Under the pieces are notes generated by a model that was not told where the DNA came from, ran no database searches, and was given only the letters and a program-made list of their open reading frames with translations. From positions 434,001-498,000 of the forward strand of contig JAJYUT010000003.1 of assembly GCA_021792365.1 (NCBI GenBank): a DNA stretch of 64,000 nt, read 5' to 3'. A program made the translations under genes and the position numbers. This stretch comes from Pseudomonadota bacterium. Its GTDB lineage: Bacteria; Pseudomonadota; Alphaproteobacteria; Dongiales; Dongiaceae. Shown here piece by piece: positions 1 to 64,000 of the stretch (position 1 is its first letter; the number at the start of each line of letters is the position of its first letter).

Positions 1-73
1 CGCGGCGCTCCTCGGCCAGCAGCTTGTGTGCCGCCGCGATCGCCCGCTCCCCGCCCTTCACGGATACATACAT
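1..73 (-). CDS. phnI: PhnI, C-P lyase core subunit (N-terminal fragment)
   Basis: Only the first 24 codons are inside the window; the gene runs off the left edge. The visible residues start MYVSVKGGERAI and continue through an AAHKLLAEERR stretch, which is the conserved beginning of PhnI. PhnI is part of the PhnGHIJ carbon-phosphorus lyase core and, with PhnG, PhnH and PhnL, attaches methylphosphonate to the ribose of ATP. It starts 3 nt after the phnH stop codon, so phnG-phnH-phnI are one operon, presumably continuing with phnJ-K-L outside the window. Confidence 0.85.
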   Translation of the reverse strand, partial: MYVSVKGGERAIAAAHKLLAEERR

Positions 74-76
74 GGC

Positions 77-694
77 TCAGCCCTCCCCAGGATCGAGCAT
101 GATTGTGCGCGGCAGGCCGAGCACCAGGTCGCCCGCCACCAGCAGCGTGTCGAAGCCCAGCGGGAAGCGCTGCCGGTTGGCGTGCAATGCCGGCCAGAAC
201 TCCTCCGCCAGCCCGTCGACGCTGATGTCGACATGGCCGAGGATGCCCGGGCCGCGCAGGCGGCGGCCCGGCGCGATCCGGAGCCGCTCCACCTGCACGA
301 TGATCGTGGCGCCGCGCTCCGGGTATTCCGCGTCGCCGAGCGCGAGCTGCGAGAGGTCGGGAAGCTTATTGCCGTCCGCGACCAGCACGAAGGCGGCGGC
401 GCCGAGTTCCGCCGTCAGCGGCGCGCCGGTGTGGAAGCTGAGGTAGTCGCTTGCCGTGTCGCGCACCTCCGGCGAAAGCCAGACGGGCGTATCCAGATCG
501 AGCAGGGTGAGCGCCAGGGCGGCCGTGCCGCCGCCGAGCGGGCCCGGCGCCTCCGGGAGCCGGTCGATCGCCACGATATGGCCGGGCCGCGCCATGGCCT
601 GCAGCACCTGGCGGAAGACACGCTGCGAGTCGAGCTGCGGGTCCTTGAATCCGGGCGCCAGGTTCTGCAGCCCGATCCTCGTCTGCTGGTTCAT
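77..694 (-). CDS. phnH: PhnH, C-P lyase subunit
   Basis: This 205-residue protein is full length for PhnH. The N-terminal part reads PGFKDPQLDSQRVFRQVLQAMARPG, shown here as PGFKDPQLDSQRVF followed by RQVLQAMARPG, which is typical of the family. PhnH forms a dimer inside the PhnGHIJ complex and is needed to convert alkylphosphonates to ribose-1-phosphonate triphosphate. The start at 694 overlaps the phnG stop by 4 nt (ATGA), so the two are translationally coupled. A longer upstream reading frame exists but only by reading through phnG. Confidence 0.93.
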   Translation of the reverse strand: MNQQTRIGLQNLAPGFKDPQLDSQRVFRQVLQAMARPGHIVAIDRLPEAPGPLGGGTAALALTLLDLDTPVWLSPEVRDTASDYLSFHTGAPLTAELGAAAFVLVADGNKLPDLSQLALGDAEYPERGATIIVQVERLRIAPGRRLRGPGILGHVDISVDGLAEEFWPALHANRQRFPLGFDTLLVAGDLVLGLPRTIMLDPGEG

Positions 695-1197
695 GTGCGG
701 TCCTCTCCGCGGACGACAGTGAAGAAGTCGACGCGCGTCGGCGCCGACCGCGCGATGCGGCGGCGGCGGCGCAAATCCTGCGCCTGCGCCAATGGGTCGA
801 CGACCAAGGCGAGCAACTGCGGCTGGCGTGCCGGATCCTGCAGCAGCGCGTCGATCAAGGCGGCGAGCTCGGCCTGGCGCATCGAGCGGCCGGCCACATA
901 GGCCGTCCCGACCTGGCCGCCTTCGGTGCGCAGGGCGCAGCGCGTGATGGTCATCTCGCCCAGATTGAACGGTTGCCCGGTGCCGCCCGCGCGCGCGCGC
1001 ACCATGGTCATGCCGACCTCCGGCCGCCGGATCAGGCGGTAAAGCGGAAGCCCGCCAAGGGCGCCGCGCACCGCGCCCACTGCCGTTTCGAGCTCTGCAG
1101 CGCTCGCGCGCGCCAGCACCGACATCCAGCGCCGGCGCGCCGCCTGCTCCGGCGGCAGGTCCATTTCGGAAGACCCGAGTCCGACCGCGCCATCCAT
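691..1197 (-). CDS. phnG: PhnG, C-P lyase subunit
   Basis: This is a 168-residue member of the PhnG family, with conserved RRWMSVLARAS near the N-terminus and the central RRPEVGMTMVRARAGGTGQPFNLGE region (seen as RRPEVGMTMVRAR then GGTGQPFNLGE). It is a subunit of the C-P lyase core. The start at 1197 was chosen because a GGAGGT Shine-Dalgarno lies 6 nt upstream; the frame is open further upstream but without such a site. It is the first gene of the leftward phnGHI operon and lies behind a promoter and operator at 1238-1289. Confidence 0.93.
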   Translation of the reverse strand: MDGAVGLGSSEMDLPPEQAARRRWMSVLARASAAELETAVGAVRGALGGLPLYRLIRRPEVGMTMVRARAGGTGQPFNLGEMTITRCALRTEGGQVGTAYVAGRSMRQAELAALIDALLQDPARQPQLLALVVDPLAQAQDLRRRRRIARSAPTRVDFFTVVRGEDRT

Positions 1198-1237
1198 CCA
1201 ATCACCTCCGAACATCGCGCTCGACGATCTGCAAATT

Positions 1238-1263
1238 TGTCTAGACATCTATCTAGAAGATAG
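1238..1263. promoter_or_regulatory. Candidate PhnF operator (HutC-type palindrome)
   Basis: TGTCTAGACA at 1238-1247 is a perfect palindrome and contains GTCTAGAC, an exact fit to the GT-N-TA-N-AC signature of HutC-subfamily GntR regulators. Next to it, CTATCT-AGA-AGATAG (1249-1263) is a second inverted repeat with a TCTAGA core. Both lie between divergent phnG and phnF, just downstream of the predicted leftward -10 box, where a bound repressor would block phnG transcription. Confidence 0.7.
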
Positions 1264-1289
1264 TTACTGCTGTTCAGCCGCCCTGTCAA
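1261..1289 (-). promoter_or_regulatory. Predicted promoter of phnGHI
   Basis: On the minus strand there is a perfect -35 hexamer TTGACA (1289-1284), a 17-nt spacer and a weaker -10 TAACTA (1266-1261). The operator palindromes lie immediately downstream. Predicted by eye only. Confidence 0.45.
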
Positions 1290-1354
1290 AGGGCGCTTTC
1301 TGAACCTTTCATGAAGGCCGCCGCACACGCTGCGCGGCCGTTGGATGGAAATCG

Positions 1355-2077
1355 ATGGAGATCACTCGGGAGAGCGGCGTTGCCGTCTGGCGCCAAATCC
1401 AGCAGATCCTCGAGCGCGAGATTCGCGAGCAGACGTTCCGCCCTGGCGCGCGCCTGCCGACGGAGGCGGAACTGGCGAGAAGGTTCATGGTCAATCGCCA
1501 CACCGTGCGCCAGGCGATCGCGCGGCTGGAGGATCGGGGCCTGCTGCGCACTGACCAGGGGCGCGGCACCTTCGTGCAGGAAGCGGTCATCGACTATCAG
1601 GTGTCGCGCAAGACCCGGTTCAGCGAGAACCTGTCGCGGCAGAACCGCACGTCCGACCGCGTCCTGCTGACCACGGCGGACCTGCCGGCGAGCACGGAAA
1701 TCGCGCGGGCGCTGCGCCTGCGCCGCGGCGCAATGGTGGCCTATGTCCTGTGCGCCGGCGAGACGGACGGACGGCGCATCAGTGTCTCCGCGCATTATTT
1801 CCCGAAGCCCCGTTTCGACGGCATCGGGGCGCTGATGGCGGAAACCAAGTCCTTCACCCACGCCATGCGGCGCTTCGGCGTCGAGGATTATGCGCGGCAG
1901 ACCACGCGCATCCTGGCGAAGATGCCGACCTCGGAGGAAGCGCGCCTGCTGGCGATGCCGCGCAACCGGCCGTTGATCGTCACGGAAGGCCTCAATATCG
2001 ACGGTAGCGGCAACAGGGTCGAATATTGCGTCACCAAGTTCGTCGGCGACCTGGTTCAGATGCTGGTCGAGCACTGA
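1355..2077 (+). CDS. phnF: PhnF, GntR/HutC-family regulator of phosphonate genes
   Basis: The protein has 240 residues. Residues 8-75 form a GntR winged helix (VWRQIQQILEREI, then LPTEAELARRFMVNRHTVRQ and GLLRTDQGRGTFV). Residues 95-235 form a UTRA ligand-binding domain ending in ENRVEYCVTKF-like sequence (here GNRVEYCVTKF). This architecture is the HutC subfamily, and PhnF is the member normally found next to phnG. It is divergent from phnG with HutC-type operator palindromes in between, so it most likely represses the phn operon and itself until a ligand is present. Confidence 0.9.
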   Translation: MEITRESGVAVWRQIQQILEREIREQTFRPGARLPTEAELARRFMVNRHTVRQAIARLEDRGLLRTDQGRGTFVQEAVIDYQVSRKTRFSENLSRQNRTSDRVLLTTADLPASTEIARALRLRRGAMVAYVLCAGETDGRRISVSAHYFPKPRFDGIGALMAETKSFTHAMRRFGVEDYARQTTRILAKMPTSEEARLLAMPRNRPLIVTEGLNIDGSGNRVEYCVTKFVGDLVQMLVEH

Positions 2078-2091
2078 CCGCCGCGCACCCT

Positions 2092-2751
2092 TCATGACCG
2101 GATCGCGACCAGGTGCCAATGATAGGTGCCGGGCTTGCGATGCTCCCGATCCGCCAGCGACAGCAGCTCGAAACCGCTGAAGATTTCGACCAGCGTGCGC
2201 GCGTCGCAATAGAAATGCGGATGCGCCTTGTCGCTGATCGAATCGATGACAAAAGTGTCGGGCGCGACTTCGCGGCCCTTGCCGAAATTGCCGTTGCGCT
2301 TGGACAGCATGGTCCCCTGGTAGACGCCGCCCGGCTTCAGCACCCGCGCGATCTCGCGCACGCATTGATCGACCACGTCGCGGTCGCCGTGATAGATCAC
2401 GTTCCAGGCCAGCACGTAGTCGCAGGAGGAATCCGCGACCGGGAGCGACAGCATCGAGCCGCTGCGGAAGTCAACCTGCAGCCCGCGGCGCTCCGCATCC
2501 CGCGCGGCATAGGCAAGGCCGCTGCCGCTGCCGTCGATGGCGGTGACGCGGTATCCCATGCCGGCGAGCGCCATGACGTGCCGGCCGATTCCGCAGCCGA
2601 TATCCAACGCAACCCGGCCGCCGGCTGCGTACTGGCGTTCGGCGGCCGCGATCACCTCCGCCTCCGGTTCCAGCCAGTCGGCGCGTCCCTCCTCCGCTTG
2701 CCAACGGCGATCCCATTCGGCAGCGGCGGTGGCGAGAGGATGCGTGGTCAT
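2092..2751 (-). CDS. SAM-dependent methyltransferase in the phnDCE operon
   Basis: This 219-residue protein is a class I methyltransferase. Motif I is LDIGCGIGRHVMALA (about residues 49-63), followed by an acidic residue at the end of strand 2 (TAIDGSGS) and the NVIYHGDRDVV / IARVLKPGGV motifs. It starts 7 nt after the phnE stop and therefore is very probably co-transcribed with phnD-phnC-phnE. The substrate cannot be read from the sequence. A methyltransferase is not part of the C-P lyase pathway, so it may act on a phosphonate or related ligand, or simply be a passenger. Confidence 0.85.
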   Translation of the reverse strand: MTTHPLATAAAEWDRRWQAEEGRADWLEPEAEVIAAAERQYAAGGRVALDIGCGIGRHVMALAGMGYRVTAIDGSGSGLAYAARDAERRGLQVDFRSGSMLSLPVADSSCDYVLAWNVIYHGDRDVVDQCVREIARVLKPGGVYQGTMLSKRNGNFGKGREVAPDTFVIDSISDKAHPHFYCDARTLVEIFSGFELLSLADREHRKPGTYHWHLVAIRS

Positions 2752-2758
2752 CGTGCCC

Positions 2759-3568
2759 CTATTTGAGGATGAGCTTGCGCAAGATCGAGCTGACGCGCTC
2801 GACGATCAGGACCAGCAGGAAGACGCCGATGATGATCGTGGCGGCCTGGTCGTACTGGAAAAGGTCCATGGCGACCTTGAGCTCGATGCCGATGCCGCCG
2901 GCGCCCACCAGCCCCAGCACCACCGAGGCGCGGGTCGCCTTCTCCAGCGTGAACAGCGCGCTGTTGATCATCGAGGGCATGGCGGAGGGCAGCACGGCGG
3001 AGAACACGATCTCGGACCGGCCGGCACCGAGCGCCGACAGGGCCTCCTGCGGGCCCTTGTCCGCCTCCTCCATCGCCTCGGCGAAGAACCGCCCGCAGAA
3101 GCCGATGGCATCCACCACCAGGGTCAGCATGCCGGCGAACGGACCCAGCCCCACCGTCACCACGAAGAACAGCGCCCAGACCAGGTCGGGCACGGTGCGG
3201 AACAAGGCGATCAGCCAGCGCGCGGCGTAATAGAGGCTGATGTGAGGCGTGAGGCTGCGCGCCGCCAGGATGGCCAAAGGCACGCTCAGGATCACGCCGA
3301 TCACCGTCCCCGCAAACGCCATCTGAAAGGTCTCCAGCATCGCGCCGCCGACCGATTGCAGGCGCTCCAGGCTGGGCGGAAACATCTCGCCGACCAGGCG
3401 CAGCATGTTGGGGAGCCCGTCGATCAGCTTCGCCGGGGAAAGGTTGCTGCCGTAGAGCGAGAACAGGAAGAAGGCGCCCACGCCCACATAGAGCGCAAAG
3501 ATGCCGGCGCTCGGCCGCACCAGGCGTGGCGGCGGCGCGTGGAGCGGCTGAACGATCATGTCAGTCAT
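2759..3568 (-). CDS. phnE: Phosphonate ABC transporter permease PhnE
   Basis: The 269-residue inner-membrane permease has about six hydrophobic helices and the cytoplasmic EAA loop EALSALGAGRSEIVFSAVLP, which contacts PhnC. Sequence such as FRTVPDLVWALFFV and GLVGAGGIGIEL is characteristic of PhnE. The start MTDM at 3568 overlaps the end of phnC by 8 nt; an in-frame ATG at 3559 is the alternative. Many alphaproteobacteria carry two phnE genes; here there is one, followed by a methyltransferase. Confidence 0.93.
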   Translation of the reverse strand: MTDMIVQPLHAPPPRLVRPSAGIFALYVGVGAFFLFSLYGSNLSPAKLIDGLPNMLRLVGEMFPPSLERLQSVGGAMLETFQMAFAGTVIGVILSVPLAILAARSLTPHISLYYAARWLIALFRTVPDLVWALFFVVTVGLGPFAGMLTLVVDAIGFCGRFFAEAMEEADKGPQEALSALGAGRSEIVFSAVLPSAMPSMINSALFTLEKATRASVVLGLVGAGGIGIELKVAMDLFQYDQAATIIIGVFLLVLIVERVSSILRKLILK

Positions 3569-4403
3569 AGATCTGCCGGAGGGTTGGCGCGTCCAGGGCA
3601 CGGGCTGCCGCGTCGAGCGCGATCCCGCCCTTGCGCAACGCCACCACGCGGTCGCCGAAGCGCAACGCGTGATCGATGTGGTGCGAGGTGAAGACCAGCG
3701 TCAGGTTCTGCCGCCGGATGAGATCGGCGAACAGCTCCATCACCTCCTCGCCCGCATTGGGATCAAGGCTGGCCACCGGCTCGTCCGCGAACATCAGGCG
3801 GGGACGTTGCATCAAGGTGCGCGCGATGGCGACGCGCTGCGACTGGCCGCCCGACAGGCAATCGGCCCGGCGCGCCGCGAAATCCGCAAGCCCGACCAGC
3901 TCCAGGCAATGCATCGCCTCCTCGCGCAGCGGGCGCGGTGCCAGCGCCTGGTACCAGACCCGCGGCCCGCTGTGCCGCGCCTGGGCGCCGTGCAGCACGT
4001 TGCTCAGCACCGAAAGCTGCGCCACCAGGTTGTGGCGCTGGAACACGAAGCCGACCTCCGCCCGCAGCCGCCGCAGGCGCGCGCGGCCGAGCGCATGGAC
4101 CTGCCGCCCCAGGATGGTGATGGCGCCGCTGTCCGGCTCAATCAGCCGGAGACAGCAGCGCAGCAGTGTCGACTTTCCGGTGCCGTTGGACCCCACCAGC
4201 GCCACCGATTGTCCCTGCGGCACGCGCAGCGACACGTTGCTGAGGATCGGCCGGTCCCGGTCGAAGCTCTTGCAGAGCCCGGCAATGTCCAGGTCGGTTC
4301 CAGTCGCAACCGAGGCGATCGAGGCAGCCACCGCCCCGGGACGCGCCGGGGCGGTGACGTCGATGGCGCTTTCAACAAGCCGCGCAGCGGGTGCGAGCGA
4401 CAT
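3561..4403 (-). CDS. phnC: Phosphonate ABC transporter ATP-binding protein PhnC
   Basis: All ATPase motifs are present: Walker A GSNGTGKST, Q-loop in GFVFQRHNLVAQLSVLSNVL, signature LSGGQSQRVAIART, Walker B RLMFADEP and the switch histidine in TSHHIDHAL. The protein is 280 residues from the chosen ATG at 4403 (MSLAPAARL); an upstream in-frame ATG would overlap phnD. It follows the phnD stop by 10 nt. It powers uptake of phosphonates captured by PhnD through PhnE. An N-terminal extension of about 35 residues precedes the usual start of the family. Confidence 0.94.
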   Translation of the reverse strand: MSLAPAARLVESAIDVTAPARPGAVAASIASVATGTDLDIAGLCKSFDRDRPILSNVSLRVPQGQSVALVGSNGTGKSTLLRCCLRLIEPDSGAITILGRQVHALGRARLRRLRAEVGFVFQRHNLVAQLSVLSNVLHGAQARHSGPRVWYQALAPRPLREEAMHCLELVGLADFAARRADCLSGGQSQRVAIARTLMQRPRLMFADEPVASLDPNAGEEVMELFADLIRRQNLTLVFTSHHIDHALRFGDRVVALRKGGIALDAAARALDAPTLRQIYD

Positions 4404-4413
4404 TCTCCGTGCC

Positions 4414-5301
4414 CTACTGGCCGACGAATTCGGCGTATTCAGGATAGCCGATGGTCGCATACATGCTGCGCACGTAGTCGTAGTCGTTGTCCTTGATCGC
4501 CGCGAGGAAGTGCATGCCCTGGTACTTCTGGGTATCCTCGCCCTTGAGCAGCGCCTGGATCAGGGCGGGCGCGTTCTGGGTGAAGGCGGCGCGCATCTTG
4601 TCGACGACGCCTTTGTCGACATGCGCACCGGCCAGCAGCGGATCGTTCGGCAGATCGCGGCCGCGCGCGATCACCTTGAACGCCGTGTCCGGAAACTTCT
4701 CGCGCACGCCGCCGAGATGCGTCGCGTTCATGCCGATGGCGGCGATGTCGCCCTTGATCAGGCTCTCCACCGCCACGTTGCGGCTGACATGCAGCGGCTC
4801 GATATCCTTCATCGGGTCGAGGCCGAAATCCGCCAGCAACTGCATGGGGCCGAGATGGGCCGAGGTGGAGCCCACGTCGCCAAAGGCGACCTTCTTGCCC
4901 TTCAGGTCCTGCACGCCCTGCACCGGCGATTCGGCGAGCGTGACGATCATGGCGAAGTAGTCCGGCCGCTGGAATCCGACCACCACGGAGGCATCGCTGC
5001 GCTTCCTGAACACGACATACTCGGCGGGTCCCGTCAGCACGAAATCGACATGCTTGGCGCGCATCGCTTCGACTGCGGCGGTGCGGCTGTTCACGGCCGT
5101 GAACTCGATCTCGTAGCCGGTCGCCTCGGCCAGCGTATTGCGGAAGGCGCCGTATTCGCGCTGAAGATCCTCCAGCCCGGCGATGTCGGTGACGGCGAAG
5201 CGGATAGTCTCGGCGGCTTGCGCCAATTGCGCGGTGGCCAGCAGCGGCAGGGCCGCCGCACCGGCCAGTACCAGACGACGCGTGATGGAGATGAGCTTCA
5301 T
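4414..5301 (-). CDS. phnD: Phosphonate-binding periplasmic protein PhnD
   Basis: The protein has 295 residues with a Sec signal peptide at residues 1-29 (MKLISITRRLVLAGAAALPL followed by an AQA-like cleavage site). The mature part matches phosphate/phosphite/phosphonate-binding proteins: RFAVTDIAGLEDLQREYG, FVLTGPAEYVVF and KKVAFGDVGSTSAHLGP. The start at 5301 has an AAGGAA ribosome binding site. It heads the leftward operon phnD-phnC-phnE-methyltransferase and is divergent from phnM with a Pho box between them. Confidence 0.94.
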   Translation of the reverse strand: MKLISITRRLVLAGAAALPLLATAQLAQAAETIRFAVTDIAGLEDLQREYGAFRNTLAEATGYEIEFTAVNSRTAAVEAMRAKHVDFVLTGPAEYVVFRKRSDASVVVGFQRPDYFAMIVTLAESPVQGVQDLKGKKVAFGDVGSTSAHLGPMQLLADFGLDPMKDIEPLHVSRNVAVESLIKGDIAAIGMNATHLGGVREKFPDTAFKVIARGRDLPNDPLLAGAHVDKGVVDKMRAAFTQNAPALIQALLKGEDTQKYQGMHFLAAIKDNDYDYVRSMYATIGYPEYAEFVGQ

Positions 5302-5454
5302 GGGTGGTTCCTTTCGACCCTCGAGGAGAATCGCGTTGCGCTTCGGGAAGCATGGAACCGGGGGGTGACCGGGCTCTGACTCAAATATGTCCATTCCATG
5401 ACCGCGCCTCGACAAGGACCGGCCCGGTCCGAGAAATCTGCACCGGACTCGCGT

Positions 5455-5472
5455 CTGTCACTTTCCTGTCGC
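5455..5472 (+). promoter_or_regulatory. Pho box (PhoB binding site)
   Basis: CTGTCAC-TTTC-CTGTCGC is two direct heptamers separated by 4 nt, which fits the PhoB consensus CTGTCAT-N4-CTGTCAT with two mismatches. It lies 53 nt before the phnM start and 154 nt from the phnD start, in the only divergent gap of the uptake/phnM pair. It implies induction by phosphate starvation. Confidence 0.75.
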
Positions 5473-5524
5473 TGGATCGCGCGGCGGCCGCTGGCGAATA
5501 TGGCCGCGCGGAAGGGGACTCGAT

Positions 5525-6700
5525 ATGGAATCACGCTCAATGGAGACACTGATCGTCGGCGGCCGCGTGCTCCTGCCGGATGGAACGCTGGAGGAGACAG
5601 AGGTCGCGCTGCACGACGGGCGCATCGCGGCGATCGGCGGGGGACCGGGCGGTTCGGCGCGGCGCTGGCATGCGCCCGGCCTGCTGGTGCTGCCGGGCAT
5701 GGTCGACCTGCATGGCGACGCGTTCGAGCGGCAATTGATGCCGCGGCCCGGCGTGCGGTTTCCGGACGAGCTGGCCTTGCTGGAAACCGACCGCCAGCTG
5801 CTCGCGAACGGCATTACCACCGCCTATCACGGGCTCACCTATTCCTGGGAGCCGGGGTTGCGCGATGCGGCCTCCGCCCGTCGCTTCGTCGCCAAGCTGC
5901 ACGAGATGCGGCCGCAGCTCTGCTGCGACACGCGGCTGCATCTGCGGTTCGAAACCTTCAACCTGGATGCGGAGCAGGAGGCGATCGGCTGGATCAACGA
6001 TGGTCTGATCGACCTCTTCGCGTTCAACGACCACACCGACGACATCGCGGACAAGCTGGGCGACCTGAACAAGCTGTCTACCTATGCGGCACGCACCGGC
6101 CTCAGTGCCGCGGATTTCGCCTCCATGCTGCGCCGGATCAAGGATCGCGCGTCCGAAGTGCCGGCCTCGATGGAGCGCATTGCCGCCGCGGCCCTCGCCG
6201 CCGCCGTGCCGATGGCCTCCCACGATGACATGACGCCGGATGCCCAAGCCGCCTATTACGCGCTGGGCTGCCGGATGTGCGAGTTTCCGTTCGATCGGGA
6301 CACCGCGCGGGCGGCACTCGCTCGCGGCGCCTCCACAATTCTCGGCGCGCCCAATGTGGTGCGCGGCGGCAGCCATGCGGCGCGGCTGGGCGGCCGCGAA
6401 GCGGTTGCCGAAGGACTCTGCAGCGTGCTGACCTCCGACTACTACTATCCCGCACTGATGGTGGCGGCCTTCATGCTGGTCGACCTGGACGTCATCGACC
6501 TCGCCGGCGCGTGGCGCCTGGTCTCAACCAACGCGGCGGACGCCGCCAACCTGGCGGATCGCGGCCGCATCGCGCCGGGCCAGCGCGCGGACCTGCTGCT
6601 GGTCGACTGGCAGCCCGGCCGAATGCCGCGCCTGGTGGCGACCTTCGTGTCGGGAGAGGCCGTGTTCGTCGCCGACAATCCGATGCGGATGATCGCGTGA
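5525..6700 (+). CDS. phnM: PhnM, ribose 1-methylphosphonate 5-triphosphate diphosphatase
   Basis: This 391-residue protein of the amidohydrolase superfamily hydrolyses the triphosphate of the C-P lyase intermediate, releasing pyrophosphate. The metal site begins at PGMVDLHGDAFERQ, and the family pattern continues with FNDHTDDIADKLG, SHDDMTPD and GAPNVVRGGSHAARLGGREA. Length and ends are normal. An internal ATG at 5540 (METLIVGG) is an alternative start. It is transcribed away from phnD, with a Pho box 53 nt upstream. Confidence 0.94.
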   Translation: MESRSMETLIVGGRVLLPDGTLEETEVALHDGRIAAIGGGPGGSARRWHAPGLLVLPGMVDLHGDAFERQLMPRPGVRFPDELALLETDRQLLANGITTAYHGLTYSWEPGLRDAASARRFVAKLHEMRPQLCCDTRLHLRFETFNLDAEQEAIGWINDGLIDLFAFNDHTDDIADKLGDLNKLSTYAARTGLSAADFASMLRRIKDRASEVPASMERIAAAALAAAVPMASHDDMTPDAQAAYYALGCRMCEFPFDRDTARAALARGASTILGAPNVVRGGSHAARLGGREAVAEGLCSVLTSDYYYPALMVAAFMLVDLDVIDLAGAWRLVSTNAADAANLADRGRIAPGQRADLLLVDWQPGRMPRLVATFVSGEAVFVADNPMRMIA

Positions 6701-6937
6701 TGGCCTGCGGCAACCTGCCGATTCACCGGCGCGGCTGATCCGTCGGGTCGGAGATTCCCGCGAGCGGCTGCTTGGCCGCGTGCTCCGTCTCACGCCGCGA
6801 AGGCTGGGACCGACGAGCAACTTCCCCGCTCACCGCGATGCACCGCTTCCCGTTTCCCCCGCGCAACGTACGCCCATGATCGCTGTTGTTGAAAATGCCT
6901 CCCCAGCATCGAGGCGCAATCATGCAAGGAGCGGACG

Positions 6938-7654
6938 ATGGCGGATCATCGGTGGCGAGACGAGCGGCGCGGCTGGGATGAGGAGGGCCATCCTCATCAC
7001 GCGCGAGAAGCTGCTCGTGGGCCCGGCGACATGCACGGGCAAGACAGATACCAGAGCGATTACGACCGGTCGCGCGGTGAGCGTTACGGCTACGCCCCGG
7101 GTTATCGCCGGGGGTATGGAGCGCGGGATGGCGATTTCGAGGGCGAAGGTTTCCGGGGCGCATACGGTCAGCCGGACGGCGGACGGGGATACGAGCAGTA
7201 TCGCGGCGGGACGGAGCCCGGATGGGGCGGCGACGGCGGCAACGAGCGGTATCGGGCAATGGAGAGCGCCTTGGGGCAGCCGGAGGGCGGGCGCGGCTAT
7301 GAGCAAGATCCCCGGACCGAGGCGGGCCGGCAAGGCCATGCGGGACGAGGGCCCAAGGGCTATGTCCGCTCGGACGAGCGCATCCGGGAAGACGTCTGCG
7401 AGCGCCTGACCTACGATCCGGACGTGGATGCCTCCGACATCGAGGTATCCGTCAGCGATTGCGAAGTGACTCTCGCCGGCACGGTCGCGAGCCGCCACGA
7501 GAAACGCCGCGCGGAAGATTGTGCCGAAGGCATCCGCGGCGTGCGCGACGTGCGGAACAATTTGCGCATCGAGCCGCGAACCGGCGAAGCCGCGGAAACC
7601 GGCGCGGCGCCCGGTGGGGTCAGGGCATCGGGCTCCGGTGCGATCCGTTCCTGA
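6938..7654 (+). CDS. BON-domain protein with Gly/Tyr/Arg-rich N-terminal half
   Basis: The 238-residue protein has two parts. Residues 1-135 are low-complexity and rich in Arg, Gly, Tyr, Asp and Glu, with an imperfect internal repeat (GQPDGGRGYEQYRGG and GQPEGGRGYEQDPR). Residues about 142-215 form a BON domain (DERIREDVCERLTYDPDVDA, then VSVSDCEVTLAGTVASRHEK and a GIRGVRDVRNNLRI end). BON domains bind lipid or envelope surfaces. No signal peptide is visible, which is unusual for envelope BON proteins. It is followed 7 nt later by a small gene and is likely co-transcribed with it. Confidence 0.85.
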   Translation: MADHRWRDERRGWDEEGHPHHAREAARGPGDMHGQDRYQSDYDRSRGERYGYAPGYRRGYGARDGDFEGEGFRGAYGQPDGGRGYEQYRGGTEPGWGGDGGNERYRAMESALGQPEGGRGYEQDPRTEAGRQGHAGRGPKGYVRSDERIREDVCERLTYDPDVDASDIEVSVSDCEVTLAGTVASRHEKRRAEDCAEGIRGVRDVRNNLRIEPRTGEAAETGAAPGGVRASGSGAIRS

Positions 7655-7661
7655 GGCGCCG

Positions 7662-7937
7662 ATGACGCAAGCACAAGGCCCACAACCCAGGCTGCAGCAC
7701 CTCAGCCGCGACGACATCGTGCATCTGGTGGGAGACCTGGAGGACGCCACGATCGCCGCGGTCCTGGCGACCGGCGCCACCTATAGAGAGATCGAGCAGG
7801 CCCTGAAATGGGCCGGCGCCCGTCCGGATGAGCCCCGTCTCGACTCCGAAGGCATGACGCCGAGAGCGGAGCAGGTGTTCGACATCATTCTCAGCGACCC
7901 TACATATGCCGAAGAGGATCCGGAGGGCCCAGGATAG
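7662..7937 (+). CDS. Small hypothetical protein downstream of the BON gene
   Basis: The 91-residue soluble protein starts at the ATG at 7662. It contains LSRDDIVHLVGDLEDATIAA and TYREIEQALKWA, which looks like a compact all-helical fold, and an acidic C-terminus. I do not recognise a named family. The reading frame also extends upstream inside the BON gene, but the ATG with the short 7-nt gap is the natural start. Cotranscription with the BON gene suggests a shared role, perhaps in stress. Confidence 0.7.
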   Translation: MTQAQGPQPRLQHLSRDDIVHLVGDLEDATIAAVLATGATYREIEQALKWAGARPDEPRLDSEGMTPRAEQVFDIILSDPTYAEEDPEGPG

Positions 7938-7973
7938 AACGGAGCAATGCGCGTCAGGCTCGAAGTGCGCGGA

Positions 7974-7990
7974 TGTGTGTGTGTGTGTGT
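7974..7990. repeat. TG dinucleotide microsatellite
   Basis: A run of eight TG units plus T lies in the gap between convergent genes, 36 nt after the small hypothetical gene. It is outside coding sequence. Such runs can vary in length by slipped-strand pairing; no consequence is visible here. Confidence 0.8.
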
Positions 7991-8107
7991 TGAACACGGT
8001 CCGCACCAGACTGCGCGAGGCGATTGATCGGCAAGGCCTGGCGCGCTCCGCTCATGCTGTCGGCGACCAGGGCGGCATCGCGGCCGCCCGAAAGCAGCCT
8101 GGGCCGG

Positions 8108-9571
8108 CTATTCCACCGCCTTCCCCTCGGGCAGACGCCCATAACGGTCTTCGAGGCGCACGATGTCGTCCTCGCCGAGATAGCGGCCGGTCTGCACCTC
8201 GATGACCACCAGCGGCTCGGGTCCGGGATTCTCCAGCCGGTGCCTGGCGCCGGCGGGAATATAGGTTGATTGATCGCGCCCGAGGCGAATGACCTGCTCA
8301 TCGCGCGTCACGCGCGCCTCGCCTTCGACCACCACCCAATGCTCGCTGCGCTGCGCGTGCATCTGCAGCGACAGGCAGCCGCCCGGCTTGATCGACAAGC
8401 GCTTGATCTTGTGGTGCGCGCTTTCCTCGAGCACGGTAAAGCTGCCCCACGGGCGGTGGACCGTGCGATGCAGCTTCAGCGCCTCGTGGTTCTCGGCCCG
8501 CAGCCGGTCGGTGATGCGCTTCACATCCTGCGCCCGGCTCTTGTGCGCCACCAGGAGGGCGTCCTCGGTATCCACGATCAGCAGGTCCTCGACGCCGACC
8601 GCCGCCGTCAGCCGATGCGCGCTCTGGATGAAGGTGTTGCGCGTATCGAGCGCCATGGCGCGGCCGACGAAGCGGTTGCCGTCGGTATCCGGCGCAACAA
8701 GCTCGCTGACCGCGCGCCAGGATCCGATGTCGCTCCATTCGAAGCTCGCCGGCACCATGGCGACGCGGCCGGAGCGCTCGATCACGGCGTAGTCGACCGA
8801 GATGTCTGCGAGGGCTTCGAAGCTCTCCGGAACGAGCTCGATGGAGCGCGCGGCGGGGTCGCATGATTCCTGCCGCTCGCGCGCGGCGTGCCAGGCTGCG
8901 GCAGCGCCGGCCGCCAGCGCCGGCTGATGGATCTCAAGCTCCGCCAGATAGAGATCGGCGCGCATGCAGAAGATGCCGGCGTTCCAATAATGCGCCCCGT
9001 CCAGGATGTAGCGCGCGGCGAGGTCGGCCGCCGGCTTCTCCTTGAACTTGCGGGTGGCGAAGCCGCCGCCGATCGGCCGTGCGCGGTCGATCTCGATATA
9101 GCCGTAGCCGGGCTCCGGATAAGTCGGGCGGATGCCGAAGGTCGCGATCCAGCCCTCCCGCGCCAAGGCGGCGGCGGCATCGACGTCGCTCTGGAAGGCG
9201 TCCTGCGGCACGATCAGGTGATCGGCCGCGATGGCGAGCAGGATCGCATGATCGCCGAACCGCTCGCGCGCGAACCAGGCCGCCACCGCGATCGCCGGCG
9301 CGGTGTTGCGCCCGGCCGGCTCCAGGATCGTATGGAGATCGCGTTCGACGCCGCTGGCGGCGAACTCGTCCTGGCACTGGAACGCGTAGTCGCGGTTGGT
9401 GACCAGCAGCACGCCTGGCGCGCCCGCGAGCGCACCGGCGCGCTCGAACGCCGCGCGGAGCAGTGTGCGCCCGTCCGGCAGGCGCAGAAACGGCTTGGGG
9501 TAGAGCGCACGCGACACCGGCCACAGCCGGCTGCCGGAACCGCCCGAAAGAATGACCGGAAGGACTGTCAT
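8108..9571 (-). CDS. manC: Mannose-1-phosphate guanylyltransferase / mannose-6-phosphate isomerase
   Basis: The 487-residue bifunctional type II enzyme (ManC/AlgA/XanB) makes GDP-mannose. The N-terminal pyrophosphorylase signature GGSGSRLWPVSRALYPKPFL is at residues 9-28, and the FKEKP motif of the nucleotidyltransferase is present. The C-terminal cupin isomerase domain follows HRPWGSFTVLE. In that domain the usual QMHHHRAEHW-type metal motif reads QMHAQRSEHW, with H405 kept but Gln at 407 where a metal-binding His is normal. The start at 9571 has a G-rich Shine-Dalgarno. It is divergent from gmd, which uses its product. Confidence 0.93.
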   Translation of the reverse strand: MTVLPVILSGGSGSRLWPVSRALYPKPFLRLPDGRTLLRAAFERAGALAGAPGVLLVTNRDYAFQCQDEFAASGVERDLHTILEPAGRNTAPAIAVAAWFARERFGDHAILLAIAADHLIVPQDAFQSDVDAAAALAREGWIATFGIRPTYPEPGYGYIEIDRARPIGGGFATRKFKEKPAADLAARYILDGAHYWNAGIFCMRADLYLAELEIHQPALAAGAAAAWHAARERQESCDPAARSIELVPESFEALADISVDYAVIERSGRVAMVPASFEWSDIGSWRAVSELVAPDTDGNRFVGRAMALDTRNTFIQSAHRLTAAVGVEDLLIVDTEDALLVAHKSRAQDVKRITDRLRAENHEALKLHRTVHRPWGSFTVLEESAHHKIKRLSIKPGGCLSLQMHAQRSEHWVVVEGEARVTRDEQVIRLGRDQSTYIPAGARHRLENPGPEPLVVIEVQTGRYLGEDDIVRLEDRYGRLPEGKAVE

Positions 9572-9732
9572 GAAGATGCCCCCCACATCCTTGCTAGTGT
9601 GGCTATCGCCTCCGGTGGGCTCCGTCAATGAAATTAGACAGCGGCACGGCGCCGAACCTGTGTGCGGCCAGGGAATTCTTGTTTCGCCGTGGGGGGCGTG
9701 TTATGGCGCTGGAGGTGCTCGGATGGGGGGCT

Positions 9733-10773
9733 ATGTCTCAAAGAACGGCGTTCATCACTGGCATTACCGGCCAGGACGGCTCCTACCTCGCCGAACTGCT
9801 GCTGGCCAAGGGCTATAGAGTTCACGGCCTGGCGCGCCGGTCCTCCAGCAACAACACCGCACGGATCCAGCACCTGCTTTCCCCCGAATCGGAAACTGAC
9901 GGCCTGCTCACGCTGCATTACGGCGACATGACGGACACCACGGCGCTGAGCCGCCTGGTGGAGGAGATCGCGCCCGACGAGGTCTACAATCTGGCGGCGC
10001 AAAGTCACGTCGCGGTCAGCTTCGATTCCGCGCTCTACACCGCCGACGTCGATGCGCTGGGAACGCTGCGCCTGCTGGAGGCCTTGCGCAACGCCGGGCT
10101 CTTCCGGACGATCCGCTTCTACCAGGCCTCGACCTCCGAGCTCTACGGCCTGGTGCAGGAGACGCCGCAGCGCGAGACCACGCCGTTTCACCCGCGCAGC
10201 CCCTATGCCGTCGCCAAGCTCTACGCCTATTGGATCGTGCGCAACTATCGCGAGGCACACGGCCTGCACGGCTCGAACGGCATCCTGTTCAACCACGAGA
10301 GCCCGCGCCGTGGAGAGGCCTTCGTCACGCGCAAGATCACGCTGGCTGTCGGCCGGATCGCGCGGGGCCTGCCGCAAAGGCTGCAGCTCGGCAATCTCGA
10401 CGCGAGCCGCGACTGGGGCCATGCCCGCGACTTCGTCGAAGGCATGCATCTCATCCTGCAGCAACCCAAGCCCGACGATTACGTGCTGGCGACCGGAGAG
10501 ACCCATACCGTGCGCGAATTCGTCGAGCTCGCCTTCGGCCAGATCGGTCGGCAGATCAAGTGGCAAGGGCAGGGCGATGCGGAGAAGGGGCTGGACGCCA
10601 CGACCGGCGAGATGCTGGTCGAGGTCGATCCGAAATTCTATCGCCCGGCGGAAGTGCAGTTCCTACTCGGCGACCCGGGCAAGGCCAGGCGCCAGCTGGG
10701 CTGGACGTCGAAGACGCCGTTCCGCGAACTGGTGGCGGAAATGGTGAAGGCGGACGTGGAACGGAATGACTGA
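9733..10773 (+). CDS. gmd: GDP-mannose 4,6-dehydratase
   Basis: This 346-residue extended short-chain dehydrogenase converts GDP-mannose to GDP-4-keto-6-deoxy-D-mannose, the precursor of fucose, rhamnose, perosamine and others. The NADP-binding motif [16 protein letters not shown] is at residues 9-24, catalytic YAVAK has Y158 and K162, and the family block [14 protein letters not shown] is intact. An in-frame ATG at 9703 is an alternative start. No GDP-fucose synthase or reductase is nearby, so the final sugar is unknown. The end overlaps the next gene by 8 nt. Confidence 0.95.
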
Positions 10774-13414
10774 CCCGCACGTCCGCAGCCCGCAGGCACG
10801 CCCGCTCGGGCCTGGGCCAGCACCGTCACGCAGCGCTCTGTCGCATAGCGGAACCCAGCCGAACATGCAGACCAGGAAAACCGCGTTCTTCACGATCTGC
10901 TCGAAGAACTACATTCATTTTGCGCGGGTCTGGGCGAAGTCGGTTGCGGCGCATCACCCGGACGTCGACATAGTCCTGTACCTCGCCGACGAGGCCGACG
11001 GCTATCTCGACCTCGCGGCCGAGCCCTTCGCCATCGTGGAAGCGCGCGAACTCTGCATCCCGGAGTTCCGATACTTCTGCTTCCGGTATGACATCGTGGA
11101 GTTCAACACGGCCATCAAGCCGTACTGCTTTTCCGACCTGATCGTGCGGGGCTATCGAAACATCGTCTACATGGACCCGGATACGCGGATCTATGACCGG
11201 CTGGATGAAGTCCTGAAGGAGCTTCAAGGCGGCGCCCCTGCGGTGCTGACGCCGCATGCGCTGTCTCCCAACGAGCATCGTGAGCCGCCGAACGATTTCA
11301 CCTTCCTGCAGTCCGGCGTCTACAATCTCGGCTTTCTCGCGGTTCGCAGCACTCCGAAGATCAGGGAACTCATGGCGTGGTGGGAAAGGCGCCTCCTGCG
11401 TCACTGCGTCGCGAACCGCCTGAGCGACGGCCTGTTCGTCGACCAGAAATGGATGGACCTTCTGCCCGCCTATTGCCCCGGCGTCGCCATACTTCGCCAC
11501 CCGGGCTACAACGTGGCCTACTGGAATGTCGACGAGCGCGCGATGCGCATGTTTGACGGCCAGGTCATGGTCGATGATGTGTCGCTCAAGTTCTTCCACT
11601 ACAGCGGCATCGTGCCGGGCGACAGGTCCGTCCTGTCGAAGCACCAGAAGCGCCTCACGGTCGCGGATCTGCGGGACGCGATGCCGCTGTTCGAGCGCTA
11701 CCATGACGATCTCGACCGGAACGGAAGAGCCGTTGCCAGCCAATGGCCATATGCCTATGGGACCTTTTCGAACGGCGAACAGATCCCGAAGGCCGCAAGA
11801 CAGCTCTACCGCGAGCAACTGGAGCGGTATCCGGATGACCCGTTCTCCAGTTCCATCGCGCAGCTCAACGAGCCGGCGGAGATCACGCCGAACCCGAACG
11901 GCGTGGTCACGCGCCTTGGCCACTATGTGTGGCGTTCGCGTGAAAACCTGCAGGCAACGTTTCCGTTGGCGGACCGCCCATCGCAGGTGCGCTACGCGCG
12001 CTGGTTCGCCACCAAGGCTGCGCGTATGCCGGAATGCCTGACTGCACCTGTCAGGCGGCGGCTGGTCGCCATCGGCGAGCCGATCGAGGCGGGGCCGATC
12101 GAGGCGGGGCTGGACAAGGCGAGGGCGGTCAAGTCACGCCATGGAATTGCGCGACGCATGCGCAAGGCGGCGCGGCGGGTGGCACGCTTCCTTCAGGGAG
12201 CGCTCGGCCGGTCCGCTCGGACCCAATCCGTTTCGGATCGCGGGGCCGCGTTGGGCGCCGCGGTCGACGCCTCCGAGACAAGGGAAGGCGTCGTGATCAT
12301 CGGCTATCCCTTTGGGACGCTCGGCATAGGCGAAGCGCTGCGCTCGCTTGCCCGGTCGGCTGTTGCCGCGGGGATACCCACCGATGTCTACGATCACAAG
12401 GTGTGGCTGCGCTCCGCGCAAAACGACCGCAGCATCGAGCATCTGGTCACCGGGGTGCTGTCCAGGAAGGTCAACGTTCTGTCTCTCAATGCGGACATAC
12501 TTCAGCGGAGCATGTCTATTTTGGGACCCGCGGCGCTCGCGGGCCGCTACAACATCATCCGCCCATTCTGGGAGCTGTCGAGCATCAGTCCGCAGTGGGT
12601 GCCCGCTTTGGAACAGGTGGACGAGATATGGGCGCCAACCACGTTCGTGCGGGACGCGTTCGCGCGATCGGTGGGCCGCCCCGTTATTCACATGCCGGTC
12701 GCGGTGACCGTTGCACCGCCGGATAATCCCAGCAGGGACTCCTTCGGGCTGCCCCGCGACAAGTTCCTGTTCCTGTTCTCGTTCGACTTCAGCTCGTTTT
12801 CGCAGAGGAAGAACCCCGACGCTGCGGTCGAGGCCTTTTGCAGGGCGTTCGATTCAGCCCATTCGGAGGCTGCGCTCGTGGTCAAAACCATGGGCATGAG
12901 CAACGATCGCACCGAGGTTCTGGCGCGGCTGCTCGAGCGTGTTGGCGATGATCCCCGGGTCTACTTCATCAACAAGGTCCTGGACCGGGCCAGGGCGGTC
13001 GAATTGCTGGCCGTGTGCGACGCGTTCGTGTCGCTGCACCGCGCCGAGGGATTCGGGCTCAGCATCGCGGAGGCGATGGCCTTGGGCAAACCGGTCATTG
13101 CCACCGACTATTCCGGATCGACCGACTTCCTCAGCGAGCAGACCGGCTATCCCGTCCGGTACGGGCTGGTCCCGGTGGGGGAGAACGAGTACCCGTATTA
13201 CCAGCCCGGCCAGGTGTGGGCGGACCCGGACATCGGTCATGCCGCGGACCGGATGAGGGAGATCTATGAAAACCGGCACGAGGCCGCGCTGGTCGGGCAA
13301 GCCGCGCGGGGGTTCATTCTGGCCAACCACAGCCCCTTTGCGGTGGGGACTATGATGCGCGAGCGCCTTCAGGCGCTGGGCCTGTTGGGAAAGCAGCTCG
13401 CCGAAGGCGGCTAG
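10766..13414 (+). CDS. Two-domain glycosyltransferase (GT-A plus GT4-type GT-B)
   Basis: The protein has 882 residues. The N-terminal half (about 36-330) resembles a GT-A transferase: [20 protein letters not shown] at the start and a DxD motif MDPDT with D137 and D139. A basic linker (about 440-490) follows. The C-terminal half (about 505-870) is a GT4-like GT-B domain with [16 protein letters not shown] and the E-x7-E motif [12 protein letters not shown] (E761, E769). It overlaps gmd by 8 nt and so probably uses a GDP-linked deoxysugar or mannose. Two catalytic domains suggest it adds two sugars in succession. An internal ATG at 10865 may be the real start. Confidence 0.85.
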
Positions 13415-13434
13415 ACCGGACCAAAAGGGGATTG

Positions 13435-13482
13435 AAAAAAAGCCGGCGCGGCAGCGCTCGGGTGCGCTTGGTGCCGCGCCGG
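13435..13482 (-). terminator. Rho-independent terminator on the minus strand
   Basis: Arms CCGGCGCGGCA (13443-13453) and TGCCGCGCCGG (13472-13482) pair perfectly. On the minus strand they are followed by seven T residues (plus-strand A run 13435-13441). It ends transcription of the small gene 13523-13756. Confidence 0.85.
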
Positions 13483-13522
13483 TGTGTAGGTGAATCTCGA
13501 GAAACTAAACGCTACGCTACGC

Positions 13523-13756
13523 TTACGCCGCCGTCGGGATCGCTGTCGGGAACTGCATCACCTTCGGCATCTCGGCATCCAACAGCTGACGGGTCTCGTC
13601 GCGGCTGATGCCAACCCAGCAATGGGAGATGCCCGGGCTATTCTCCAGTGTCGCGCGCTGGCGCGTGGCCACCGCGACATTGTTGAACGGACCGACCTGA
13701 ACGCGCTTGGGCGTCGGACCGGTATTGATCGAATAGTTAACGTAAAACTCGAGCAT
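13523..13756 (-). CDS. Small hypothetical protein
   Basis: The 77-residue protein starts MLEFYVNYSINTGPTPKRVQ. The ATG at 13756 was preferred to one 12 nt upstream because GGAG and GAGG lie at the right distance before it. The gene is closed by a strong intrinsic terminator, which supports it being expressed. There is no signal peptide or membrane segment. I do not recognise a family. Its sequence (conserved-looking VGPFNNVAVATRQRA and GISRDETRQLLD) suggests a small globular protein. Confidence 0.65.
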   Translation of the reverse strand: MLEFYVNYSINTGPTPKRVQVGPFNNVAVATRQRATLENSPGISHCWVGISRDETRQLLDAEMPKVMQFPTAIPTAA

Positions 13757-14345
13757 GCCTCGCTCCATCTGTTAGCAAGCAGAAACCAGTGCGCCGATGG
13801 TGGAGTTGCAACCCCGGTGCGTCAACGTTCGTGGCCACACCAGGGTATGAGCGAGTGCCTTGGGTAGAAAATCTGCTCGGCGGTTCATTAACGTTACCAA
13901 CCCAGCGGCGGCGCGGCTCCGCACGCAGATTGCGTGGGCGCAGCGGGATTTCCATCCTGTCTTTCACAAATGCTTGAAGCGGTTTTTCAGCGACTGTTGC
14001 GCAAATGCCAAGCGAGTGTGGCTCACGCGTGGGCTCGCCCGGATGGTTAACTTCACTGCGGCGCACCGAGTCGCCGACAGCGCTTTTGGCCGCAAAGTGG
14101 TTGATGGGCGTTAACTCGCATCCAAGCGGGCCGGCGCACCCGGCCCGGGACCGATCGGCATTCCGCGGCGAATCCGCCGGCCCCGGCGCATTCGGGCTGC
14201 CCGCGTCAACGCAATCTTTACCGGGACGTAGGAAACAAGAGGCGCAGAACTGCGGCGCGCAGGCTGGTCCTTCAGGTCAAATTCCGGCGCGCCATTCGGG
14301 GGTGAGACAGGCGCTTCGCGGGCAACTGCGGAGCGCCGCTCATTT
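13757..14345. other. Gap of about 590 bp without a supported gene
   Basis: The stretch is noticeably less GC-rich than its surroundings. Several open frames exist on both strands but none has a ribosome binding site together with sensible composition. I see no tRNA, repeat or terminator in it. It holds the promoter of the small leftward gene ending at 13523. Confidence 0.5.
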
Positions 14346-14798
14346 TCAGCGGTCGGCCATGCCGTCCTGCAAGGCCTTGGCGCCGGCCTCGGCGACCTGG
14401 CCGTCCTGGGTGGAGCGCATGCCGGACACGCCGATCGCGCCCACGATCTTGCCGTCCGCAACCAGCGGCAACCCGCCCTCCAGCGGCATCATGCCCGGTG
14501 CCGCCAATATGCGCAGATTGAAGCCGCCCTCGGCGAGCGCATCCTCGAAGGTCTTGGTGGTGCGCTTGAAATTGACGGCGCAGCGGGCCTTTTCCTGGGC
14601 AATCACGACACTGCCATGCTGCGCGTGATCCAGGCTGTGCAGCATCACGAGATGACCGCCGCTGTCGACGATCGCGATCACCATGGGCCAGTCATTGGCG
14701 CGCGCCTCGGCTTCGGCCGCCGCCATGACGCGCTTGGCGGCTTCGAGAGAAATCGGCGCGCCGTAATCCAGCGGGCGCGTGGCGGGCACATGCGACAT
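14346..14798 (-). CDS. GlcG/HbpS-family heme-binding protein
   Basis: The 150-residue protein matches the GlcG/HbpS fold over its full length: ISLEAAKRVMAAAEAEA, VIAIVDSGGHLVMLHSLDHA, IAQEKARCAV and PLEGGLPLVADGKIVGAIGVSG. Members bind heme or small ligands, or are encoded next to glycolate or aromatic catabolic genes. It stands alone here. The start at 14798 follows an AGGGA ribosome binding site; the upstream in-frame codons lack one. There is no signal peptide, so it is cytoplasmic. Confidence 0.88.
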   Translation of the reverse strand: MSHVPATRPLDYGAPISLEAAKRVMAAAEAEARANDWPMVIAIVDSGGHLVMLHSLDHAQHGSVVIAQEKARCAVNFKRTTKTFEDALAEGGFNLRILAAPGMMPLEGGLPLVADGKIVGAIGVSGMRSTQDGQVAEAGAKALQDGMADR

Positions 14799-14890
14799 GC
14801 CAGGTTCCCTGTATCGGCAGGATTGAGCCCCCACAGGCCGGAGGCTCGCATCATAGGATCATCACTATAGGACGCGCGCGGGGCGCCTCG

Positions 14891-14931
14891 GCAACAAAAG
14901 CAAAGGGCCGCCGCAGGAGGCGGACAGCCCT
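14891..14931 (-). terminator. Probable terminator of the small membrane protein gene
   Basis: An imperfect GC-rich hairpin (14904-14931, outer arms AGGGC and GCCCT) is followed on the minus strand by TTTGCTTTTG. It lies 23 nt after the stop of the gene at 14954-15127. Confidence 0.55.
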
Positions 14932-14953
14932 CTCGCAAGCACCGGACCCGGGT

Positions 14954-15127
14954 TCAGCTGATTGCGGCCAACACGGCCAACGCGATCACCGATAGGCCGA
15001 CGGCGATCCAAAGCGGTGTGCTGAAGCGATCGAAGACGCTGAGCTTGCTGTCGCGCGCCGCGGATAGCACCGGCTTCGGGCCCGCAACGAGTTCCGAGCT
15101 CTGTGAAATATCGTGACCTGCAGCCAT
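14954..15127 (-). CDS. Small single-pass membrane protein
   Basis: The 57-residue protein begins MAAGHDISQSSELVAGPK at 15127, preceded by a G-rich ribosome binding site (GAGGGGG). A hydrophilic N-terminal half is followed by one C-terminal helix (LWIAVGLSVIALAVLAAIS) ending at the last residue, the layout of a tail-anchored protein. The frame is open upstream to 15202 but that part has no ribosome binding site. I do not recognise a family. A terminator-like hairpin lies downstream. Confidence 0.6.
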   Translation of the reverse strand: MAAGHDISQSSELVAGPKPVLSAARDSKLSVFDRFSTPLWIAVGLSVIALAVLAAIS

Positions 15128-15440
15128 CAAATGTTCCCCCTCGAGTGCCGACCGCCCCGTCCCCACGGGAGCCGCAACGATCGCAAATCGCGATCGCCCC
15201 ACCGGCCGGGCATGCTAGGACAAGTTGATTAACGATTTCTAAGAGAACCTAGGAAGAGATGGCGATCAAGAATCAAGTTGGGAACGTCTAAAGTTTGCCC
15301 GCAATTCGGTCGACTTTGCCACGGCAGGGCAAAGTGGCATGTCCGCCCTCCCCGTCGCCCGGCCCAGCCTGTGCTTCCCTTGGCGGCGCAGGCGCCTATG
15401 TTGCTCTATCCTACTGAGGTCGGTTCATCGTGAGGCGTAG
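15128..15440. other. Divergent promoter gap
   Basis: This 313-bp gap separates the leftward small membrane gene and a rightward methyltransferase. Its left half is relatively AT-rich (around 15215-15300) and probably holds the promoters. I see no further gene or clear operator. Confidence 0.4.
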
Positions 15441-16121
15441 ATGACGGCGGACGAACTCTACCAGCAGGCGTTCCGGGCGGAGATTGCCGGCTTTCAGCCG
15501 GGGAGCCTGTGCGATGTCGGATGTGGCGCGGGGGGACTGCTGGCTCATGCCCGGTCGCTCGGCATCGCCGCCACCGGGATCGAGCCGGACGCCGGTCGGG
15601 CCGCCGAAGCTGCGAACCTCGACATCCGGCAAGGCACGGCGGAGGCGATGCCCTTCCCTGACGGCGCGTTCGACCTTGTGACGTTCGAGAACGCGTTGCA
15701 CCACGTGACTGACATCGCGAGCGCGCTGGCCGAGGCCATGCGCGTCGCGCGGCGTGCTGTCGTGATCATCGATCCCTGGTTCGACCTGTCGATTCCGTCG
15801 CAGCGAGTCGGCGACCGTCTCGAACGGTGGCTGAAGGCGCTCGATCGCATGGGCGGCATGATGCATTGGGACCCGATCCCCGCGGGCGAGATCACCGCAG
15901 GCTGCCGGGGCGCGCGCTCCATCACGATCCGACATCTGCTGACCCTGACGCCGATGTCGCCACAAGTATTCGCCGATCTGGCCAGCCGCGCGGACCGGTG
16001 CAAGGACAAGGGCGCGTACCGGTCCAGCGCCATGGACGCGGAGATCGCGGCCATCCACGCCGAGTTCCAACGCACCGGCATCACGGAAGCCGGCGCGCTG
16101 CTGGCGACGATCGGCAAGTAG
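15441..16121 (+). CDS. Class I SAM-dependent methyltransferase
   Basis: The 226-residue protein has methyltransferase-11-type motifs: SLCDVGCGAGGLLAHARSLG (motif I, about residues 22-41), TGIEPDAGRAAEA (motif II acidic residue), and FDLVTFENALHHVTDIASAL (motif IV and post-IV). The last third is specific to the gene and contains a basic, Cys-containing segment (SRADRCKDKGAY). The substrate is unknown. The gene stands alone. Its 3-prime end abuts a strong terminator that works in the opposite direction. Confidence 0.85.
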   Translation: MTADELYQQAFRAEIAGFQPGSLCDVGCGAGGLLAHARSLGIAATGIEPDAGRAAEAANLDIRQGTAEAMPFPDGAFDLVTFENALHHVTDIASALAEAMRVARRAVVIIDPWFDLSIPSQRVGDRLERWLKALDRMGGMMHWDPIPAGEITAGCRGARSITIRHLLTLTPMSPQVFADLASRADRCKDKGAYRSSAMDAEIAAIHAEFQRTGITEAGALLATIGK

Positions 16122-16135
16122 AAAACCGGAGGGGC

Positions 16136-16171
16136 AAAAAAAACGGCAGCCGCGAGGGCCTGCGGCTGCCG
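16136..16171 (-). terminator. Strong minus-strand intrinsic terminator
   Basis: Arms CGGCAGCCGC (16144-16153) and GCGGCTGCCG (16162-16171) are perfect and the loop is 8 nt. On the minus strand eight T residues follow. The nearest minus-strand gene (sensor kinase, stop at 16435) ends 264 nt upstream, so this may end either that mRNA or a separate small transcript. Confidence 0.85.
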
Positions 16172-16434
16172 TCGGCTTCGCCTCTCTTGGGGATAGAGGC
16201 GTCGGGGACTCTGCATCACATGAGCCGTTCTTCAGGAGCTACCGGCCCTGATGTGATGTCGCTTCAGCGCTGCTCCGACTGATCTGGAGCGTGTCGCCTC
16301 GGCGAAAATTCATTGTGAATATGCCGGTGGATGGCCGGTGTGTCGTGCGTCAAACATGTGATTAGCTTGTGACCTTAGGTCACAGATTCTGCCAAATGTT
16401 TCCAATGCCTTAAGCCTCACGACAGCGCATGGAA
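16172..16434. other. Non-coding gap with operator-like palindrome and possible small RNA
   Basis: No gene is supported in this gap, which sits between the sensor kinase stop and a strong minus-strand terminator. It contains TGTGACC-TTA-GGTCACA (16368-16384). A minus-strand transcript starting near there would be about 200-230 nt and end at the terminator. A 24-codon minus-strand frame at about 16312 has no ribosome binding site. Confidence 0.4.
16368..16384. promoter_or_regulatory. Perfect inverted repeat TGTGACC-TTA-GGTCACA
   Basis: The 7-bp arms are perfect and the spacer is 3 bp. The arms resemble CRP/FNR-superfamily half sites (TGTGA and TCACA) but the half-site spacing is 7 rather than the standard 6, so assignment is uncertain. 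It is located in a non-coding gap 51 bp beyond the sensor kinase stop. Confidence 0.5.
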
Positions 16435-17925
16435 TCAGCGCGCCGGATAGGCCAGCGGCAGATCGACGATCACGCGGAAACCGCCGTCGGGGCCGTTATC
16501 GGCGGAGACGACGCCGCCCAGCATGGCGACGTTGCGCCGTACGATAGCCAAGCCCAACCCGAAATGAGGCTGACCGTCGACCTGGGCGTCATGGCCGTTC
16601 CGGGTGGAGAAATGGCGCTCGAAGATGTGCGGCAGGAGATCCGGCGGAACGCCCGGCCCCTGATCCTCCACCGACAGACGGGCGCGGTCGCCGGCGCGCT
16701 TCAGCGTCACCTTCACCGTACTGTGCGGCGGCGAGAAGCCGACGGCATTGTCGATCAGGTTTTCGAGCACCGTTTCGATCGTCTCCTCGCTTCCGACCAC
16801 GGCGAGGTGGGGCGCTACCTTGCAATCGACCTTCGGGCTGTCCTGGTCCACCTGCTGCTCGTTCGCCGCCCGGGCGGCGTTCGCGGCCAGCGCGCTCAAG
16901 TCGACGATCGAACGGCCCTCCGCGATGCTGGTGGCGATATCATGATCGATACGCCGCGCCGTGCTGATCAGGCCGTCGAGCTTCTGCAACGAGCGATCAA
17001 TGGCGGTCGCCGCGTCCCGGATGTCCTCGGACCGGCCGCCGCGCAGGGATTCCATGGCCTGCCGGATCGAAGCAACCGGCCCCTTCAATGCGTGGGCATT
17101 CTCCTCCGATGCTTCCCGGATTGCGCTGGCCGCCCGCCGCATCGTGTCGACCAACCGGTCCATTGCGCCGGCGATCGGCTGCAGCTCCTGCACCGGCGTC
17201 AGATCGACGAAGCGCGCGGAAGGCTCGATATTGGATTCGCTCAGGCGCCGCGCCAGGCTGCCGAAGCGGCGCAGGGACTGCCAGATCGACAGGCCGGCCC
17301 ACACCGACAGCACCGCCATGATGACGTAGAACAAAGCCGCCCAGCGCAGCTCCGGCGCGCTTGAGAACGGCTTGGTCAACGAGGCGATCACCGGGTCTTC
17401 GGGATAGGAGGTGACCACCAGCCAGCAGCCTTGCTCCGTATGGAACGGCGTGAGCGAGGTCAGTAGCTCGGTGACGCCGGTCGGGTTCTCGAACTGAGCG
17501 GCCAATGGGCGATTACCGGCGCAGCTCTCCGTCGCCTTCAGCAGCTGGCCGGAGGCGATCAGCGCCTCGCGCTCCGCCGACAATTGCTCGGCGGTCACGT
17601 GCGGCGCGCTGGCGATGTAGAAATAGCTGGAGGCGTCGTCGGCGGGCCGCAGCAGCAGCTTCAGCCACAATTCGCCGCGGCTGACGGAATCGAGCAGGTC
17701 CTGCGCCTCCACCGGCGCGCGCGGGCCGGCGGCGATCAGCTTTTCCTGCAGCGCCTGGGCGGCCAGCCGGCCCTGGATCTGCAGGTTGGTGACCATGAGC
17801 TGCTTGCGCTCGGCGTCCGCCTGCTCGAACCGCCCGTACAGCAGGGCAGGCACGATCAGGAAGACCGCCGAAACAACCATAAGCTTGACGGTAACAGAAG
17901 ACCGGATCTTCTCAGGCTTGGCCAT
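16435..17925 (-). CDS. Membrane sensor histidine kinase
   Basis: The 496-residue protein has a membrane segment near residues 12-31 (VKLMVVSAVFLIVPALLYG), a periplasmic domain to about 195, a second membrane segment at about 205-225, a HAMP-like linker and a kinase core. The phosphoacceptor is H278 in ENAHALKGPVASI, which is less acidic after the histidine than the usual HELKTPL motif. The ATPase region has LENLIDNAVGFSPP (N box), VEDQGPGVPPDLL (G1) and FGLGLAIVRR (G2). The start at 17925 overlaps the response regulator by 14 nt. The signal sensed is unknown. Confidence 0.92.
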   Translation of the reverse strand: MAKPEKIRSSVTVKLMVVSAVFLIVPALLYGRFEQADAERKQLMVTNLQIQGRLAAQALQEKLIAAGPRAPVEAQDLLDSVSRGELWLKLLLRPADDASSYFYIASAPHVTAEQLSAEREALIASGQLLKATESCAGNRPLAAQFENPTGVTELLTSLTPFHTEQGCWLVVTSYPEDPVIASLTKPFSSAPELRWAALFYVIMAVLSVWAGLSIWQSLRRFGSLARRLSESNIEPSARFVDLTPVQELQPIAGAMDRLVDTMRRAASAIREASEENAHALKGPVASIRQAMESLRGGRSEDIRDAATAIDRSLQKLDGLISTARRIDHDIATSIAEGRSIVDLSALAANAARAANEQQVDQDSPKVDCKVAPHLAVVGSEETIETVLENLIDNAVGFSPPHSTVKVTLKRAGDRARLSVEDQGPGVPPDLLPHIFERHFSTRNGHDAQVDGQPHFGLGLAIVRRNVAMLGGVVSADNGPDGGFRVIVDLPLAYPAR

Positions 17926-18643
17926 CTGGCGCCCCTTCGCGCCACCGATATCCGAAGCCGGGAACAGAGACAATGGCGGAGAACTGGCCGTCCACATCGC
18001 AGAACTTCTGCCGGATGCGCTTGACCAGGGTGCGGACGTTCGCCCGATAGCCTTCCGAGCCGGAGCCGGCGATGAAGCTCTCGCCCTTCAGCACGTCATA
18101 AAGCTGGCGATAGCTGACATCGCCATGGGCGCGGGCGAGACGCTCGGTCACGCGGAACTCCCCGAGCGTGAGGGAAACCGGGCTGTCGTTCCACTTGGCC
18201 TGATGGATCGCGGGCTCGATCAGCAGCGGCCCGCGCTTCAGCGTCGCGGCGGGCACGGCGCCGTCGCGGCGATTGCCGGCCAGCACCAGCTCGATGCGCT
18301 TGCGCAGAACGGAGAAGCTGCGGGTCTTGGAAATGAAATCGACCGCGCCCGCTTCCAGCGCCGCCTCTTCATAGAACACGTCGTCATGCGAGGTCAGCAA
18401 CAAGGCCGGCGCCTTGCAGCCCAGCTTGCGCAGCCGGTCGAGCAGGTCGACGCCGGTCATGGTCGGCAGCCGCCAATCCAGGATCAGGAGGTCCGCACGC
18501 GGCAGCGCGGGAACCCCGCTGATGGCGGTTTCCGGCCGGTCGAAATGCGTGGCGGCGAAACCCGCTCCGGCCAGATTGTTGATGAGGACTTTCGCGAATA
18601 CGTCGTCGTCCTCGACGACCACCAGCATCGGCTCACCCGACAT
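17912..18643 (-). CDS. OmpR-family response regulator
   Basis: The 243-residue protein has an N-terminal receiver domain (acidic pocket VVVEDDDVF, phosphoacceptor Asp in LLILDWRLPTMTGVD, switch Thr/Ser in LLLTSHDD, Lys in ISKTRS) and a C-terminal winged helix (LTLGEFRVTERLA to GFGYRW). It is a normal OmpR/PhoB-type layout, and pairs with the overlapping kinase gene. It starts 1 nt after the stop of an upstream lipoprotein gene, so the three form one operon. The DNA target is unknown; the palindrome at 16368-16384 is one place to look. Confidence 0.93.
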   Translation of the reverse strand: MSGEPMLVVVEDDDVFAKVLINNLAGAGFAATHFDRPETAISGVPALPRADLLILDWRLPTMTGVDLLDRLRKLGCKAPALLLTSHDDVFYEEAALEAGAVDFISKTRSFSVLRKRIELVLAGNRRDGAVPAATLKRGPLLIEPAIHQAKWNDSPVSLTLGEFRVTERLARAHGDVSYRQLYDVLKGESFIAGSGSEGYRANVRTLVKRIRQKFCDVDGQFSAIVSVPGFGYRWREGAPDGQA

Positions 18644-18644
18644 T

Positions 18645-19238
18645 TCAGCTCCGGCGCAGTTTTCCGTAACACGCGTCGATGGCGGTGCCGTCCGGGTTCG
18701 GCGGCCCATTGGCCGCTTCTGTCATGGCAGGCTCGCCCGTTGCCGGCGGAGTCGATTGCTTCGTCGCGGCGGCTGCGGAATCCGCGCTTGGCGCCACGGT
18801 CAACACCCGCTCATCGGACGTCGCCATATCCAGAAAGAAGAAGACGTCCAGGGCGCAATCGCCCCCCTGGTAGATCCAGACCGTCGATGCCGCACGCTGC
18901 TCGACGCGGGCGGGCGTGCCCATGAGGGCGGTCACCTCCGACTGCCTCTTGCCCATGAGTTCGGAGATGGTGTGGACCGGCGCCGCAGCGGTAGGCTCCG
19001 GCACCGCCGCCTGTTCCACCGGCTCCTTCGAGGCGGTGGGCGTCTTCTTCGGCTCCGCCACGGTCTGCTTCGGACGAACTGCTGGTTGCGTTGGCGCCTG
19101 GCGTTCCTGCTCCGGCGTCGCGACCATGCGGGCATCCTCTTCGTCGACCGGCTTCGTGCAGCCGCTCACGGCAAGCACCATCGACAGCAGCGTCGCGCCA
19201 AGAGCGACGCGCGCAAGGTTAATCCGTGCCCTCATCAT
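18645..19238 (-). CDS. Lipoprotein, first gene of a two-component operon
   Basis: The N-terminus is a lipoprotein signal with lipobox LAVSGC at about residues 22-27. A Pro/Lys/Ala-rich linker follows, then a small conserved domain with LMGKRQSEVTALMGTPARVE and VWIYQGGDCALDVFFFLD, a pattern seen in short alphaproteobacterial lipoproteins and reminiscent of the BamE/SmpA fold. The C-terminus is again low complexity. Tandem ATGs at 19238 and 19235 are both possible starts. The single-base gap to the response regulator suggests it acts with, or signals to, this two-component system. Confidence 0.85.
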   Translation of the reverse strand: MMRARINLARVALGATLLSMVLAVSGCTKPVDEEDARMVATPEQERQAPTQPAVRPKQTVAEPKKTPTASKEPVEQAAVPEPTAAAPVHTISELMGKRQSEVTALMGTPARVEQRAASTVWIYQGGDCALDVFFFLDMATSDERVLTVAPSADSAAAATKQSTPPATGEPAMTEAANGPPNPDGTAIDACYGKLRRS

Positions 19239-19899
19239 GTCAGCGATCATAGTGCACATGCACAATCATTCCAGCCCTTTTGCACCGCAATCAGTTTCGC
19301 CGAGCAGCCGAGGGCGCAGACAAAGCCGCGCTAGCTGGTGCTTTCTCACACAGGCCGGTGAATATGAGAAAAGAGTGCGACACGAAGGCGCAGCGCACAC
19401 CGTCACCATCCGCAAGACGGTGCGTGACCGGTGCGGCGATCATCGGGATATCGACCAGCACCCCAATTCGGCTAAGGCAGCGGATTGTGCTCACTCCGCC
19501 TTCCTCCCGGGCCCTCTTCATCGAACGCCTCCCACCAAACCGGCGTTGACCATCCTTCGCCCCCGCCGCGAGGGAAGGGTCAGGGATGCAACATTTTCAC
19601 CCTCAAATGGTTCCACCGGCGTTTCCCGCATTGCGCGATGCCAGCGCCGCACGGCGATACGAACGGCGTGCCAGTTCGCCCCTTTCACAGAAGCCATTGA
19701 CAACACTACAGAATCTCACCACGGGAGTGATCGGGCCGTCGCCGTGCACCACCTTCATCAATTCATGCCGTGTTGTCGCCGCAATGAGCGGTAGAGCAGG
19801 CTTGCCTCGCGGCGGCAAGTGCGCGACTTATCGAGAGCACCGTGGCGCGTGCCCGTATCCCGGACCGGATCGGGCACGATCTTCCTGCGAGGTCAGACC
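19239..19899. other. Gap of about 660 bp without a supported gene
   Basis: The stretch lies between the leftward lipoprotein gene and the rightward cupin cassette. Several frames of 60-90 codons are open but have atypical composition and no ribosome binding site. A small inverted repeat GTGCA-CA-TGCAC (19252-19263) lies just upstream of the lipoprotein start and could be an operator. Confidence 0.45.
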
Positions 19900-20445
19900 A
19901 TGACTGAAACCATCGCCTTGCCGGCCGATGTCAAGCTGACGCAACTGAAGACGCACCCGGACCATCGCGGTGAACTGACCGAGATATTCCGGAACGAATG
20001 GCATGACTCGCCCCTGCCGATGCAATGGACCGTCTGCCGGAACGCCGCCAACGCGCTGCGCGGCGTCCATGTGCACACGCATCATTGGGACTATCTCTGT
20101 GCCGTTGGCGGAGAGCTGTTCGTCGGCTTGCACGATCTGAGGCCCGAGAAGGGCACGGCGCGCCGGTCGGCCATGCTCCGCCTGGACAGCGATTGCCTGC
20201 AGATGCTGCTGATCCCGCCGGGCGTAGCCCACGGATTCTACTCGCCCGTCGAGTCGATCATTCTCCTCGGCGCGTCCGAATATTTTGTTCCGGCTGACGA
20301 TCATCGGTGCCGATGGGACTCACCGGAACTTTGCTTGGCGTGGCCCTGCACGGCGCCTGAACTGTCCGCGCTAGACCGCGATGCGGGGGGCTATGCCGAC
20401 ATGAGGGCCGCGCTTCTTGCCGCGAGGACTGCCGCAACGGACTAG
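19900..20445 (+). CDS. RmlC-like cupin (sugar 3,5-epimerase family), copy 1
   Basis: The 181-residue protein resembles dTDP-4-dehydrorhamnose 3,5-epimerase. It shows DHRGELTEIFRNEWH, ALRGVHVHTHHWDYLCAVGG (the RGxH motif), GLHDLRP, and LIPPGVAHGFYSPVES. The start at 19900 lies in front of conserved sequence and the upstream open frame is not conserved. It is the first of two tandem paralogs in a four-gene cassette for a modified sugar. Epimerase or isomerase activity on a nucleotide keto-sugar is likely but the substrate cannot be told. Confidence 0.85.
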   Translation: MTETIALPADVKLTQLKTHPDHRGELTEIFRNEWHDSPLPMQWTVCRNAANALRGVHVHTHHWDYLCAVGGELFVGLHDLRPEKGTARRSAMLRLDSDCLQMLLIPPGVAHGFYSPVESIILLGASEYFVPADDHRCRWDSPELCLAWPCTAPELSALDRDAGGYADMRAALLAARTAATD

Positions 20446-20519
20446 GGCAGCACGCTTGCCCTTCCGGACCTTGTATATGATCCGCCCGTCCACAACACGC
20501 CTGATGCAATATTCCGCCC

Positions 20520-21086
20520 ATGCTTACTTTCCCCCGATCCGCGCCGGCACAACTGCCATCCGGCGTCGCCTTGCGTCCGCTGTCCGACGAACACGACGGC
20601 GGCGGCAGCATGACCGAGCTCTACCGGGAGGATTGGCGGCTGGACGTTGCGCCGGTCCAATGGAACTTCGTACGCACCCGCGCCAACACCTTGCGGGGCG
20701 TGCACGTGCATGCGGCCCACGCCGATTACCTGTGCGTTCTTCACGGTGATATGCTCCTGGCGCTGCACGACATGCGGCCGCGCTCGCCCACCTACCGGCT
20801 GTCCACCCAGCAGGTCCTCTCGGGAAAGGGGCCGTGCAGCGCCACCATTCCTCCGGGCGTGGCCCACGGCTTCTACTTCGCGTCCGAGACAAGCTACCTG
20901 TATGCCGTCAACCGATACTGGAACCTCGCCGATGAGCTTGGCTGCCGCTGGGATGATCCCGAGCTCGGGCTCTCCTGGCCGACGACGGATCCGCTGCTGT
21001 CGCCGCGCGATGCCGCCGCGCCAGGCTATGCCGAGATGGCGGACGGGCTTGTCGCCGCAATGAACTGGCGCGGCCTGCTGTCATGA
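20520..21086 (+). CDS. RmlC-like cupin, copy 2
   Basis: The 188-residue protein is a diverged duplicate of the preceding one. Shared blocks are LRGVHVH-DYLC, ALHDMRP, IPPGVAHGFY, CRWDDPELGLSWP and a PGYAEM end. Some putative active-site surroundings differ (HAAHADYLCVLHG in place of HTHHWDYLCAVGG), so the two copies may have different substrates or one may be structural. It starts 74 nt after copy 1 and its stop overlaps the next gene by 4 nt. Confidence 0.83.
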   Translation: MLTFPRSAPAQLPSGVALRPLSDEHDGGGSMTELYREDWRLDVAPVQWNFVRTRANTLRGVHVHAAHADYLCVLHGDMLLALHDMRPRSPTYRLSTQQVLSGKGPCSATIPPGVAHGFYFASETSYLYAVNRYWNLADELGCRWDDPELGLSWPTTDPLLSPRDAAAPGYAEMADGLVAAMNWRGLLS

Positions 21087-22003
21087 CCCAGATCGGCCTG
21101 ATCGGTTGCGGCGCTTGGGGCCGTCACATTCTGCGCGATCTTAAGACATGCGGTGCCGTCGTGCACGTGGTCGCGCCATCGGAGACTGCGCGCCGCAACG
21201 CTCGCGAGCATCGCGCGGACTCCATCGTCGGCCAGTTCATCGAACTGCCGCCGGTCGACGGCTACATCGTGGCGGCGCCCAGCAGTCAGCATGCCGAAAT
21301 CATCGAGACGCTGTTGCCGTCCGGTCGCCCGATCTTCACCGAGAAGCCCATGACCGTCGATCCGATCAGCGCGCGGCGCATCGCCGCGGCGGCGGGCGAT
21401 CGGGTCTTCGTCATGGACAAGTGGCGCTATCATCCCGGCATCGAGCGCATGCGTCAGGAGATCGCCGGGGGAACTGTGGGCGAGGTTCAGGGCATTCACA
21501 TCCAGCGCTGGGGCTGGGGCTGCTCACATTCCGACGTCAGCGCGATCTGGATCCTGATGCCGCACGATCTTTCGATCGTGCTGCACTGGCTGGGCGAGAT
21601 TCCGCCGCTCAGGTTCGTGTCGCCGACACTGTTGGGTCCCATCGACACCGGCCTCATCGCGCAACTGGGCGACACCGGTGGTCCGCCGATCACCATCGAC
21701 GTGTCGATCGCAGCGCCCGAGCACCGCCGCACTTTCACCATCGTGGGCAGCAAGGCTAGCCTGGAGCTGCGCGACTCCTATGACACCGCCATTCGCGTGC
21801 GGCGAGGCGCGCCGGCCGATCCGAGAGCGGAATCCGCGACCATCGAGATCGCCCAAGACCTGCCGCTGCTGCTGGAGATAAAGGCGTTCCTGGCCCACCT
21901 CGAAGGGGGACCGCCACCGCTGAGCTCTGCGCAGGACGGCCTGCGCATCGTCGAGCGCCTCACGGAGATCGAGGCTGCCGCGCGCTCGGCCAAGCCGGCA
22001 TGA
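21083..22003 (+). CDS. Gfo/Idh/MocA-family oxidoreductase
   Basis: The 306-residue protein has an N-terminal Rossmann fold (GLIGCGAWGRHILRDL), a YIVAAPSSQHAEIIE segment, the family's EKPMT motif with its catalytic Lys, and a C-terminal alpha/beta substrate domain with MPHDLSIVLHWLG. Such enzymes reduce or oxidise nucleotide keto-sugars. It is translationally coupled (4-nt overlaps) both to the RmlC-like gene before and the glycosyltransferase after, which points to synthesis and transfer of one unusual sugar. Confidence 0.9.
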   Translation: MTQIGLIGCGAWGRHILRDLKTCGAVVHVVAPSETARRNAREHRADSIVGQFIELPPVDGYIVAAPSSQHAEIIETLLPSGRPIFTEKPMTVDPISARRIAAAAGDRVFVMDKWRYHPGIERMRQEIAGGTVGEVQGIHIQRWGWGCSHSDVSAIWILMPHDLSIVLHWLGEIPPLRFVSPTLLGPIDTGLIAQLGDTGGPPITIDVSIAAPEHRRTFTIVGSKASLELRDSYDTAIRVRRGAPADPRAESATIEIAQDLPLLLEIKAFLAHLEGGPPPLSSAQDGLRIVERLTEIEAAARSAKPA

Positions 22004-22962
22004 TCGACCCGAGCTTCACCATCCTGCTCCCGGTGCATCGTTCGCCCATACTGCTGCCGTACGCCATCGCCTCGGTGCAGGCACAGGAGCGGCAGGATTT
22101 CGAGTTGCTCGTGATCTGCGACGGTGCGTCGCCGGAAACGGCGGACACGGCCCGCCAATATGCCGCCAATGACGGGCGGGTCCGCGTCTTCGAGCATCCC
22201 AAGGGCGAGCGTCACGGGGAACTCTATCGGGACGCGGCCCTGCGTGACGCGCGTGGAGCATATGTCTGTCAACTGGGCGATGACGATCTCTGGCTGCCCA
22301 GCCACCTGAGTGAGATCGCCGTGCTGCTGCAAGCGGTCGATTTCGGCAATCTGGCACAGGTGGAGGTCACTGGTGAGGGAACCGTCGTCCTCCTGGCGGG
22401 CGACCTTGCCGACGCTGGGACGCGCCACGCGATGATGACTCGCCGCTGGAACTTCTTCGGACCCACTGCGGCCGGATATCGCCTGGCCGCCTATCGCGCC
22501 CTTGGGGTCGGATGGTCGCCAGCACCTCTGGACGTACCGACCGATCTCTTCATGTGGCGCAAGTTCCTGGACCGGAGCGATCTTCGCTTTGGAACCAGGG
22601 TGGTCGTCAGCTCGATCAAGTTTTCGGCTGCCGAGCGCCGCTCCTGGCCGATCGAGCAGCGGCGAGCCGAAATAGCGCACTGGGCGGCGCGGCTGTCTAG
22701 TCCCGCGCAACGGGCCGAAGTCGCGCAACAGGCGCTTCTCGGCCTCAGTCGATCCGTTCCCGTCTTGAGGGAGCACATCAGGGCCAAGTCGAGCGCAGCG
22801 AAGAAACGGCAGCAGAAGCTGCAACGCGCCCTGCGAGCAAGCAGGCACAGATCGCAGGAGTTGGCCCGACAGCTGCAGAAGGTACGGCGGAGCTGGTCGT
22901 GGCGATTGACGCGGCCATTTCGCGCGATTGCGCGCCGGCTCGGCCGCCGAAGCCGCCCCTAG
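22000..22962 (+). CDS. GT2-family glycosyltransferase
   Basis: The 320-residue protein begins with a GT2 domain: FTILLPVHRSPILLPYAIAS, LLVICDGASPET and the DxD-type motif LGDDDLWLPSHLSEI. The catalytic-base region around DVPTDLFMWRKF follows. The last 80 residues are very basic (AAKKRQQKLQRALRASRHR) and end RRLGRRSRP, suggesting membrane or polymer contact. It overlaps the oxidoreductase gene by 4 nt and is the last gene of the cassette; it converges on kup with only 12 nt between. Confidence 0.9.
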   Translation: MIDPSFTILLPVHRSPILLPYAIASVQAQERQDFELLVICDGASPETADTARQYAANDGRVRVFEHPKGERHGELYRDAALRDARGAYVCQLGDDDLWLPSHLSEIAVLLQAVDFGNLAQVEVTGEGTVVLLAGDLADAGTRHAMMTRRWNFFGPTAAGYRLAAYRALGVGWSPAPLDVPTDLFMWRKFLDRSDLRFGTRVVVSSIKFSAAERRSWPIEQRRAEIAHWAARLSSPAQRAEVAQQALLGLSRSVPVLREHIRAKSSAAKKRQQKLQRALRASRHRSQELARQLQKVRRSWSWRLTRPFRAIARRLGRRSRP

Positions 22963-22974
22963 TGCTGGTTCCGC

Positions 22975-24849
22975 TCAGATTTCGATCTGCGTGCCCAGCT
23001 CAACCACCCGGTTCGGCGGGATATTGAAGAAGTCCATGGCGCTGGTGGCGCTGCGCGACATCCAGGCGAAGATATGCTCGCGCCACAGGGCCATGCCGGG
23101 CGTGCTGCTCGGGATCACGGTCTCGCGGCTCAGGAAGTAGGAGCTCTGCATCGGGTCGCAATGCAAGCCCTTCTGCTCCGCTTTCCGGAGGGCGTCGGGA
23201 ATGTTCGGCTCCTCCATGAAGCCGTAGCGCAGCCGCAGCCGATAGAAGTTCTTGGGCAGGACCGTCAGCTCGAAACGCTGCTCCTCCGGAACATAGGGGA
23301 TCTCCTCGAAGCGAACCGTCAGGACGACCACCTGCTCATGCAACACCTTGTTGTGCTTCAGGTTGTGCAGCAGGGACCCGGGCGTGCCGGTCGCCGTGCC
23401 GGTCATGAAGATGGCGGTGCCGGGCACGCGCGGCACGCGGTCGGACACCGCGTTGAGGAAAGTGTCGAGGTCCAGCGCGTCCTTGCCGACGCGCTCCCAC
23501 AGCAATGCGCGGCCGCGCTTCCAGGTGGTGAGGATGAGGAAGATGACGAGGCCGATCGCCAGCGGGAACCAGCCGCCATGGGTGATCTTGGTCAGGTTGG
23601 CCGTGAAGAATCCGAGATCGATCAGCAGGAACAGCCCGATCACCAGCACCACGACGAGCGGCTTCCATTTCCACAGCAGCGCCGCCACCGTCACCAGCAG
23701 CAGCGCATCGATGATCATGGTCCCGGTGACGGCAATGCCGTACGCCGCCGCCAGGTGCGTGGAGGACTTGAAGCCGAGCACCAGGCAGGCGACAAAGACC
23801 GCCAGCATCCAGTTGACGAAGGGCAGGTAGATCTGCCCCATCTCCGCCGCGGACGTGTGAATGATCTGCATGCGTGGCAGGTAGCCGAGCTGGATCGCCT
23901 GGCGCGTCACTGAAAAGGCTCCGGTGATCACTGCCTGCGATGCGATGATGGTGGCAGCGGTCGCGAGGGCGAGCATGGGCAACCCGCCCCATTCCGGCAC
24001 CATGCGGAACAGCGGATTGTCGATCGCGCCGGGCTGACGGATGATGAGCGCGCCCTGGCCGAAGTAGTTGATGAGGAGGGCAGGCAGCACCAGCACGAAC
24101 CAGGCAAGCCGGATCGGAAAGCGCCCGAAATGTCCCATGTCCGCATAAAGCGCCTCCGAGCCGGTCACCACCAGCACGACCGAGCCCAGCGCAAGGAAAG
24201 CGATCCAGCGATCCAGGTAGAAGAAATTGACTGCATAATACGGATTGATGGCCAGCAGTACGCGCGGATACTCCAGGATCTGGATGATGCCCAGTACTGT
24301 GAGAGTGGCAAACCAAAGCAGCATCACGGGGCCGAAAAGGGCGCCGACGCGCGCCGTTCCGTATTTCTGGACCACGAACAGGAAAATCAGGATCACCAGC
24401 GTGAGCGGCACCACGTAGCCGTCGAGCGCCGGCGCCACGATCTGCAGCCCCTCGACCGCGCTCAGCACGGAAATGGCGGGCGTGATCATGCTGTCGCCGT
24501 AGAACAAGGCGGCGGCGAAGATGCCGAGGACGACAATGATCGGCGTCAGGTTGGAGCCGTGGGTCAGGCGCGTCGCAAGCGCCAGCAGCGCGAGGCTGCC
24601 GCCCTCACCTCTGTTGTCGGCCCGCATGATGATGGCGACATACTTGGTTGTCACCACCAGCATGATCGCCCAGAAGATGAGCGAGAGCACGCCGAGCACA
24701 TGCGGCTCGTCCGGGGTCAGCGGGTGGGCGCCGGCGAAGGATTCCTTCATCGCGTAGAGCGGAGAGGTCCCGATATCGCCGAACACGACGCCGACCGCGC
24801 CGAGCGCGAGAGCAGCGGCGCTCTTCTGTTTGGGCGTGGTTGTATCCAC
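22975..24849 (-). CDS. kup: KUP/HAK-type potassium transporter
   Basis: The protein is about 624 residues with twelve hydrophobic helices in the first 430 residues and a cytoplasmic C-terminal domain. Family signatures include [40 protein letters not shown] and [15 protein letters not shown]. It imports K+ with protons. The start is uncertain: I chose the GTG at 24849, which leaves 11 residues before the first helix. A TTG at 24921 would lengthen it but lacks a ribosome binding site. It is a single-gene unit. Confidence 0.94.
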
Positions 24850-25152
24850 GATCTTGGCCTGAACCTGCTCTCTGGTGCCCCGGTTGTCGTGCCGGCCGCA
24901 TTCTCTGACGGTGCGGTGCAAAACAGGAGGGCTATTTAGGTCGGGATCACTCCCCTGACAAGCGCCGCGCTCTATTTAGGCTTCGCTGTCCCAGGGCAAG
25001 ATATTGGTTCAATTGCAGAATTCTCATGCCAGACAGACTATAAAGGCGTCGAAACAGCGCTGAAACAAGCCGCGGAAAGCGTTCCGGCGCGCGCGAATTC
25101 CAGGTAAAAGAACCTCCGAAATCGCGCTCGATTGCACCCTCGGAGGAACCAG
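24850..25152. other. Divergent gap between kup and the FAD oxidoreductase
   Basis: The 303-bp gap is relatively AT-rich around 24930-25040 and should hold both promoters. I see no convincing small gene. A possible longer N-terminus of kup would use 24850-24921. Confidence 0.4.
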
Positions 25153-26616
25153 ATGGTCCGGCAGGCACCAAACCCCACGCAACAGAACCAGTTTTATCCG
25201 TTCGGCGAGCGGCCGCTGCCGCCGGTCAGGAACGGCAAGCCGGTGAACCCGGCGGTGGTCCCGCTGCATGACGTCAGCAAACTGCCGGACGGCGCGAAAT
25301 TCGTCGTGGTAGGCGCCGGCATGCACGGCATGTCGACCGCCTATCACCTTGCCAAATACCTGACGGAGAGCGGCAAGGGCAAAGGCTCAGACGTGGTGCT
25401 GATCGACAAGGCGGGCCCGGGCGCGGGCGCCACCGGCCTTGCCTGCGGCTGCGTGCGCAACCTCTACATGACCAAGCCCCTGCACGCGATCCTGCGCGAG
25501 AGCGTGAAGGTATGGAAGTCTGATCCCGTCAATTTCGGCTTTCAGCAGGTCGGCTATGTCTCGGTCGGCGAGGCGAACCAGGAGAGCGACTACATCGCGC
25601 TCCACAAGTCGCAGAACGATCAGGGCTATCCCTCCGACCTCTATGTCGGCAAGGACGCGCACAAGTTCCTGAAAAGCATCTGGCCCGACTTCAACACCGA
25701 AAAGGCCGACCTCGTGCTGCACGAGAAGCCGTCCGGCTATGCCGGCACCCACATGGCGGTTTGGGGCCTCGACCAGAAATGCATGCAGTACGGCGTGCGC
25801 CGCTGCTACGGCCCGGAAGTGATCGGCTACGAGATGCAGAACGGTCGCGTCACCGCGGTGAAGACCGACCAGGGCGACGTCAAATGCGACGTGGTGGTGA
25901 TCGGCGCCGGCGCCTGGACGCCGATGCATTGGCAGTGGCTGGGCAAGGGCGACAAGCTCGACCTCGCATACAAGGACGGCCGGGTCGCCAAGGATCACGA
26001 TATGTGGACCTATTGGCGCCTGCTGGAGGGCGAGGTCTTTCTGCCCGAGGGCGTGGACTTCCGCACCGCCGACGATCGCGACAGCCCGGTCCTTCATGTC
26101 GAACTCATGAACACGCCGGTGGTGACCGAGGACGGCCGCGAGTTCCCCGACAAGCACTTCTACATGTATGCGCGCTATGCCGCGGAGCGGGTCGGCGCCC
26201 CGGGCATCCAGGGCGGCACCATCCCCGTCAAGATCGGCAGCAGGGCCGATGTCGAGCCCTATGGCCACCTGAACGACAAATACCAGGCCGATGACTGGTT
26301 CGCGGACTACTACTGCGCGACCCTCGCCTACCTGTTCGGCCGCTTCAAGGGCTCGCGCAAGCTCTTCAAGGAGCGGCGCAACGGCGGTATCGGGGCTTTC
26401 ACGCCGGACAACGTGCCGGTTTTCGACTGGGTCGCGCCAAATGCCTGGATGATCGCGGACTCGAACCATGGCTTCAAGATGATCGGGGTCGGCGAGCTCA
26501 GCGCGCGGCACCTGACCGGCGGCGCGCTGCCGGACGAGCTCAAGCCCTTCAGCCTGAAGCGCTACAGCGACGGCTGGACCTACGGCGGCGGCAACTCGAA
26601 TTGTCCGTGGGTGTGA
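25153..26616 (+). CDS. FAD-dependent oxidoreductase (DAO / sarcosine-oxidase-like)
   Basis: The 487-residue protein has the dinucleotide-binding motif FVVVGAGMHGMSTAYHLA after a 55-residue leader, the acceptor acidic residue in VVLIDKAGPGAGATG, and a second FAD segment CDVVVIGAGAWTPMHW. Together these are the DAO family, which oxidises secondary or tertiary amino acids such as sarcosine or glycine betaine derivatives. The start at 25153 has a perfect GGAGGAAC ribosome binding site. A terminator-like hairpin follows. The substrate is not deducible; no partner subunits are adjacent, so it is probably a single-subunit enzyme. Confidence 0.85.
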   Translation: MVRQAPNPTQQNQFYPFGERPLPPVRNGKPVNPAVVPLHDVSKLPDGAKFVVVGAGMHGMSTAYHLAKYLTESGKGKGSDVVLIDKAGPGAGATGLACGCVRNLYMTKPLHAILRESVKVWKSDPVNFGFQQVGYVSVGEANQESDYIALHKSQNDQGYPSDLYVGKDAHKFLKSIWPDFNTEKADLVLHEKPSGYAGTHMAVWGLDQKCMQYGVRRCYGPEVIGYEMQNGRVTAVKTDQGDVKCDVVVIGAGAWTPMHWQWLGKGDKLDLAYKDGRVAKDHDMWTYWRLLEGEVFLPEGVDFRTADDRDSPVLHVELMNTPVVTEDGREFPDKHFYMYARYAAERVGAPGIQGGTIPVKIGSRADVEPYGHLNDKYQADDWFADYYCATLAYLFGRFKGSRKLFKERRNGGIGAFTPDNVPVFDWVAPNAWMIADSNHGFKMIGVGELSARHLTGGALPDELKPFSLKRYSDGWTYGGGNSNCPWV

Positions 26617-26632
26617 TCTAGTCAGCGGAGCT

Positions 26633-26657
26633 CGTGGCCGGCAGTGGGCCGGCCACG
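26633..26657. terminator. Hairpin between convergent genes
   Basis: Perfect arms CGTGGCCGGC (26633-26642) and GCCGGCCACG (26648-26657) have a 5-nt loop. It lies 16 nt after the FAD oxidoreductase stop and 22 nt before the convergent DUF6130 stop. A clear T tract is lacking in both directions. Confidence 0.6.
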
Positions 26658-26679
26658 ATTCTATCAGCACACATTCGGG

Positions 26680-27126
26680 TCAGTGGTCGCTCGCAGCCTG
26701 TCGAGGGATCACCAGGGTGACGGTCTTGCGGTCAATGACCTTGTGGGTCGGGTCGGCCAGCTCGATCAGCACCGTGTGCTGCCCAGGGGACAACTTGTTG
26801 ATGATCAGCGGTTCGCCGCTCGCATCCACCCACCGCCAAGGGCCATGATCCACCGTGACGTGGAGGTGCCCGATCCGTGGTGAGACGTCGAGGGCAGATG
26901 GGCCGTAAACCGGCAGAATCCTGGCATTCTCTGCGCGATAGCGGATGACAACACGTCCCTCAGCCAATTGGTCGGCGAGCGGAGCGTCGACCAGGAGGCG
27001 TGCCGGTGGCTCCGCCACTAAAGGGACAAGGGGCGCGGGCGCATAGCTGTCTGCCAAGGCATCGCACGTTGCCGTGAAGATACCGACCGCAGCGAGCATC
27101 ACCCAAGCCGATAGTCGGCGAACCAT
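26680..27126 (-). CDS. DUF6130-family exported protein
   Basis: The 148-residue protein has a signal peptide (MVRRLSAWVMLAAVGIFTA to about residue 26). The mature part contains ARLLVDAPLADQLAEGRVVI, GHLHVTVDHGPWRWVDASG and LSPGQHTVLIELADPTHKV, the DUF6130 pattern of an immunoglobulin-like beta sandwich. Function is unknown; relatives are small periplasmic proteins. The start at 27126 was chosen for the signal peptide. It lies 69 nt after the Ohr gene on the same strand and may be co-expressed with it. Confidence 0.82.
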   Translation of the reverse strand: MVRRLSAWVMLAAVGIFTATCDALADSYAPAPLVPLVAEPPARLLVDAPLADQLAEGRVVIRYRAENARILPVYGPSALDVSPRIGHLHVTVDHGPWRWVDASGEPLIINKLSPGQHTVLIELADPTHKVIDRKTVTLVIPRQAASDH

Positions 27127-27195
27127 GTGCAATCTCCCTTTCTGGATTGTGATAAGGGCCTGTCCTGATCGGCACGGCCAGGCTCGAGCCGTCAT

Positions 27196-27597
27196 TCAGA
27201 GTACCGTCGTGGTGACCTCGATGTTGCCGTGGATCGCCTTGGAGTACGGGCAGATCCCGTGCGCCGCCTCGGCCAGGGTCTGCGCGACCGCGCGGTCCAC
27301 GCCTGGCACGCTGACGTTGAGGCGCGCCCGCAGGAAGAAGGCGTCACCGTCGCGGTTCAGATCGATTTCGGCGTCGACCGCCGGAGAGGCCGGGAGGGTG
27401 ATCTTCCTCTGGGCGGCGGCCAGCTCGATCGCGCCGAGATAGCAGGCCGACCAGGCGGCGGCGAAGAGCTGCTCGGCGGCCGGGTGCGGCTGCGGCAGCT
27501 TGAGGTCGACAACGCCGTCGCTGCTGCGCGTGGCGCCGTCGCGGCCGCCCGTGGTGCGGGTCCGGCCGGTGAAGAGGACTTTTGCGCTCGTGGTCAT
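27196..27597 (-). CDS. ohr: Organic hydroperoxide resistance protein Ohr
   Basis: The 133-residue protein is a full-length Ohr peroxidase. The two redox cysteines are C52 (AAAWSACYLGA) and C116 (AAHGICPYSKA). It reduces fatty-acid and organic hydroperoxides with lipoyl or thiol reductants. The start at 27597 has an AAAAGGAGC ribosome binding site. It is divergent from the regulator ohrR, with two operator palindromes flanking its promoter, the standard arrangement. Confidence 0.96.
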   Translation of the reverse strand: MTTSAKVLFTGRTRTTGGRDGATRSSDGVVDLKLPQPHPAAEQLFAAAWSACYLGAIELAAAQRKITLPASPAVDAEIDLNRDGDAFFLRARLNVSVPGVDRAVAQTLAEAAHGICPYSKAIHGNIEVTTTVL

Positions 27598-27631
27598 GGA
27601 GAGCTCCTTTTGAAAGTGCCCGCTTGCGCGG

Positions 27632-27648
27632 ATACGATTAAATCGTAT
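27632..27648. promoter_or_regulatory. OhrR operator 1
   Basis: ATACGATT-A-AATCGTAT is a perfect inverted repeat of 17 bp, located between the ohr promoter and the ohr start. It fits the TACnATT-n-AATnGTA form of OhrR boxes. Confidence 0.8.
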
Positions 27649-27654
27649 GCGATC

Positions 27655-27682
27655 TATATAGAGACGGGATTTGAACTGTCAA
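27655..27682 (-). promoter_or_regulatory. Predicted ohr promoter
   Basis: On the minus strand there is a perfect -35 TTGACA (27682-27677), a 16-nt spacer and -10 TATATA (27660-27655). One OhrR palindrome flanks each side, so a repressor bound there would block polymerase. Confidence 0.65.
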
Positions 27683-27685
27683 GCT

Positions 27686-27700
27686 TGCGATTTAATCGCA
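27686..27700. promoter_or_regulatory. OhrR operator 2
   Basis: TGCGATT-T-AATCGCA is a perfect inverted repeat sharing the GATT-n-AATC core of operator 1. It sits just upstream of the ohr -35 box and 55 bp before ohrR, so it probably also gives autoregulation. Confidence 0.8.
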
Positions 27701-27754
27701 TACGACTTATCTGTACTTTGAGAGGTCAAGTTTTCGTGTGAAGATACCAGTCCT

Positions 27755-28216
27755 ATGAAATCGAAAGACGCGCCAAAGCCAGCCGGTCCGAAGCTTGCCG
27801 AGTTCCTGTGCTTTGCGATCTATTCCACCAATCTCGCCTATGGCCGGGCGTACAAGCCGATCCTCGACGCGCTCGGCCTCACCTATCCCCAATACATCGC
27901 GATCGTGGCGCTATGGGAGGAGGATCATCAGACGGTCAGCAGCCTGGGCGAAAAGCTGTTCCTCGAATCCAACACGCTGACGCCGATCCTCAAGAAGCTC
28001 GAGGCGATGGGCTACGTCCGCAGGCAACGCGATCGCGAGGATGAGCGCCAAGTCCTCGTCAGCCTGACCGATTCCGGCCGCCGGCTGAGGGAGAAGGGCT
28101 TGGGCATGAATCTCGTGAAGGCATCCGGCCTGACGCCGGAGGAATTCTCCACCATGCAGAAGGGCGTCGTGACGCTGCGCGACAATCTGATCAAGGCAGC
28201 GCGCGGCAAGAAATGA
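27755..28216 (+). CDS. ohrR: OhrR, MarR-family peroxide-sensing repressor
   Basis: The 153-residue protein has the OhrR hallmark: a reactive cysteine near the N-terminus, C19 in LAEFLCFAIYSTNLAYGRAY. The winged helix follows (TVSSLGEKLFLESNTLTPILKKLE, wing RDREDERQVLVSLTDSG). Organic peroxides oxidise the cysteine and release the repressor from the two palindromes upstream. Length and spacing are typical. Confidence 0.95.
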   Translation: MKSKDAPKPAGPKLAEFLCFAIYSTNLAYGRAYKPILDALGLTYPQYIAIVALWEEDHQTVSSLGEKLFLESNTLTPILKKLEAMGYVRRQRDREDERQVLVSLTDSGRRLREKGLGMNLVKASGLTPEEFSTMQKGVVTLRDNLIKAARGKK

Positions 28217-28279
28217 GGCGGGTAAGCGCGCCGCAAGAAGCGGGCAGCGTTCGGCCGATCGGGCCGACACAATCGCCGT

Positions 28280-29218
28280 ATGAACCCGCTTGCCCCTGCC
28301 CGCATGAATCTCCTCAACTGGTCGCTGCTGCTTGCCCTCTCGCTTCTCTGGGGCGGCTCCTTCTTCTTTGTTGGCGTGGCGGTGAGGGCGCTTCCGCCTT
28401 TCACCATCGTTCTGTTGCGCGTCGCGATTGCAGCGCTCGCGTTGCATCTGGTGCTCAGGATCACCCGCACCGCGATGCCGTGGGACGGAGGGCTGTGGCT
28501 CGCTTTCTTCGGCATGGGACTGCTGAACAATGCAATCCCCTTCTCGCTCATCGTGTGGGGACAGACCCATATCGCGAGCGGGCTGGCCTCGATCCTCAAC
28601 GCGACGACGCCTCTTTTCACGATCGTGATCGCACACGCCCTCACGCCCGACGAGCGGCTGTCGGCGAACCGGATCGCGGGTATCCTCATCGGTCTTGCTG
28701 GCGTGATCGTCATGATCGGCCCCCAGGCGCTGGCCGGACTCGGTGAGAATGTGCTCGCGCAACTCGCCATCCTCGGCGCCGCGCTCTCCTACGGTTTCGC
28801 CGCGATCTTCGGCCGGCGCTTCAAGCGCCTGGGCGTCCCGCCGCTGGCCACTGCCACCGGCCAGGTAACAGCCTCCACCGTGTTGCTTCTGCCGATGGTC
28901 CTGCTGATCGACCGTCCCTGGATTCTCGCCGCACCGAGCTTGCCGGTCTGGGCTGCCATTCTGGGTCTGGCCCTGCTCTCCACCGCGCTCGCCTATGTCG
29001 TGTTCTTCCGGATCCTCGCATCGGCCGGTGCAGTCAACCTTTCGCTCGTGACGTTCCTGATTCCGGTCAGCGCCATCATCCTCGGCGCCCTGATCCTGGG
29101 AGAGCGGATGGCGACGACCGATTTCGTCGGCTTGGGCCTGATCGGCGTTGGGCTGGCGGCAATCGATGGCCGCCTGGCAAGAATCTGGTCGCGCCCTGCC
29201 GCCGCCAAGCGACCCTGA
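28280..29218 (+). CDS. EamA/DMT-superfamily transporter
   Basis: The 312-residue membrane protein has ten predicted helices in two repeated EamA domains. The first domain includes [19 protein letters not shown] and the second begins around [19 protein letters not shown], ending [16 protein letters not shown]. Members export amino acids or metabolites. It begins 63 nt after ohrR on the same strand and could be in its transcript. The substrate is unknown. An ATG 24 nt downstream (MNLLNW) is an alternative start. Confidence 0.88.
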
Positions 29219-29364
29219 ATTCCGCGATTCGCCGCCGCTTGAATTTCCGACCAGCCGGGCCATAGTGTGCGGACTTGCAAGGCGGCGGGAGCAGACGCCG
29301 CGCAGGGGTCCAGACAGAAGCCGAGCGTCCAGCCAAAGCGGCGGGCGTCCAAAGGGAGGAATGC

Positions 29365-30333
29365 ATGAAATCGTTCGCTGTACGAACTCTTGCCGCGGCG
29401 GTCGTGCTGGCGGTTGGATCAGCCGGCGCCCCAGCCGCTTTCGCGCAGGACAACATCAGGATCATCGCACCAGCCAGCCCTGGCGGCGGGTGGGACCAGA
29501 CTGCACGCGCCATGCAGGAGGTGATGCAGAGCGAGGGCATCGTCAAGTCGGCCACGGTGGAGAATGTCACCGGCGCCGGGGGCACGATCGGCCTCGCGCA
29601 ACTGGCCGACAAGGAAAAGGGCAACCCCAATGTGCTGATGGTGAACGGGCTGGTCATGGTCGGCGCGATCCTGACCAATCAATCCGCCGTCACCCTGGAG
29701 CAGACCACGCCCATCGCACGCCTGACCGGCGAGTATGAGGTGATCGTCGTGCCGGCGGCCTCCGACATCCAGACGCTCGGCCAACTCGTCGAGCGGCTGA
29801 AGGCCGATACCGGGGCGGTGGCCTGGGGTGGCGGCTCGGCCGGCGGCACCGATCATATCCTCGCGGGCCTGATCACCCAGGCCGCGGGCGCCGACGCCAC
29901 CAAGGTGAACTACGTGCCCTTCTCCGGCGGCGGCGAAGCCTTGGCCGCCATCCTGGGCGGTCACGTCACGGCGGGCGTCAGCGGCCTCGGCGAATGGCTC
30001 GGGCAGATCCAGGCTGGCGAGCTGCGTGCCCTGGCCATCTCCTCCGCCGAACGGCTCGAAGGCATCGACATCCCGACCCTGAAGGAACAGGGCATCGATG
30101 TCGAGCTTGCCAACTGGCGCGCGGTGGTGGCGGCGCCGGGCATCGATGACGCGCAGAGGAAGGTGCTGACCGACGCGGTCGGGGCGATGGTGAAGAGCGA
30201 TGGCTGGCAAAAGGTGCTGGCCGACAGGGGCTGGATGGACCTCTACATGTCTGGCGACGAGTTCGCCAAGTACCTGGCCGACGAGAATGCGCGGGTAAGC
30301 GAGATCCTGAAGACCCTCGGCTTGGTTTCGTGA
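29365..30333 (+). CDS. tctC: Tripartite tricarboxylate transporter substrate-binding protein
   Basis: The 322-residue periplasmic protein has a signal peptide (residues 1-27, ending AAFAQ) and the Bug/TctC fold: [20 protein letters not shown], a [17 protein letters not shown] segment and [15 protein letters not shown]. The start at 29365 follows an AAAGGGAGGA ribosome binding site. It captures a carboxylate for the TctA/TctB membrane complex encoded directly downstream. The exact substrate is unknown, as usual for this large family. Confidence 0.92.
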
Positions 30334-30334
30334 C

Positions 30335-30826
30335 GTGACGAAACGGGGGGCGGCTGCCGAGCTGGCACTCGGCCTCGGCATTGCCGCCCTCGGCGCCTTC
30401 CTTCTGTACGAGACCGGAGAGATCCGCGTCGCCCCGGTCTATGCCAAGGTCGGGCCGCGCGTGATCCCCTATCTGGTCGGCGGGATCACGGCGGCGCTCG
30501 GCCTTCTGTTTGCCTGGCAGAGCTGGCGCGCCATGCAGGCGGCCAGCCCAGCGCCGGCGCGTGACGCCGAGGAGCATCGGACCGATTGGCTGCCGATCGG
30601 CGCCATCGCGATCGGCCTCATCCAGCAGATCCTCCTGTTCGAGCCGCTCGGCTTCATGCCGACCGCGGCCATCCTGTTCTTCTGTGTCGCCTATGGCTTC
30701 GGCAGCCGGCGCTATTTGCGCGACGCCGGCATCGCCATCGCCATCGCTGTCATCGCCTATGTCGGCTTCGTCCACGTGCTCGGGCTCAACCTGCCCGCCG
30801 GCGGCCTGTTCGGCGGAGGCACCTAG
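30335..30826 (+). CDS. tctB: Tripartite tricarboxylate transporter small membrane subunit
   Basis: The 163-residue protein has four hydrophobic helices and the TctB pattern (ALGAFLLYETGEIRV, KVGPRVIPYLVGG). It starts with GTG at 30335, 1 nt after the tctC stop, and ends directly before tctA. TctB is the small accessory membrane subunit of the secondary transporter. Confidence 0.88.
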   Translation: MTKRGAAAELALGLGIAALGAFLLYETGEIRVAPVYAKVGPRVIPYLVGGITAALGLLFAWQSWRAMQAASPAPARDAEEHRTDWLPIGAIAIGLIQQILLFEPLGFMPTAAILFFCVAYGFGSRRYLRDAGIAIAIAVIAYVGFVHVLGLNLPAGGLFGGGT

Positions 30827-32314
30827 ATGGACGCCCTGCTCGACGGCTTCGCCACCGCGCTTACCTTCGCCAATGTTGGCTGGTGCCTGATCGGCGTGAC
30901 CCTGGGCACCGCGATCGGGATCCTGCCGGGCATTGGCCCAGCTCTCACCATTGCGCTGCTGCTGCCGGTCACCGCGCATCTCGATCCGACCGGCGCCTTC
31001 ATCATGTTCGCCGGGCTCTATTACGGCGCGATGTATGGCAGCTCCACCACCTCGATCCTGCTCAACACGCCGGGCGAGACAGGATCGATCATCACCGCAA
31101 TCGAAGGCAACCTGATGGCGCGTCAGGGTCGTGGCGCGGCCGCGCTCGCCACCGCCGCGATCGGCTCCTTCGTGGCCGGCACCATCGGGACGGTGCTGCT
31201 GACCTTGCTGGCGCCGCTGGTCGTCAAGCTGGCGCTGCGCTTCGGTCCCGCCGAATACTTCGCGCTGATGGTGGTGGCGTTCACCACCGTCTCCGGCCTG
31301 CTCGGCGCCTCGCGCCTGCGCGGCATGATCAGCCTGTTCCTGGGGCTCGCCATCGGGCTGGTCGGGACCGACGCGCTCACCGGACAGGCGCGATTCACTC
31401 TGGGAATCCTGCAACTGCTCGACGGCATCGACATCACCGTCGTCGCAGTCGGCCTGTTCGCGGTCGGGGAAGCGTTCTATGTCGCCTCGCGCCCCGAACT
31501 GCGCAACGTGCAGATCATCCCGATCAAGGGCTCGCTGTGGATGACCAGGGAGGAATGGGCGCGCTCCTGGAAGCCGTGGATGCGTGGCTCGTTCATCGGC
31601 TTCCCGTTCGGCGCATTGCCGGCCGGCGGAGCGGAGATCCCGACCTTCCTCTCCTATTTTCTCGAGAAGAAGCTGTCAAAGAAACCGGAGGAATTCGGCA
31701 AAGGCGCGATCGAGGGCGTGGCAGGTCCGGAAGCTGCCAACAATTCCGCCGTCGCCGGAGTGCTGGTGCCGCTGCTGACCCTCGGCCTGCCGACCTCCGC
31801 CACGGCGGCGATCCTGCTGGCCGCGTTTCAGCAATACGGCCTGCAACCCGGCCCGCTGTTGTTCACCGGCAATTCGGCGCTGGTGTGGGGATTGATCGCC
31901 AGCCTCTATCTCGGCAACATCGCGCTGCTGCTGCTCAACCTGCCGCTGGTCGGCATCTGGGTGCGCCTGCTGGCGATCCCGACTCCGCTGCTCTATGCCG
32001 GCATCCTGGTGTTCGCGACGCTCGGCGTCTACTCGTACAACCAGTCGGTGTTCGACCTGGGCATGCTGTTCGTGTTCGGCATCGTCGGCTACCTGATGCG
32101 GCGCTTCGATTTCCCGGTCGCGCCCTGCATCATCGGCATGATCCTGGGCCCGCTGGCCGAGCAGAACTTCCGCCGCGCCCTCAGCATCAGCCAGGGCGAT
32201 CACTCGGTGTTCTTCACGCACCCGATCAGCGCGACGCTGCTCGCGATCGCCGCGCTGATCATCGTGGCCCCGTTCCTGTTCAGGCTGCGTCAGCGCCGCC
32301 CATCTTCCTTATAG
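30827..32314 (+). CDS. tctA: Tripartite tricarboxylate transporter large permease
   Basis: The 495-residue protein has about 12 helices and strongly conserved TctA signatures: [41 protein letters not shown] and [19 protein letters not shown]. It is the transport channel of the tctCBA system. The start codon directly follows the tctB stop. Its last 25 nt overlap the convergent DUF4112 gene. Confidence 0.95.
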
Positions 32315-32742
32315 GTGGCGTCCTCATGGGGCACGTCGATCGGCAGGCCGCCGACATGGCGCGCCAGGATCTGCATGTTCCGGTCGTTGGCGCGGAAAAA
32401 GAAATCCCAGACGTCGCCCGCCACCGGGATGGCGCCGAGCGCGGTGTCGAACGCGGTGTTGGCGACCATGCGAAGCAGCGCCGCGCGCGGAACGCCGAGG
32501 CGATGCGCCTCGTAGATCAGATAGGCGCCGATCAGGCCGCTGGCGACGTCGCCGATCCCGGGCACGAGGCCGAGCACCGCGTCGGCGCCGATCCTGAATC
32601 CGAGGACCGGCACGCGCACCTGCGAATCCATCAGCTTCGCCAGCCGGCGCAGCCGCCGATGGGCCGCCTCGCGGCCCTTCAGATCCGCAATGCCCTGATC
32701 GGTCGGGTGCAACCCGGCCTTGCTATCGATCCGCGATCGCAT
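32290..32742 (-). CDS. DUF4112-family membrane protein
   Basis: The 150-residue protein matches DUF4112: [41 protein letters not shown] and [21 protein letters not shown] with two hydrophobic segments. The function of the family is unknown. The ATG at 32742 was taken; a GTG at 32757 behind GAGGAAG is an equally reasonable start. It overlaps the end of tctA by 25 nt on the opposite strand. Confidence 0.85.
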
Positions 32743-32846
32743 GATGCAGCCTACCACGCTTCCTCATGCTTGGTCGCGGCCGCCGCAACGGAGGTTCAAG
32801 CGCAACCGCTCCCACGACGACTGAGTGCCGGGGACCGGGAGCGCTG

Positions 32847-33233
32847 CTACTTCTTGGTGCCGTCGGGATTGAACTGCGCCAGATAGGCGATGATGTCGGC
32901 GATCCTGGCATCGTCCCGCACGCCGGCGAATACCATCTTGTTGCCGGGTATCTTCTGCTTCGGGTTTTTCAGAAACTCGGCGAGATTGGTCTCGTCCCAG
33001 GTGATCCCGGAATTCTTCATGGCGTCGGAGTAGTTGAAGCCTTCCACGGATGCGGCCTGCCGGCCGACAACGCCGTTCAAGGTCGGGCCGACGCCGTTCC
33101 TGGCGCCTTCCCCGACGCGATGACACGCCCTGCAGACTGCATAGGCCTTCTCTCCGGCGGCGGGATCGGCCGCCAGGGCCGGTGCCGCGCCCGCGCACAA
33201 GGCGATCGCGGCGATCGTGACGCGCAATATCAT
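32847..33233 (-). CDS. Class I cytochrome c
   Basis: The 128-residue protein has a signal peptide (residues 1-21, ending ALA) and one heme-c site, C34-R-A-C37-H38. The probable sixth ligand is M100 in IPGNKMVFAGV. It resembles cytochrome c2/c-550 proteins. It follows the iorB-like gene (69 nt gap) on the same strand, so it is the likely electron acceptor of the molybdenum hydroxylase. Confidence 0.92.
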   Translation of the reverse strand: MILRVTIAAIALCAGAAPALAADPAAGEKAYAVCRACHRVGEGARNGVGPTLNGVVGRQAASVEGFNYSDAMKNSGITWDETNLAEFLKNPKQKIPGNKMVFAGVRDDARIADIIAYLAQFNPDGTKK

Positions 33234-33302
33234 TCCATGACCTCTTGAGTGTGGACCCCGCGCCCGGCGTCCCCAAGAGGACGCCGGGCAGCAGGATGCT
33301 AA

Positions 33303-35486
33303 CTAGGCCGCCAGCCCTTTGGCAAACGGCAAGATGCGGACATGCTTGCCGGTCGCCGCGGCCAGGGCGTTCGCCACCGCCGGTCCGATCGGCGGGACGC
33401 CGGGCTCGCCGACGCCGCTGGGCGGCGCTTCGGAGGGGACGATATAGGTCTCGACCTTCGGCATCTCGTCGATGCGCAAGGGCAGGTAGGAATCGTAGTT
33501 GGTCTGATCCACCTGCCCCTGGGTGAGCGACAACTCCTCGTGCAGGACGGAGCCGAGGCCGAAGCCGATCCCGCCCTCCATCTGCGCGCGGACCTGGTCC
33601 GGATTGATCGCGGTGCCGCAATCGACCGCGCAGACCACGCGTTCGACCTTGAAGGCGCCGTTGTCCGACATCCGGATGTCGGCGATCTCCGCCACCACGG
33701 TGCCGAAGGATTCGTGCAAAGCGACGCCGCGGAACACGCCTTGTGGCATCTCCTTGCCCCATTCCGCCTTCTCCGCCGCGAGGTCCAGGACGGCAAGGTG
33801 ACGCGGATGATCCTTGAGCAGCGCGCGGCGCAACGCGACCGGGTCCTTGCCGGTCTGCCGCGCGATGTCGTCGATCATCGTCTCCATCACATAGGCCGTG
33901 TGGGTGTGGCCGACCGAGCGCCACCACAGGACCGGCACGCCCACCTTGGCGTTGACGATCTCGGAGCGGAAGTTCTCCACCGCGTAGCGCGTGTCGGAAA
34001 CGCCTTCGACCGAGGTCGCGTCGATGCCGTCCTTGACCAGCATCGCCTCGAACGGCGTGCCGATCAGGATCGACTGGCCGACCTGCCGGTGCTGCCAGGC
34101 GAGGATGTTGCCGGATTCATCCAGCCCCACCTTCACCTTGTGCACGAAGAGCGGGCGATAGCGGCCGCCACGCATGTCGTCCTCGCGCGTCCACAGCACC
34201 TTGACCGGCGCCCGCCAGCCAATCGCCTTGGCGGTCTCCACCGCCTCGGCAATGATGTCGGCGTCGGTCACCGCGCGCCGGCCGAAGCCGCCGCCGGTCT
34301 TCATCACGTGCAGCCGGACATTCTCCGGCTGCACGCCGGCGATCTGCGCGGCGACGGCCTGGTAGAGATCCGGCATCTGGTGTCCGCCCCAGATCTCCAG
34401 CACGTCGCCGTTCTTGTGCGCGACCGCATCCATCGGCTCCAAAGCGGCGTGCGCCAGATACGGGAACTGGTACGTCGCCTCGATCACCTTCGCCGCCTTG
34501 GCCATCGCGCCGTCGACATCGCCGCGCGTGGCCGCCACCGCCTCGCCCGGCTGGTCCGCCTGCTTGAGATACGCGGCGAAAAGGTCGGCCGAGCCGCGCT
34601 TCTCCGCCGCGCTGTCGTCCCATTCCACTGTGAGGACCTCGCGCCCCTGCATGGCGGCCCAGGTGTTCTCAGCGACCACGGCCACGCCGCGCGCGATCTG
34701 CACGACGTCGACCACGCCCTTGACCGCCTTGGCCGGTGCGGCGTCGAAGCTCTTCACGGTCGCGCCGAACAGCGGCGGATGCGCCACCATCGCGGTCAGC
34801 ATGCCGGGCAGCGTCACGTCGATCGTGAATTGCTGCTGGCCGGTCGACTTGTCGCGGGAATCGAGCCGGCGGAATTGCTCCGACCCGATCAGCTTCCATT
34901 GCTGGCGTGGCTTCAGCGCGACTTCCGCCGGCACCGCTTCCTTTCCCGCGGCATCGGCCATCTCACCAAAGGTCGCCCGCTTCCCGCCGGCGTGCGAGAG
35001 CACGCCCTTCTCGACCGTGATCTCCGATGCAGGCACGTTCCACTGCTTCGCGGCCGCGTTCACCAGCATGGTGCGCGCGAGGGCGCCCGCCTTGCGATAG
35101 CGGTCGAAGGACGAGAACATTGCGGAAGATCCGCCGGTGCCCTGCGCGACACCACCCCAGGCGACGTTGCCATAGAGCTTCGGGTTGCCGGCGGCGCCGA
35201 TGACCACGAGCTGATCGCGATCCGCTTCAAGCTCCTCGGCAACCAAGGTAGCGATGCCGTGATAGCTGCCCTGGCCCATATCCATGTGGGCGGAGAGGAT
35301 CGTCACCGTGTTGTCCGGCGCGATCGTGACATAGGCGTTGAAAGGATTGGGCTCGACCGCCGATTCCGCCCGCGCGCCCGGCACGCGGAAGGAGACGGAA
35401 AGCCCCGCGCCCGCGGCCGCTGCGCCGATCAGGAATTGCCGGCGGTTCGGCTTGAAGGTCAGGGGTCTCACTTTGAGTGGTAGCAT
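33303..35486 (-). CDS. Molybdenum hydroxylase large subunit (isoquinoline 1-oxidoreductase beta type)
   Basis: The 727-residue protein belongs to the xanthine oxidase family, in the two-subunit IorAB/aldehyde dehydrogenase branch. It has a Tat-type leader (R15-R16[12 protein letters not shown]), molybdopterin-binding blocks such as [18 protein letters not shown] and [12 protein letters not shown], and the catalytic Glu E694 in [13 protein letters not shown]. The substrate is a purine, N-heterocycle or aldehyde and cannot be told from sequence. It lies 8 nt after iorA and before a cytochrome c gene, forming a periplasmic or membrane-side oxidase chain. Confidence 0.93.
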
Positions 35487-35494
35487 ATGTCACC

Positions 35495-35947
35495 TCATCC
35501 CAGCATCTTGGCGGCTTCGTGAATGCCGGCGCGGATGCGCTGATACGTGGCGCAGCGGCACAGATTGCCGCTCATCGCCGTGTCGATATCGAAATCGGTC
35601 GGCTTCGGGTTCTCGGTCAGCAGCGCGGTCGCCGCCATCACCTGCCCGGACTGGCAATAGCCGCATTGCGGCACGTCCAGTTGCGTCCAGGCGGTCTGCA
35701 CCGCCTCCGCGACCTTGCCGTTTAAGCCTTCGATGGTGGTGATCTTGGTGCCTTCGACCGCCGAAACCGGCGTGATGCAGGACCGGATCGGCACGCCGTC
35801 CTGGTGCACCGTGCAGGCGCCGCATTGCGCCATGCCGCAGCCGAACTTGGTGCCGGTCAATCCGACGATGTCCCGGATTGCCCACAAAAGGGGCATGTCC
35901 GGGTCAGCATCGACCTCACGGACTTGCCCGTTGATGTCAAGTTTCAT
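35495..35947 (-). CDS. Molybdenum hydroxylase [2Fe-2S] subunit (IorA type)
   Basis: The 150-residue protein has the two [2Fe-2S] motifs of the family: C37-x4-C42-x2-C45-x11-C57 (FGCGMAQCGAC) and C95-x2-C98 with C130-x-C132 (QCGYCQSG, GNLCRCATY). It passes electrons from the Mo centre. The start at 35947 has a CAGGGAGAAG ribosome binding site; the open frame upstream to 36205 is not conserved. It is the first gene of the iorA-iorB-cytochrome operon. Confidence 0.95.
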   Translation of the reverse strand: MKLDINGQVREVDADPDMPLLWAIRDIVGLTGTKFGCGMAQCGACTVHQDGVPIRSCITPVSAVEGTKITTIEGLNGKVAEAVQTAWTQLDVPQCGYCQSGQVMAATALLTENPKPTDFDIDTAMSGNLCRCATYQRIRAGIHEAAKMLG

Positions 35948-36435
35948 CGACTTCTCCCTGTACGCAGACGAGCGGAATATCGAGCAGGATGGAATCAACC
36001 GAGGCGGTTTGACGGTCCCAGACGCCGCGCCGGTAATCCATCGAATTGGGTAGCGGGGCGCACGAGTGCAAGAGCCCCTCGTCCCGGTTCGCGCCTGTCG
36101 CGGAAGTTTCTTGGAGGCCTGGCGGGGAACGAACGCAAGCATGCCGCGACCACTCTCCGGCGCACGCCCTGCACGGCGAGGGCCGGGGAGATCGGTCGCA
36201 TACAAGATCGATGGAGACTATCGCGCGCTTGATTGCCCTGATGTAAAAACGCCGCATGAGCATTTCAGCGGCATTCAAGTTCGCCGCCTCGATCTAACCT
36301 CCTCCCGGTGTTCGCCGAGGCGATGCGGATGCGCAAGCTGGGCGCTTTCGCAGACCGGCTGGGGTCTCACGCCTTCCGGCGGCAGTCACGTTCTGGCGCG
36401 GCGGCGCCACATCTTCCAGACTCACTGTTCCTGCG
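35948..36435. other. Gap of about 490 bp without a supported gene
   Basis: The gap lies upstream of the iorA operon. Short frames are open on both strands but none has a ribosome binding site or familiar sequence. It should contain the iorA promoter. I see no repeat or operator that stands out. Confidence 0.4.
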
Positions 36436-36732
36436 TCAGTCGGCCGGCGTGCAGGCGGAAGGCCGACCGACAGGCGCGTGAGCGTCCGCCGCAGCCTCAT
36501 GCTTGAATGGGGTATGAGTGCTTTGCGACAAGCTCCGACAACTAGACAACACCATCTGGCGGAGTGCCCGGAGAAGCTTGCGCAGCAATTCCAAGTGGCT
36601 GGCGAAATCGGCGATGGTGCCGCGCTTGGCCGCCTTGGCCGAGACGGCGGAATCTTGTAAGGCCCCGTTCCGCGAAACGCCACGTCCAAATGGCACGAGA
36701 GTAGAATACTCGTCGAGCAGATCGAAGCGCAT
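36436..36732 (-). CDS. Small hypothetical protein divergent from the SARP regulator
   Basis: The 98-residue protein starts MRFDLLDEYSTLVPFGRGVS at an ATG preceded by a very good ribosome binding site (GAGGAGGGAAAGCC). The first 60 residues have natural composition (KAAKRGTIADFASHLELLRK); the rest is Ser/Pro/Ala-rich. No family is recognised. It is transcribed away from the large regulator at 36914, with a palindrome-rich gap between them, so it may be a target of that regulator. Confidence 0.5.
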   Translation of the reverse strand: MRFDLLDEYSTLVPFGRGVSRNGALQDSAVSAKAAKRGTIADFASHLELLRKLLRALRQMVLSSCRSLSQSTHTPFKHEAAADAHAPVGRPSACTPAD

Positions 36733-36856
36733 GGCTTTCCCTCCTCTTCGCGGAACTTCTGTGTGTTGTTCCGTGAAAGCCAGTCTGTCGATGCGCCGTC
36801 AGCCGACTGCCAATCGAGGCGTCAGCTTTTTGTCAATGTGGCGTCATTTATGCTAG

Positions 36857-36868
36857 ACTGACGTCAGT
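36857..36868. promoter_or_regulatory. Palindrome ACTGACGTCAGT upstream of the SARP gene
   Basis: This is a perfect 12-bp palindrome in the 181-bp divergent gap. Related CGTCA blocks recur nearby (GCGTCAG at 36819-36825, GCGTCAT at 36841-36847). Repeated CGTCA units suggest binding by a multimeric regulator, perhaps the SARP protein itself. Confidence 0.5.
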
Positions 36869-36913
36869 TTGCCTTGACAACGGGATCAGTAGGCCGGCCA
36901 TGGACCAGATTTC

Positions 36914-38899
36914 ATGACGGGTTACCGGTTCCATTTTCTTGGCCCGCCCAAATTTCAGACCGTGGCAGGCGATCCGGTTACAATCCGTTCGCGCAAGGGC
37001 AACGGGCTGCTGGCCTGCCTTGCCCTGGCGGACGGCAAGCCGGTCGGCCGTGATCACCTTTGCGCGCTGCTGTGGTCGGAGCGGCAGACGGCCCAGGCGC
37101 GAGCGAGCTTGCGTCAGCTGCTCGTCGACCTGCGCCAGGATTTCGGTCAGGCGAACCACGTCCTCGATACCGCCACCGATGGCGCTGTCTCATTCTATGA
37201 GTCGGCTGTCGTGTCCGATGTTGTCGAGTTTCAACGGCTCCGCCGGGCCGATGACCAGCAGTCTTTGGAGCAAGCCTTCGCCCTGCGGCGCGGCCAGTTC
37301 CTCGAAGGCCTGGCGCCTGAGGACGCCGCTTTCGCCGAGTGGCTCGAAGACAATCGTCGCGCATTGGACAATCAGTGGTGCGAGGCGACGGCGAGGCTGC
37401 TTCGGGTTCTTGAGCGCGAAGGTGATCACCGGCGGAGCCTGGACGTCGCCGGCCGTCTGTTGTCAATCGATCCGCTTTGCGAACTGGCACACCAGTCGGT
37501 GATCCGGGCGCATATCGCCATGAACAATCGCAGTCTCGCGCTCAGGCACTATCGGGAGTTCCGGGAACAGCTTGATCGCGAGTTGGGGGTGGAACCAGAC
37601 GCATTGACCCGACAAATCGTGCAGGATGTGTCTGCGCAGCGTACCATGCTGACCCCGTCTGCCGAAGCGTCCGCGTCTGCCGTCCGGGCTCGCAGGCCAA
37701 AGGCCTCGATCGCCGTCCTGCCTTTCGAACAGTCCGGTAGCGATCCGGACGACCTTCACTTCGCCGCTGGACTTGCGGAAGATCTGACCACTGAGCTTTC
37801 CCGGTTCGCCGACCTTGCAGTCATCGCCCAAGCCTCCGTCAGGCAACCTGTCGATGCAGGCGAGGGCAGGCCACGCTGGCTCGATACCGAGTATCTGGTT
37901 CGCGGCAGCATCCGCCGGGCGGACCGGCGCGTCCGCATCACCGCGAGCCTTGTTCATGCCGCTGATGGAGTAACGCTCTGGTCCGAACGGTTTGACCGCG
38001 ATTTCAGTGATCTCTTTGCGCTTCAGGACGACATCGTCGGCCGGGTTGTCGGCGTGCTGGCCGCACGTGTCGAAGCCTTCGAGATGGAAAAGGCCCTGCA
38101 AAAGCCGGCCATCGGCTATGAAGCGTACGATCTGTTCCTGAAAGCCAGATTCCTGCAGCGGGAGGGCAGCAGGGAGGGCATCATTGCGGCGCGGGGCCTG
38201 CTTCGCGAGGCCATCGCCCGCGAGCCCCGATTTGCATCCGCTTATGCCGAATTGTCGCTCGGATATTCTAACGAACACCAGAGCGACTGGAGCACCGATC
38301 TTGAGCTCGCTCGGCAAGAGGCGGTGGCCGCAGCCGAGCAGGCCATCGCGATCGATCATACCAACAGCAATGGCCACCGGGCCCTCGCCGAAGCGCAGTT
38401 CTACTGCAACAAGAATCTCGATATCGCCAAAGCCCAGGTTGATATGGCATTGGCGCAAAATCCGAATGATCAATTCAGTATGTGTCTCCTGGGATTCGCC
38501 TTGGCCTGCAATGGTCATGTGGCGGATGGTCAACGCTACTCCCTGGAATCTCTCAAACTCAGCCCGCTAGTGCCGGAGCCGTGTCTTTACTCGATCGCAG
38601 TTGGTGCATATCTGGAAGGCAATTTTGCTGACGCGGCCAGCGGTTTCGCGCGCGTTGCCGGGACATTTGATCAAGCTCTGGCCTTTCGGGCAGCATCGCT
38701 CTGGAACCTCGGCCAGGCTGACGCAGCGCGTGATGCCATGCAGCGATTCATGACGCTCAAACGCCAGAAGATGACTGAGTATCCCGACGACGACGTGGAG
38801 AAATGGCGGTCATATCTTCTCCGTTTAGTGCCGATTGCCGATCCCGCTCGCCTGGAAAAACTCTTTGAAGCGTTCCGGAATGCGGGGCTGCCGGTGTGA
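36914..38899 (+). CDS. SARP/BTAD regulator fused to TolB-like and TPR domains
   Basis: The 661-residue protein has three parts. Residues 1-100 are an OmpR-like DNA-binding domain of the SARP type (RKGNGLLACLALADGKPVGR, LLWSERQTAQARASLRQLLV). Residues 110-245 are a bacterial transcriptional activation domain (LYREFREQLDREL-like sequence, here HYREFREQLDRELGVEPDA). Residues 265-395 resemble the FlgO/TolB-N domain often fused to adenylate cyclases (IAVLPFEQSGSDPDDLHFA, YLVRGSIRRADRRVRITASL, LWSERFDRD). TPR repeats fill the rest. No membrane helix is present. It is a cytoplasmic transcription factor with unknown targets. Confidence 0.88.
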   Translation: MTGYRFHFLGPPKFQTVAGDPVTIRSRKGNGLLACLALADGKPVGRDHLCALLWSERQTAQARASLRQLLVDLRQDFGQANHVLDTATDGAVSFYESAVVSDVVEFQRLRRADDQQSLEQAFALRRGQFLEGLAPEDAAFAEWLEDNRRALDNQWCEATARLLRVLEREGDHRRSLDVAGRLLSIDPLCELAHQSVIRAHIAMNNRSLALRHYREFREQLDRELGVEPDALTRQIVQDVSAQRTMLTPSAEASASAVRARRPKASIAVLPFEQSGSDPDDLHFAAGLAEDLTTELSRFADLAVIAQASVRQPVDAGEGRPRWLDTEYLVRGSIRRADRRVRITASLVHAADGVTLWSERFDRDFSDLFALQDDIVGRVVGVLAARVEAFEMEKALQKPAIGYEAYDLFLKARFLQREGSREGIIAARGLLREAIAREPRFASAYAELSLGYSNEHQSDWSTDLELARQEAVAAAEQAIAIDHTNSNGHRALAEAQFYCNKNLDIAKAQVDMALAQNPNDQFSMCLLGFALACNGHVADGQRYSLESLKLSPLVPEPCLYSIAVGAYLEGNFADAASGFARVAGTFDQALAFRAASLWNLGQADAARDAMQRFMTLKRQKMTEYPDDDVEKWRSYLLRLVPIADPARLEKLFEAFRNAGLPV

Positions 38900-39286
38900 A
38901 AAAGCGCCAGACGATCTGAGCCATGCAGGGTCCCTCCTGAGCCGCGTCATCCCGCGATCGATTGGCTGGTCGGCAACCTGCCCGCCGGCCCCGAATGGGG
39001 CGGCTAGCACGCCGGCGGGAACGCCAACCACTGTTGTTGTGAGAGTCCTGTGACTTCCGGGAGCCGAGTCGGATTTCGATTGACGTTCGGCTAGGCACAG
39101 TATCATATTCCCCGCGCAATCGAGTTTTGGCCTGCCTTGGCTACCCGCGCCTACGGTTTCCCGGATGGTGCCTGATCAAGTCGCTTCCCAAAAATCAGGT
39201 TGTTGCAGAGGCCGTGCGGCAGTCGCACGGCACGAGAAACGGCATGCATCGAACGCGCATGCCTAGAGAGAGTCTAGGAGACGAGA
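38900..39286. other. Gap before the cold shock gene
   Basis: The 387-bp gap probably carries the promoter and a long leader of the cold shock gene, as is usual for csp genes, but I cannot locate a cold box with confidence. No other gene is supported. Confidence 0.4.
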
Positions 39287-39490
39287 ATGGCTACTGGTAC
39301 CGTGAAGTGGTTCAACGCGCAAAAGGGCTTCGGCTTCATCCAGCCGAGCGACGGATCGCGTGACGTATTCGTGCACGTGACCGCCGTTGAGCGCGCCGGC
39401 CTACCCGGCCTCACGGAAGGTCAGAAGGTGAGCTTCGAGGTGGTGACCGAGCGCGGCAAGCAGGCCGCCGGCAACCTGAAGCTGGCCTAA
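39287..39490 (+). CDS. Cold shock protein (CspA family)
   Basis: The 67-residue protein is a single cold shock domain with both RNA-binding motifs: [11 protein letters not shown] (RNP1) and [10 protein letters not shown] (RNP2). It begins [17 protein letters not shown]. It is an RNA chaperone; whether it is cold-induced or growth-phase-induced cannot be seen. It is followed 30 nt later by a strong terminator. Confidence 0.97.
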
Positions 39491-39520
39491 CTGCCGCCCA
39501 AGGATCGCAAGGTCTTGAAA

Positions 39521-39550
39521 AAGCCCCGGCGGAAACGCCGGGGCTTTTTT
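39521..39550 (+). terminator. Rho-independent terminator of the cold shock gene
   Basis: Perfect arms AAGCCCCGGCG (39521-39531) and CGCCGGGGCTT (39536-39546) flank a GAAA tetraloop and are followed by a run of T to 39550. Confidence 0.95.
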
Positions 39551-39583
39551 GCTTCCGGCCATTCGCCTGCGGATCCGGCCTCC

Positions 39584-40039
39584 TCAATCCAATTCGATCG
39601 CATCCAGCCGCGCGCCGATGCGATCCAGCATGCGATGGAGATGGGCGACGTCCGCCTTCGACAAACCCCTCGTCACCTCCGCCTCGATCGCCCGCGCGCG
39701 CGGGATGATGGATTCGTAGATCTTTCGCCCCGGTCCGCTGAGGGTGAGCTGGATCAGGCGCTGATCGGTGGCGTGCGCCTCACGCGCGATGAGGCCGCGC
39801 TCCAGGAGGCTTGCGACCGCGCGGCTGACCTTCGCCTTGTCCATGGCCGTGCGCTCGCAGATTCCGTTGGAGGACAGCGGCGCGAACGCGCCGAGCACGG
39901 CGATGACGCGCCATTCCGGAATCGCAATGCCGAATTCCTGTTGATAGTGCGCGGCGAAGGCGCGGCTCACCCGGTTGGTCGTCACCGAGAGCCGATAAGG
40001 CAGGAAGCTTTCCAGATCGAAGGCGGAGGATCGCTTCAC
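39584..40039 (-). CDS. MarR-family regulator of the homogentisate genes
   Basis: The protein has 151 residues from the GTG at 40039 (MKRSSAFDLESFLPYRLSVT). The winged helix is RTAMDKAKVSRAVASLLERG, with a wing at ATDQRLIQLTLSGPG. The frame is open to a TTG at 40105, but that would run through the operator region. It is divergent from hmgA-fahA, with a perfect palindrome in the 82-bp gap, so it very likely represses them until homogentisate or a related acid appears. Confidence 0.88.
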   Translation of the reverse strand: MKRSSAFDLESFLPYRLSVTTNRVSRAFAAHYQQEFGIAIPEWRVIAVLGAFAPLSSNGICERTAMDKAKVSRAVASLLERGLIAREAHATDQRLIQLTLSGPGRKIYESIIPRARAIEAEVTRGLSKADVAHLHRMLDRIGARLDAIELD

Positions 40040-40052
40040 GCCAAAGCCTGCC

Positions 40053-40081
40053 TTGACATTCGTTTCATTTGAAACGATCTT
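40053..40081 (+). promoter_or_regulatory. Predicted hmgA promoter
   Basis: A perfect -35 TTGACA (40053-40058) is followed 17 nt later by a weak -10 (GATCTT, 40076-40081). The MarR operator palindrome fills the spacer. Confidence 0.45.
40061..40076. promoter_or_regulatory. Candidate MarR operator
   Basis: CGTTTCA-TT-TGAAACG is a perfect 16-bp inverted repeat between divergent marR and hmgA. It overlaps the spacer of the predicted hmgA promoter, so binding would block transcription. Confidence 0.75.
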
Positions 40082-40121
40082 AGACGATCGGACCTCGCCC
40101 GGCAAGCCGGAGGAGATCGTC

Positions 40122-41252
40122 TTGAAAAACTACATCTCGTTCCCACGCGTCGAAGGCAACGCCTCGCGCCAGGCCCATGCGTCGCTGCCCGCCGGCACCT
40201 ATGAGCGCGAGCTGGGCAAGGAGGGGTTCTTCGGCCCGGCGACCCACATGTACCATCGCAACCCGCCGACCGGCTGGGTCGACTGGGAAGGGCCGCTCCG
40301 CCCGCGCGCCTTCGACCTCAACAGGATCGAAGGCGAGCACCCTTCGCCGTGGGACGCGGCGGCTGTTCTCTCGAACGCGAACGTGAAGCTGCGCTTCTGG
40401 CGCGTGCCGCGGCGCATGGATTGCCTCGCGCGCAACGGCGATGGCGATGAATTGCTGTTCGTGCACGAGGGCAAGGGCGCGCTCTATTGCGATTATGGCC
40501 ACCTCGCCATCAAAGCCGGCGATTACGTGATGCTGCCGCGCGGGACGATGTGGCGCATCGAAAGCGCGGCGCCGATGATCGCGCTGTTGATCGAGGCCAA
40601 TAACGGCTCCTACCTGCTGCCCGAGAAAGGGCTGGTCGGGCCGCACGCGATCTTCGATCCCGCGATGCTCGACACCCCGAAGATCGACGATGCGTTCCTG
40701 AAGCAGCAGGGGCCGGGCACCTGGCGCGTGAAAATCAAGCGCGGCGGCGCGATCTCGACGGTGACGTTCCCCTACAACCCGCTCGATGCCGTGGGCTGGA
40801 AGGGCGACCTCGCGCCGGCGCGCATCAACGTCGCGGATATCCGGCCGCTGATGAGCCACCGCTATCACCTGCCGCCCTCGGCGCACACCACCTTCGTCGG
40901 CAACCGCTTCGTCGTCTGCACCTTCTGCCCGCGCCCCTTCGAATCCGGGGAGGACGCGCTCAAGGTGCCGTTCTTCCACAACAACGATGACTACGACGAG
41001 GTGCTGTTCTATCACGCCGGCGACTTCTTCAGCCGGGACAACATCAAGCCGGGCATGGTGACGTTCCATCCCTGCGGCTTCACCCACGGTCCGCATCCCA
41101 AGGCGCTGAAGAACGCCTTCAAATCGGCGAAGCCCGCGACCGACGAATATGCCGTGATGCTGGATGCGCGTGACGCGCTGCAGGTCGGCGACGCCGCCGG
41201 CGCCGTCGAGTGGACCGGCTATGTCGACAGCTGGAAGGCGCCTGGCGCATGA
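40122..41252 (+). CDS. hmgA: Homogentisate 1,2-dioxygenase
   Basis: The 376-residue protein matches the homogentisate dioxygenase fold; it is shorter than the about 430-residue standard form, as in some alphaproteobacteria. Iron ligands are probably H286 and E293 (FFHNNDDYDEV) and H322 (PCGFTHGPHPKA). It opens the homogentisate ring to maleylacetoacetate in tyrosine and phenylalanine degradation. The start is a TTG at 40122 (MKNYISFPRVEG): the GGAGGAG site lies 6 nt upstream and no ATG or GTG fits. It is followed 10 nt later by fahA. Confidence 0.9.
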   Translation: MKNYISFPRVEGNASRQAHASLPAGTYERELGKEGFFGPATHMYHRNPPTGWVDWEGPLRPRAFDLNRIEGEHPSPWDAAAVLSNANVKLRFWRVPRRMDCLARNGDGDELLFVHEGKGALYCDYGHLAIKAGDYVMLPRGTMWRIESAAPMIALLIEANNGSYLLPEKGLVGPHAIFDPAMLDTPKIDDAFLKQQGPGTWRVKIKRGGAISTVTFPYNPLDAVGWKGDLAPARINVADIRPLMSHRYHLPPSAHTTFVGNRFVVCTFCPRPFESGEDALKVPFFHNNDDYDEVLFYHAGDFFSRDNIKPGMVTFHPCGFTHGPHPKALKNAFKSAKPATDEYAVMLDARDALQVGDAAGAVEWTGYVDSWKAPGA

Positions 41253-41262
41253 AGTCGAACGC

Positions 41263-42279
41263 ATGAAGCTCGCCACCCTCCGGACCGGCAGCCGCGACGG
41301 ACGCCTCCATCTGGTCAGCCGCGACCTGACGCGCTGCGTGGCAGCGCGGGACGCGGCGAGCTTGCAGCAGGCGCTTGATTCCTGGGCGGTCTCGGCGCCG
41401 ATGCTGGAGGAGGAAGCGCGCGGGCTCGAAGCCGGCGAATGGCTCGGCGTCGAGGATTTCGCGCCGGAGCAATGCGACGCCCCCCTGCCCCGCGCCTATC
41501 AATGGGCGGACGGTTCGGCCTATGTGAATCACGTCGAGCTTGTGCGCAAGGCGCGCGGCGCGGAGATGCCGCCGAGCTTCTGGACCGATCCCCTCATGTA
41601 TCAGGGCGGGTCGGACTCGCTGCTCGGTCCCTGCGAGCCCATTCAGGTCGCGGATGAATCCTGGGGCATCGACTTCGAGGCGGAGATCGCCGTCGTCACG
41701 GACGACGTGCCCATGGGCGTGAGCGCGGCGGAGGCGCGGGGGCATATCAAGCTGCTGATGCTGGTCAACGACGTGTCGCTGCGCAACCTCATCCCCGCCG
41801 AGCTGGCGAAGGGCTTCGGCTTCTTCCAGTCCAAGCCGAGCAGCGCTTTCTCGCCGGTCGCGCTGACCCCGGATGAGCTGGGCCAGGCCTGGGATGGCGG
41901 CAAGGTCCACCTGCCGCTCCTCACCTATCTCAACGGCGAATTGTTCGGCCAGCCGAATGCCGGCATCGACATGACCTTCGATTTCGGCCGGTTGATCGCC
42001 CATGCGGCGCGCACACGGCCGCTCGCCGCCGGCACCATCATCGGCTCCGGCACCGTCTCCAACAAGGGCGCGGATGGCGGACCAGGCCGCCCCGTTGCGG
42101 AAGGCGGCACCGGCTATTCCTGCATCGCCGAGCAGCGCACGGTCGAGACGCTGCTGACCGGCAGCCCCAAGACGCCCTTCCTGAAATTCGGCGACCGCGT
42201 GCGCATAGAGATGCTGGACGGCGACGACAACAACCTGTTCGGCACGATCGAACAGGTGGTGACAAAGTATCCGGCCTAG
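41263..42279 (+). CDS. fahA: Fumarylacetoacetate hydrolase
   Basis: The 338-residue protein belongs to the FAH superfamily and cleaves fumarylacetoacetate to fumarate and acetoacetate. The metal site is recognisable in GIDFEAEIAVVTDDVPMG and MLVNDVSLRNLIPAELAKGF, followed by FFQSKPSSAFSPVA and GTIIGSGTVSNKG. The start at 41263 is an ATG 10 nt after the hmgA stop. The maleylacetoacetate isomerase needed between the two steps is not adjacent; a GST-family gene at 57.5 kb is too far and too different in context to assign. Confidence 0.92.
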   Translation: MKLATLRTGSRDGRLHLVSRDLTRCVAARDAASLQQALDSWAVSAPMLEEEARGLEAGEWLGVEDFAPEQCDAPLPRAYQWADGSAYVNHVELVRKARGAEMPPSFWTDPLMYQGGSDSLLGPCEPIQVADESWGIDFEAEIAVVTDDVPMGVSAAEARGHIKLLMLVNDVSLRNLIPAELAKGFGFFQSKPSSAFSPVALTPDELGQAWDGGKVHLPLLTYLNGELFGQPNAGIDMTFDFGRLIAHAARTRPLAAGTIIGSGTVSNKGADGGPGRPVAEGGTGYSCIAEQRTVETLLTGSPKTPFLKFGDRVRIEMLDGDDNNLFGTIEQVVTKYPA

Positions 42280-42341
42280 CTGCGTTCCAACAGAACAGCC
42301 CGTCCGACCGGAGGGCCGTTAGCGCGCGAGTGTCGTTGGCG

Positions 42342-43784
42342 TTAGTGCCCGGCAGGCGGCTTTTCCGGCAGCGCCACACCGCTTCGCGCAAGTTGCTCGC
42401 CGAGATGCGCCTGCAGTCGACGCAGTCCGGTCTCATCGCGCGCTTCGGCGCGGGCGACGAGAACGGCCTGGGTGTTGGAGGCGCGCAGCAGCCACCAGCC
42501 GTGCCGGGTCCTCACGCGCACGCCGTCGATGTCGTCGAATTCCGCGCCTTCCGCCTTGAGGCGGTCGCGCACCTCGGAAACCACGGCGAACTTGCGGTCG
42601 TCGGCGCAGGCAAAGCGCAACTCCGGCGTGTTGACCGGGCTGGGCAGCGCGTCGCGCAAGGCCGCGAGATCGCCGCCATTGCGCGCCACGGCCTTCAGCA
42701 GGCGAACGGCCGCGTAGAGCGCGTCGTCATAGCCGAAATAGCGGTCGGCGAAGAACACGTGCCCGCTCATCTCGCCCGCGAGCGGCGAGCCGGTTTCCGC
42801 CATCTTGACCTTGATCAGGGAATGGCCGGTCTTCCACATCAGCGGCTTGCCACCCAGGCGCGCCACCTCGTCGAACAGCACCTGGCTCGCCTTCACGTCG
42901 GCGATGATGATGCTGCCCGGCTTGTCCTTCAGCACGTCGCGCGCGAGCACGGAGAGCAGCTGGTCGCCCCAGACGATCCGCCCCTTGGCATCGATGGCGC
43001 CGATCCGGTCGCCATCGCCGTCGAAGGCGATGCCGATGTCCAGCTTCTCCTTCGCCACCGTCTCTTGCAATTGCACGAGATTCTTGGGCTCGCTCGGGTC
43101 GGGGTGATGGGCCGGGAATTTGCCGTCGATGGCCTCGTTGAGCACGACATGATGCCCGCCGATCCGCTTGGTAAGCAGGGCCATCGCCTCGCCCGCCGCG
43201 CCGTTTCCGGCATCCCAGCCGACCTTGAGCCGGCCGAGATCGACGTCGGAGAGCTCGCCGGCGAGGCGCGCGACGTAATCCTCCAGCACGCTGACCGTCT
43301 TCAGCGTACCGCTGCCGCTCAGCACGTCCCCGGACGCGGCCATCTTGCCGAGATCCTGGATCATCGCGCCGAAGAACGGCTTGCGGCCGATCATCATCTT
43401 GAAGCCGTTATGGGTCGGCGGGTTGTGCGATCCGGTCACCATGATCCCGCCATCGGTCTCCAGCTTGTAGACCGAGAAATACAGCATCGGCGTCGGCCCC
43501 ACGCCGACCGAGACCACATTCGCGCCCGCGCCCCTCAGCCCCGTGATCAAGGCCGCCTCGAGCGAGGGAGAGCTGAGGCGCCCGTCGCGCGCCACCGCGA
43601 TCGTGGGCGCCCGCTTCAGCGCTCGCGCCAGGAATGAGGCGAAAGCACGGCCGATCCATTCGGCATCCGCGTCGAACACGGTTTCGCCGACGATGCCGCG
43701 GATGTCGTATTCGCGCAGGATGCTGGAATGGAAACGGTGACTGGGCATTTGAAATGAATTTTCCGTCGATGCACGCGTTGACAT
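42342..43784 (-). CDS. Phosphomannomutase / phosphoglucomutase
   Basis: The 480-residue alpha-D-phosphohexomutase has all four signatures: catalytic Ser S119 in VTGSHNPPTHNGFK, metal-binding FDGDGDRIG, sugar-binding GEMSGHVFF and phosphate-binding RASNTQAVLVARAEA. It makes mannose-1-phosphate for ManC (8108-9571) or glucose-1-phosphate. The start at 43784 is an ATG; another at 43748 (MPSHRFHSS) is possible. It ends 62 nt from the convergent fahA gene. Confidence 0.93.
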   Translation of the reverse strand: MSTRASTENSFQMPSHRFHSSILREYDIRGIVGETVFDADAEWIGRAFASFLARALKRAPTIAVARDGRLSSPSLEAALITGLRGAGANVVSVGVGPTPMLYFSVYKLETDGGIMVTGSHNPPTHNGFKMMIGRKPFFGAMIQDLGKMAASGDVLSGSGTLKTVSVLEDYVARLAGELSDVDLGRLKVGWDAGNGAAGEAMALLTKRIGGHHVVLNEAIDGKFPAHHPDPSEPKNLVQLQETVAKEKLDIGIAFDGDGDRIGAIDAKGRIVWGDQLLSVLARDVLKDKPGSIIIADVKASQVLFDEVARLGGKPLMWKTGHSLIKVKMAETGSPLAGEMSGHVFFADRYFGYDDALYAAVRLLKAVARNGGDLAALRDALPSPVNTPELRFACADDRKFAVVSEVRDRLKAEGAEFDDIDGVRVRTRHGWWLLRASNTQAVLVARAEARDETGLRRLQAHLGEQLARSGVALPEKPPAGH

Positions 43785-43895
43785 GTCTCAGCCTACCGGA
43801 AATGGGTGAGAAATGGATGGGAAAGCGTCACGGGAGTAACACTGCCGCGGCACTCTGGTTGCCGCGCGGCACGCCTCGGGCAAATCACATCTGCT

Positions 43896-44594
43896 TCAGG
43901 CCATTGCCGGCGTGGCAGGCCGAGCCGGCCGCGGCGCGCGGCCCGGAGCGGATCGCAGGTTGGCCTGCAGCATGGCCTCGGCCTCGTCCAGGTCCACGAT
44001 GATCTCCGGCGCTTCCAGGGCGATGTCCATCTCGCGCAGCCGCGCCAGGGTCTCGTCATCCGTCACGCCGAGGATCATCGCCGGCGGATTGAGGTAATCC
44101 TCCAGCGCATGGCCCCGGCGCAGGAACTGCGGATAGACGCCGAGCCCGAAATCGGCCCCTGCGCGCTTGCCGGAAGCGCGCTCCAGCGCGGGCAAGATGA
44201 AGTCGCGCACGGTGCCCGGACGCACCGGGCTGCGCAGGATGATGGCGTGGAACTTGGCCTTGCGCCTGAGGGCGCTGCCGATTTCCTCGCATAGATAAAG
44301 GGTCAGCGACAGGTCCGGGTGGCCGTGCCGGTCGCCGGTTCCGGCGCAGATGCTGGTCAGCGACGAGGCGCCAATGGCCTCGATCAGGTCCGTGGTCGCG
44401 CGCAGGCGCTGTGCCGCCACGGTGTCCTGGATGCGCTGGCCGAGGCCGGGCTCATTCACCGGCGCGGCGGCGCGGCGGATCATCGCGACCTTGTCCGCAT
44501 CGGAATCCACCGCGATCACCTCATGCCCCTGGGAGGCGAGGCACGCCGCCGCGACCGAGCCCACGTGATCGAGACCGAAGACGCTGATCTGCAT
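43896..44594 (-). CDS. Truncated, probably inactive UDP-glucose/GDP-mannose dehydrogenase homolog
   Basis: The 232-residue protein aligns only with the N-terminal NAD-binding half of the about 430-residue AlgD/Ugd family (MQISVFGLDHVGSVAAACLA, HEVIAVDSDADKV, GKRAGADFGLGVYPQFLRR). The central and C-terminal domains, with the catalytic Lys, Asn and Cys, are missing. In the half that remains the family Thr of RSTVLPG is Pro (P123) and the Glu of NPEFLRE is Gln (Q156). The stop is clean, with a Pro/Arg/Ala-rich tail. It is either a decaying gene or a non-catalytic, possibly regulatory, homolog. Confidence 0.8.
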   Translation of the reverse strand: MQISVFGLDHVGSVAAACLASQGHEVIAVDSDADKVAMIRRAAAPVNEPGLGQRIQDTVAAQRLRATTDLIEAIGASSLTSICAGTGDRHGHPDLSLTLYLCEEIGSALRRKAKFHAIILRSPVRPGTVRDFILPALERASGKRAGADFGLGVYPQFLRRGHALEDYLNPPAMILGVTDDETLARLREMDIALEAPEIIVDLDEAEAMLQANLRSAPGRAPRPARPATPAMA

Positions 44595-44786
44595 GTCCCA
44601 CCCGCTCCCTGTTGTGCCGATTCGCCGGCCGACGGCTGCGGCGATGCGAAAAGCGTAACCCAGGGCGAAGCACGTGCAAACCTTCAAATGACGCAGCGCA
44701 GCAGATGAGCTAAATGTCCCTGGAATAACACCTTTTTGCGACAGCCAGCGCACAGGATTGTGCGAACGCGAATGCCGGGAGTGCCG

Positions 44787-46310
<1,524 letters not shown>

Positions 46311-46318
46311 GCCCGCTC

Positions 46319-46741
46319 TCAGTCAATGCGATCCAGCCGGCAAACCGTTCTTCCCCCGCCGGCTGGCGCGGCGCAGCTTGCCTCAACATGGCCGGCGCGC
46401 CTAGAGCGGATCGGCGCGAAATCGACCTGGCCGAAATTCCGCATCCAGTCCCCGGCCTGGGCGCATTGGATCGTTTCGATCATCATCTGCCGCGCACCGT
46501 CGGAGCGGGTGATGTAGAGCGCGCCGTCCCCGGCGGCCTGGGTCATGGCGATCTCTGTCCCGGCCGCCGGCTCAAGCGTGCCCAGATCGCGGTCGACCCA
46601 ATGGCCAAACATCAGGCGGCAGCGCAGCGGCTCCGCGCCCGCATTCTTCAATGTGAGGGTAGTGGGCTGGTCCTGCGGGGCCGACATGCAGGCCGCCAGC
46701 ACGCCGGCGCAGAGAATCGACAGGCTCGATTTGCGTTTCAT
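46319..46741 (-). CDS. Small lipoprotein
   Basis: The 140-residue protein starts at 46741 with a lipoprotein signal MKRKSSLSILCAGVLAAC (Cys about residue 18). The mature part has four cysteines and the segments LTLKNAGAEPLRCRLMFGHW and MMIETIQCAQAGDWMRNFG; it may be disulfide-bonded in the periplasm. No family is recognised. It lies 8 nt from genes on both sides, so it is co-transcribed with the GMC oxidoreductase and the CoA ligase and might help anchor or support the oxidoreductase. Confidence 0.75.
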   Translation of the reverse strand: MKRKSSLSILCAGVLAACMSAPQDQPTTLTLKNAGAEPLRCRLMFGHWVDRDLGTLEPAAGTEIAMTQAAGDGALYITRSDGARQMMIETIQCAQAGDWMRNFGQVDFAPIRSRRAGHVEASCAAPAGGGRTVCRLDRID

Positions 46742-46749
46742 GGGTCCGT

Positions 46750-48330
46750 CTATGCCAGTGCCGGCGCGCGGGCCGGGAGACTCGGGGCCAGCGGCGCGCG
46801 GCCGCGCAGCAGGTCGCTGAACCGCTCGGCGATCGCGACGATCGCCGCGTTGACCGGCCCGGTGGTGATGGAGGGAATGATCGAGCCGTCGCACACGTAG
46901 AGGCGCTCGAGGCCGCGCAGCTTCAGGTTTGGATCGACCACCGCATCGGCATCACACCCCATTCGGCAGGTGCCCACCGGATGATGATGCGTGAAGGCCG
47001 CCATCTCCAGGAACGTGCGCTTGTCGGCCGCGCTCTTGACGGCCGGCCCCGGGAGATATTCCTCCGCCCGCCAATCCGACAAGGCCTGCGCCCCGCCCAC
47101 CGCTCGCGCCTGTTCGAGCGCTTCGAGATAGACGTCGCGATCATGCTCCTCGGCGAGGTAGTTGGGATCGATCAGCGGCGCGGCATCGGGATCGGCGCTG
47201 GCGAGCCGGATCGTTCCGCGGCTGCGCGGGTGGGTGAAGCCGAACATGATGGTATAGGCCTCCCCCAATGGCAGCGGCGCGAATCGCTCCGTCGTCACCG
47301 GCGCGGTGACGCAGGCCAGGACCAGCTCCGGCGCGCCCTCCTCGCCGTCGCGCGCGATATACATCAGCGATTCCGAGTTCTGGTATTTCGAGGAAGGCAC
47401 AGGGCGGCGCGCGCGATAGACATTCCCGCCGGAGAGCAGATGATCGTGCAGATTGCGCCCAACTCCGGGCAGATCGTGGCGCACGGGGATGCCGAGCGCG
47501 CGCAACTCCCCCGCCGCGCCGATCCCCGAGCGCATCAGTAGCACCGGCGAGGCTATCGTGCCAGCCGCCAGGACCACGCCGCGCTCGGCCATGAGATCGC
47601 GCGCGCCGTCGCGATCGCTCACGCGCACGCCCCGGCAGTGCGCGCCATCGAGGATCAGCGACAGCACCAGCGTCTCCGGCATCACGCGCAGGTTCGGCCG
47701 CGGCAGCGCCGGGACCAGATAGGCATCCGCGATGGTCTGGCGCTTGCCGTCCTTGATGGTGAGCGTGTTGAGGCAGGGCCCGGTCATCCGCGCGCCGTTG
47801 TGGTCCTCCGTCGGTGCGATGCCGGCCTCCGCACCGGCCGCCATATAGGCTTCGGTCACCGGGTGCGGCTCGGACGGGCGGATCAGGTGCAGCGGGCCGC
47901 CCGTGCCGTGATAGGACGAGGCGCCGGGTGTGTAATGCTCCGAACGCAGGAAATAGGGCATCAGGTCCGCATAGCCCCATCCGGCGCATCCGGCGGCGAC
48001 CCAGGCGTCGAAATCGGCCGGATGGCCGCGCACATGGGCCATCGCGTTGAGCGCCGTCGAGCCGCCGACCACCTTGCCGCGCGGCCACTCATGCACGCGG
48101 CCTCCCGTGTGACGCTGGGGGATGGTGCGATGGGCCCAGTCGATGGCGCTGCCCTGCAGCAGCGGCCATTGCGCCGGCTCCGCGATGCGCGGGTCGGCGG
48201 CCAGCCCGCCAGCCTCGATCAGCCCGATCCTGAGGTCCGTCTCCTCGCTCAGGCGCGCCGCCAGCACTGATCCGGCCGTGCCCGAACCAATCACCAGGAA
48301 ATCGAACCAATTGCTGGAATTTGATCTCAT
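46750..48330 (-). CDS. GMC-family FAD oxidoreductase, candidate vitamin B6 oxidase/dehydrogenase
   Basis: The 526-residue protein is a typical GMC flavoenzyme: FAD motif FLVIGSGTAGSVLAARLSE, signature PRGKVVGGSTALNAMAHVRG and active-site HHHPVGTCRMGCDAD with the C-terminal GPVNAAIVAIAERF. It oxidises an alcohol. Two enzymes of M. loti B6 degradation, pyridoxine 4-oxidase and 4-pyridoxate dehydrogenase, are GMC proteins, and this gene is divergent from ppaT, so one of those roles is likely. Choline or another alcohol cannot be excluded. The ATG at 48330 was preferred over a GTG at 48351. Confidence 0.88.
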   Translation of the reverse strand: MRSNSSNWFDFLVIGSGTAGSVLAARLSEETDLRIGLIEAGGLAADPRIAEPAQWPLLQGSAIDWAHRTIPQRHTGGRVHEWPRGKVVGGSTALNAMAHVRGHPADFDAWVAAGCAGWGYADLMPYFLRSEHYTPGASSYHGTGGPLHLIRPSEPHPVTEAYMAAGAEAGIAPTEDHNGARMTGPCLNTLTIKDGKRQTIADAYLVPALPRPNLRVMPETLVLSLILDGAHCRGVRVSDRDGARDLMAERGVVLAAGTIASPVLLMRSGIGAAGELRALGIPVRHDLPGVGRNLHDHLLSGGNVYRARRPVPSSKYQNSESLMYIARDGEEGAPELVLACVTAPVTTERFAPLPLGEAYTIMFGFTHPRSRGTIRLASADPDAAPLIDPNYLAEEHDRDVYLEALEQARAVGGAQALSDWRAEEYLPGPAVKSAADKRTFLEMAAFTHHHPVGTCRMGCDADAVVDPNLKLRGLERLYVCDGSIIPSITTGPVNAAIVAIAERFSDLLRGRAPLAPSLPARAPALA

Positions 48331-48444
48331 CCCCGCCGGAACCAATGCCACCCCGCAGTGGATATTGTTTCCACTTTCCAGGCCCCGAGTCTATGATCGG
48401 CGAACCAAAGCAAGAACAAGAAAACGCCAGTGGGGGCTCGCGTC

Positions 48445-49614
48445 ATGCCATCGCGGATCAAGGAACCGATCATTACCCTGTCGGCGGGACCAGTGGCCGC
48501 CTATCCCAGCGTTCTGCGCGCCATGTCGCGCCCCATCCAGTACGATTTCGACTCTTGGTTCCAGCAGTTCTATGAGGACGTGGCGCGGAAATCCGCGACC
48601 GCACTGCGGACCGCGGAACCGACCCTGATCCTGCAGGTCGAGCCGGCACCCGCAATCGAGGCCGCCGCCGCCTCGCTCATCTCGCCCGACGACGTGGTGC
48701 TGAACCTCGCCTCCGGCGTTTACGGCAAGGGCTTCGGCTACTGGTCGGCGCGCTACAATAAGGAGCTGGTGGAGATCGAGGTGCCCTATGACGAGGCGAT
48801 CGACCCGGCCCAGGTCGCGGAGGCCTTCCGCAAGCGGCCGGACATCAAGATCGTCTCGCTGGTCCATCACGACACGCCCTCGGGCACCATCAACCCCGCG
48901 CGCGAGATCGGAAAGATCGTGCGCGATCACGACGCGCTGCTGATCGTCGATGCGGTCTCCTCCTTCGGCGGCATGGACATTCATCCGGAGGATTGCTTCG
49001 CCGACATTTTCATCACCGGCCCTGGCAAATGCCTGGGCGGCGCGCCCGGCCTGACCCTGATGGCGGTCAGCGACCGCGCCTGGAAGCATATCGAGGCAAA
49101 CCCGAAGGCTCCCTTCGCCTCGGTGCTCAGCCTCAAGGATTGGAAGAACGCCTGGAGCAAGGACAAGCCCTTCCCCTTCACGCCCTCGGTCGCGGAGATC
49201 AACGGGCTCGACGGCGCCCTCGACCAGTATCTGAACGAAGGGCCGGAGCAGGTCTGGCGGCGCCATGCGCTGACCGCGCGCGCCTGCCGCGCCGGCATCA
49301 AGGCGATGGGCCTGGACCTGTGGGCGAAGACGGAGAGCATCGCCTCGCCCACCTGCACCGCCGTGCGCGTGCCCGCCGGCATGAACGACGATGAGATCAT
49401 CGCCGCCGCCCGCGCCGGTTTCGGCGTCGTGTTCTCGTCGGGCCGCAACGACACCAAGGGCAAGCTGATCCGCATCGGCCATATGGGGCCGGTGGCGGAG
49501 CCGATCTATGCGACGGTGGCGATCACCGCCCTCGGCGGCGCGCTGCGCAGGCTGGGGCGCAAGGTCGATGTGGCCGCGGGTGTCGAAGCGGCCATGAGCG
49601 TGATCGAAGGTTGA
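48445..49614 (+). CDS. ppaT: Pyridoxamine-pyruvate aminotransferase
   Basis: The 389-residue class V aminotransferase closely follows the M. loti pyridoxamine-pyruvate transaminase: ITLSAGPVAAYPSVLRAM, ASLISPDDVVLNLASGVYGK, HHDTPSGTINPAREIG and FSSGRNDTKGKLIRIGHMGP. The active-site lysine is K195 in TGPGKCLGG (Lys197 in M. loti numbering as I recall it). It converts pyridoxamine plus pyruvate to pyridoxal plus alanine and does not use bound PLP. The ATG at 48445 was chosen over a GTG at 48430 by spacing to the G-rich site. It heads an operon with pyridoxal dehydrogenase. Confidence 0.92.
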   Translation: MPSRIKEPIITLSAGPVAAYPSVLRAMSRPIQYDFDSWFQQFYEDVARKSATALRTAEPTLILQVEPAPAIEAAAASLISPDDVVLNLASGVYGKGFGYWSARYNKELVEIEVPYDEAIDPAQVAEAFRKRPDIKIVSLVHHDTPSGTINPAREIGKIVRDHDALLIVDAVSSFGGMDIHPEDCFADIFITGPGKCLGGAPGLTLMAVSDRAWKHIEANPKAPFASVLSLKDWKNAWSKDKPFPFTPSVAEINGLDGALDQYLNEGPEQVWRRHALTARACRAGIKAMGLDLWAKTESIASPTCTAVRVPAGMNDDEIIAAARAGFGVVFSSGRNDTKGKLIRIGHMGPVAEPIYATVAITALGGALRRLGRKVDVAAGVEAAMSVIEG

Positions 49615-49641
49615 TATCCGTCATCAGGCTGGAGGGGAAGC

Positions 49642-50382
49642 ATGCGCAGGTTTGAAGGTCGCGTTGCCGTCGTATCGGGTGCGGCGCAGGGAATAGGCCG
49701 CGCCGTGGCGGAGCGCCTGGGCCAGGAAGGCGCCCTGGTGGTGGCGGTGGATATCAACGGCGCGGGCGCCGAGGCGACCGCAAAGGCAATCGGCGGCAAG
49801 AGCTTCGGCGTGGCCTGTGACATCGGCGACGAGGACCAGGTCGGCAGGTTGTTCGAGACGGTCGCGAAGCAATGCGGCAAGCTCGACGTGCTGGTGAACA
49901 ACGCCGCCATCGTCCCTTTCGTGAAGTGGGACGAGCTCTCGTTCAAGGAATGGCGGCGCGTGCTGCGCGTCAACCTAGACGGGCTCTACCTGATGTGCCG
50001 CGCCGGTTCCGACATGATGCGCAAGAACAACTACGGCCGCATCGTCAATTTCAGCTCCAACTCGATCTTCGCCGGCACGCCGAACATGGCGCATTACGTC
50101 GCCTCCAAGGGCGGCGTGCTCACCTTCACCCGCGCGCTCGCGACCGAGCTTGGCCCCTACAAGATCACCGTCAATTCGGTGTGCCCCGGCCTCACCGATA
50201 CCGAAGGCGTGCAGCAAACCCCGCACAAGGAAGCGTTCGGTTTCGTCGAGATGCTCCAGGCGATCAAGGGTGTCGGCAAGGCCGCGGACATCGTGCCGGC
50301 GGTCGCATTCCTTGCCTCCGAGGAGGCCCATTGGATCACCGGCCAGGCGCTCGCCATCGATGCCGGCATGGTGCGGTGGTAG
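49642..50382 (+). CDS. Pyridoxal 4-dehydrogenase (SDR family)
   Basis: The 246-residue short-chain dehydrogenase has SGAAQGIGRAV (cofactor site), NNAAIVPFVKWDEL, catalytic Y152 and K156 in MAHYVASKGG, and the specific tail EAFGFVEMLQAIKGVGKA to WITGQALAIDAGMVRW. These segments closely match the M. loti pyridoxal 4-dehydrogenase, which oxidises pyridoxal to 4-pyridoxolactone with NAD+. It begins 27 nt after ppaT and uses its product. A palindromic repeat follows the gene. Confidence 0.92.
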   Translation: MRRFEGRVAVVSGAAQGIGRAVAERLGQEGALVVAVDINGAGAEATAKAIGGKSFGVACDIGDEDQVGRLFETVAKQCGKLDVLVNNAAIVPFVKWDELSFKEWRRVLRVNLDGLYLMCRAGSDMMRKNNYGRIVNFSSNSIFAGTPNMAHYVASKGGVLTFTRALATELGPYKITVNSVCPGLTDTEGVQQTPHKEAFGFVEMLQAIKGVGKAADIVPAVAFLASEEAHWITGQALAIDAGMVRW

Positions 50383-50425
50383 CGCGGATACCGAACGCCT
50401 CTCGCGACCGGCAACCCAACCAGTC

Positions 50426-50523
50426 GTCACCCCGGCCTCGAGCCGGGGTCCATTGCGCCGCTTGGCGTTTGGTTTGCCCATGGACCCCGGATCACGCCGC
50501 TTCGCGGCTGTCCGGGGTGACAG
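50426..50523. repeat. Palindromic intergenic repeat, copy A
   Basis: The unit begins GTCACCCCGG and ends CCGGGGTGACAG, so the ends are inverted copies, with further hairpins inside. It lies between convergent pyridoxal dehydrogenase and pyridoxolactonase genes. Copies B and C in this window share the CTGTCA / TGACAG ends and the CATGG-TCCCGG interior. Confidence 0.8.
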
Positions 50524-50536
50524 TTGGGGGTCTGAT

Positions 50537-51349
50537 TCACGAATAACAATTCGCGCCGGTCTGGTAGCTTTTGAAGCTGTCCGGATCGTGCGAGTAGAAC
50601 AGCTCGGCGTCGTATTTCGCCGCCAGCTCCTTCAGCCGGTGCAGCGACTTGACGCTCGCCACCGGATCCAGGTGGAAGCTGGAGATGCACATCATGTCCA
50701 TGTTCTTCTTGCTGTAGCAGGCATCGGCGGTGAACAGGATCGGCCGGCGGTTCTTCAGCTCCACCATCATGCTGTAATGGCCTGCGGTGTGGCCCGGCGT
50801 CTCGAACAGCCACAATCCCTTGGCGATCTCCTGGTCGCCGCTCAGCGTCTCGAATTTCGGCGTGTACATGTCGAGCGCGGGGTCGGGCGGCAGCTCCTTG
50901 CCGGCGTTCTTCTTCTTGTGAAGATCGGGCGCGAAGGTGAGATCGGAATAGCCGAGATGCTCGAACGGCTGGCAATCGCCGCTCGCCTCCAGCTCCTTGG
51001 CGTGGCAGATGGTGCAGGCCTTGTGCAGGTGCTTGTTCCCGCCGCAATGATCGAAGTGGTAGTGCGAGTTGATAACGTAGTCGATGTCGTCGGTCTTGAG
51101 GCCGATCTTGGCGAGCTGCCCGGGTATCGTCTGCTCCTTGTCCTGGATCGGCTTCTCGAAGGGCAGCACGCGCATCACGTGGTCGAAGTCGTAGCCGGTG
51201 TCGAACATGTAGCGGCCGTCCGCATGCTCCACCAGCACGGCATAGCAGGGGAAGCGCAGCTCCCCGCCTGGCCCGCGATTCCAGAAGGCGTGGAAGCCGT
51301 CGATCACCAGCGACCCGCCATCGAGCAGATAGACCTTGGTATCAGCCAT
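50537..51349 (-). CDS. 4-pyridoxolactonase (metallo-beta-lactamase fold)
   Basis: The 270-residue protein has the zinc motif H96-x-H98-x-D100-H101 (NSHYHFDHCGG) and follows the M. loti 4-pyridoxolactonase over its length: TKVYLLDGGSLVIDGFHAFW, RVLPFEKPIQDKEQTIPG, PFEHLGYSDLTFAPD, SHDPDSFKSYQTGANCY. It hydrolyses 4-pyridoxolactone to 4-pyridoxate, the step after pyridoxal dehydrogenase. It is the last gene of the leftward run containing the BMP-type transporter (55 nt after the permease), tying that transporter to vitamin B6. Confidence 0.93.
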   Translation of the reverse strand: MADTKVYLLDGGSLVIDGFHAFWNRGPGGELRFPCYAVLVEHADGRYMFDTGYDFDHVMRVLPFEKPIQDKEQTIPGQLAKIGLKTDDIDYVINSHYHFDHCGGNKHLHKACTICHAKELEASGDCQPFEHLGYSDLTFAPDLHKKKNAGKELPPDPALDMYTPKFETLSGDQEIAKGLWLFETPGHTAGHYSMMVELKNRRPILFTADACYSKKNMDMMCISSFHLDPVASVKSLHRLKELAAKYDAELFYSHDPDSFKSYQTGANCYS

Positions 51350-51404
51350 CGTCCCTCTCCCAGTTCCTGCCTTTAGCTCATCATTTCACTCTTCTCCGCG
51401 GGGC

Positions 51405-52340
51405 TCAACGCTCGCCGCGCACATAGGGCAGACCCAGGGCCGGCGGCAGCACGCTGTGCCGCGCGAAGATCACCAGCACCAGCATCACCATGGCGAAGGG
51501 CAGCATCTGCACCACGTCGGTCGGGATGTTGATCCCCGCCACCTGCAGCGCCGTGGTCATGGCGAGACTGATGCCGAACAGGGCCGCACCCAGCAGCACC
51601 CAGACCGGCCTCCCGCGCGCCAGCATGGCGAGCACGATGCCGATGAAGCCGGCGCCGCCCGTCATAAAGGGCACGAACAAGCCGGCGCCGATATTCGCCA
51701 TGTAGGCGCCGCCGATCCCGGACAGGAATCCCGTCGCCAGGACGGCGAAGGCGCGGGTCTTCACCACGCTGACGCCGGCCGCGTCGAGCGCCGCCGGCTT
51801 GTTCCCCGCCGCCTCCAGGTTGAGCCCGATATAGGTCGCGCGGAACAGCCAGCCGAGCGCGATCACCAGCAGGACCGCGAGATAGACGATCGGATTGTGG
51901 GTGAACAGCGCGCGCCCCAGGACGGGAATGTCGCTCAGCAGCGGCAGGGCCCAGGCCGGCGCCAGGTCGAGCCGCGGATAGGTCCGGCTGAACTGGAAAT
52001 AGTGCAGCAGCGCGGTCAGGCCTTCCATGCCGAGCGTCACGGCGATGCCGATGACGATCTGGTTGAGGCCATAGCGGATGCAGAGCAGGACAACCAGCGC
52101 CGCAACCAGCGCGCCGCCGATCCCGCCCGCCACGAAGCCGAGGGCGAAGGAGCCGCTGCAATAGGCCGCGACGAAGCCCGCATAGGCGCCGAACAGCATC
52201 ATGCCTTCGATGCCGATGTTGAGCACGCCGGCCTTTTCCGAGACCTGCTCGCCGAGGCCGGCCAGCAGCAGCGGCACGCCGGCCGTCACCGCGCCGAACA
52301 GCAGCGAGGTCAGGAAGGCTTCGGTCAGCAGCGAATCCAT
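51405..52340 (-). CDS. BMP-type ABC transporter permease 2
   Basis: The 311-residue protein has eight to nine hydrophobic helices and the conserved sequence of BMP-system permeases (SEKAGVLNIGIEGMMLFGAY, ATYIGLNLEAAGNKPAALDA). It pairs with the permease encoded 4 nt upstream. Such systems normally import nucleosides or other small cofactors. In this run, between the ATPase and pyridoxolactonase genes, vitamin B6 compounds are the likely cargo. Confidence 0.9.
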   Translation of the reverse strand: MDSLLTEAFLTSLLFGAVTAGVPLLLAGLGEQVSEKAGVLNIGIEGMMLFGAYAGFVAAYCSGSFALGFVAGGIGGALVAALVVLLCIRYGLNQIVIGIAVTLGMEGLTALLHYFQFSRTYPRLDLAPAWALPLLSDIPVLGRALFTHNPIVYLAVLLVIALGWLFRATYIGLNLEAAGNKPAALDAAGVSVVKTRAFAVLATGFLSGIGGAYMANIGAGLFVPFMTGGAGFIGIVLAMLARGRPVWVLLGAALFGISLAMTTALQVAGINIPTDVVQMLPFAMVMLVLVIFARHSVLPPALGLPYVRGER

Positions 52341-52344
52341 GCCC

Positions 52345-53430
52345 TCACGCTCCGATCCGCTTGCGGCGCTGGTGATCGAGATACTCGACCACCGCCAGGA
52401 AGATCAGCAGCAGCGCCACCAGCACCAGCACGAAATGCTGCGGCACGCCGATGCGCCGGGCGGCGCTGTCGCCGCCGATCATCAGCGCCGAGAAGAACAG
52501 GGTGAAGGCGATCGCCGCATACCCGTTGAAGCGCGCCAGGAAGACGAGTGGAACCACAAGAAGCCCGAAGGCCGGGTTCCAGTCCGCGCGCACCGTCCCG
52601 AACACGCCCAGGATCTCGACCGAGCCGCCGAGGCCGATCAGCGCCGCGCTGAGCGTGAAGGTCGCAATGGTGAGCCAAGGCACATTGAGCCCGGCATGAA
52701 CCGCCGCCGCCGGATTTGCGCCGACGACCTGCAGCTTCAGGCCGAAGGCGGTGCGCGTCATCATCAAATGTACCAGGATGACGACCGCGAGCGCGATCAG
52801 CACGCCGCTGTGGATCGTGGTGTCGAACAGGCGCGGCAGGCGCTCCTCCACCGGAAGGGTGCGGGTCTGCGGCACCGTGGTCGATGGGTCCCAGAAGAAC
52901 AGCTTCACCAGCACATTGGCGAAGCTGATGCCGAGGAAGCTCATCATCAGCGAGGTGATGATCTCGTTGATGCCGTAGCGCGCCTTCAGCACCGCCGGGA
53001 TGACCGCCCACAACGCCGCTACCGCCGCGGACACGATCATGCAGGCGACCAGGATCGCGACCTTGGGCAGCGTGCCCACCAGGGCCGGCGCGAGCGCGGC
53101 CGTGATGACGGCGGCCAGCAGGAACTGCCCGTCGCCGCCCAGGTTCCAGATGCCCGCGCGGAAGGCGACGATCAGCCCCGCCGCGATCAGCAGCAGCGGC
53201 GACATGCGCGTGAGGGTTTCCTGCAGCCCGCCCCAGGTCAGCAGCCCGCGCCGCGCGACATAGCCGTAATAGGCGAGCGGGTCCTTGCCCAGGACCAGCA
53301 GGATGATGCCGCCGACCGCCAGGGCCAGCAGGATCGGCACCGCCACGCGCAGGACGGAGGCCATCGCGTCCCGCGCACCAGCGCTCCCCGGCGCGCCCCG
53401 CCGCGCCACCTGCTGCGCTTCGGCGGTCAT
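52345..53430 (-). CDS. BMP-type ABC transporter permease 1
   Basis: The 361-residue membrane protein has about ten helices, with the family blocks FRAGIWNLGGDGQFLLAAVI and LMMSFLGISFANVLVKLFFW and the EAA-like FGLKLQVVGANPAAAVHAGL. It forms the membrane channel together with permease 2. A 187-bp gap holding a palindromic repeat separates it from the ATPase gene. Confidence 0.9.
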   Translation of the reverse strand: MTAEAQQVARRGAPGSAGARDAMASVLRVAVPILLALAVGGIILLVLGKDPLAYYGYVARRGLLTWGGLQETLTRMSPLLLIAAGLIVAFRAGIWNLGGDGQFLLAAVITAALAPALVGTLPKVAILVACMIVSAAVAALWAVIPAVLKARYGINEIITSLMMSFLGISFANVLVKLFFWDPSTTVPQTRTLPVEERLPRLFDTTIHSGVLIALAVVILVHLMMTRTAFGLKLQVVGANPAAAVHAGLNVPWLTIATFTLSAALIGLGGSVEILGVFGTVRADWNPAFGLLVVPLVFLARFNGYAAIAFTLFFSALMIGGDSAARRIGVPQHFVLVLVALLLIFLAVVEYLDHQRRKRIGA

Positions 53431-53460
53431 GCGCAGAACCTACCTTCCGCTCCGCCCCTA

Positions 53461-53597
53461 CTGTCATGCCGGCCCAGCCACGAAGTGGCGCAGAGCCGGG
53501 ACCCATGCGCACCATGAGCGTGCGCCGCCGTGAAGGGCATTGCACTGCCTTGCGAGGCATGGGTCCCGGGTCGCGCTGCGCGCGCCCGGGATGACAG
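53461..53597. repeat. Palindromic intergenic repeat, copy B
   Basis: The 137-bp unit begins CTGTCATGCCGGCCC and ends GCGCCCGGGATGACAG, with ACCCATG and its inverse CATGGGT inside. It splits the transporter operon between ATPase and permease genes. The minus-strand transcript could fold here, which may lower permease expression or stabilise the upstream mRNA. Confidence 0.8.
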
Positions 53598-53617
53598 TCG
53601 GAGAAGAAAGCGCATCT

Positions 53618-55210
<1,593 letters not shown>

Positions 55211-56260
55211 TTACTGCGCAGGAGCGTCGGTGACCGAGGTCATCAACGCCCGCACCTTGTCGGCTTCCCAGATCGGCTCGATCTTCATCTCGCCCTTGAC
55301 GATCTGCTCACGCACCGCCGACACCTCGCCCCAGACGCCGTCCGGGATATGCGTGGTCTTGAGGAGCTGCACCGAATCGTCGGCGAGCTGGATCGAATAA
55401 CCCTTCGTGCCGAAGGTATCGGCCTTCAGGTCCTCGACCATCGCCGAATAGACCGGCACCAGGTTCCACACCACCGAGGAGAGCAGGTGGCCCTTGTCGA
55501 TGGCGGTCTTGTCGCCGATCACGTCGATGAACCACACCTTGCCGCCCGCGGTCGACTTGCCGGTCTCGACAGCCTGCAGCATGCCGAATGTTGCACCGTC
55601 GCCCTGGCCGAAGATCACATCCGCGCCGGCGCCGATCACCGAGGCGGTCACGCGGTTGCCGCCCGCCGCGTCGGAATAGGCGGCAGGGCCGATCACGGCA
55701 TAAAGCACCTTGATGCTCCCATCCGCCGCCTTCACGCCCTGGGCGAACGCCGCCGATTGCGAGTTCCAGGACGGCGGCTCACCCGAGACAACGATCGCGA
55801 CCGACTTGGTCTGGGTCGTCTTGGCCGCCAGGACGCCGGCGAGATAGGCGCCCTCATGGCCGCTCAGCGTGTAATCCGCGATCGCGCCCGCCTTGTTGGC
55901 ATCCGGCCGGTCGACGATCGCGACGGGCACGCCCTTCTCCGCGCCGACTTCCGGCGCCGCGGTGTTGTAGCCGCTGGCATGGGCGATGATGAGGCTGGCG
56001 CCGTCATCGGCCACTTCGCGCAACTGCGGATGCACATCGCCATAGCCGAGCCCCGTCGCCGGGATGAACTCGATACCGAACTTTTCCGCCACCGCCTTGG
56101 CCGCGTCATGCCCCTGCTGGTTCCAGCCGTAATCCGTCGGGTCCTCCGGCGTCAGGATAGCGATGCTCTTCACATCCGCCGCCTGCGCGAGAGTGGTGGT
56201 GCCCATGGCAAGCGCAAGCAGCGACACCTGCGCCAGCCTCTTGAGAGTCCTCGTGTTCAT
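55211..56260 (-). CDS. BMP-family substrate-binding protein
   Basis: The 349-residue protein has a Sec signal (MNTRTLKRLAQVSLLALAMG, cleavage after AQA near residue 28). The mature part is a basic-membrane-protein (PnrA/Med-like) binding protein: TPEDPTDYGWNQQGHDAAKA, SGHEGAYLAGVLAA, GADVIFGQGDGATFGMLQA. It should bind the transported molecule. The start at 56260 has an AGGAAGGAAAC site. It opens the transporter operon, with an operator-like site 25-46 nt upstream. Given the neighbours, a B6 vitamer is the best guess. Confidence 0.9.
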   Translation of the reverse strand: MNTRTLKRLAQVSLLALAMGTTTLAQAADVKSIAILTPEDPTDYGWNQQGHDAAKAVAEKFGIEFIPATGLGYGDVHPQLREVADDGASLIIAHASGYNTAAPEVGAEKGVPVAIVDRPDANKAGAIADYTLSGHEGAYLAGVLAAKTTQTKSVAIVVSGEPPSWNSQSAAFAQGVKAADGSIKVLYAVIGPAAYSDAAGGNRVTASVIGAGADVIFGQGDGATFGMLQAVETGKSTAGGKVWFIDVIGDKTAIDKGHLLSSVVWNLVPVYSAMVEDLKADTFGTKGYSIQLADDSVQLLKTTHIPDGVWGEVSAVREQIVKGEMKIEPIWEADKVRALMTSVTDAPAQ

Positions 56261-56284
56261 CTTCGTTTCCTTCCTGTTCCTGTC

Positions 56285-56306
56285 CCCATTATGTACGCCA
56301 TTGGTC
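56285..56306. promoter_or_regulatory. Weak copy of the cupin-operon operator motif
   Basis: The right half CCATTGGTC is identical over nine bases to the site at 61170-61190, and TAT in the left half is also kept, but the left half is poorer. It sits 25-46 nt before the BMP gene, about the same place as the site before the cupin gene. Confidence 0.4.
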
Positions 56307-56354
56307 AACGCTTGTACGCCACGCGTGGTGAGGTTCCGGGTCGAACCTGTCTGA

Positions 56355-57269
56355 TCAGCTTTCCAGCGCCTTGCGGACGGCGACCAGGCGCCTGGCCCGG
56401 AGCGCGCGCAGCTCGGCGATTCTTTCCGGCGTGTAGCTGAAGATGCCCTCGCCGGTCTTCATGCCCAGCTTGCCCGCCTTGGTCCGCTCGGTGACATAGG
56501 GGCTGAGATCGCCCCGGTTGCACAGATCCTTGTTCAGATATGAGCCGACCGCCTGATAGATGTCGAGGCCGGCCATGTCGAGCAGCGCCATCGGGCCGAT
56601 GACCGACAGCTTGTAGCCGATGCCCCAGGAGACGCAGGTATCCAGTCCTTCGGCATCGATCACGCCCTGATCGAACAGGTCGACGCACTCCCGCAGCAGC
56701 GCATAGAGCACGCGGTTCTCGACGAAGCCCGGCACGTCCTTCTGCACCACCACCGGCAGGAGGCCGAGATCCTTGATGGTCGAGACCATCCACTGCACGG
56801 TCTCCTTGGAGGTCTTGTTTCCGGCAATCACCTCGATCATCGGGATGATGTGCGGCGGGTTGGACCAGTGCATGCCCACCACGCGCTCCGGCGCCGACAC
56901 GTTCTCCTGCAGCTTCGTGATCGGAATACCGGAGGTGTTGCTGGCGATGATGCAGTTCTTGGAGACCAGCGCGTCGATTTCCTTGAACACCGCGGCCTTG
57001 ATGTCGAGCTTCTCCGGCACCGTTTCCACCACCACGGTCGCGCCGTCGAGGCACTCCTTCAGGCTGCCCGTGACCTTGACCGCCGCCTTGGTGCGATCCG
57101 GGACACCGAGCGCGCCCAGCACCTTGTTGGCAAGCTCGATCCCCTCCGGCGCCTTCTTGCGCTGGTCCTCGCTCACGTCGAACGCGGTCACGTCCATGCC
57201 GGCGCGCGCCAGGGTTTGCGCGATGCCCGGCCCCATGGTTCCCAGACCCACCACTGCTGCTTTAGCCAT
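56355..57269 (-). CDS. FHMPC dehydrogenase (3-hydroxyacyl-CoA dehydrogenase family)
   Basis: The 304-residue protein has a Rossmann motif VVGLGTMGPGIA and family blocks SGIPITKLQ, GMHWSNPPHIIPMIEVIAG, KDVPGFVENRVLYALLRE, CVSWGIGYKLSVIGPMALLD and GEGIFSYTPERI. These match closely the M. loti 5-formyl-3-hydroxy-2-methylpyridine-4-carboxylate 5-dehydrogenase. It would oxidise FHMPC to 3-hydroxy-2-methylpyridine-4,5-dicarboxylate (HMPDC) with NAD+. A plain 3-hydroxybutyryl-CoA dehydrogenase is the alternative but fits the blocks and context less well. Confidence 0.88.
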   Translation of the reverse strand: MAKAAVVGLGTMGPGIAQTLARAGMDVTAFDVSEDQRKKAPEGIELANKVLGALGVPDRTKAAVKVTGSLKECLDGATVVVETVPEKLDIKAAVFKEIDALVSKNCIIASNTSGIPITKLQENVSAPERVVGMHWSNPPHIIPMIEVIAGNKTSKETVQWMVSTIKDLGLLPVVVQKDVPGFVENRVLYALLRECVDLFDQGVIDAEGLDTCVSWGIGYKLSVIGPMALLDMAGLDIYQAVGSYLNKDLCNRGDLSPYVTERTKAGKLGMKTGEGIFSYTPERIAELRALRARRLVAVRKALES

Positions 57270-57322
57270 TCTGTGCCTCCTCTATGTTCGTTCTCTATTC
57301 ATGCGGCCCGCCTTCTCTCCAT

Positions 57323-57436
57323 CTGTCACCCCCGGCAAGCCGCGTCAGCGGCATGACCTGGCACCCATGCGCTCCATCAGCGCCATGGAGGCGCCGCATG
57401 GGTCCCGGCTCTCGCTACGCTCGGCCGGGATGACAG
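57323..57436. repeat. Palindromic intergenic repeat, copy C
   Basis: The 114-bp unit begins CTGTCACCCCCGGC and ends GCCGGGATGACAG, with ACCCATGCG and CGCATGGGT inside. It lies between the FHMPC dehydrogenase and GST genes, which are on the same strand. Confidence 0.8.
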
Positions 57437-57465
57437 ATGATAAGGAAGTGCGCCGTGCACGCACT

Positions 57466-58071
57466 CTACGCTCCCGTCGCTTTCTTGAAGGCCGGCCGTT
57501 CCGCCAGTTTCGCCCGCCAGGCCTTCAGGTTCGACAGCGCCGGCAGCGCGATCGGAAAATCGAGGCACCGATGCAGCACCGGGCCGAGCGCGATATCGGC
57601 GATGGTGAAATCACCGCCCGCGATCCACGGCTTGCCGGCCAGTGCACCGTCCAGGGTCGAGAGCTGCGCCGCCAGTTCCTTTGCGTCGGCCTCGAAGCTC
57701 GCCGCGCGCTCGTTCGCCGGCTTCTTCGAATCCTTGAAGACCTGCACGTAGTGGTAGTTGACCGAGGCCAGCAGCCAGTCCATCCAGCGCTCGATTTCGG
57801 TGCGCGGTGCGGGATCCACGGGATAGAGAGCGGCCTTGCCCAGCTTGTTGCAGAGATAGCGCAGGATGGTGTTGGACTCCCACACCACCACCTCGCCATC
57901 CACCAGGGTCGGCACCTTGCCGTTCGGATTGAGCTTCAGATAGGCAGCGTCCTGCGTGTTGTTGAACTGGCGCCCGTAATCCTCGCGCTGATAGGCGACG
58001 CCCAGTTCCTCCAGCAGGAATATGACCTTCTGGACATTGCCGGATGTGCTCCGACCGAGAAGCCGCAACAT
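57466..58071 (-). CDS. Glutathione S-transferase family protein
   Basis: The 201-residue protein has an N-terminal thioredoxin-like domain (MLRLLGRSTSGNVQKVIFLL, LNPNGKVPTLVDGEVVVWES with the cis-Pro and the ES glutathione site) and a helical C-terminal domain with GKPWIAGGDFTIADIALGPV. The Ser in TSGN is in the usual catalytic position. In the run with a ring-cleaving cupin it could isomerise a cis-configured ring-cleavage product, as maleylpyruvate isomerases do. The second ATG at 58071 was taken as start because GGAGGA precedes it. Confidence 0.87.
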   Translation of the reverse strand: MLRLLGRSTSGNVQKVIFLLEELGVAYQREDYGRQFNNTQDAAYLKLNPNGKVPTLVDGEVVVWESNTILRYLCNKLGKAALYPVDPAPRTEIERWMDWLLASVNYHYVQVFKDSKKPANERAASFEADAKELAAQLSTLDGALAGKPWIAGGDFTIADIALGPVLHRCLDFPIALPALSNLKAWRAKLAERPAFKKATGA

Positions 58072-58153
58072 GCTCCCATCTCCTCCCATTGTCGCTCTGC
58101 CGGCGCGCTCCGCGCCCGCTTGTTCGTTCGAGGCGCGCGCCGCGCCCGTTCGC

Positions 58154-58546
58154 TCACCCGCGGCGCGGCTTGTACGCGACCGCGTCCATTTCGATCTTGC
58201 ACTCGATAACGGCGCGCGCCTCCACCGTGGTGCGGCTGACCCGCCCGTCCGGGAAGTATTCGGCGAACACCCTGTTGTAGCGCCCGAAGTTGCGCGCGTC
58301 CTCCAGATAGACGGTTACCTTCACGACATCGCTGAGGTCGGCGCCTTCCAGCGCCAGGATGCGCTTGATGCCCTCGAGGGTCCAGCGCGTCTCCTCCTCG
58401 ATATTGCCGACGCACATGTTGCCGTTCTCGTCCTTGGCGACTTGTCCCGAGACAAAGATGAAGTCGCCGGCGCGCACGGCCGGGTGGAATGGCAAGGTCG
58501 GGCTCTTTCTGCCGATCGGATGGATGTCCTTGTTGTCGCCGCTCAT
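58154..58546 (-). CDS. RidA-family protein
   Basis: The 130-residue protein matches RidA/YjgF: PFHPAVRAGDFIFVSGQVAK, GIKRILALEGADLSDVVKVT and the Arg-containing RVSRTTVEARAVIECKIEMD end. RidA proteins hydrolyse reactive enamines and imines to ketones. Its place between a GST and an LVIVD protein, behind a ring-cleaving cupin, would suit hydrolysis of a nitrogenous ring-opening product. The start is the ATG at 58546; the frame is open far upstream only as a shadow. Confidence 0.9.
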   Translation of the reverse strand: MSGDNKDIHPIGRKSPTLPFHPAVRAGDFIFVSGQVAKDENGNMCVGNIEEETRWTLEGIKRILALEGADLSDVVKVTVYLEDARNFGRYNRVFAEYFPDGRVSRTTVEARAVIECKIEMDAVAYKPRRG

Positions 58547-58566
58547 GGCGCCCCCCAATTGTTTCG

Positions 58567-59694
58567 CTACAAGACCGAGGTCTCGATGATGTCGACGCCG
58601 CGCTGGCGGTCGATCAGGTAGCACAGCCCGCGATCGTCGATCGTCACGTCGTTCGACGAGGAAAGCTCGAAGCCTTGCGGCGGATCGGGCTCGTAGAACG
58701 CGACCTCCCGCGGATTGAACGGATCGGCGATGTCGAGAATCCGGAGCCCCTGGGCGAACCACGCGAAGGGGATGGTGGTGCCCTTGAATCGCTCGGACGG
58801 CTGATGGCAGCCCATCATCGGCGGCTGAGGCGAGCCATCCTTGTCCAATCCCTCGACCTGCCAGGTCGCGATCGGCACCGGGCATCCCTCGTTGGTGATG
58901 TCGTAGATCCAGGTGAAGGCCGGCGCCGCCGGCCACAGCTTCGCGACATCCTCGTCCGCCACGATCATGATGTCGCGGCCCTTCAAGGGCTGCGGCATGG
59001 GCAGGCAGGTATGGGTCGGATGCGGGAAGGCCGGCGAGGTGTTGCCGCCGGAGACCAGCTTCGGCTTCGACATGTCGGAGATGTCGAGGATGTAGTAGCC
59101 GTGGTGCCAGTAGCTGACATAGAGCCGGTCGCCGCGGCGCATCGGATGATGGCAGCGCGGCGGTGTCCAATTGGCCCAGGGGTATTCCTCCCCGCCCGCC
59201 TGCCACTGGCCCGGGATCCACCAGCGCCCGACCTCTTCCGGCTTTGCCGGATCCTTGAGGTCGAGGATCATGCAGATATTGCCGACAAAGCCCTCGGCGG
59301 TCGGCGAGATATAGGCGTAGCGCCCGTCGAAATCGTAGCGGTGAACGCCTTTGCCGTGGGTGCGCCACTTGGTGATGAGCTTCGGATCGCTTGGCTTCGA
59401 GACGTCATAGATGCCGAGGCCGCCGCCGAACCCGTTGTCCCCGTCCGGACCCTGCTTCTCATGGTTCACGACCATGATGCCGTTGGCGACGCGCACCTTG
59501 TGCGAGTGCCAGCCCTGCGGCACCTCGATACGCGAGACGAGGCGGGGGTTCCGGGGGTCGGAAACATCGACGATGCTGGTGCCGGTCGGCTGGCGCATGT
59601 GGCCGACATAGAGGGTGGTGCCTTCGACCCAGACCTGGCCTCCGCCGGGGCAGTCGAAATTCGCGAGCAGCTTGGTGTTCTTGGATCGGGCCAT
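58567..59694 (-). CDS. LVIVD-repeat beta-propeller protein
   Basis: The 375-residue protein is built from repeats of the LVIVD type, for example GTSIVDVSDPRNPRLVSRIE, GLGIYDVSKPSDPKLITKW, GYYILDISDMSKPKLVSGG and GLRILDIADPFNPREVAFYE. It has many His residues (HSHK, CHHPMRRGD, HHGYY, HPTHTC) that could hold a metal, as in selenium-binding-protein-like propellers. No signal peptide is visible. The function is unknown; it lies tightly between the cupin dioxygenase and RidA genes (38- and 20-nt gaps). Confidence 0.85.
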   Translation of the reverse strand: MARSKNTKLLANFDCPGGGQVWVEGTTLYVGHMRQPTGTSIVDVSDPRNPRLVSRIEVPQGWHSHKVRVANGIMVVNHEKQGPDGDNGFGGGLGIYDVSKPSDPKLITKWRTHGKGVHRYDFDGRYAYISPTAEGFVGNICMILDLKDPAKPEEVGRWWIPGQWQAGGEEYPWANWTPPRCHHPMRRGDRLYVSYWHHGYYILDISDMSKPKLVSGGNTSPAFPHPTHTCLPMPQPLKGRDIMIVADEDVAKLWPAAPAFTWIYDITNEGCPVPIATWQVEGLDKDGSPQPPMMGCHQPSERFKGTTIPFAWFAQGLRILDIADPFNPREVAFYEPDPPQGFELSSSNDVTIDDRGLCYLIDRQRGVDIIETSVL

Positions 59695-59732
59695 GATGAT
59701 TGTGCGCGGGTAAAGGGGATTCCTGCGGGGCT

Positions 59733-60881
59733 TCAGTACAGTCGCACGACTTCCCCGCTCGCCATGCGCCCGTGCTTCTGGTAGAGCGCCAGCGCCTTCA
59801 GCGTCGGCTCGTCGCTGGCGACGAACAGGATCGCCGGCGCGCGGTCGGAGGTGTTGACATGCTCCGCCCATTCGCCGCCCGGGGCCGCGAAGGTGTCGAA
59901 GCGCTCCCAGTCCAGCCGCTTGCCGCCGACCATGCTGTAGCCCTGCCCCTCGAACGGCGCCACCAGCAGGCTGGCGGTCTGCTTCAAGGGCTGCGTGCGC
60001 TCCCCCGGCCGCAACATCTGCATGAAGAAGGTGATGGTCTTGAACACCGGCTTGCCGTCGAGCGGATTCACGTACTCGATCATGATGGCTTCGTGGGGGT
60101 CGCCGTCCCAGTCGCGGAACTTCTCCAGCGCCTCGCGCATCATGTCCCAGCGGTAGACGTACATCGGCGAGGCATTGCCTGTACCGCGCATGTGCGAGAC
60201 GAAGCGCGGCATCAATCCGCCCTGGCCGTAGACGCGCTGCGAGTAGTCCGAGGGGAAGCGCTCCGACTGCATGATGCGGCGCACCCGCTTGCCCTCTTCC
60301 TCCTCGGTGTAGTCGTGCTCGAAATACATGGCGTTCAGCGTCTCGACCAGAGGCAGGTCGAGGACGGAGAGGTTGATCGCCGGCTCGTCCCCCTGGTTGC
60401 CGTGGTTGTGCCAGGTGTCGTGCGGCGTCAGCACCATGTCGCCGGGGCCGAAGGTGATGTTCTCGCCCTCGACGCCGGTGAAGTTGAGAGCGCCGGTGAG
60501 GCCGAGGCGGATCGCGTTCGGCGAATGCCGGTGCGGCGGCATGATCTCGTTGGGGTCGTTCAGCCGATAGGCCGTGTACATGGTCGAGACCGAGGCGCGC
60601 TTGGGTGCGAGGCCCGGATTGACCAGGATCAGCGACCGGCGCTCCGAGGATTCCGCGTTGATGAGCTCGGCCGAGCGATGGAGCAGCGGCTCGATGTCGC
60701 TCTTGTACTTCCAGATGAAGGGAACCGCCTTGCGCGTGTCGCGCAGCTGGTTGTCCTCGTCGTTCTTCCTGGTCTTGTCGATCGCCCAGAAGGGCGCCAT
60801 GTGATGGCGGTAGACGTCGGCATGCAGCTCATCCATCGCCGCCTGCAGATTGTGGCCTTCGAGCTTGGCGCTTGCGCTCAT
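59733..60881 (-). CDS. Gentisate/salicylate 1,2-dioxygenase-type cupin
   Basis: The 382-residue bicupin belongs to the gentisate 1,2-dioxygenase family, which also includes salicylate and 1-hydroxy-2-naphthoate dioxygenases. Iron ligands are H117 and H119 (PPHRHSPNAIRLGLTG) and H158 (LTPHDTWHNHGNQGD). ASPMYVYRWDMMREALEKF matches the family substrate region. These enzymes split the bond between a carbon bearing OH and one bearing COOH. The start at 60881 has a GAGGGAGG site. It heads the ten-gene leftward run with the vitamin B6 genes, behind a 21-bp operator. Confidence 0.9.
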   Translation of the reverse strand: MSASAKLEGHNLQAAMDELHADVYRHHMAPFWAIDKTRKNDEDNQLRDTRKAVPFIWKYKSDIEPLLHRSAELINAESSERRSLILVNPGLAPKRASVSTMYTAYRLNDPNEIMPPHRHSPNAIRLGLTGALNFTGVEGENITFGPGDMVLTPHDTWHNHGNQGDEPAINLSVLDLPLVETLNAMYFEHDYTEEEEGKRVRRIMQSERFPSDYSQRVYGQGGLMPRFVSHMRGTGNASPMYVYRWDMMREALEKFRDWDGDPHEAIMIEYVNPLDGKPVFKTITFFMQMLRPGERTQPLKQTASLLVAPFEGQGYSMVGGKRLDWERFDTFAAPGGEWAEHVNTSDRAPAILFVASDEPTLKALALYQKHGRMASGEVVRLY

Positions 60882-60908
60882 CCGCCCCTCCCTCGCCCGG
60901 CGCCGCGA

Positions 60909-60929
60909 ACCAATTATGAATATATGGTC
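60909..60929 (-). promoter_or_regulatory. Operator motif GACCATAT-N7-ATTGGT, cupin copy
   Basis: Read on the minus strand it is GACCATAT, 7 nt, ATTGGT, an imperfect inverted repeat (ACCA...TGGT). It ends 28 nt before the cupin start. The same 14 fixed bases occur at 61170-61190 on the plus strand. Confidence 0.65.
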
Positions 60930-61169
60930 TCGCTTTGCACCGATTGATGCTCCAAGCGTAACCATTCTGTGCGCGAGGCGTCAACTGCGATCCATTTGCC
61001 GCGATTCGTATGCCCCCTTGGTCCCGGCCGTACGGCCGAAAATGCCGCTGAACGGAGCCGAGAAGTCACGCCTTTTTCCAGGAGTTCCGCGGCCCGAACT
61101 GCAATGAAAGGTTTACATCTCCGGCTTTGCGTCGCATCATGGATGCATCGTCCGGCGGCCGGATGCTTG

Positions 61170-61190
61170 GACCATATCTGAACCATTGGT
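61170..61190 (+). promoter_or_regulatory. Operator motif GACCATAT-N7-ATTGGT, regulator copy
   Basis: It is identical in its fixed bases to the cupin-side copy and lies 134 nt before the FCD regulator start, so it may serve autoregulation. The TGGT/ACCA form is common for FCD-type GntR proteins. Confidence 0.65.
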
Positions 61191-61323
61191 CGCCAGCCGG
61201 TAGATCGCAAGGCTTCCGGTTCCAAGCCCGACGATTGAGGCGGAACCAATCGGCTCGCCCCCCGGGGCGCGTCGAGGCGCGCGGTCGAGGGGCGCCGGCG
61301 CGGGGCGCGGATGAGGGATCTCG

Positions 61324-62076
61324 ATGTTGCAGCACGCAGACCACACCTTGAGCAAGCTTCGGCAGATGATCGCCAATGGCAGCCTGGGCGCCGGAGGGCG
61401 CATCCCGCCGGAGCGCACCCTGGCGAACGAGATGGGCGTCGGCCGCCGCTCGCTGCGGCGCGCGCTGGAGATCCTGGAGCAGGAGGGGCAGATCACCCGC
61501 CATCAGGGCCGCGGCACCTTCGTGCAGAGCAGGCCGGCGGCTGCGCCCATTGCGCTCCGCGCGCGCGACGACATCGCCGTCGCTGCGGCCATATCCGCCA
61601 TTCCGTTCGACCGCATTCTGGAGTTCACCAACCCGCTGGAAGTGATCGAGGTGCGCCTGGCGGTGGAACCGGTGATCGCGCGCCTGGCCGCCCTGCGCGC
61701 CTCGCAAGCCGATATCCGCCGCCTGCAGGGCCTGGTGGAGGAGACGCGGCGGGCGACCGACCCGGCCGTCTATGAAAAAGCCGATGAGCGCTTCCATCGC
61801 GCGGTGGCCGAGGCGGCGCGCAACGCCCTGTTCCTGTCGCTGTTCGATGCCTTGAGCGCGAGCCGGCGCGACGCCACCTGGCGGCGCCTTAGCGAGAATG
61901 CCCATTGCTTCAAGCGGCAGTCGGTGCATTCCGCCTCGCACCAGGAGATCTACGAGGCGATCGCCGCACGCAACAGCGAGCGCGCCTATGAGTGCATGTA
62001 CAAGCATTTGAGGGACGTGCAGAACCACGTCCATGCCTACGCCTTTCCGGCGGAGCAGAAGAGCGTGGCGGAGTGA
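61324..62076 (+). CDS. FCD-subfamily GntR regulator
   Basis: The 250-residue protein has a GntR winged helix (residues 5-70: IPPERTLANEMGVGRRSLRR, ITRHQGRGTFVQ) and an FCD ligand-binding domain with metal-site residues in EVRLAVEPVIARLAA, DERFHRAVAEAA and HQEIYEAIAARN. FCD regulators respond to organic acids. It is divergent from the cupin/B6 run, with two copies of a shared operator motif in the gap, so it most likely controls that run. The ligand might be a pyridine carboxylate or a ring-opening product. Confidence 0.9.
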   Translation: MLQHADHTLSKLRQMIANGSLGAGGRIPPERTLANEMGVGRRSLRRALEILEQEGQITRHQGRGTFVQSRPAAAPIALRARDDIAVAAAISAIPFDRILEFTNPLEVIEVRLAVEPVIARLAALRASQADIRRLQGLVEETRRATDPAVYEKADERFHRAVAEAARNALFLSLFDALSASRRDATWRRLSENAHCFKRQSVHSASHQEIYEAIAARNSERAYECMYKHLRDVQNHVHAYAFPAEQKSVAE

Positions 62077-62137
62077 TCGCAGGATCGTGAGGCTGTCCGC
62101 CGTTGCAGGCGGATCCAACTGCGAGTACGGATGATTC

Positions 62138-62734
62138 ATGGTCGATCTACGGTTTTCGCGCCGGGCGCTGCTGAGCGCCGGCGCCCTCGGCATCCTGGGC
62201 GGCCTCGCGCTGCGCCGCGCCCGGGCGCAGGAGGCCCTGCTGCCCGCGACGCCGCAATGCGGCGATGACCACGGCCCGACACCGCGCCAGACCGAAGGCC
62301 CCTATTTCACGCCCAATTCGCCGGAGCGCACCAGCCTGGTCGAGGCCGGCATGGAAGGCGAGCGCATCGCGCTCGCCGGCTTCGTGCTGGACCGGCGCTG
62401 CCGGCCGGTGCCCGGTGCGCTGCTCGATCTCTGGCACTGCGATGCGACGGGCCGCTATGACAATGCCGGCTACCGCCTGCGCGGTCACCAGTTCAGCGAT
62501 CCGCAGGGGCGCTTCGTGTTCGAGACCATCATCCCCGGCCGTTATCCCACCAGGACGCGCCATTTCCATATAAAGGTGCAGGCGCCGGGCGCGCGCGTGC
62601 TGACGACGCAGCTCTATTTCCCCGGCGAGGCCGGCAACGATCGCGACTGGATCTTCGACGAAACGCTGCTGCTCGACATCAAGCGCGAAAACGGGGCGGC
62701 GCTCGGCCGCTACGACTTCATCCTCGACGTCTAG
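62138..62734 (+). CDS. Exported intradiol dioxygenase-like protein
   Basis: The 198-residue protein has a Tat-like leader (FSRRALLSAGALGILGGLAL) and a protocatechuate/catechol intradiol dioxygenase core: TEGPYFTPNSPERTSLVE, LLDLWHCDATGRYDNAGY, FVFETIIPGRYPTRTRHFHI. Iron ligands are likely Tyr (GRYDNAGY), Tyr (GRYP) and the two His of RHFHIKV. It is shorter than cytoplasmic enzymes, as in the exported group, whose substrates are unknown. It follows the FCD regulator by 61 nt and may be in its transcript. Confidence 0.87.
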   Translation: MVDLRFSRRALLSAGALGILGGLALRRARAQEALLPATPQCGDDHGPTPRQTEGPYFTPNSPERTSLVEAGMEGERIALAGFVLDRRCRPVPGALLDLWHCDATGRYDNAGYRLRGHQFSDPQGRFVFETIIPGRYPTRTRHFHIKVQAPGARVLTTQLYFPGEAGNDRDWIFDETLLLDIKRENGAALGRYDFILDV

Positions 62735-62743
62735 GCCGCGGCG

Positions 62744-63283
62744 TCACGCCACGGGCACGTCGGCGCATGGGCAGACCGTCGCCGCGCCGCCCGGCGCGAT
62801 GAAATCGGCCCAGATCGCGTTGTGATGCGCAATGATCTGCCGCGCGCTCAAATGCGGCCGGTCGGCCGTGGTATGGCCGTCGCTCGGCACGATGGTGGAA
62901 TAGCCGCGCGCCAGCGCGCTCCGCACGGTGGTGTCGACGCAATAATCCGTGGCGCAGCCGGTCAGGATCAGGCGATCCGTGGATCGAGCGGCCAATGCCG
63001 CCTCCAGGGAGGTACCGAGGAACGCATCGCATGCCGTCTTCCGGACGAACAGATCGCCCTCGCGCACATCCAGTTCCGGCAGCAGTTGCCAGCCCGGCTG
63101 ATCGGGATGGTGCGGGTCGCCGGGCGGTCCGTCATGCTGAACGAAGATCACCGGGCCGCCAGCCGATCGCACAGCGCCGGCCAGGCGGTTGAGCCGGCTC
63201 ACCAGCCCAGGCGTGTCATAGCGCGCGGTGCGCGGCGTGAAGGAACCCTCCTGCAGGTCGATGATCACCAGCGCCGTCGTCAT
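62744..63283 (-). CDS. Isochorismatase-family cysteine hydrolase
   Basis: The 179-residue protein has the catalytic triad pattern of cysteine hydrolases: Asp in LVIIDLQEGSF, Lys in LFVRKTACDAFLGT and Cys in LTGCATDYCVDTTVRSA. Members hydrolyse nicotinamide, maleamate, biuret or other amides. It converges on the intradiol gene with 9 nt between. Near nitrogen-heterocycle genes, an amide-hydrolysing role downstream of ring opening is conceivable. Confidence 0.88.
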   Translation of the reverse strand: MTTALVIIDLQEGSFTPRTARYDTPGLVSRLNRLAGAVRSAGGPVIFVQHDGPPGDPHHPDQPGWQLLPELDVREGDLFVRKTACDAFLGTSLEAALAARSTDRLILTGCATDYCVDTTVRSALARGYSTIVPSDGHTTADRPHLSARQIIAHHNAIWADFIAPGGAATVCPCADVPVA

Positions 63284-63363
63284 CCGCAGCCTCCGTCGCG
63301 CGAATCGCCGTTCCGTGCCGGACGCTATGGCACGGAGACGGCGATCAGTCCATCGAGGCGATG

Positions 63364-64000
63364 CTAGACGAAGCGTCCCGCCTGGTAATCCGCGATGGCC
63401 TGGCGGATCTCCTCCGGCGTGTTCATGACGAAGGGGCCGTATTTCGCCACCGGCTCGCGCAGCGGGCGGCCGGCGACCAGGATGAGCCGCCCGCCGGCGG
63501 GCCCGCCTTCGAAGGCGGCGGATTCGCCGAGGCTGAGGACCGCGAGCTGGCCGCGCTCCACCATTTGCGCTTCGGCGCCGATCCGGGCCTGGCCCTCGAA
63601 CACATAGGCAAAGGCGTTGTGCTCGGCCTCGACCGGCACGATCGCCGTCCTGCCCGCCGGCAGCGTGATGTCGAGATAGAGCGGATCGGTCGCGACATTG
63701 GTGACGGGTCCGGTCACGCCATCGAAGCTGCCCACCAGCACCTTCACCGTGACACCGTCCGCGCGCTCGACCACCGGGATGTTCTCCGGGTCAATGTCCT
63801 GGTAGCGCGGCTTCACCATCTTGTCCTTGGCCGGCAGGTTGACCCAGAGCTGGAAGCCCTGCATCAACCCGTCCTCCTGCTCGGGCATCTCGGAATGGAT
63901 GATGCCGCGGCCCGCGGTCATCCACTGCACGCTGCCCGGGCGCAGCAGCCCGACATTGCCCTGGTTGTCGCCGTGGCGCATCCGGCCCGCGAGCATGTAG
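63364..64000 (-). CDS. Pirin-family protein (N-terminus outside the window)
   Basis: About 212 C-terminal residues are visible; the reading frame is open at the right edge. The first residues (YMLAGRMRHGDNQGNVGLL, then PGSVQWMTAGRGIIHSEMP and GFQLWVNLPAKDK) are the pirin cupin with its metal His and Glu, followed by the C-terminal pirin domain. Some pirins are quercetinases; others have regulatory roles. It follows the pattern of other stand-alone pirins and lies 80 nt from the isochorismatase gene on the same strand. Confidence 0.92.
   Translation of the reverse strand, partial: YMLAGRMRHGDNQGNVGLLRPGSVQWMTAGRGIIHSEMPEQEDGLMQGFQLWVNLPAKDKMVKPRYQDIDPENIPVVERADGVTVKVLVGSFDGVTGPVTNVATDPLYLDITLPAGRTAIVPVEAEHNAFAYVFEGQARIGAEAQMVERGQLAVLSLGESAAFEGGPAGGRLILVAGRPLREPVAKYGPFVMNTPEEIRQAIADYQAGRFV

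What the first reader, a model, noticed from the sequence alone, without database searches (positions are those of the whole stretch)
50537..60881. Possible alternative vitamin B6 degradation route using a salicylate-dioxygenase-type cupin
Seen: a ten-gene leftward run joins close matches of M. loti 4-pyridoxolactonase and FHMPC dehydrogenase with a gentisate/salicylate dioxygenase-type cupin, an LVIVD protein, RidA and GST. The known next enzymes (HMPDC decarboxylase, flavin ring-opening oxygenase, acetamidomethylenesuccinate hydrolase) are not in the window. Known: this cupin family cleaves between an OH-bearing and a COOH-bearing ring carbon. FHMPC dehydrogenase makes HMPDC, which has OH on C3 and COOH on C4, the same ortho pattern as salicylate. 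Inferred: the cupin may cleave HMPDC (or 4-pyridoxate) directly, replacing decarboxylase and flavoenzyme, with RidA and GST processing the nitrogenous product.
Basis: partly seen in the sequence, partly recalled or inferred. Interest (0 to 1): 0.88.

Follow-up and report, generated by a model that had tools for sequence, protein, structure and literature searches.

The report
Swapped vitamin B6 ring-opening gene cassette
Some bacteria appear to break the ring of vitamin B6 with a different, iron-dependent enzyme set that sits in the same gene cluster in place of the textbook set, pointing to a further, still untested way of degrading this vitamin.

Summary
The window, from a Dongia-like bacterium, carries the upper vitamin B6 pathway: a GMC oxidase plus transaminase, pyridoxal dehydrogenase, 4-pyridoxolactonase and FHMPC dehydrogenase, the last four over NCBIfam cut-offs (FHMPC dehydrogenase by 1.4 bits). 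A cupin-LVIVD-RidA-GST cassette joins it. Orthologs of HMPDC decarboxylase, MHPC oxygenase and the last hydrolase were not found in the genome. Of 80 FHMPC-dehydrogenase loci, 54 carry the cupin, 24 MHPC oxygenase, none both. In Mesorhizobium the two sets occupy one place in one locus, with a junction inside the FHMPC-dehydrogenase gene in the pair examined. Cupin and FHMPC dehydrogenase occur in the same 14 of 17 genomes of the order and the same 6 of 385 of a class sample. The cupin keeps iron ligands and carboxylate-binding Arg/His of salicylate dioxygenase, but 54 of 54 sequences replace Gln108/Trp172/Asp174 with Arg/Asn/Ser.

Best reading: the cupin opens HMPDC between C3-OH and C4-COOH, bypassing decarboxylase and flavoenzyme. 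The LVIVD protein (54 of 54 cupin loci), a predicted metal propeller hydrolase, is the likelier second enzyme; RidA and GST look accessory. All chemistry is inferred; my open-access searches found no report of this route.

The parts
46750..48351 (-). GMC oxidoreductase, candidate pyridoxine 4-oxidase (upper pathway)
   Evidence: Pfam GMC_oxred_N/C; a GMC gene of 63-82% identity lies beside the transaminase in 8 of 13 fetched relatives' loci; 46% (L083) and 50% (L060) identical to the gene at the pyridoxine-oxidase place of Mesorhizobium loci (that gene's label is recalled). Substrate not tested.
48430..49614 (+). pyridoxamine-pyruvate transaminase
   Evidence: NF046070 655.7 bits, cut-off 600
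49642..50382 (+). SDR-type pyridoxal 4-dehydrogenase
   Evidence: NF047923 414.8 bits, cut-off 325
50537..51349 (-). 4-pyridoxolactonase
   Evidence: NF047925 477.4 bits, cut-off 325
51405..56308 (-). ABC importer: two permeases (51405-52340, 52345-53430), ATPase (53618-55210), BMP-type binding protein (55211-56308); presumed uptake of a B6 vitamer or metabolite
   Evidence: ORFs; syntenic in relatives; family names from reading the translations, not from a family search
56355..57269 (-). FHMPC dehydrogenase (would make HMPDC)
   Evidence: NF042925 501.4 bits, cut-off 500; PDB 4om8 E 1.4e-116
57466..58089 (-). glutathione S-transferase family protein, accessory
   Evidence: Pfam GST_N/GST_C; maiA only 49.9 of 171 bits; in 47 of 54 cupin loci
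58154..58546 (-). RidA-family protein, probable enamine/imine deaminase, accessory
   Evidence: Pfam Ribonuc_L-PSP; kin include 2-aminomuconate deaminase 6izh and 2-iminopropanoate deaminases; in 45 of 54 cupin loci
58567..59694 (-). LVIVD-repeat beta-propeller protein, predicted metal hydrolase, constant partner of the cupin
   Evidence: Pfam LVIVD; best solved relative by sequence and fold: phosphotriesterase of Sphingobium TCM1, 5hrm; His/Glu/Asp set invariant in 9 of 9 homologues aligned; in 54 of 54 cupin loci
59733..60881 (-). bicupin ring-cleavage dioxygenase of the gentisate/salicylate type, proposed HMPDC dioxygenase
   Evidence: PDB 2d40, 3bu7, 2phd E 4e-58 to 1e-38 with a family profile; active-site table
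61324..62076 (+). GntR/FCD regulator, divergent from the cupin operon
   Evidence: Pfam GntR + FCD; divergent neighbour of the cupin in 10 of 13 fetched relatives' loci

Best explanation
The cluster is a vitamin B6 catabolic locus whose lower half is a replacement cassette. Shown by sequence: the upper genes and FHMPC dehydrogenase, the absence of orthologs of the classical lower genes, and the exchange of cassettes between relatives. Inferred: FHMPC dehydrogenase makes HMPDC (3-hydroxy-2-methylpyridine-4,5-dicarboxylate); the cupin binds it to Fe(II) through the C3 oxygen and the C4 carboxylate and inserts O2 between C3 and C4, giving HOOC-C(CH3)=N-CH=C(COOH)-CO-COOH (C8H7NO7). The LVIVD propeller, a predicted metal hydrolase, then splits the chain at the C6-N side, giving a formyl-oxaloacetate and 2-iminopropanoate/2-aminoacrylate; RidA hydrolyses the latter to pyruvate and ammonia; the GST isomerises or scavenges the reactive keto-enedioate. 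The last three assignments are the least certain.
For: Mutual exclusion: of 80 FHMPC-dehydrogenase loci, 54 have the cupin, 24 MHPC oxygenase, 0 both, 2 neither (L057 cut at a contig end, L109 a different set). Reference identities: MHPC oxygenase 3alj, last hydrolase 3kxp, HMPDC decarboxylase 2z7b. Cassette exchange: between M. loti DSM 2626 (L060, cupin) and M. jarvisii (L083, classical) transporter, lactonase and transaminase are 95-98% identical, but FHMPC dehydrogenase 84%, the second GMC gene 81% and pyridoxine oxidase 55%; DNA identity jumps from 63-66% to 88-95% about 345 bp into the FHMPC-dehydrogenase gene. Co-occurrence, own genome included: cupin and FHMPC_DH in the same 14 of 17 genomes of the order; in the 385-genome class sample FHMPC_DH, cupin at >=67% and LVIVD at >=74% identity in the same 6. 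No MHPC oxygenase ortholog in 14 chosen cupin-type genomes (5 of 14 had only 27-31% matches). Active site, 54 of 54 sequences: iron ligands H117/H119/H158 (SDO H119/H121/H160) and R81/R125/H160 (SDO R83/R127/H162) kept; Q108, W172, D174 replaced by R106, N170, S172. PMC11264262 (passages) names those three among residues conserved in all GDOs; PMC10306065 (passages) ties D174 and W104 to gentisate's 5-OH. In HMPDC that ring position bears H, and an extra carboxylate lies beside the first, where R106 could face. LVIVD: 5hrm is best by sequence and fold.
Against: No assay, product or growth test exists in what I could see. FHMPC_DH is only 1.4 bits over its cut-off here; of the 14 order genomes with a match 10 are over it. 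The 80 loci were found through FHMPC dehydrogenase and are the best 80 of 244 by likeness to the window, so proportions are not prevalence. The own genome and 6 of 13 cassette-bearing relatives lack a close ortholog of the candidate 4-pyridoxate dehydrogenase, so how HMPDC's precursor is made there is open. RidA and GST are missing near the cupin in 9 and 7 of 54 loci. Two of four other cupins compared also lack Gln108, so that change alone is not special. The cupin model is only moderate (pLDDT 71) and no coordinates were available to place residues; the LVIVD metal site is inferred from conservation alone.
Confidence: 0.72

Rival explanations
1. The cupin cleaves 4-pyridoxate or FHMPC (also 3-OH/4-COOH) directly, and FHMPC dehydrogenase oxidises the C5 side group after ring opening.
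For: 4-Pyridoxate has the same ortho OH/COOH pattern; the window's genome lacks a close ortholog of the candidate 4-pyridoxate dehydrogenase, so HMPDC supply is not fully explained.
Against: 33 of 54 cupin loci keep that candidate gene within the fetched flank, and FHMPC dehydrogenase stays 60% identical to the M. loti enzyme; the genes swapped out are those after HMPDC. Gln108 to Arg106 in 54 of 54 suits a second carboxylate.
Confidence: 0.12
2. The cupin serves an unrelated gentisate/salicylate-type aromatic pathway that happens to lie beside B6 genes.
For: Closest solved relatives are gentisate and salicylate dioxygenases.
Against: In the samples searched it occurs only with FHMPC dehydrogenase: same 14 of 17 and same 6 of 385 genomes; residues conserved in gentisate/salicylate enzymes are replaced in 54 of 54; equivalog scores are less than half of the cut-offs.
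Confidence: 0.05
3. A non-orthologous decarboxylase and flavin oxygenase elsewhere in the genome complete the classical route; the cassette only removes toxic intermediates.
For: Distant flavoprotein, class II aldolase and alpha/beta-hydrolase paralogs exist in some of these genomes.
Against: The cassette takes the place of the classical genes inside the same locus; in the own genome two of the three enzymes have no match at the thresholds used and the third only paralogs of 22-34% identity.
Confidence: 0.08
4. The LVIVD propeller, not the cupin, opens the ring (a metal-centred propeller oxygenase), and the cupin acts afterwards.
For: LVIVD is present in 54 of 54 cupin loci and has a large invariant His/Glu/Asp set.
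Against: Its nearest solved fold is a hydrolase, whereas the cupin has the iron and carboxylate machinery of ring-cleaving dioxygenases.
Confidence: 0.03

Closest known systems
Vitamin B6 degradation pathway I of Mesorhizobium loti MAFF303099 / Pseudomonas MA-1
   Same: Same upper genes and FHMPC dehydrogenase; same locus and neighbours in Mesorhizobium
   Different: HMPDC decarboxylase, MHPC oxygenase and acetamidomethylenesuccinate hydrolase are replaced by cupin-LVIVD-RidA-GST; predicted products pyruvate, ammonia and formyl-oxaloacetate instead of succinic semialdehyde, ammonia, acetate and CO2 (those in PMC3538738, passage)
Vitamin B6 degradation pathway II (Pseudomonas IA, Arthrobacter Cr-7)
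   Same: Also degrades B6, ending in 2-(hydroxymethyl)-4-oxobutanoate (PMC3538738, passage)
   Different: Runs through isopyridoxal and 5-pyridoxate (recalled); its genes were not available for a test, but 4-pyridoxolactonase and FHMPC dehydrogenase belong to pathway I
Salicylate 1,2-dioxygenase of Pseudaminobacter salicylatoxidans and gentisate 1,2-dioxygenases
   Same: Bicupin fold, three His iron ligands, Arg83/Arg127/His162, Ala125, Leu176 equivalents
   Different: Gln108, Trp172, Asp174 replaced by Arg, Asn, Ser in 54 of 54, Leu38 by Phe (47) or Tyr (7); 25-31% identity in the structural matches; predicted pyridine substrate
5-Aminosalicylate 1,2-dioxygenase MabB and 5-nitrosalicylate 1,2-dioxygenase
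   Same: Ortho hydroxy-carboxylate ring cleavage without a second ring OH
   Different: MabB model 210 of 650 bits; 5NSDO is a monocupin with other pocket residues (PMC10306065, passages)
RidA-family 2-aminomuconate deaminase (6izh) and 2-iminopropanoate deaminases
   Same: RidA family; the former acts on a ring-cleavage product with an enamine nitrogen (recalled)
   Different: Best subfamily model below its cut-off (79.4 of 106.25 bits); substrate here unknown
Sphingobium TCM1 phosphotriesterase (haloalkylphosphorus hydrolase, 5hrm)
   Same: Best solved match of the LVIVD protein by sequence (E 4e-11) and fold (E 3e-17, 19% identity)
   Different: Very low identity; conserved His/Glu set not shown to match its metal ligands; no phosphotriester role expected

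Membership tests
Classical B6 pathway I (M. loti type) | 4-pyridoxolactonase, pyridoxal dehydrogenase, transaminase, FHMPC dehydrogenase | tested here: met
   NCBIfam equivalogs over cut-off
Classical B6 pathway I (M. loti type) | 4-pyridoxate dehydrogenase (GMC) present | tested here: inconclusive
   Best match in own genome 47% identical, against 65-68% orthologs in 7 of 17 genomes; the reference gene's label rests on its place in the M. jarvisii locus and recall
Classical B6 pathway I (M. loti type) | HMPDC decarboxylase, MHPC oxygenase, acetamidomethylenesuccinate hydrolase | tested here: not met
   no match in own genome at the thresholds; 12 paralogs, 22-34% identity
Gentisate/salicylate 1,2-dioxygenase family | Bicupin with three His iron ligands | tested here: met
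   (54 of 54)
Gentisate/salicylate 1,2-dioxygenase family | Arg83, Arg127, His162 (SDO numbering) | tested here: met
   (54 of 54)
Gentisate/salicylate 1,2-dioxygenase family | Leu38, Gln108, Trp172, Asp174, given as conserved in all GDOs (PMC11264262, passages) | tested here: not met
   Phe/Tyr, Arg, Asn, Ser in 54 of 54
Gentisate 1,2-dioxygenase equivalog | Score over TIGR02272 cut-off | tested here: not met
   210.6 of 442.1 bits
Gentisate/salicylate 1,2-dioxygenase family | Fe(II)- and O2-dependent cleavage between C-OH and C-COOH | not testable with these tools
   Needs purified enzyme
RidA (2-iminopropanoate deaminase) family | Family sequence | tested here: met
   Pfam Ribonuc_L-PSP
Maleylacetoacetate isomerase (zeta GST) | Score over maiA cut-off | tested here: not met
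   49.9 of 171.05 bits
Sb-PTE-like metal propeller hydrolase | Metal-ligand residues equivalent to those of 5hrm | tested here: inconclusive
   Fold match and conserved His/Glu/Asp, but ligands could not be superposed

The most novel reading that the evidence does not exclude
A separate bacterial route of vitamin B6 catabolism: a gentisate-type cupin opens a pyridine ring directly at HMPDC, and a metal beta-propeller hydrolase of the functionally uncharted LVIVD family cuts the aza-diene, releasing 2-iminopropanoate for a dedicated RidA. The module is exchangeable by recombination with the classical one, and in the window's lineage FHMPC dehydrogenase may also do the alcohol oxidation of the missing 4-pyridoxate dehydrogenase.
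Probability: 0.5. Interest if true: 0.85.

Novelty: new variant of a known kind. Interest (0 to 1): 0.76.

Why it matters
In the route described for M. loti and Pseudomonas MA-1 (passages of PMC3538738 and PMC6253932) HMPDC is first decarboxylated and the ring is then opened by a flavin oxygenase (flavin and order of steps recalled). A cupin acting on HMPDC would be a second chemical solution for the same intermediate, would give a function to an LVIVD-type propeller and a physiological role to an operon-bound RidA, and would correct annotation: Mesorhizobium strains, including one named M. loti, carry either version at the same place. The swap makes the claim directly testable by cross-complementation.

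Tried and rejected
VIA-align library (not on the machine). Paper PMC2140245 (not held). A cupin family tree with gentisate dioxygenases had very long branches, so I draw nothing from its deep branching. The FHMPC-dehydrogenase tree is of a gene with a recombination junction, so its branching inside Mesorhizobium is to be taken with care. Contexts of six distant LVIVD homologues held no match to the cupin, so they give no hint of function. Considered and rejected: unrelated gentisate/salicylate pathway; maleylacetoacetate-isomerase identity of the GST; the isopyridoxal/5-pyridoxate route (not tested by its own genes). A claim of prevalence was rejected because of the ascertainment. 'No report found' rests only on open-access search listings: (30 of 76 papers listed), and 80 (all six terms required; no paper); one search was for LVIVD. 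Most subscription papers on B6 catabolism are not held. Papers PMC11264262, PMC10306065, PMC11656708, PMC3538738, PMC6253932 and PMC11841055 were seen as passages only.
Full report
What is there. The window lies at G000:C28:434001-498000 of a 5.43-Mb genome whose nearest named relative by FHMPC dehydrogenase is Dongia deserti (95% identical). The ten leftward genes of the finding are real and intact. To their left lie a divergent transaminase and pyridoxal dehydrogenase and a GMC oxidoreductase. Four genes pass NCBIfam equivalog cut-offs for B6 catabolism: transaminase, pyridoxal 4-dehydrogenase, 4-pyridoxolactonase and FHMPC dehydrogenase (the last only 501.4 against 500). So the upper route to HMPDC is well supported except for one step, 4-pyridoxate to FHMPC, discussed below.

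The classical lower genes are missing. Reference proteins were taken from M. jarvisii (L083): MHPC oxygenase (3alj, E 6e-258), the last hydrolase (3kxp, E 5e-173) and HMPDC decarboxylase (2z7b, Mlr6791, E 2e-157; 2Z7B is named HMPDC decarboxylase in PMC11841055, passage). In the own genome the oxygenase has no match at E<=1e-15, the decarboxylase none at E<=1e-10, and the hydrolase only 12 paralogs of 22-34% identity. In the order, 2 of 17 genomes have oxygenase-like matches of 27-29% identity and 5 of 17 weak decarboxylase-like ones of 29-33%.

Conserved cassette. In 13 of 13 relatives' loci the order cupin-LVIVD-RidA-GST-FHMPC dehydrogenase is kept, mostly followed by the transporter and lactonase (one short contig, L022, cuts the cupin). 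FHMPC_DH matches 14 of 17 genomes of the order at E<=1e-60, 10 of them over the family cut-off; the cupin occurs in exactly those 14. In a 385-genome class sample FHMPC_DH is found in 6 (4 over the cut-off); the cupin at 67% identity or more in the same 6, with 8 other matches of 44% or less; LVIVD at 74% or more in the same 6, others 57% or less. The own genome is counted in these figures. The cupin and LVIVD searches did not use FHMPC dehydrogenase as bait.

Mutual exclusion and exchange. A scan of named genomes with an FHMPC-dehydrogenase alignment gave 80 loci, the best 80 of 244. 54 carry the cupin, 24 MHPC oxygenase, none both; L057 (contig end) and L109 have neither. LVIVD is in 54 of 54 cupin loci, GST in 47, RidA in 45. 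In the 24 classical loci decarboxylase is in 24 and the last hydrolase in 23 (L084 lacks it). The two types interleave on the Mesorhizobium-Martelella side of the FHMPC-dehydrogenase tree, with at least 3 changes of type. Within Mesorhizobium, M. loti DSM 2626 (L060, cupin type) and M. jarvisii (L083, classical) share transporter, lactonase and transaminase at 95-98% protein identity, but FHMPC dehydrogenase at 84%, the second GMC at 81% and the pyridoxine oxidase at 55%. DNA identity rises from 63-66% to 88-95% about 345 bp into the FHMPC-dehydrogenase gene: a recombination junction. In the other two cross-type pairs compared (L103/L106, L060/L063) the shared block likewise starts at this gene. 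In 14 cupin-type genomes that I chose, no MHPC oxygenase ortholog was found: 9 no match, 5 matches of 27-31% identity (completeness of these not given). Of five cupin-type genomes with no lactonase in the fetched locus (G302, and those of L050, L052, L039, L045), four have one over the cut-off elsewhere; L045's genome does not. The other four genomes of that call, which carry it in the locus, also match.

The cupin. By profile its best solved relatives are gentisate dioxygenases 2d40 and 3bu7 and salicylate dioxygenase 2phd/3nst; the model (pLDDT 71) matches the same folds. The window protein and 53 near-complete homologues (the contig-cut one, L033, left out) all keep His117/119/158, Arg81, Arg125 and His160, the equivalents of SDO His119/121/160, Arg83, Arg127 and His162. 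PMC11264262 (passages) lists the Fe ligands and reports that altering Arg83 or Arg127 abolished activity. It also lists Leu38, Gln108, Ala125, Arg127, His162, Trp172, Asp174 and Leu176 as conserved among all GDOs. Here Ala125, Arg127, His162 and Leu176 are kept, Leu38 is Phe (47) or Tyr (7), and Gln108, Trp172 and Asp174 are Arg106, Asn170 and Ser172 in 54 of 54. Four of the eight other cupin matches of the class sample were compared: they keep Trp172 and Asp174 in 4 of 4 and Gln108 in 2 of 4. PMC10306065 (passages) gives Gln108 as a carboxylate contact and Asp174/Trp104 as contacts of gentisate's 5-OH; position 104 is Tyr in 54 of 54, as in the E. coli enzyme 2d40, so it does not discriminate. 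Placing HMPDC like salicylate puts its C5 carboxylate next to the reacting one and hydrogen where gentisate has 5-OH. That fits an extra arginine and a lost aspartate; this placement is my inference.

LVIVD, RidA, GST. The LVIVD model (pLDDT 84) matches Sphingobium TCM1 phosphotriesterase best (E 3e-17; best other protein 1e-8), as does the sequence profile. The title of its structure paper, seen in a reference list, speaks of a binuclear metal centre in a seven-bladed propeller. His63, 65, 118, 182, 183, 228, 297 and Glu79, 169, 248 are invariant in 9 of 9 aligned homologues including six distant ones, so a metal hydrolase is likely, but the ligands were not superposed. RidA kin include 2-aminomuconate deaminase and 2-iminopropanoate deaminases. 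The predicted ring-fission product is an N-substituted 2-iminopropanoate; hydrolysis at its C6-N side would release the canonical RidA substrate (recalled), which also hydrolyses by itself (recalled), so its gene could be dispensable. The GST is not a maleylacetoacetate isomerase by score.

Open step. A GMC protein 65-68% identical to the gene next to FHMPC dehydrogenase in M. jarvisii, taken as 4-pyridoxate dehydrogenase by position and recall, is present in 7 of the 14 cassette-bearing genomes of the order. It is not found in the other 7, the own genome among them (best 47%); one of these, G011, is only 68% complete. The six relatives lacking it have FHMPC dehydrogenases 74-95% identical to the window's; the seven with it 61-71%. 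Either another GMC protein or the dehydrogenase itself may do this oxidation.

Verdict. A well-supported genomic replacement of the lower B6 pathway and a specific, testable enzyme prediction; no chemistry shown. New variant of a known kind. My searches found no report of a cupin in B6 catabolism, but subscription literature was not searched.

Noticed in passing
L109 2292-14506 (Candidatus Dormiibacterota MAG): A possible third version: lactonase, FHMPC dehydrogenase, transaminase and pyridoxal dehydrogenase beside a three-part molybdenum hydroxylase, a class II aldolase (27% to HMPDC decarboxylase), an M29-family protein (recalled fold of 2,5-dihydroxypyridine dioxygenase), a small cupin and a luciferase-like monooxygenase; neither MHPC oxygenase nor the gentisate-type cupin.
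   Followed up: partly
window 56355-57269; L031-L035, L041: The window's genome and six cassette-bearing relatives lack a close ortholog of the candidate 4-pyridoxate dehydrogenase; their FHMPC dehydrogenases are more like the window's than those of genomes that have it, hinting at a bifunctional enzyme.
   Followed up: partly
L060/L083 about 10344: Recombination junction inside the FHMPC-dehydrogenase gene between a cupin-type and a classical Mesorhizobium locus.
   Followed up: yes
L083 6336-6965: A 209-aa protein without an NCBIfam match at E 1e-20, present in 24 of 24 classical loci; homologues also in three cupin-type loci (L036, L037, L105), 45% identical in L105 and 43% in L176, apparently the same contig as L037.
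   Followed up: no
window 62138-63996: Genes that read like an intradiol dioxygenase, an isochorismatase and a pirin next to the regulator (not family-searched); matches near the cassette only in the two closest relatives (G009: L021/L031; G010: L024/L032).
   Followed up: no
window 40053-42279: Genes that read like homogentisate dioxygenase and fumarylacetoacetase family proteins (translations; not family-searched).
   Followed up: no
L026 304-2603 (also seen in L041): Two tandem transaminase copies, 71% and 60% identical to the window's.
   Followed up: no
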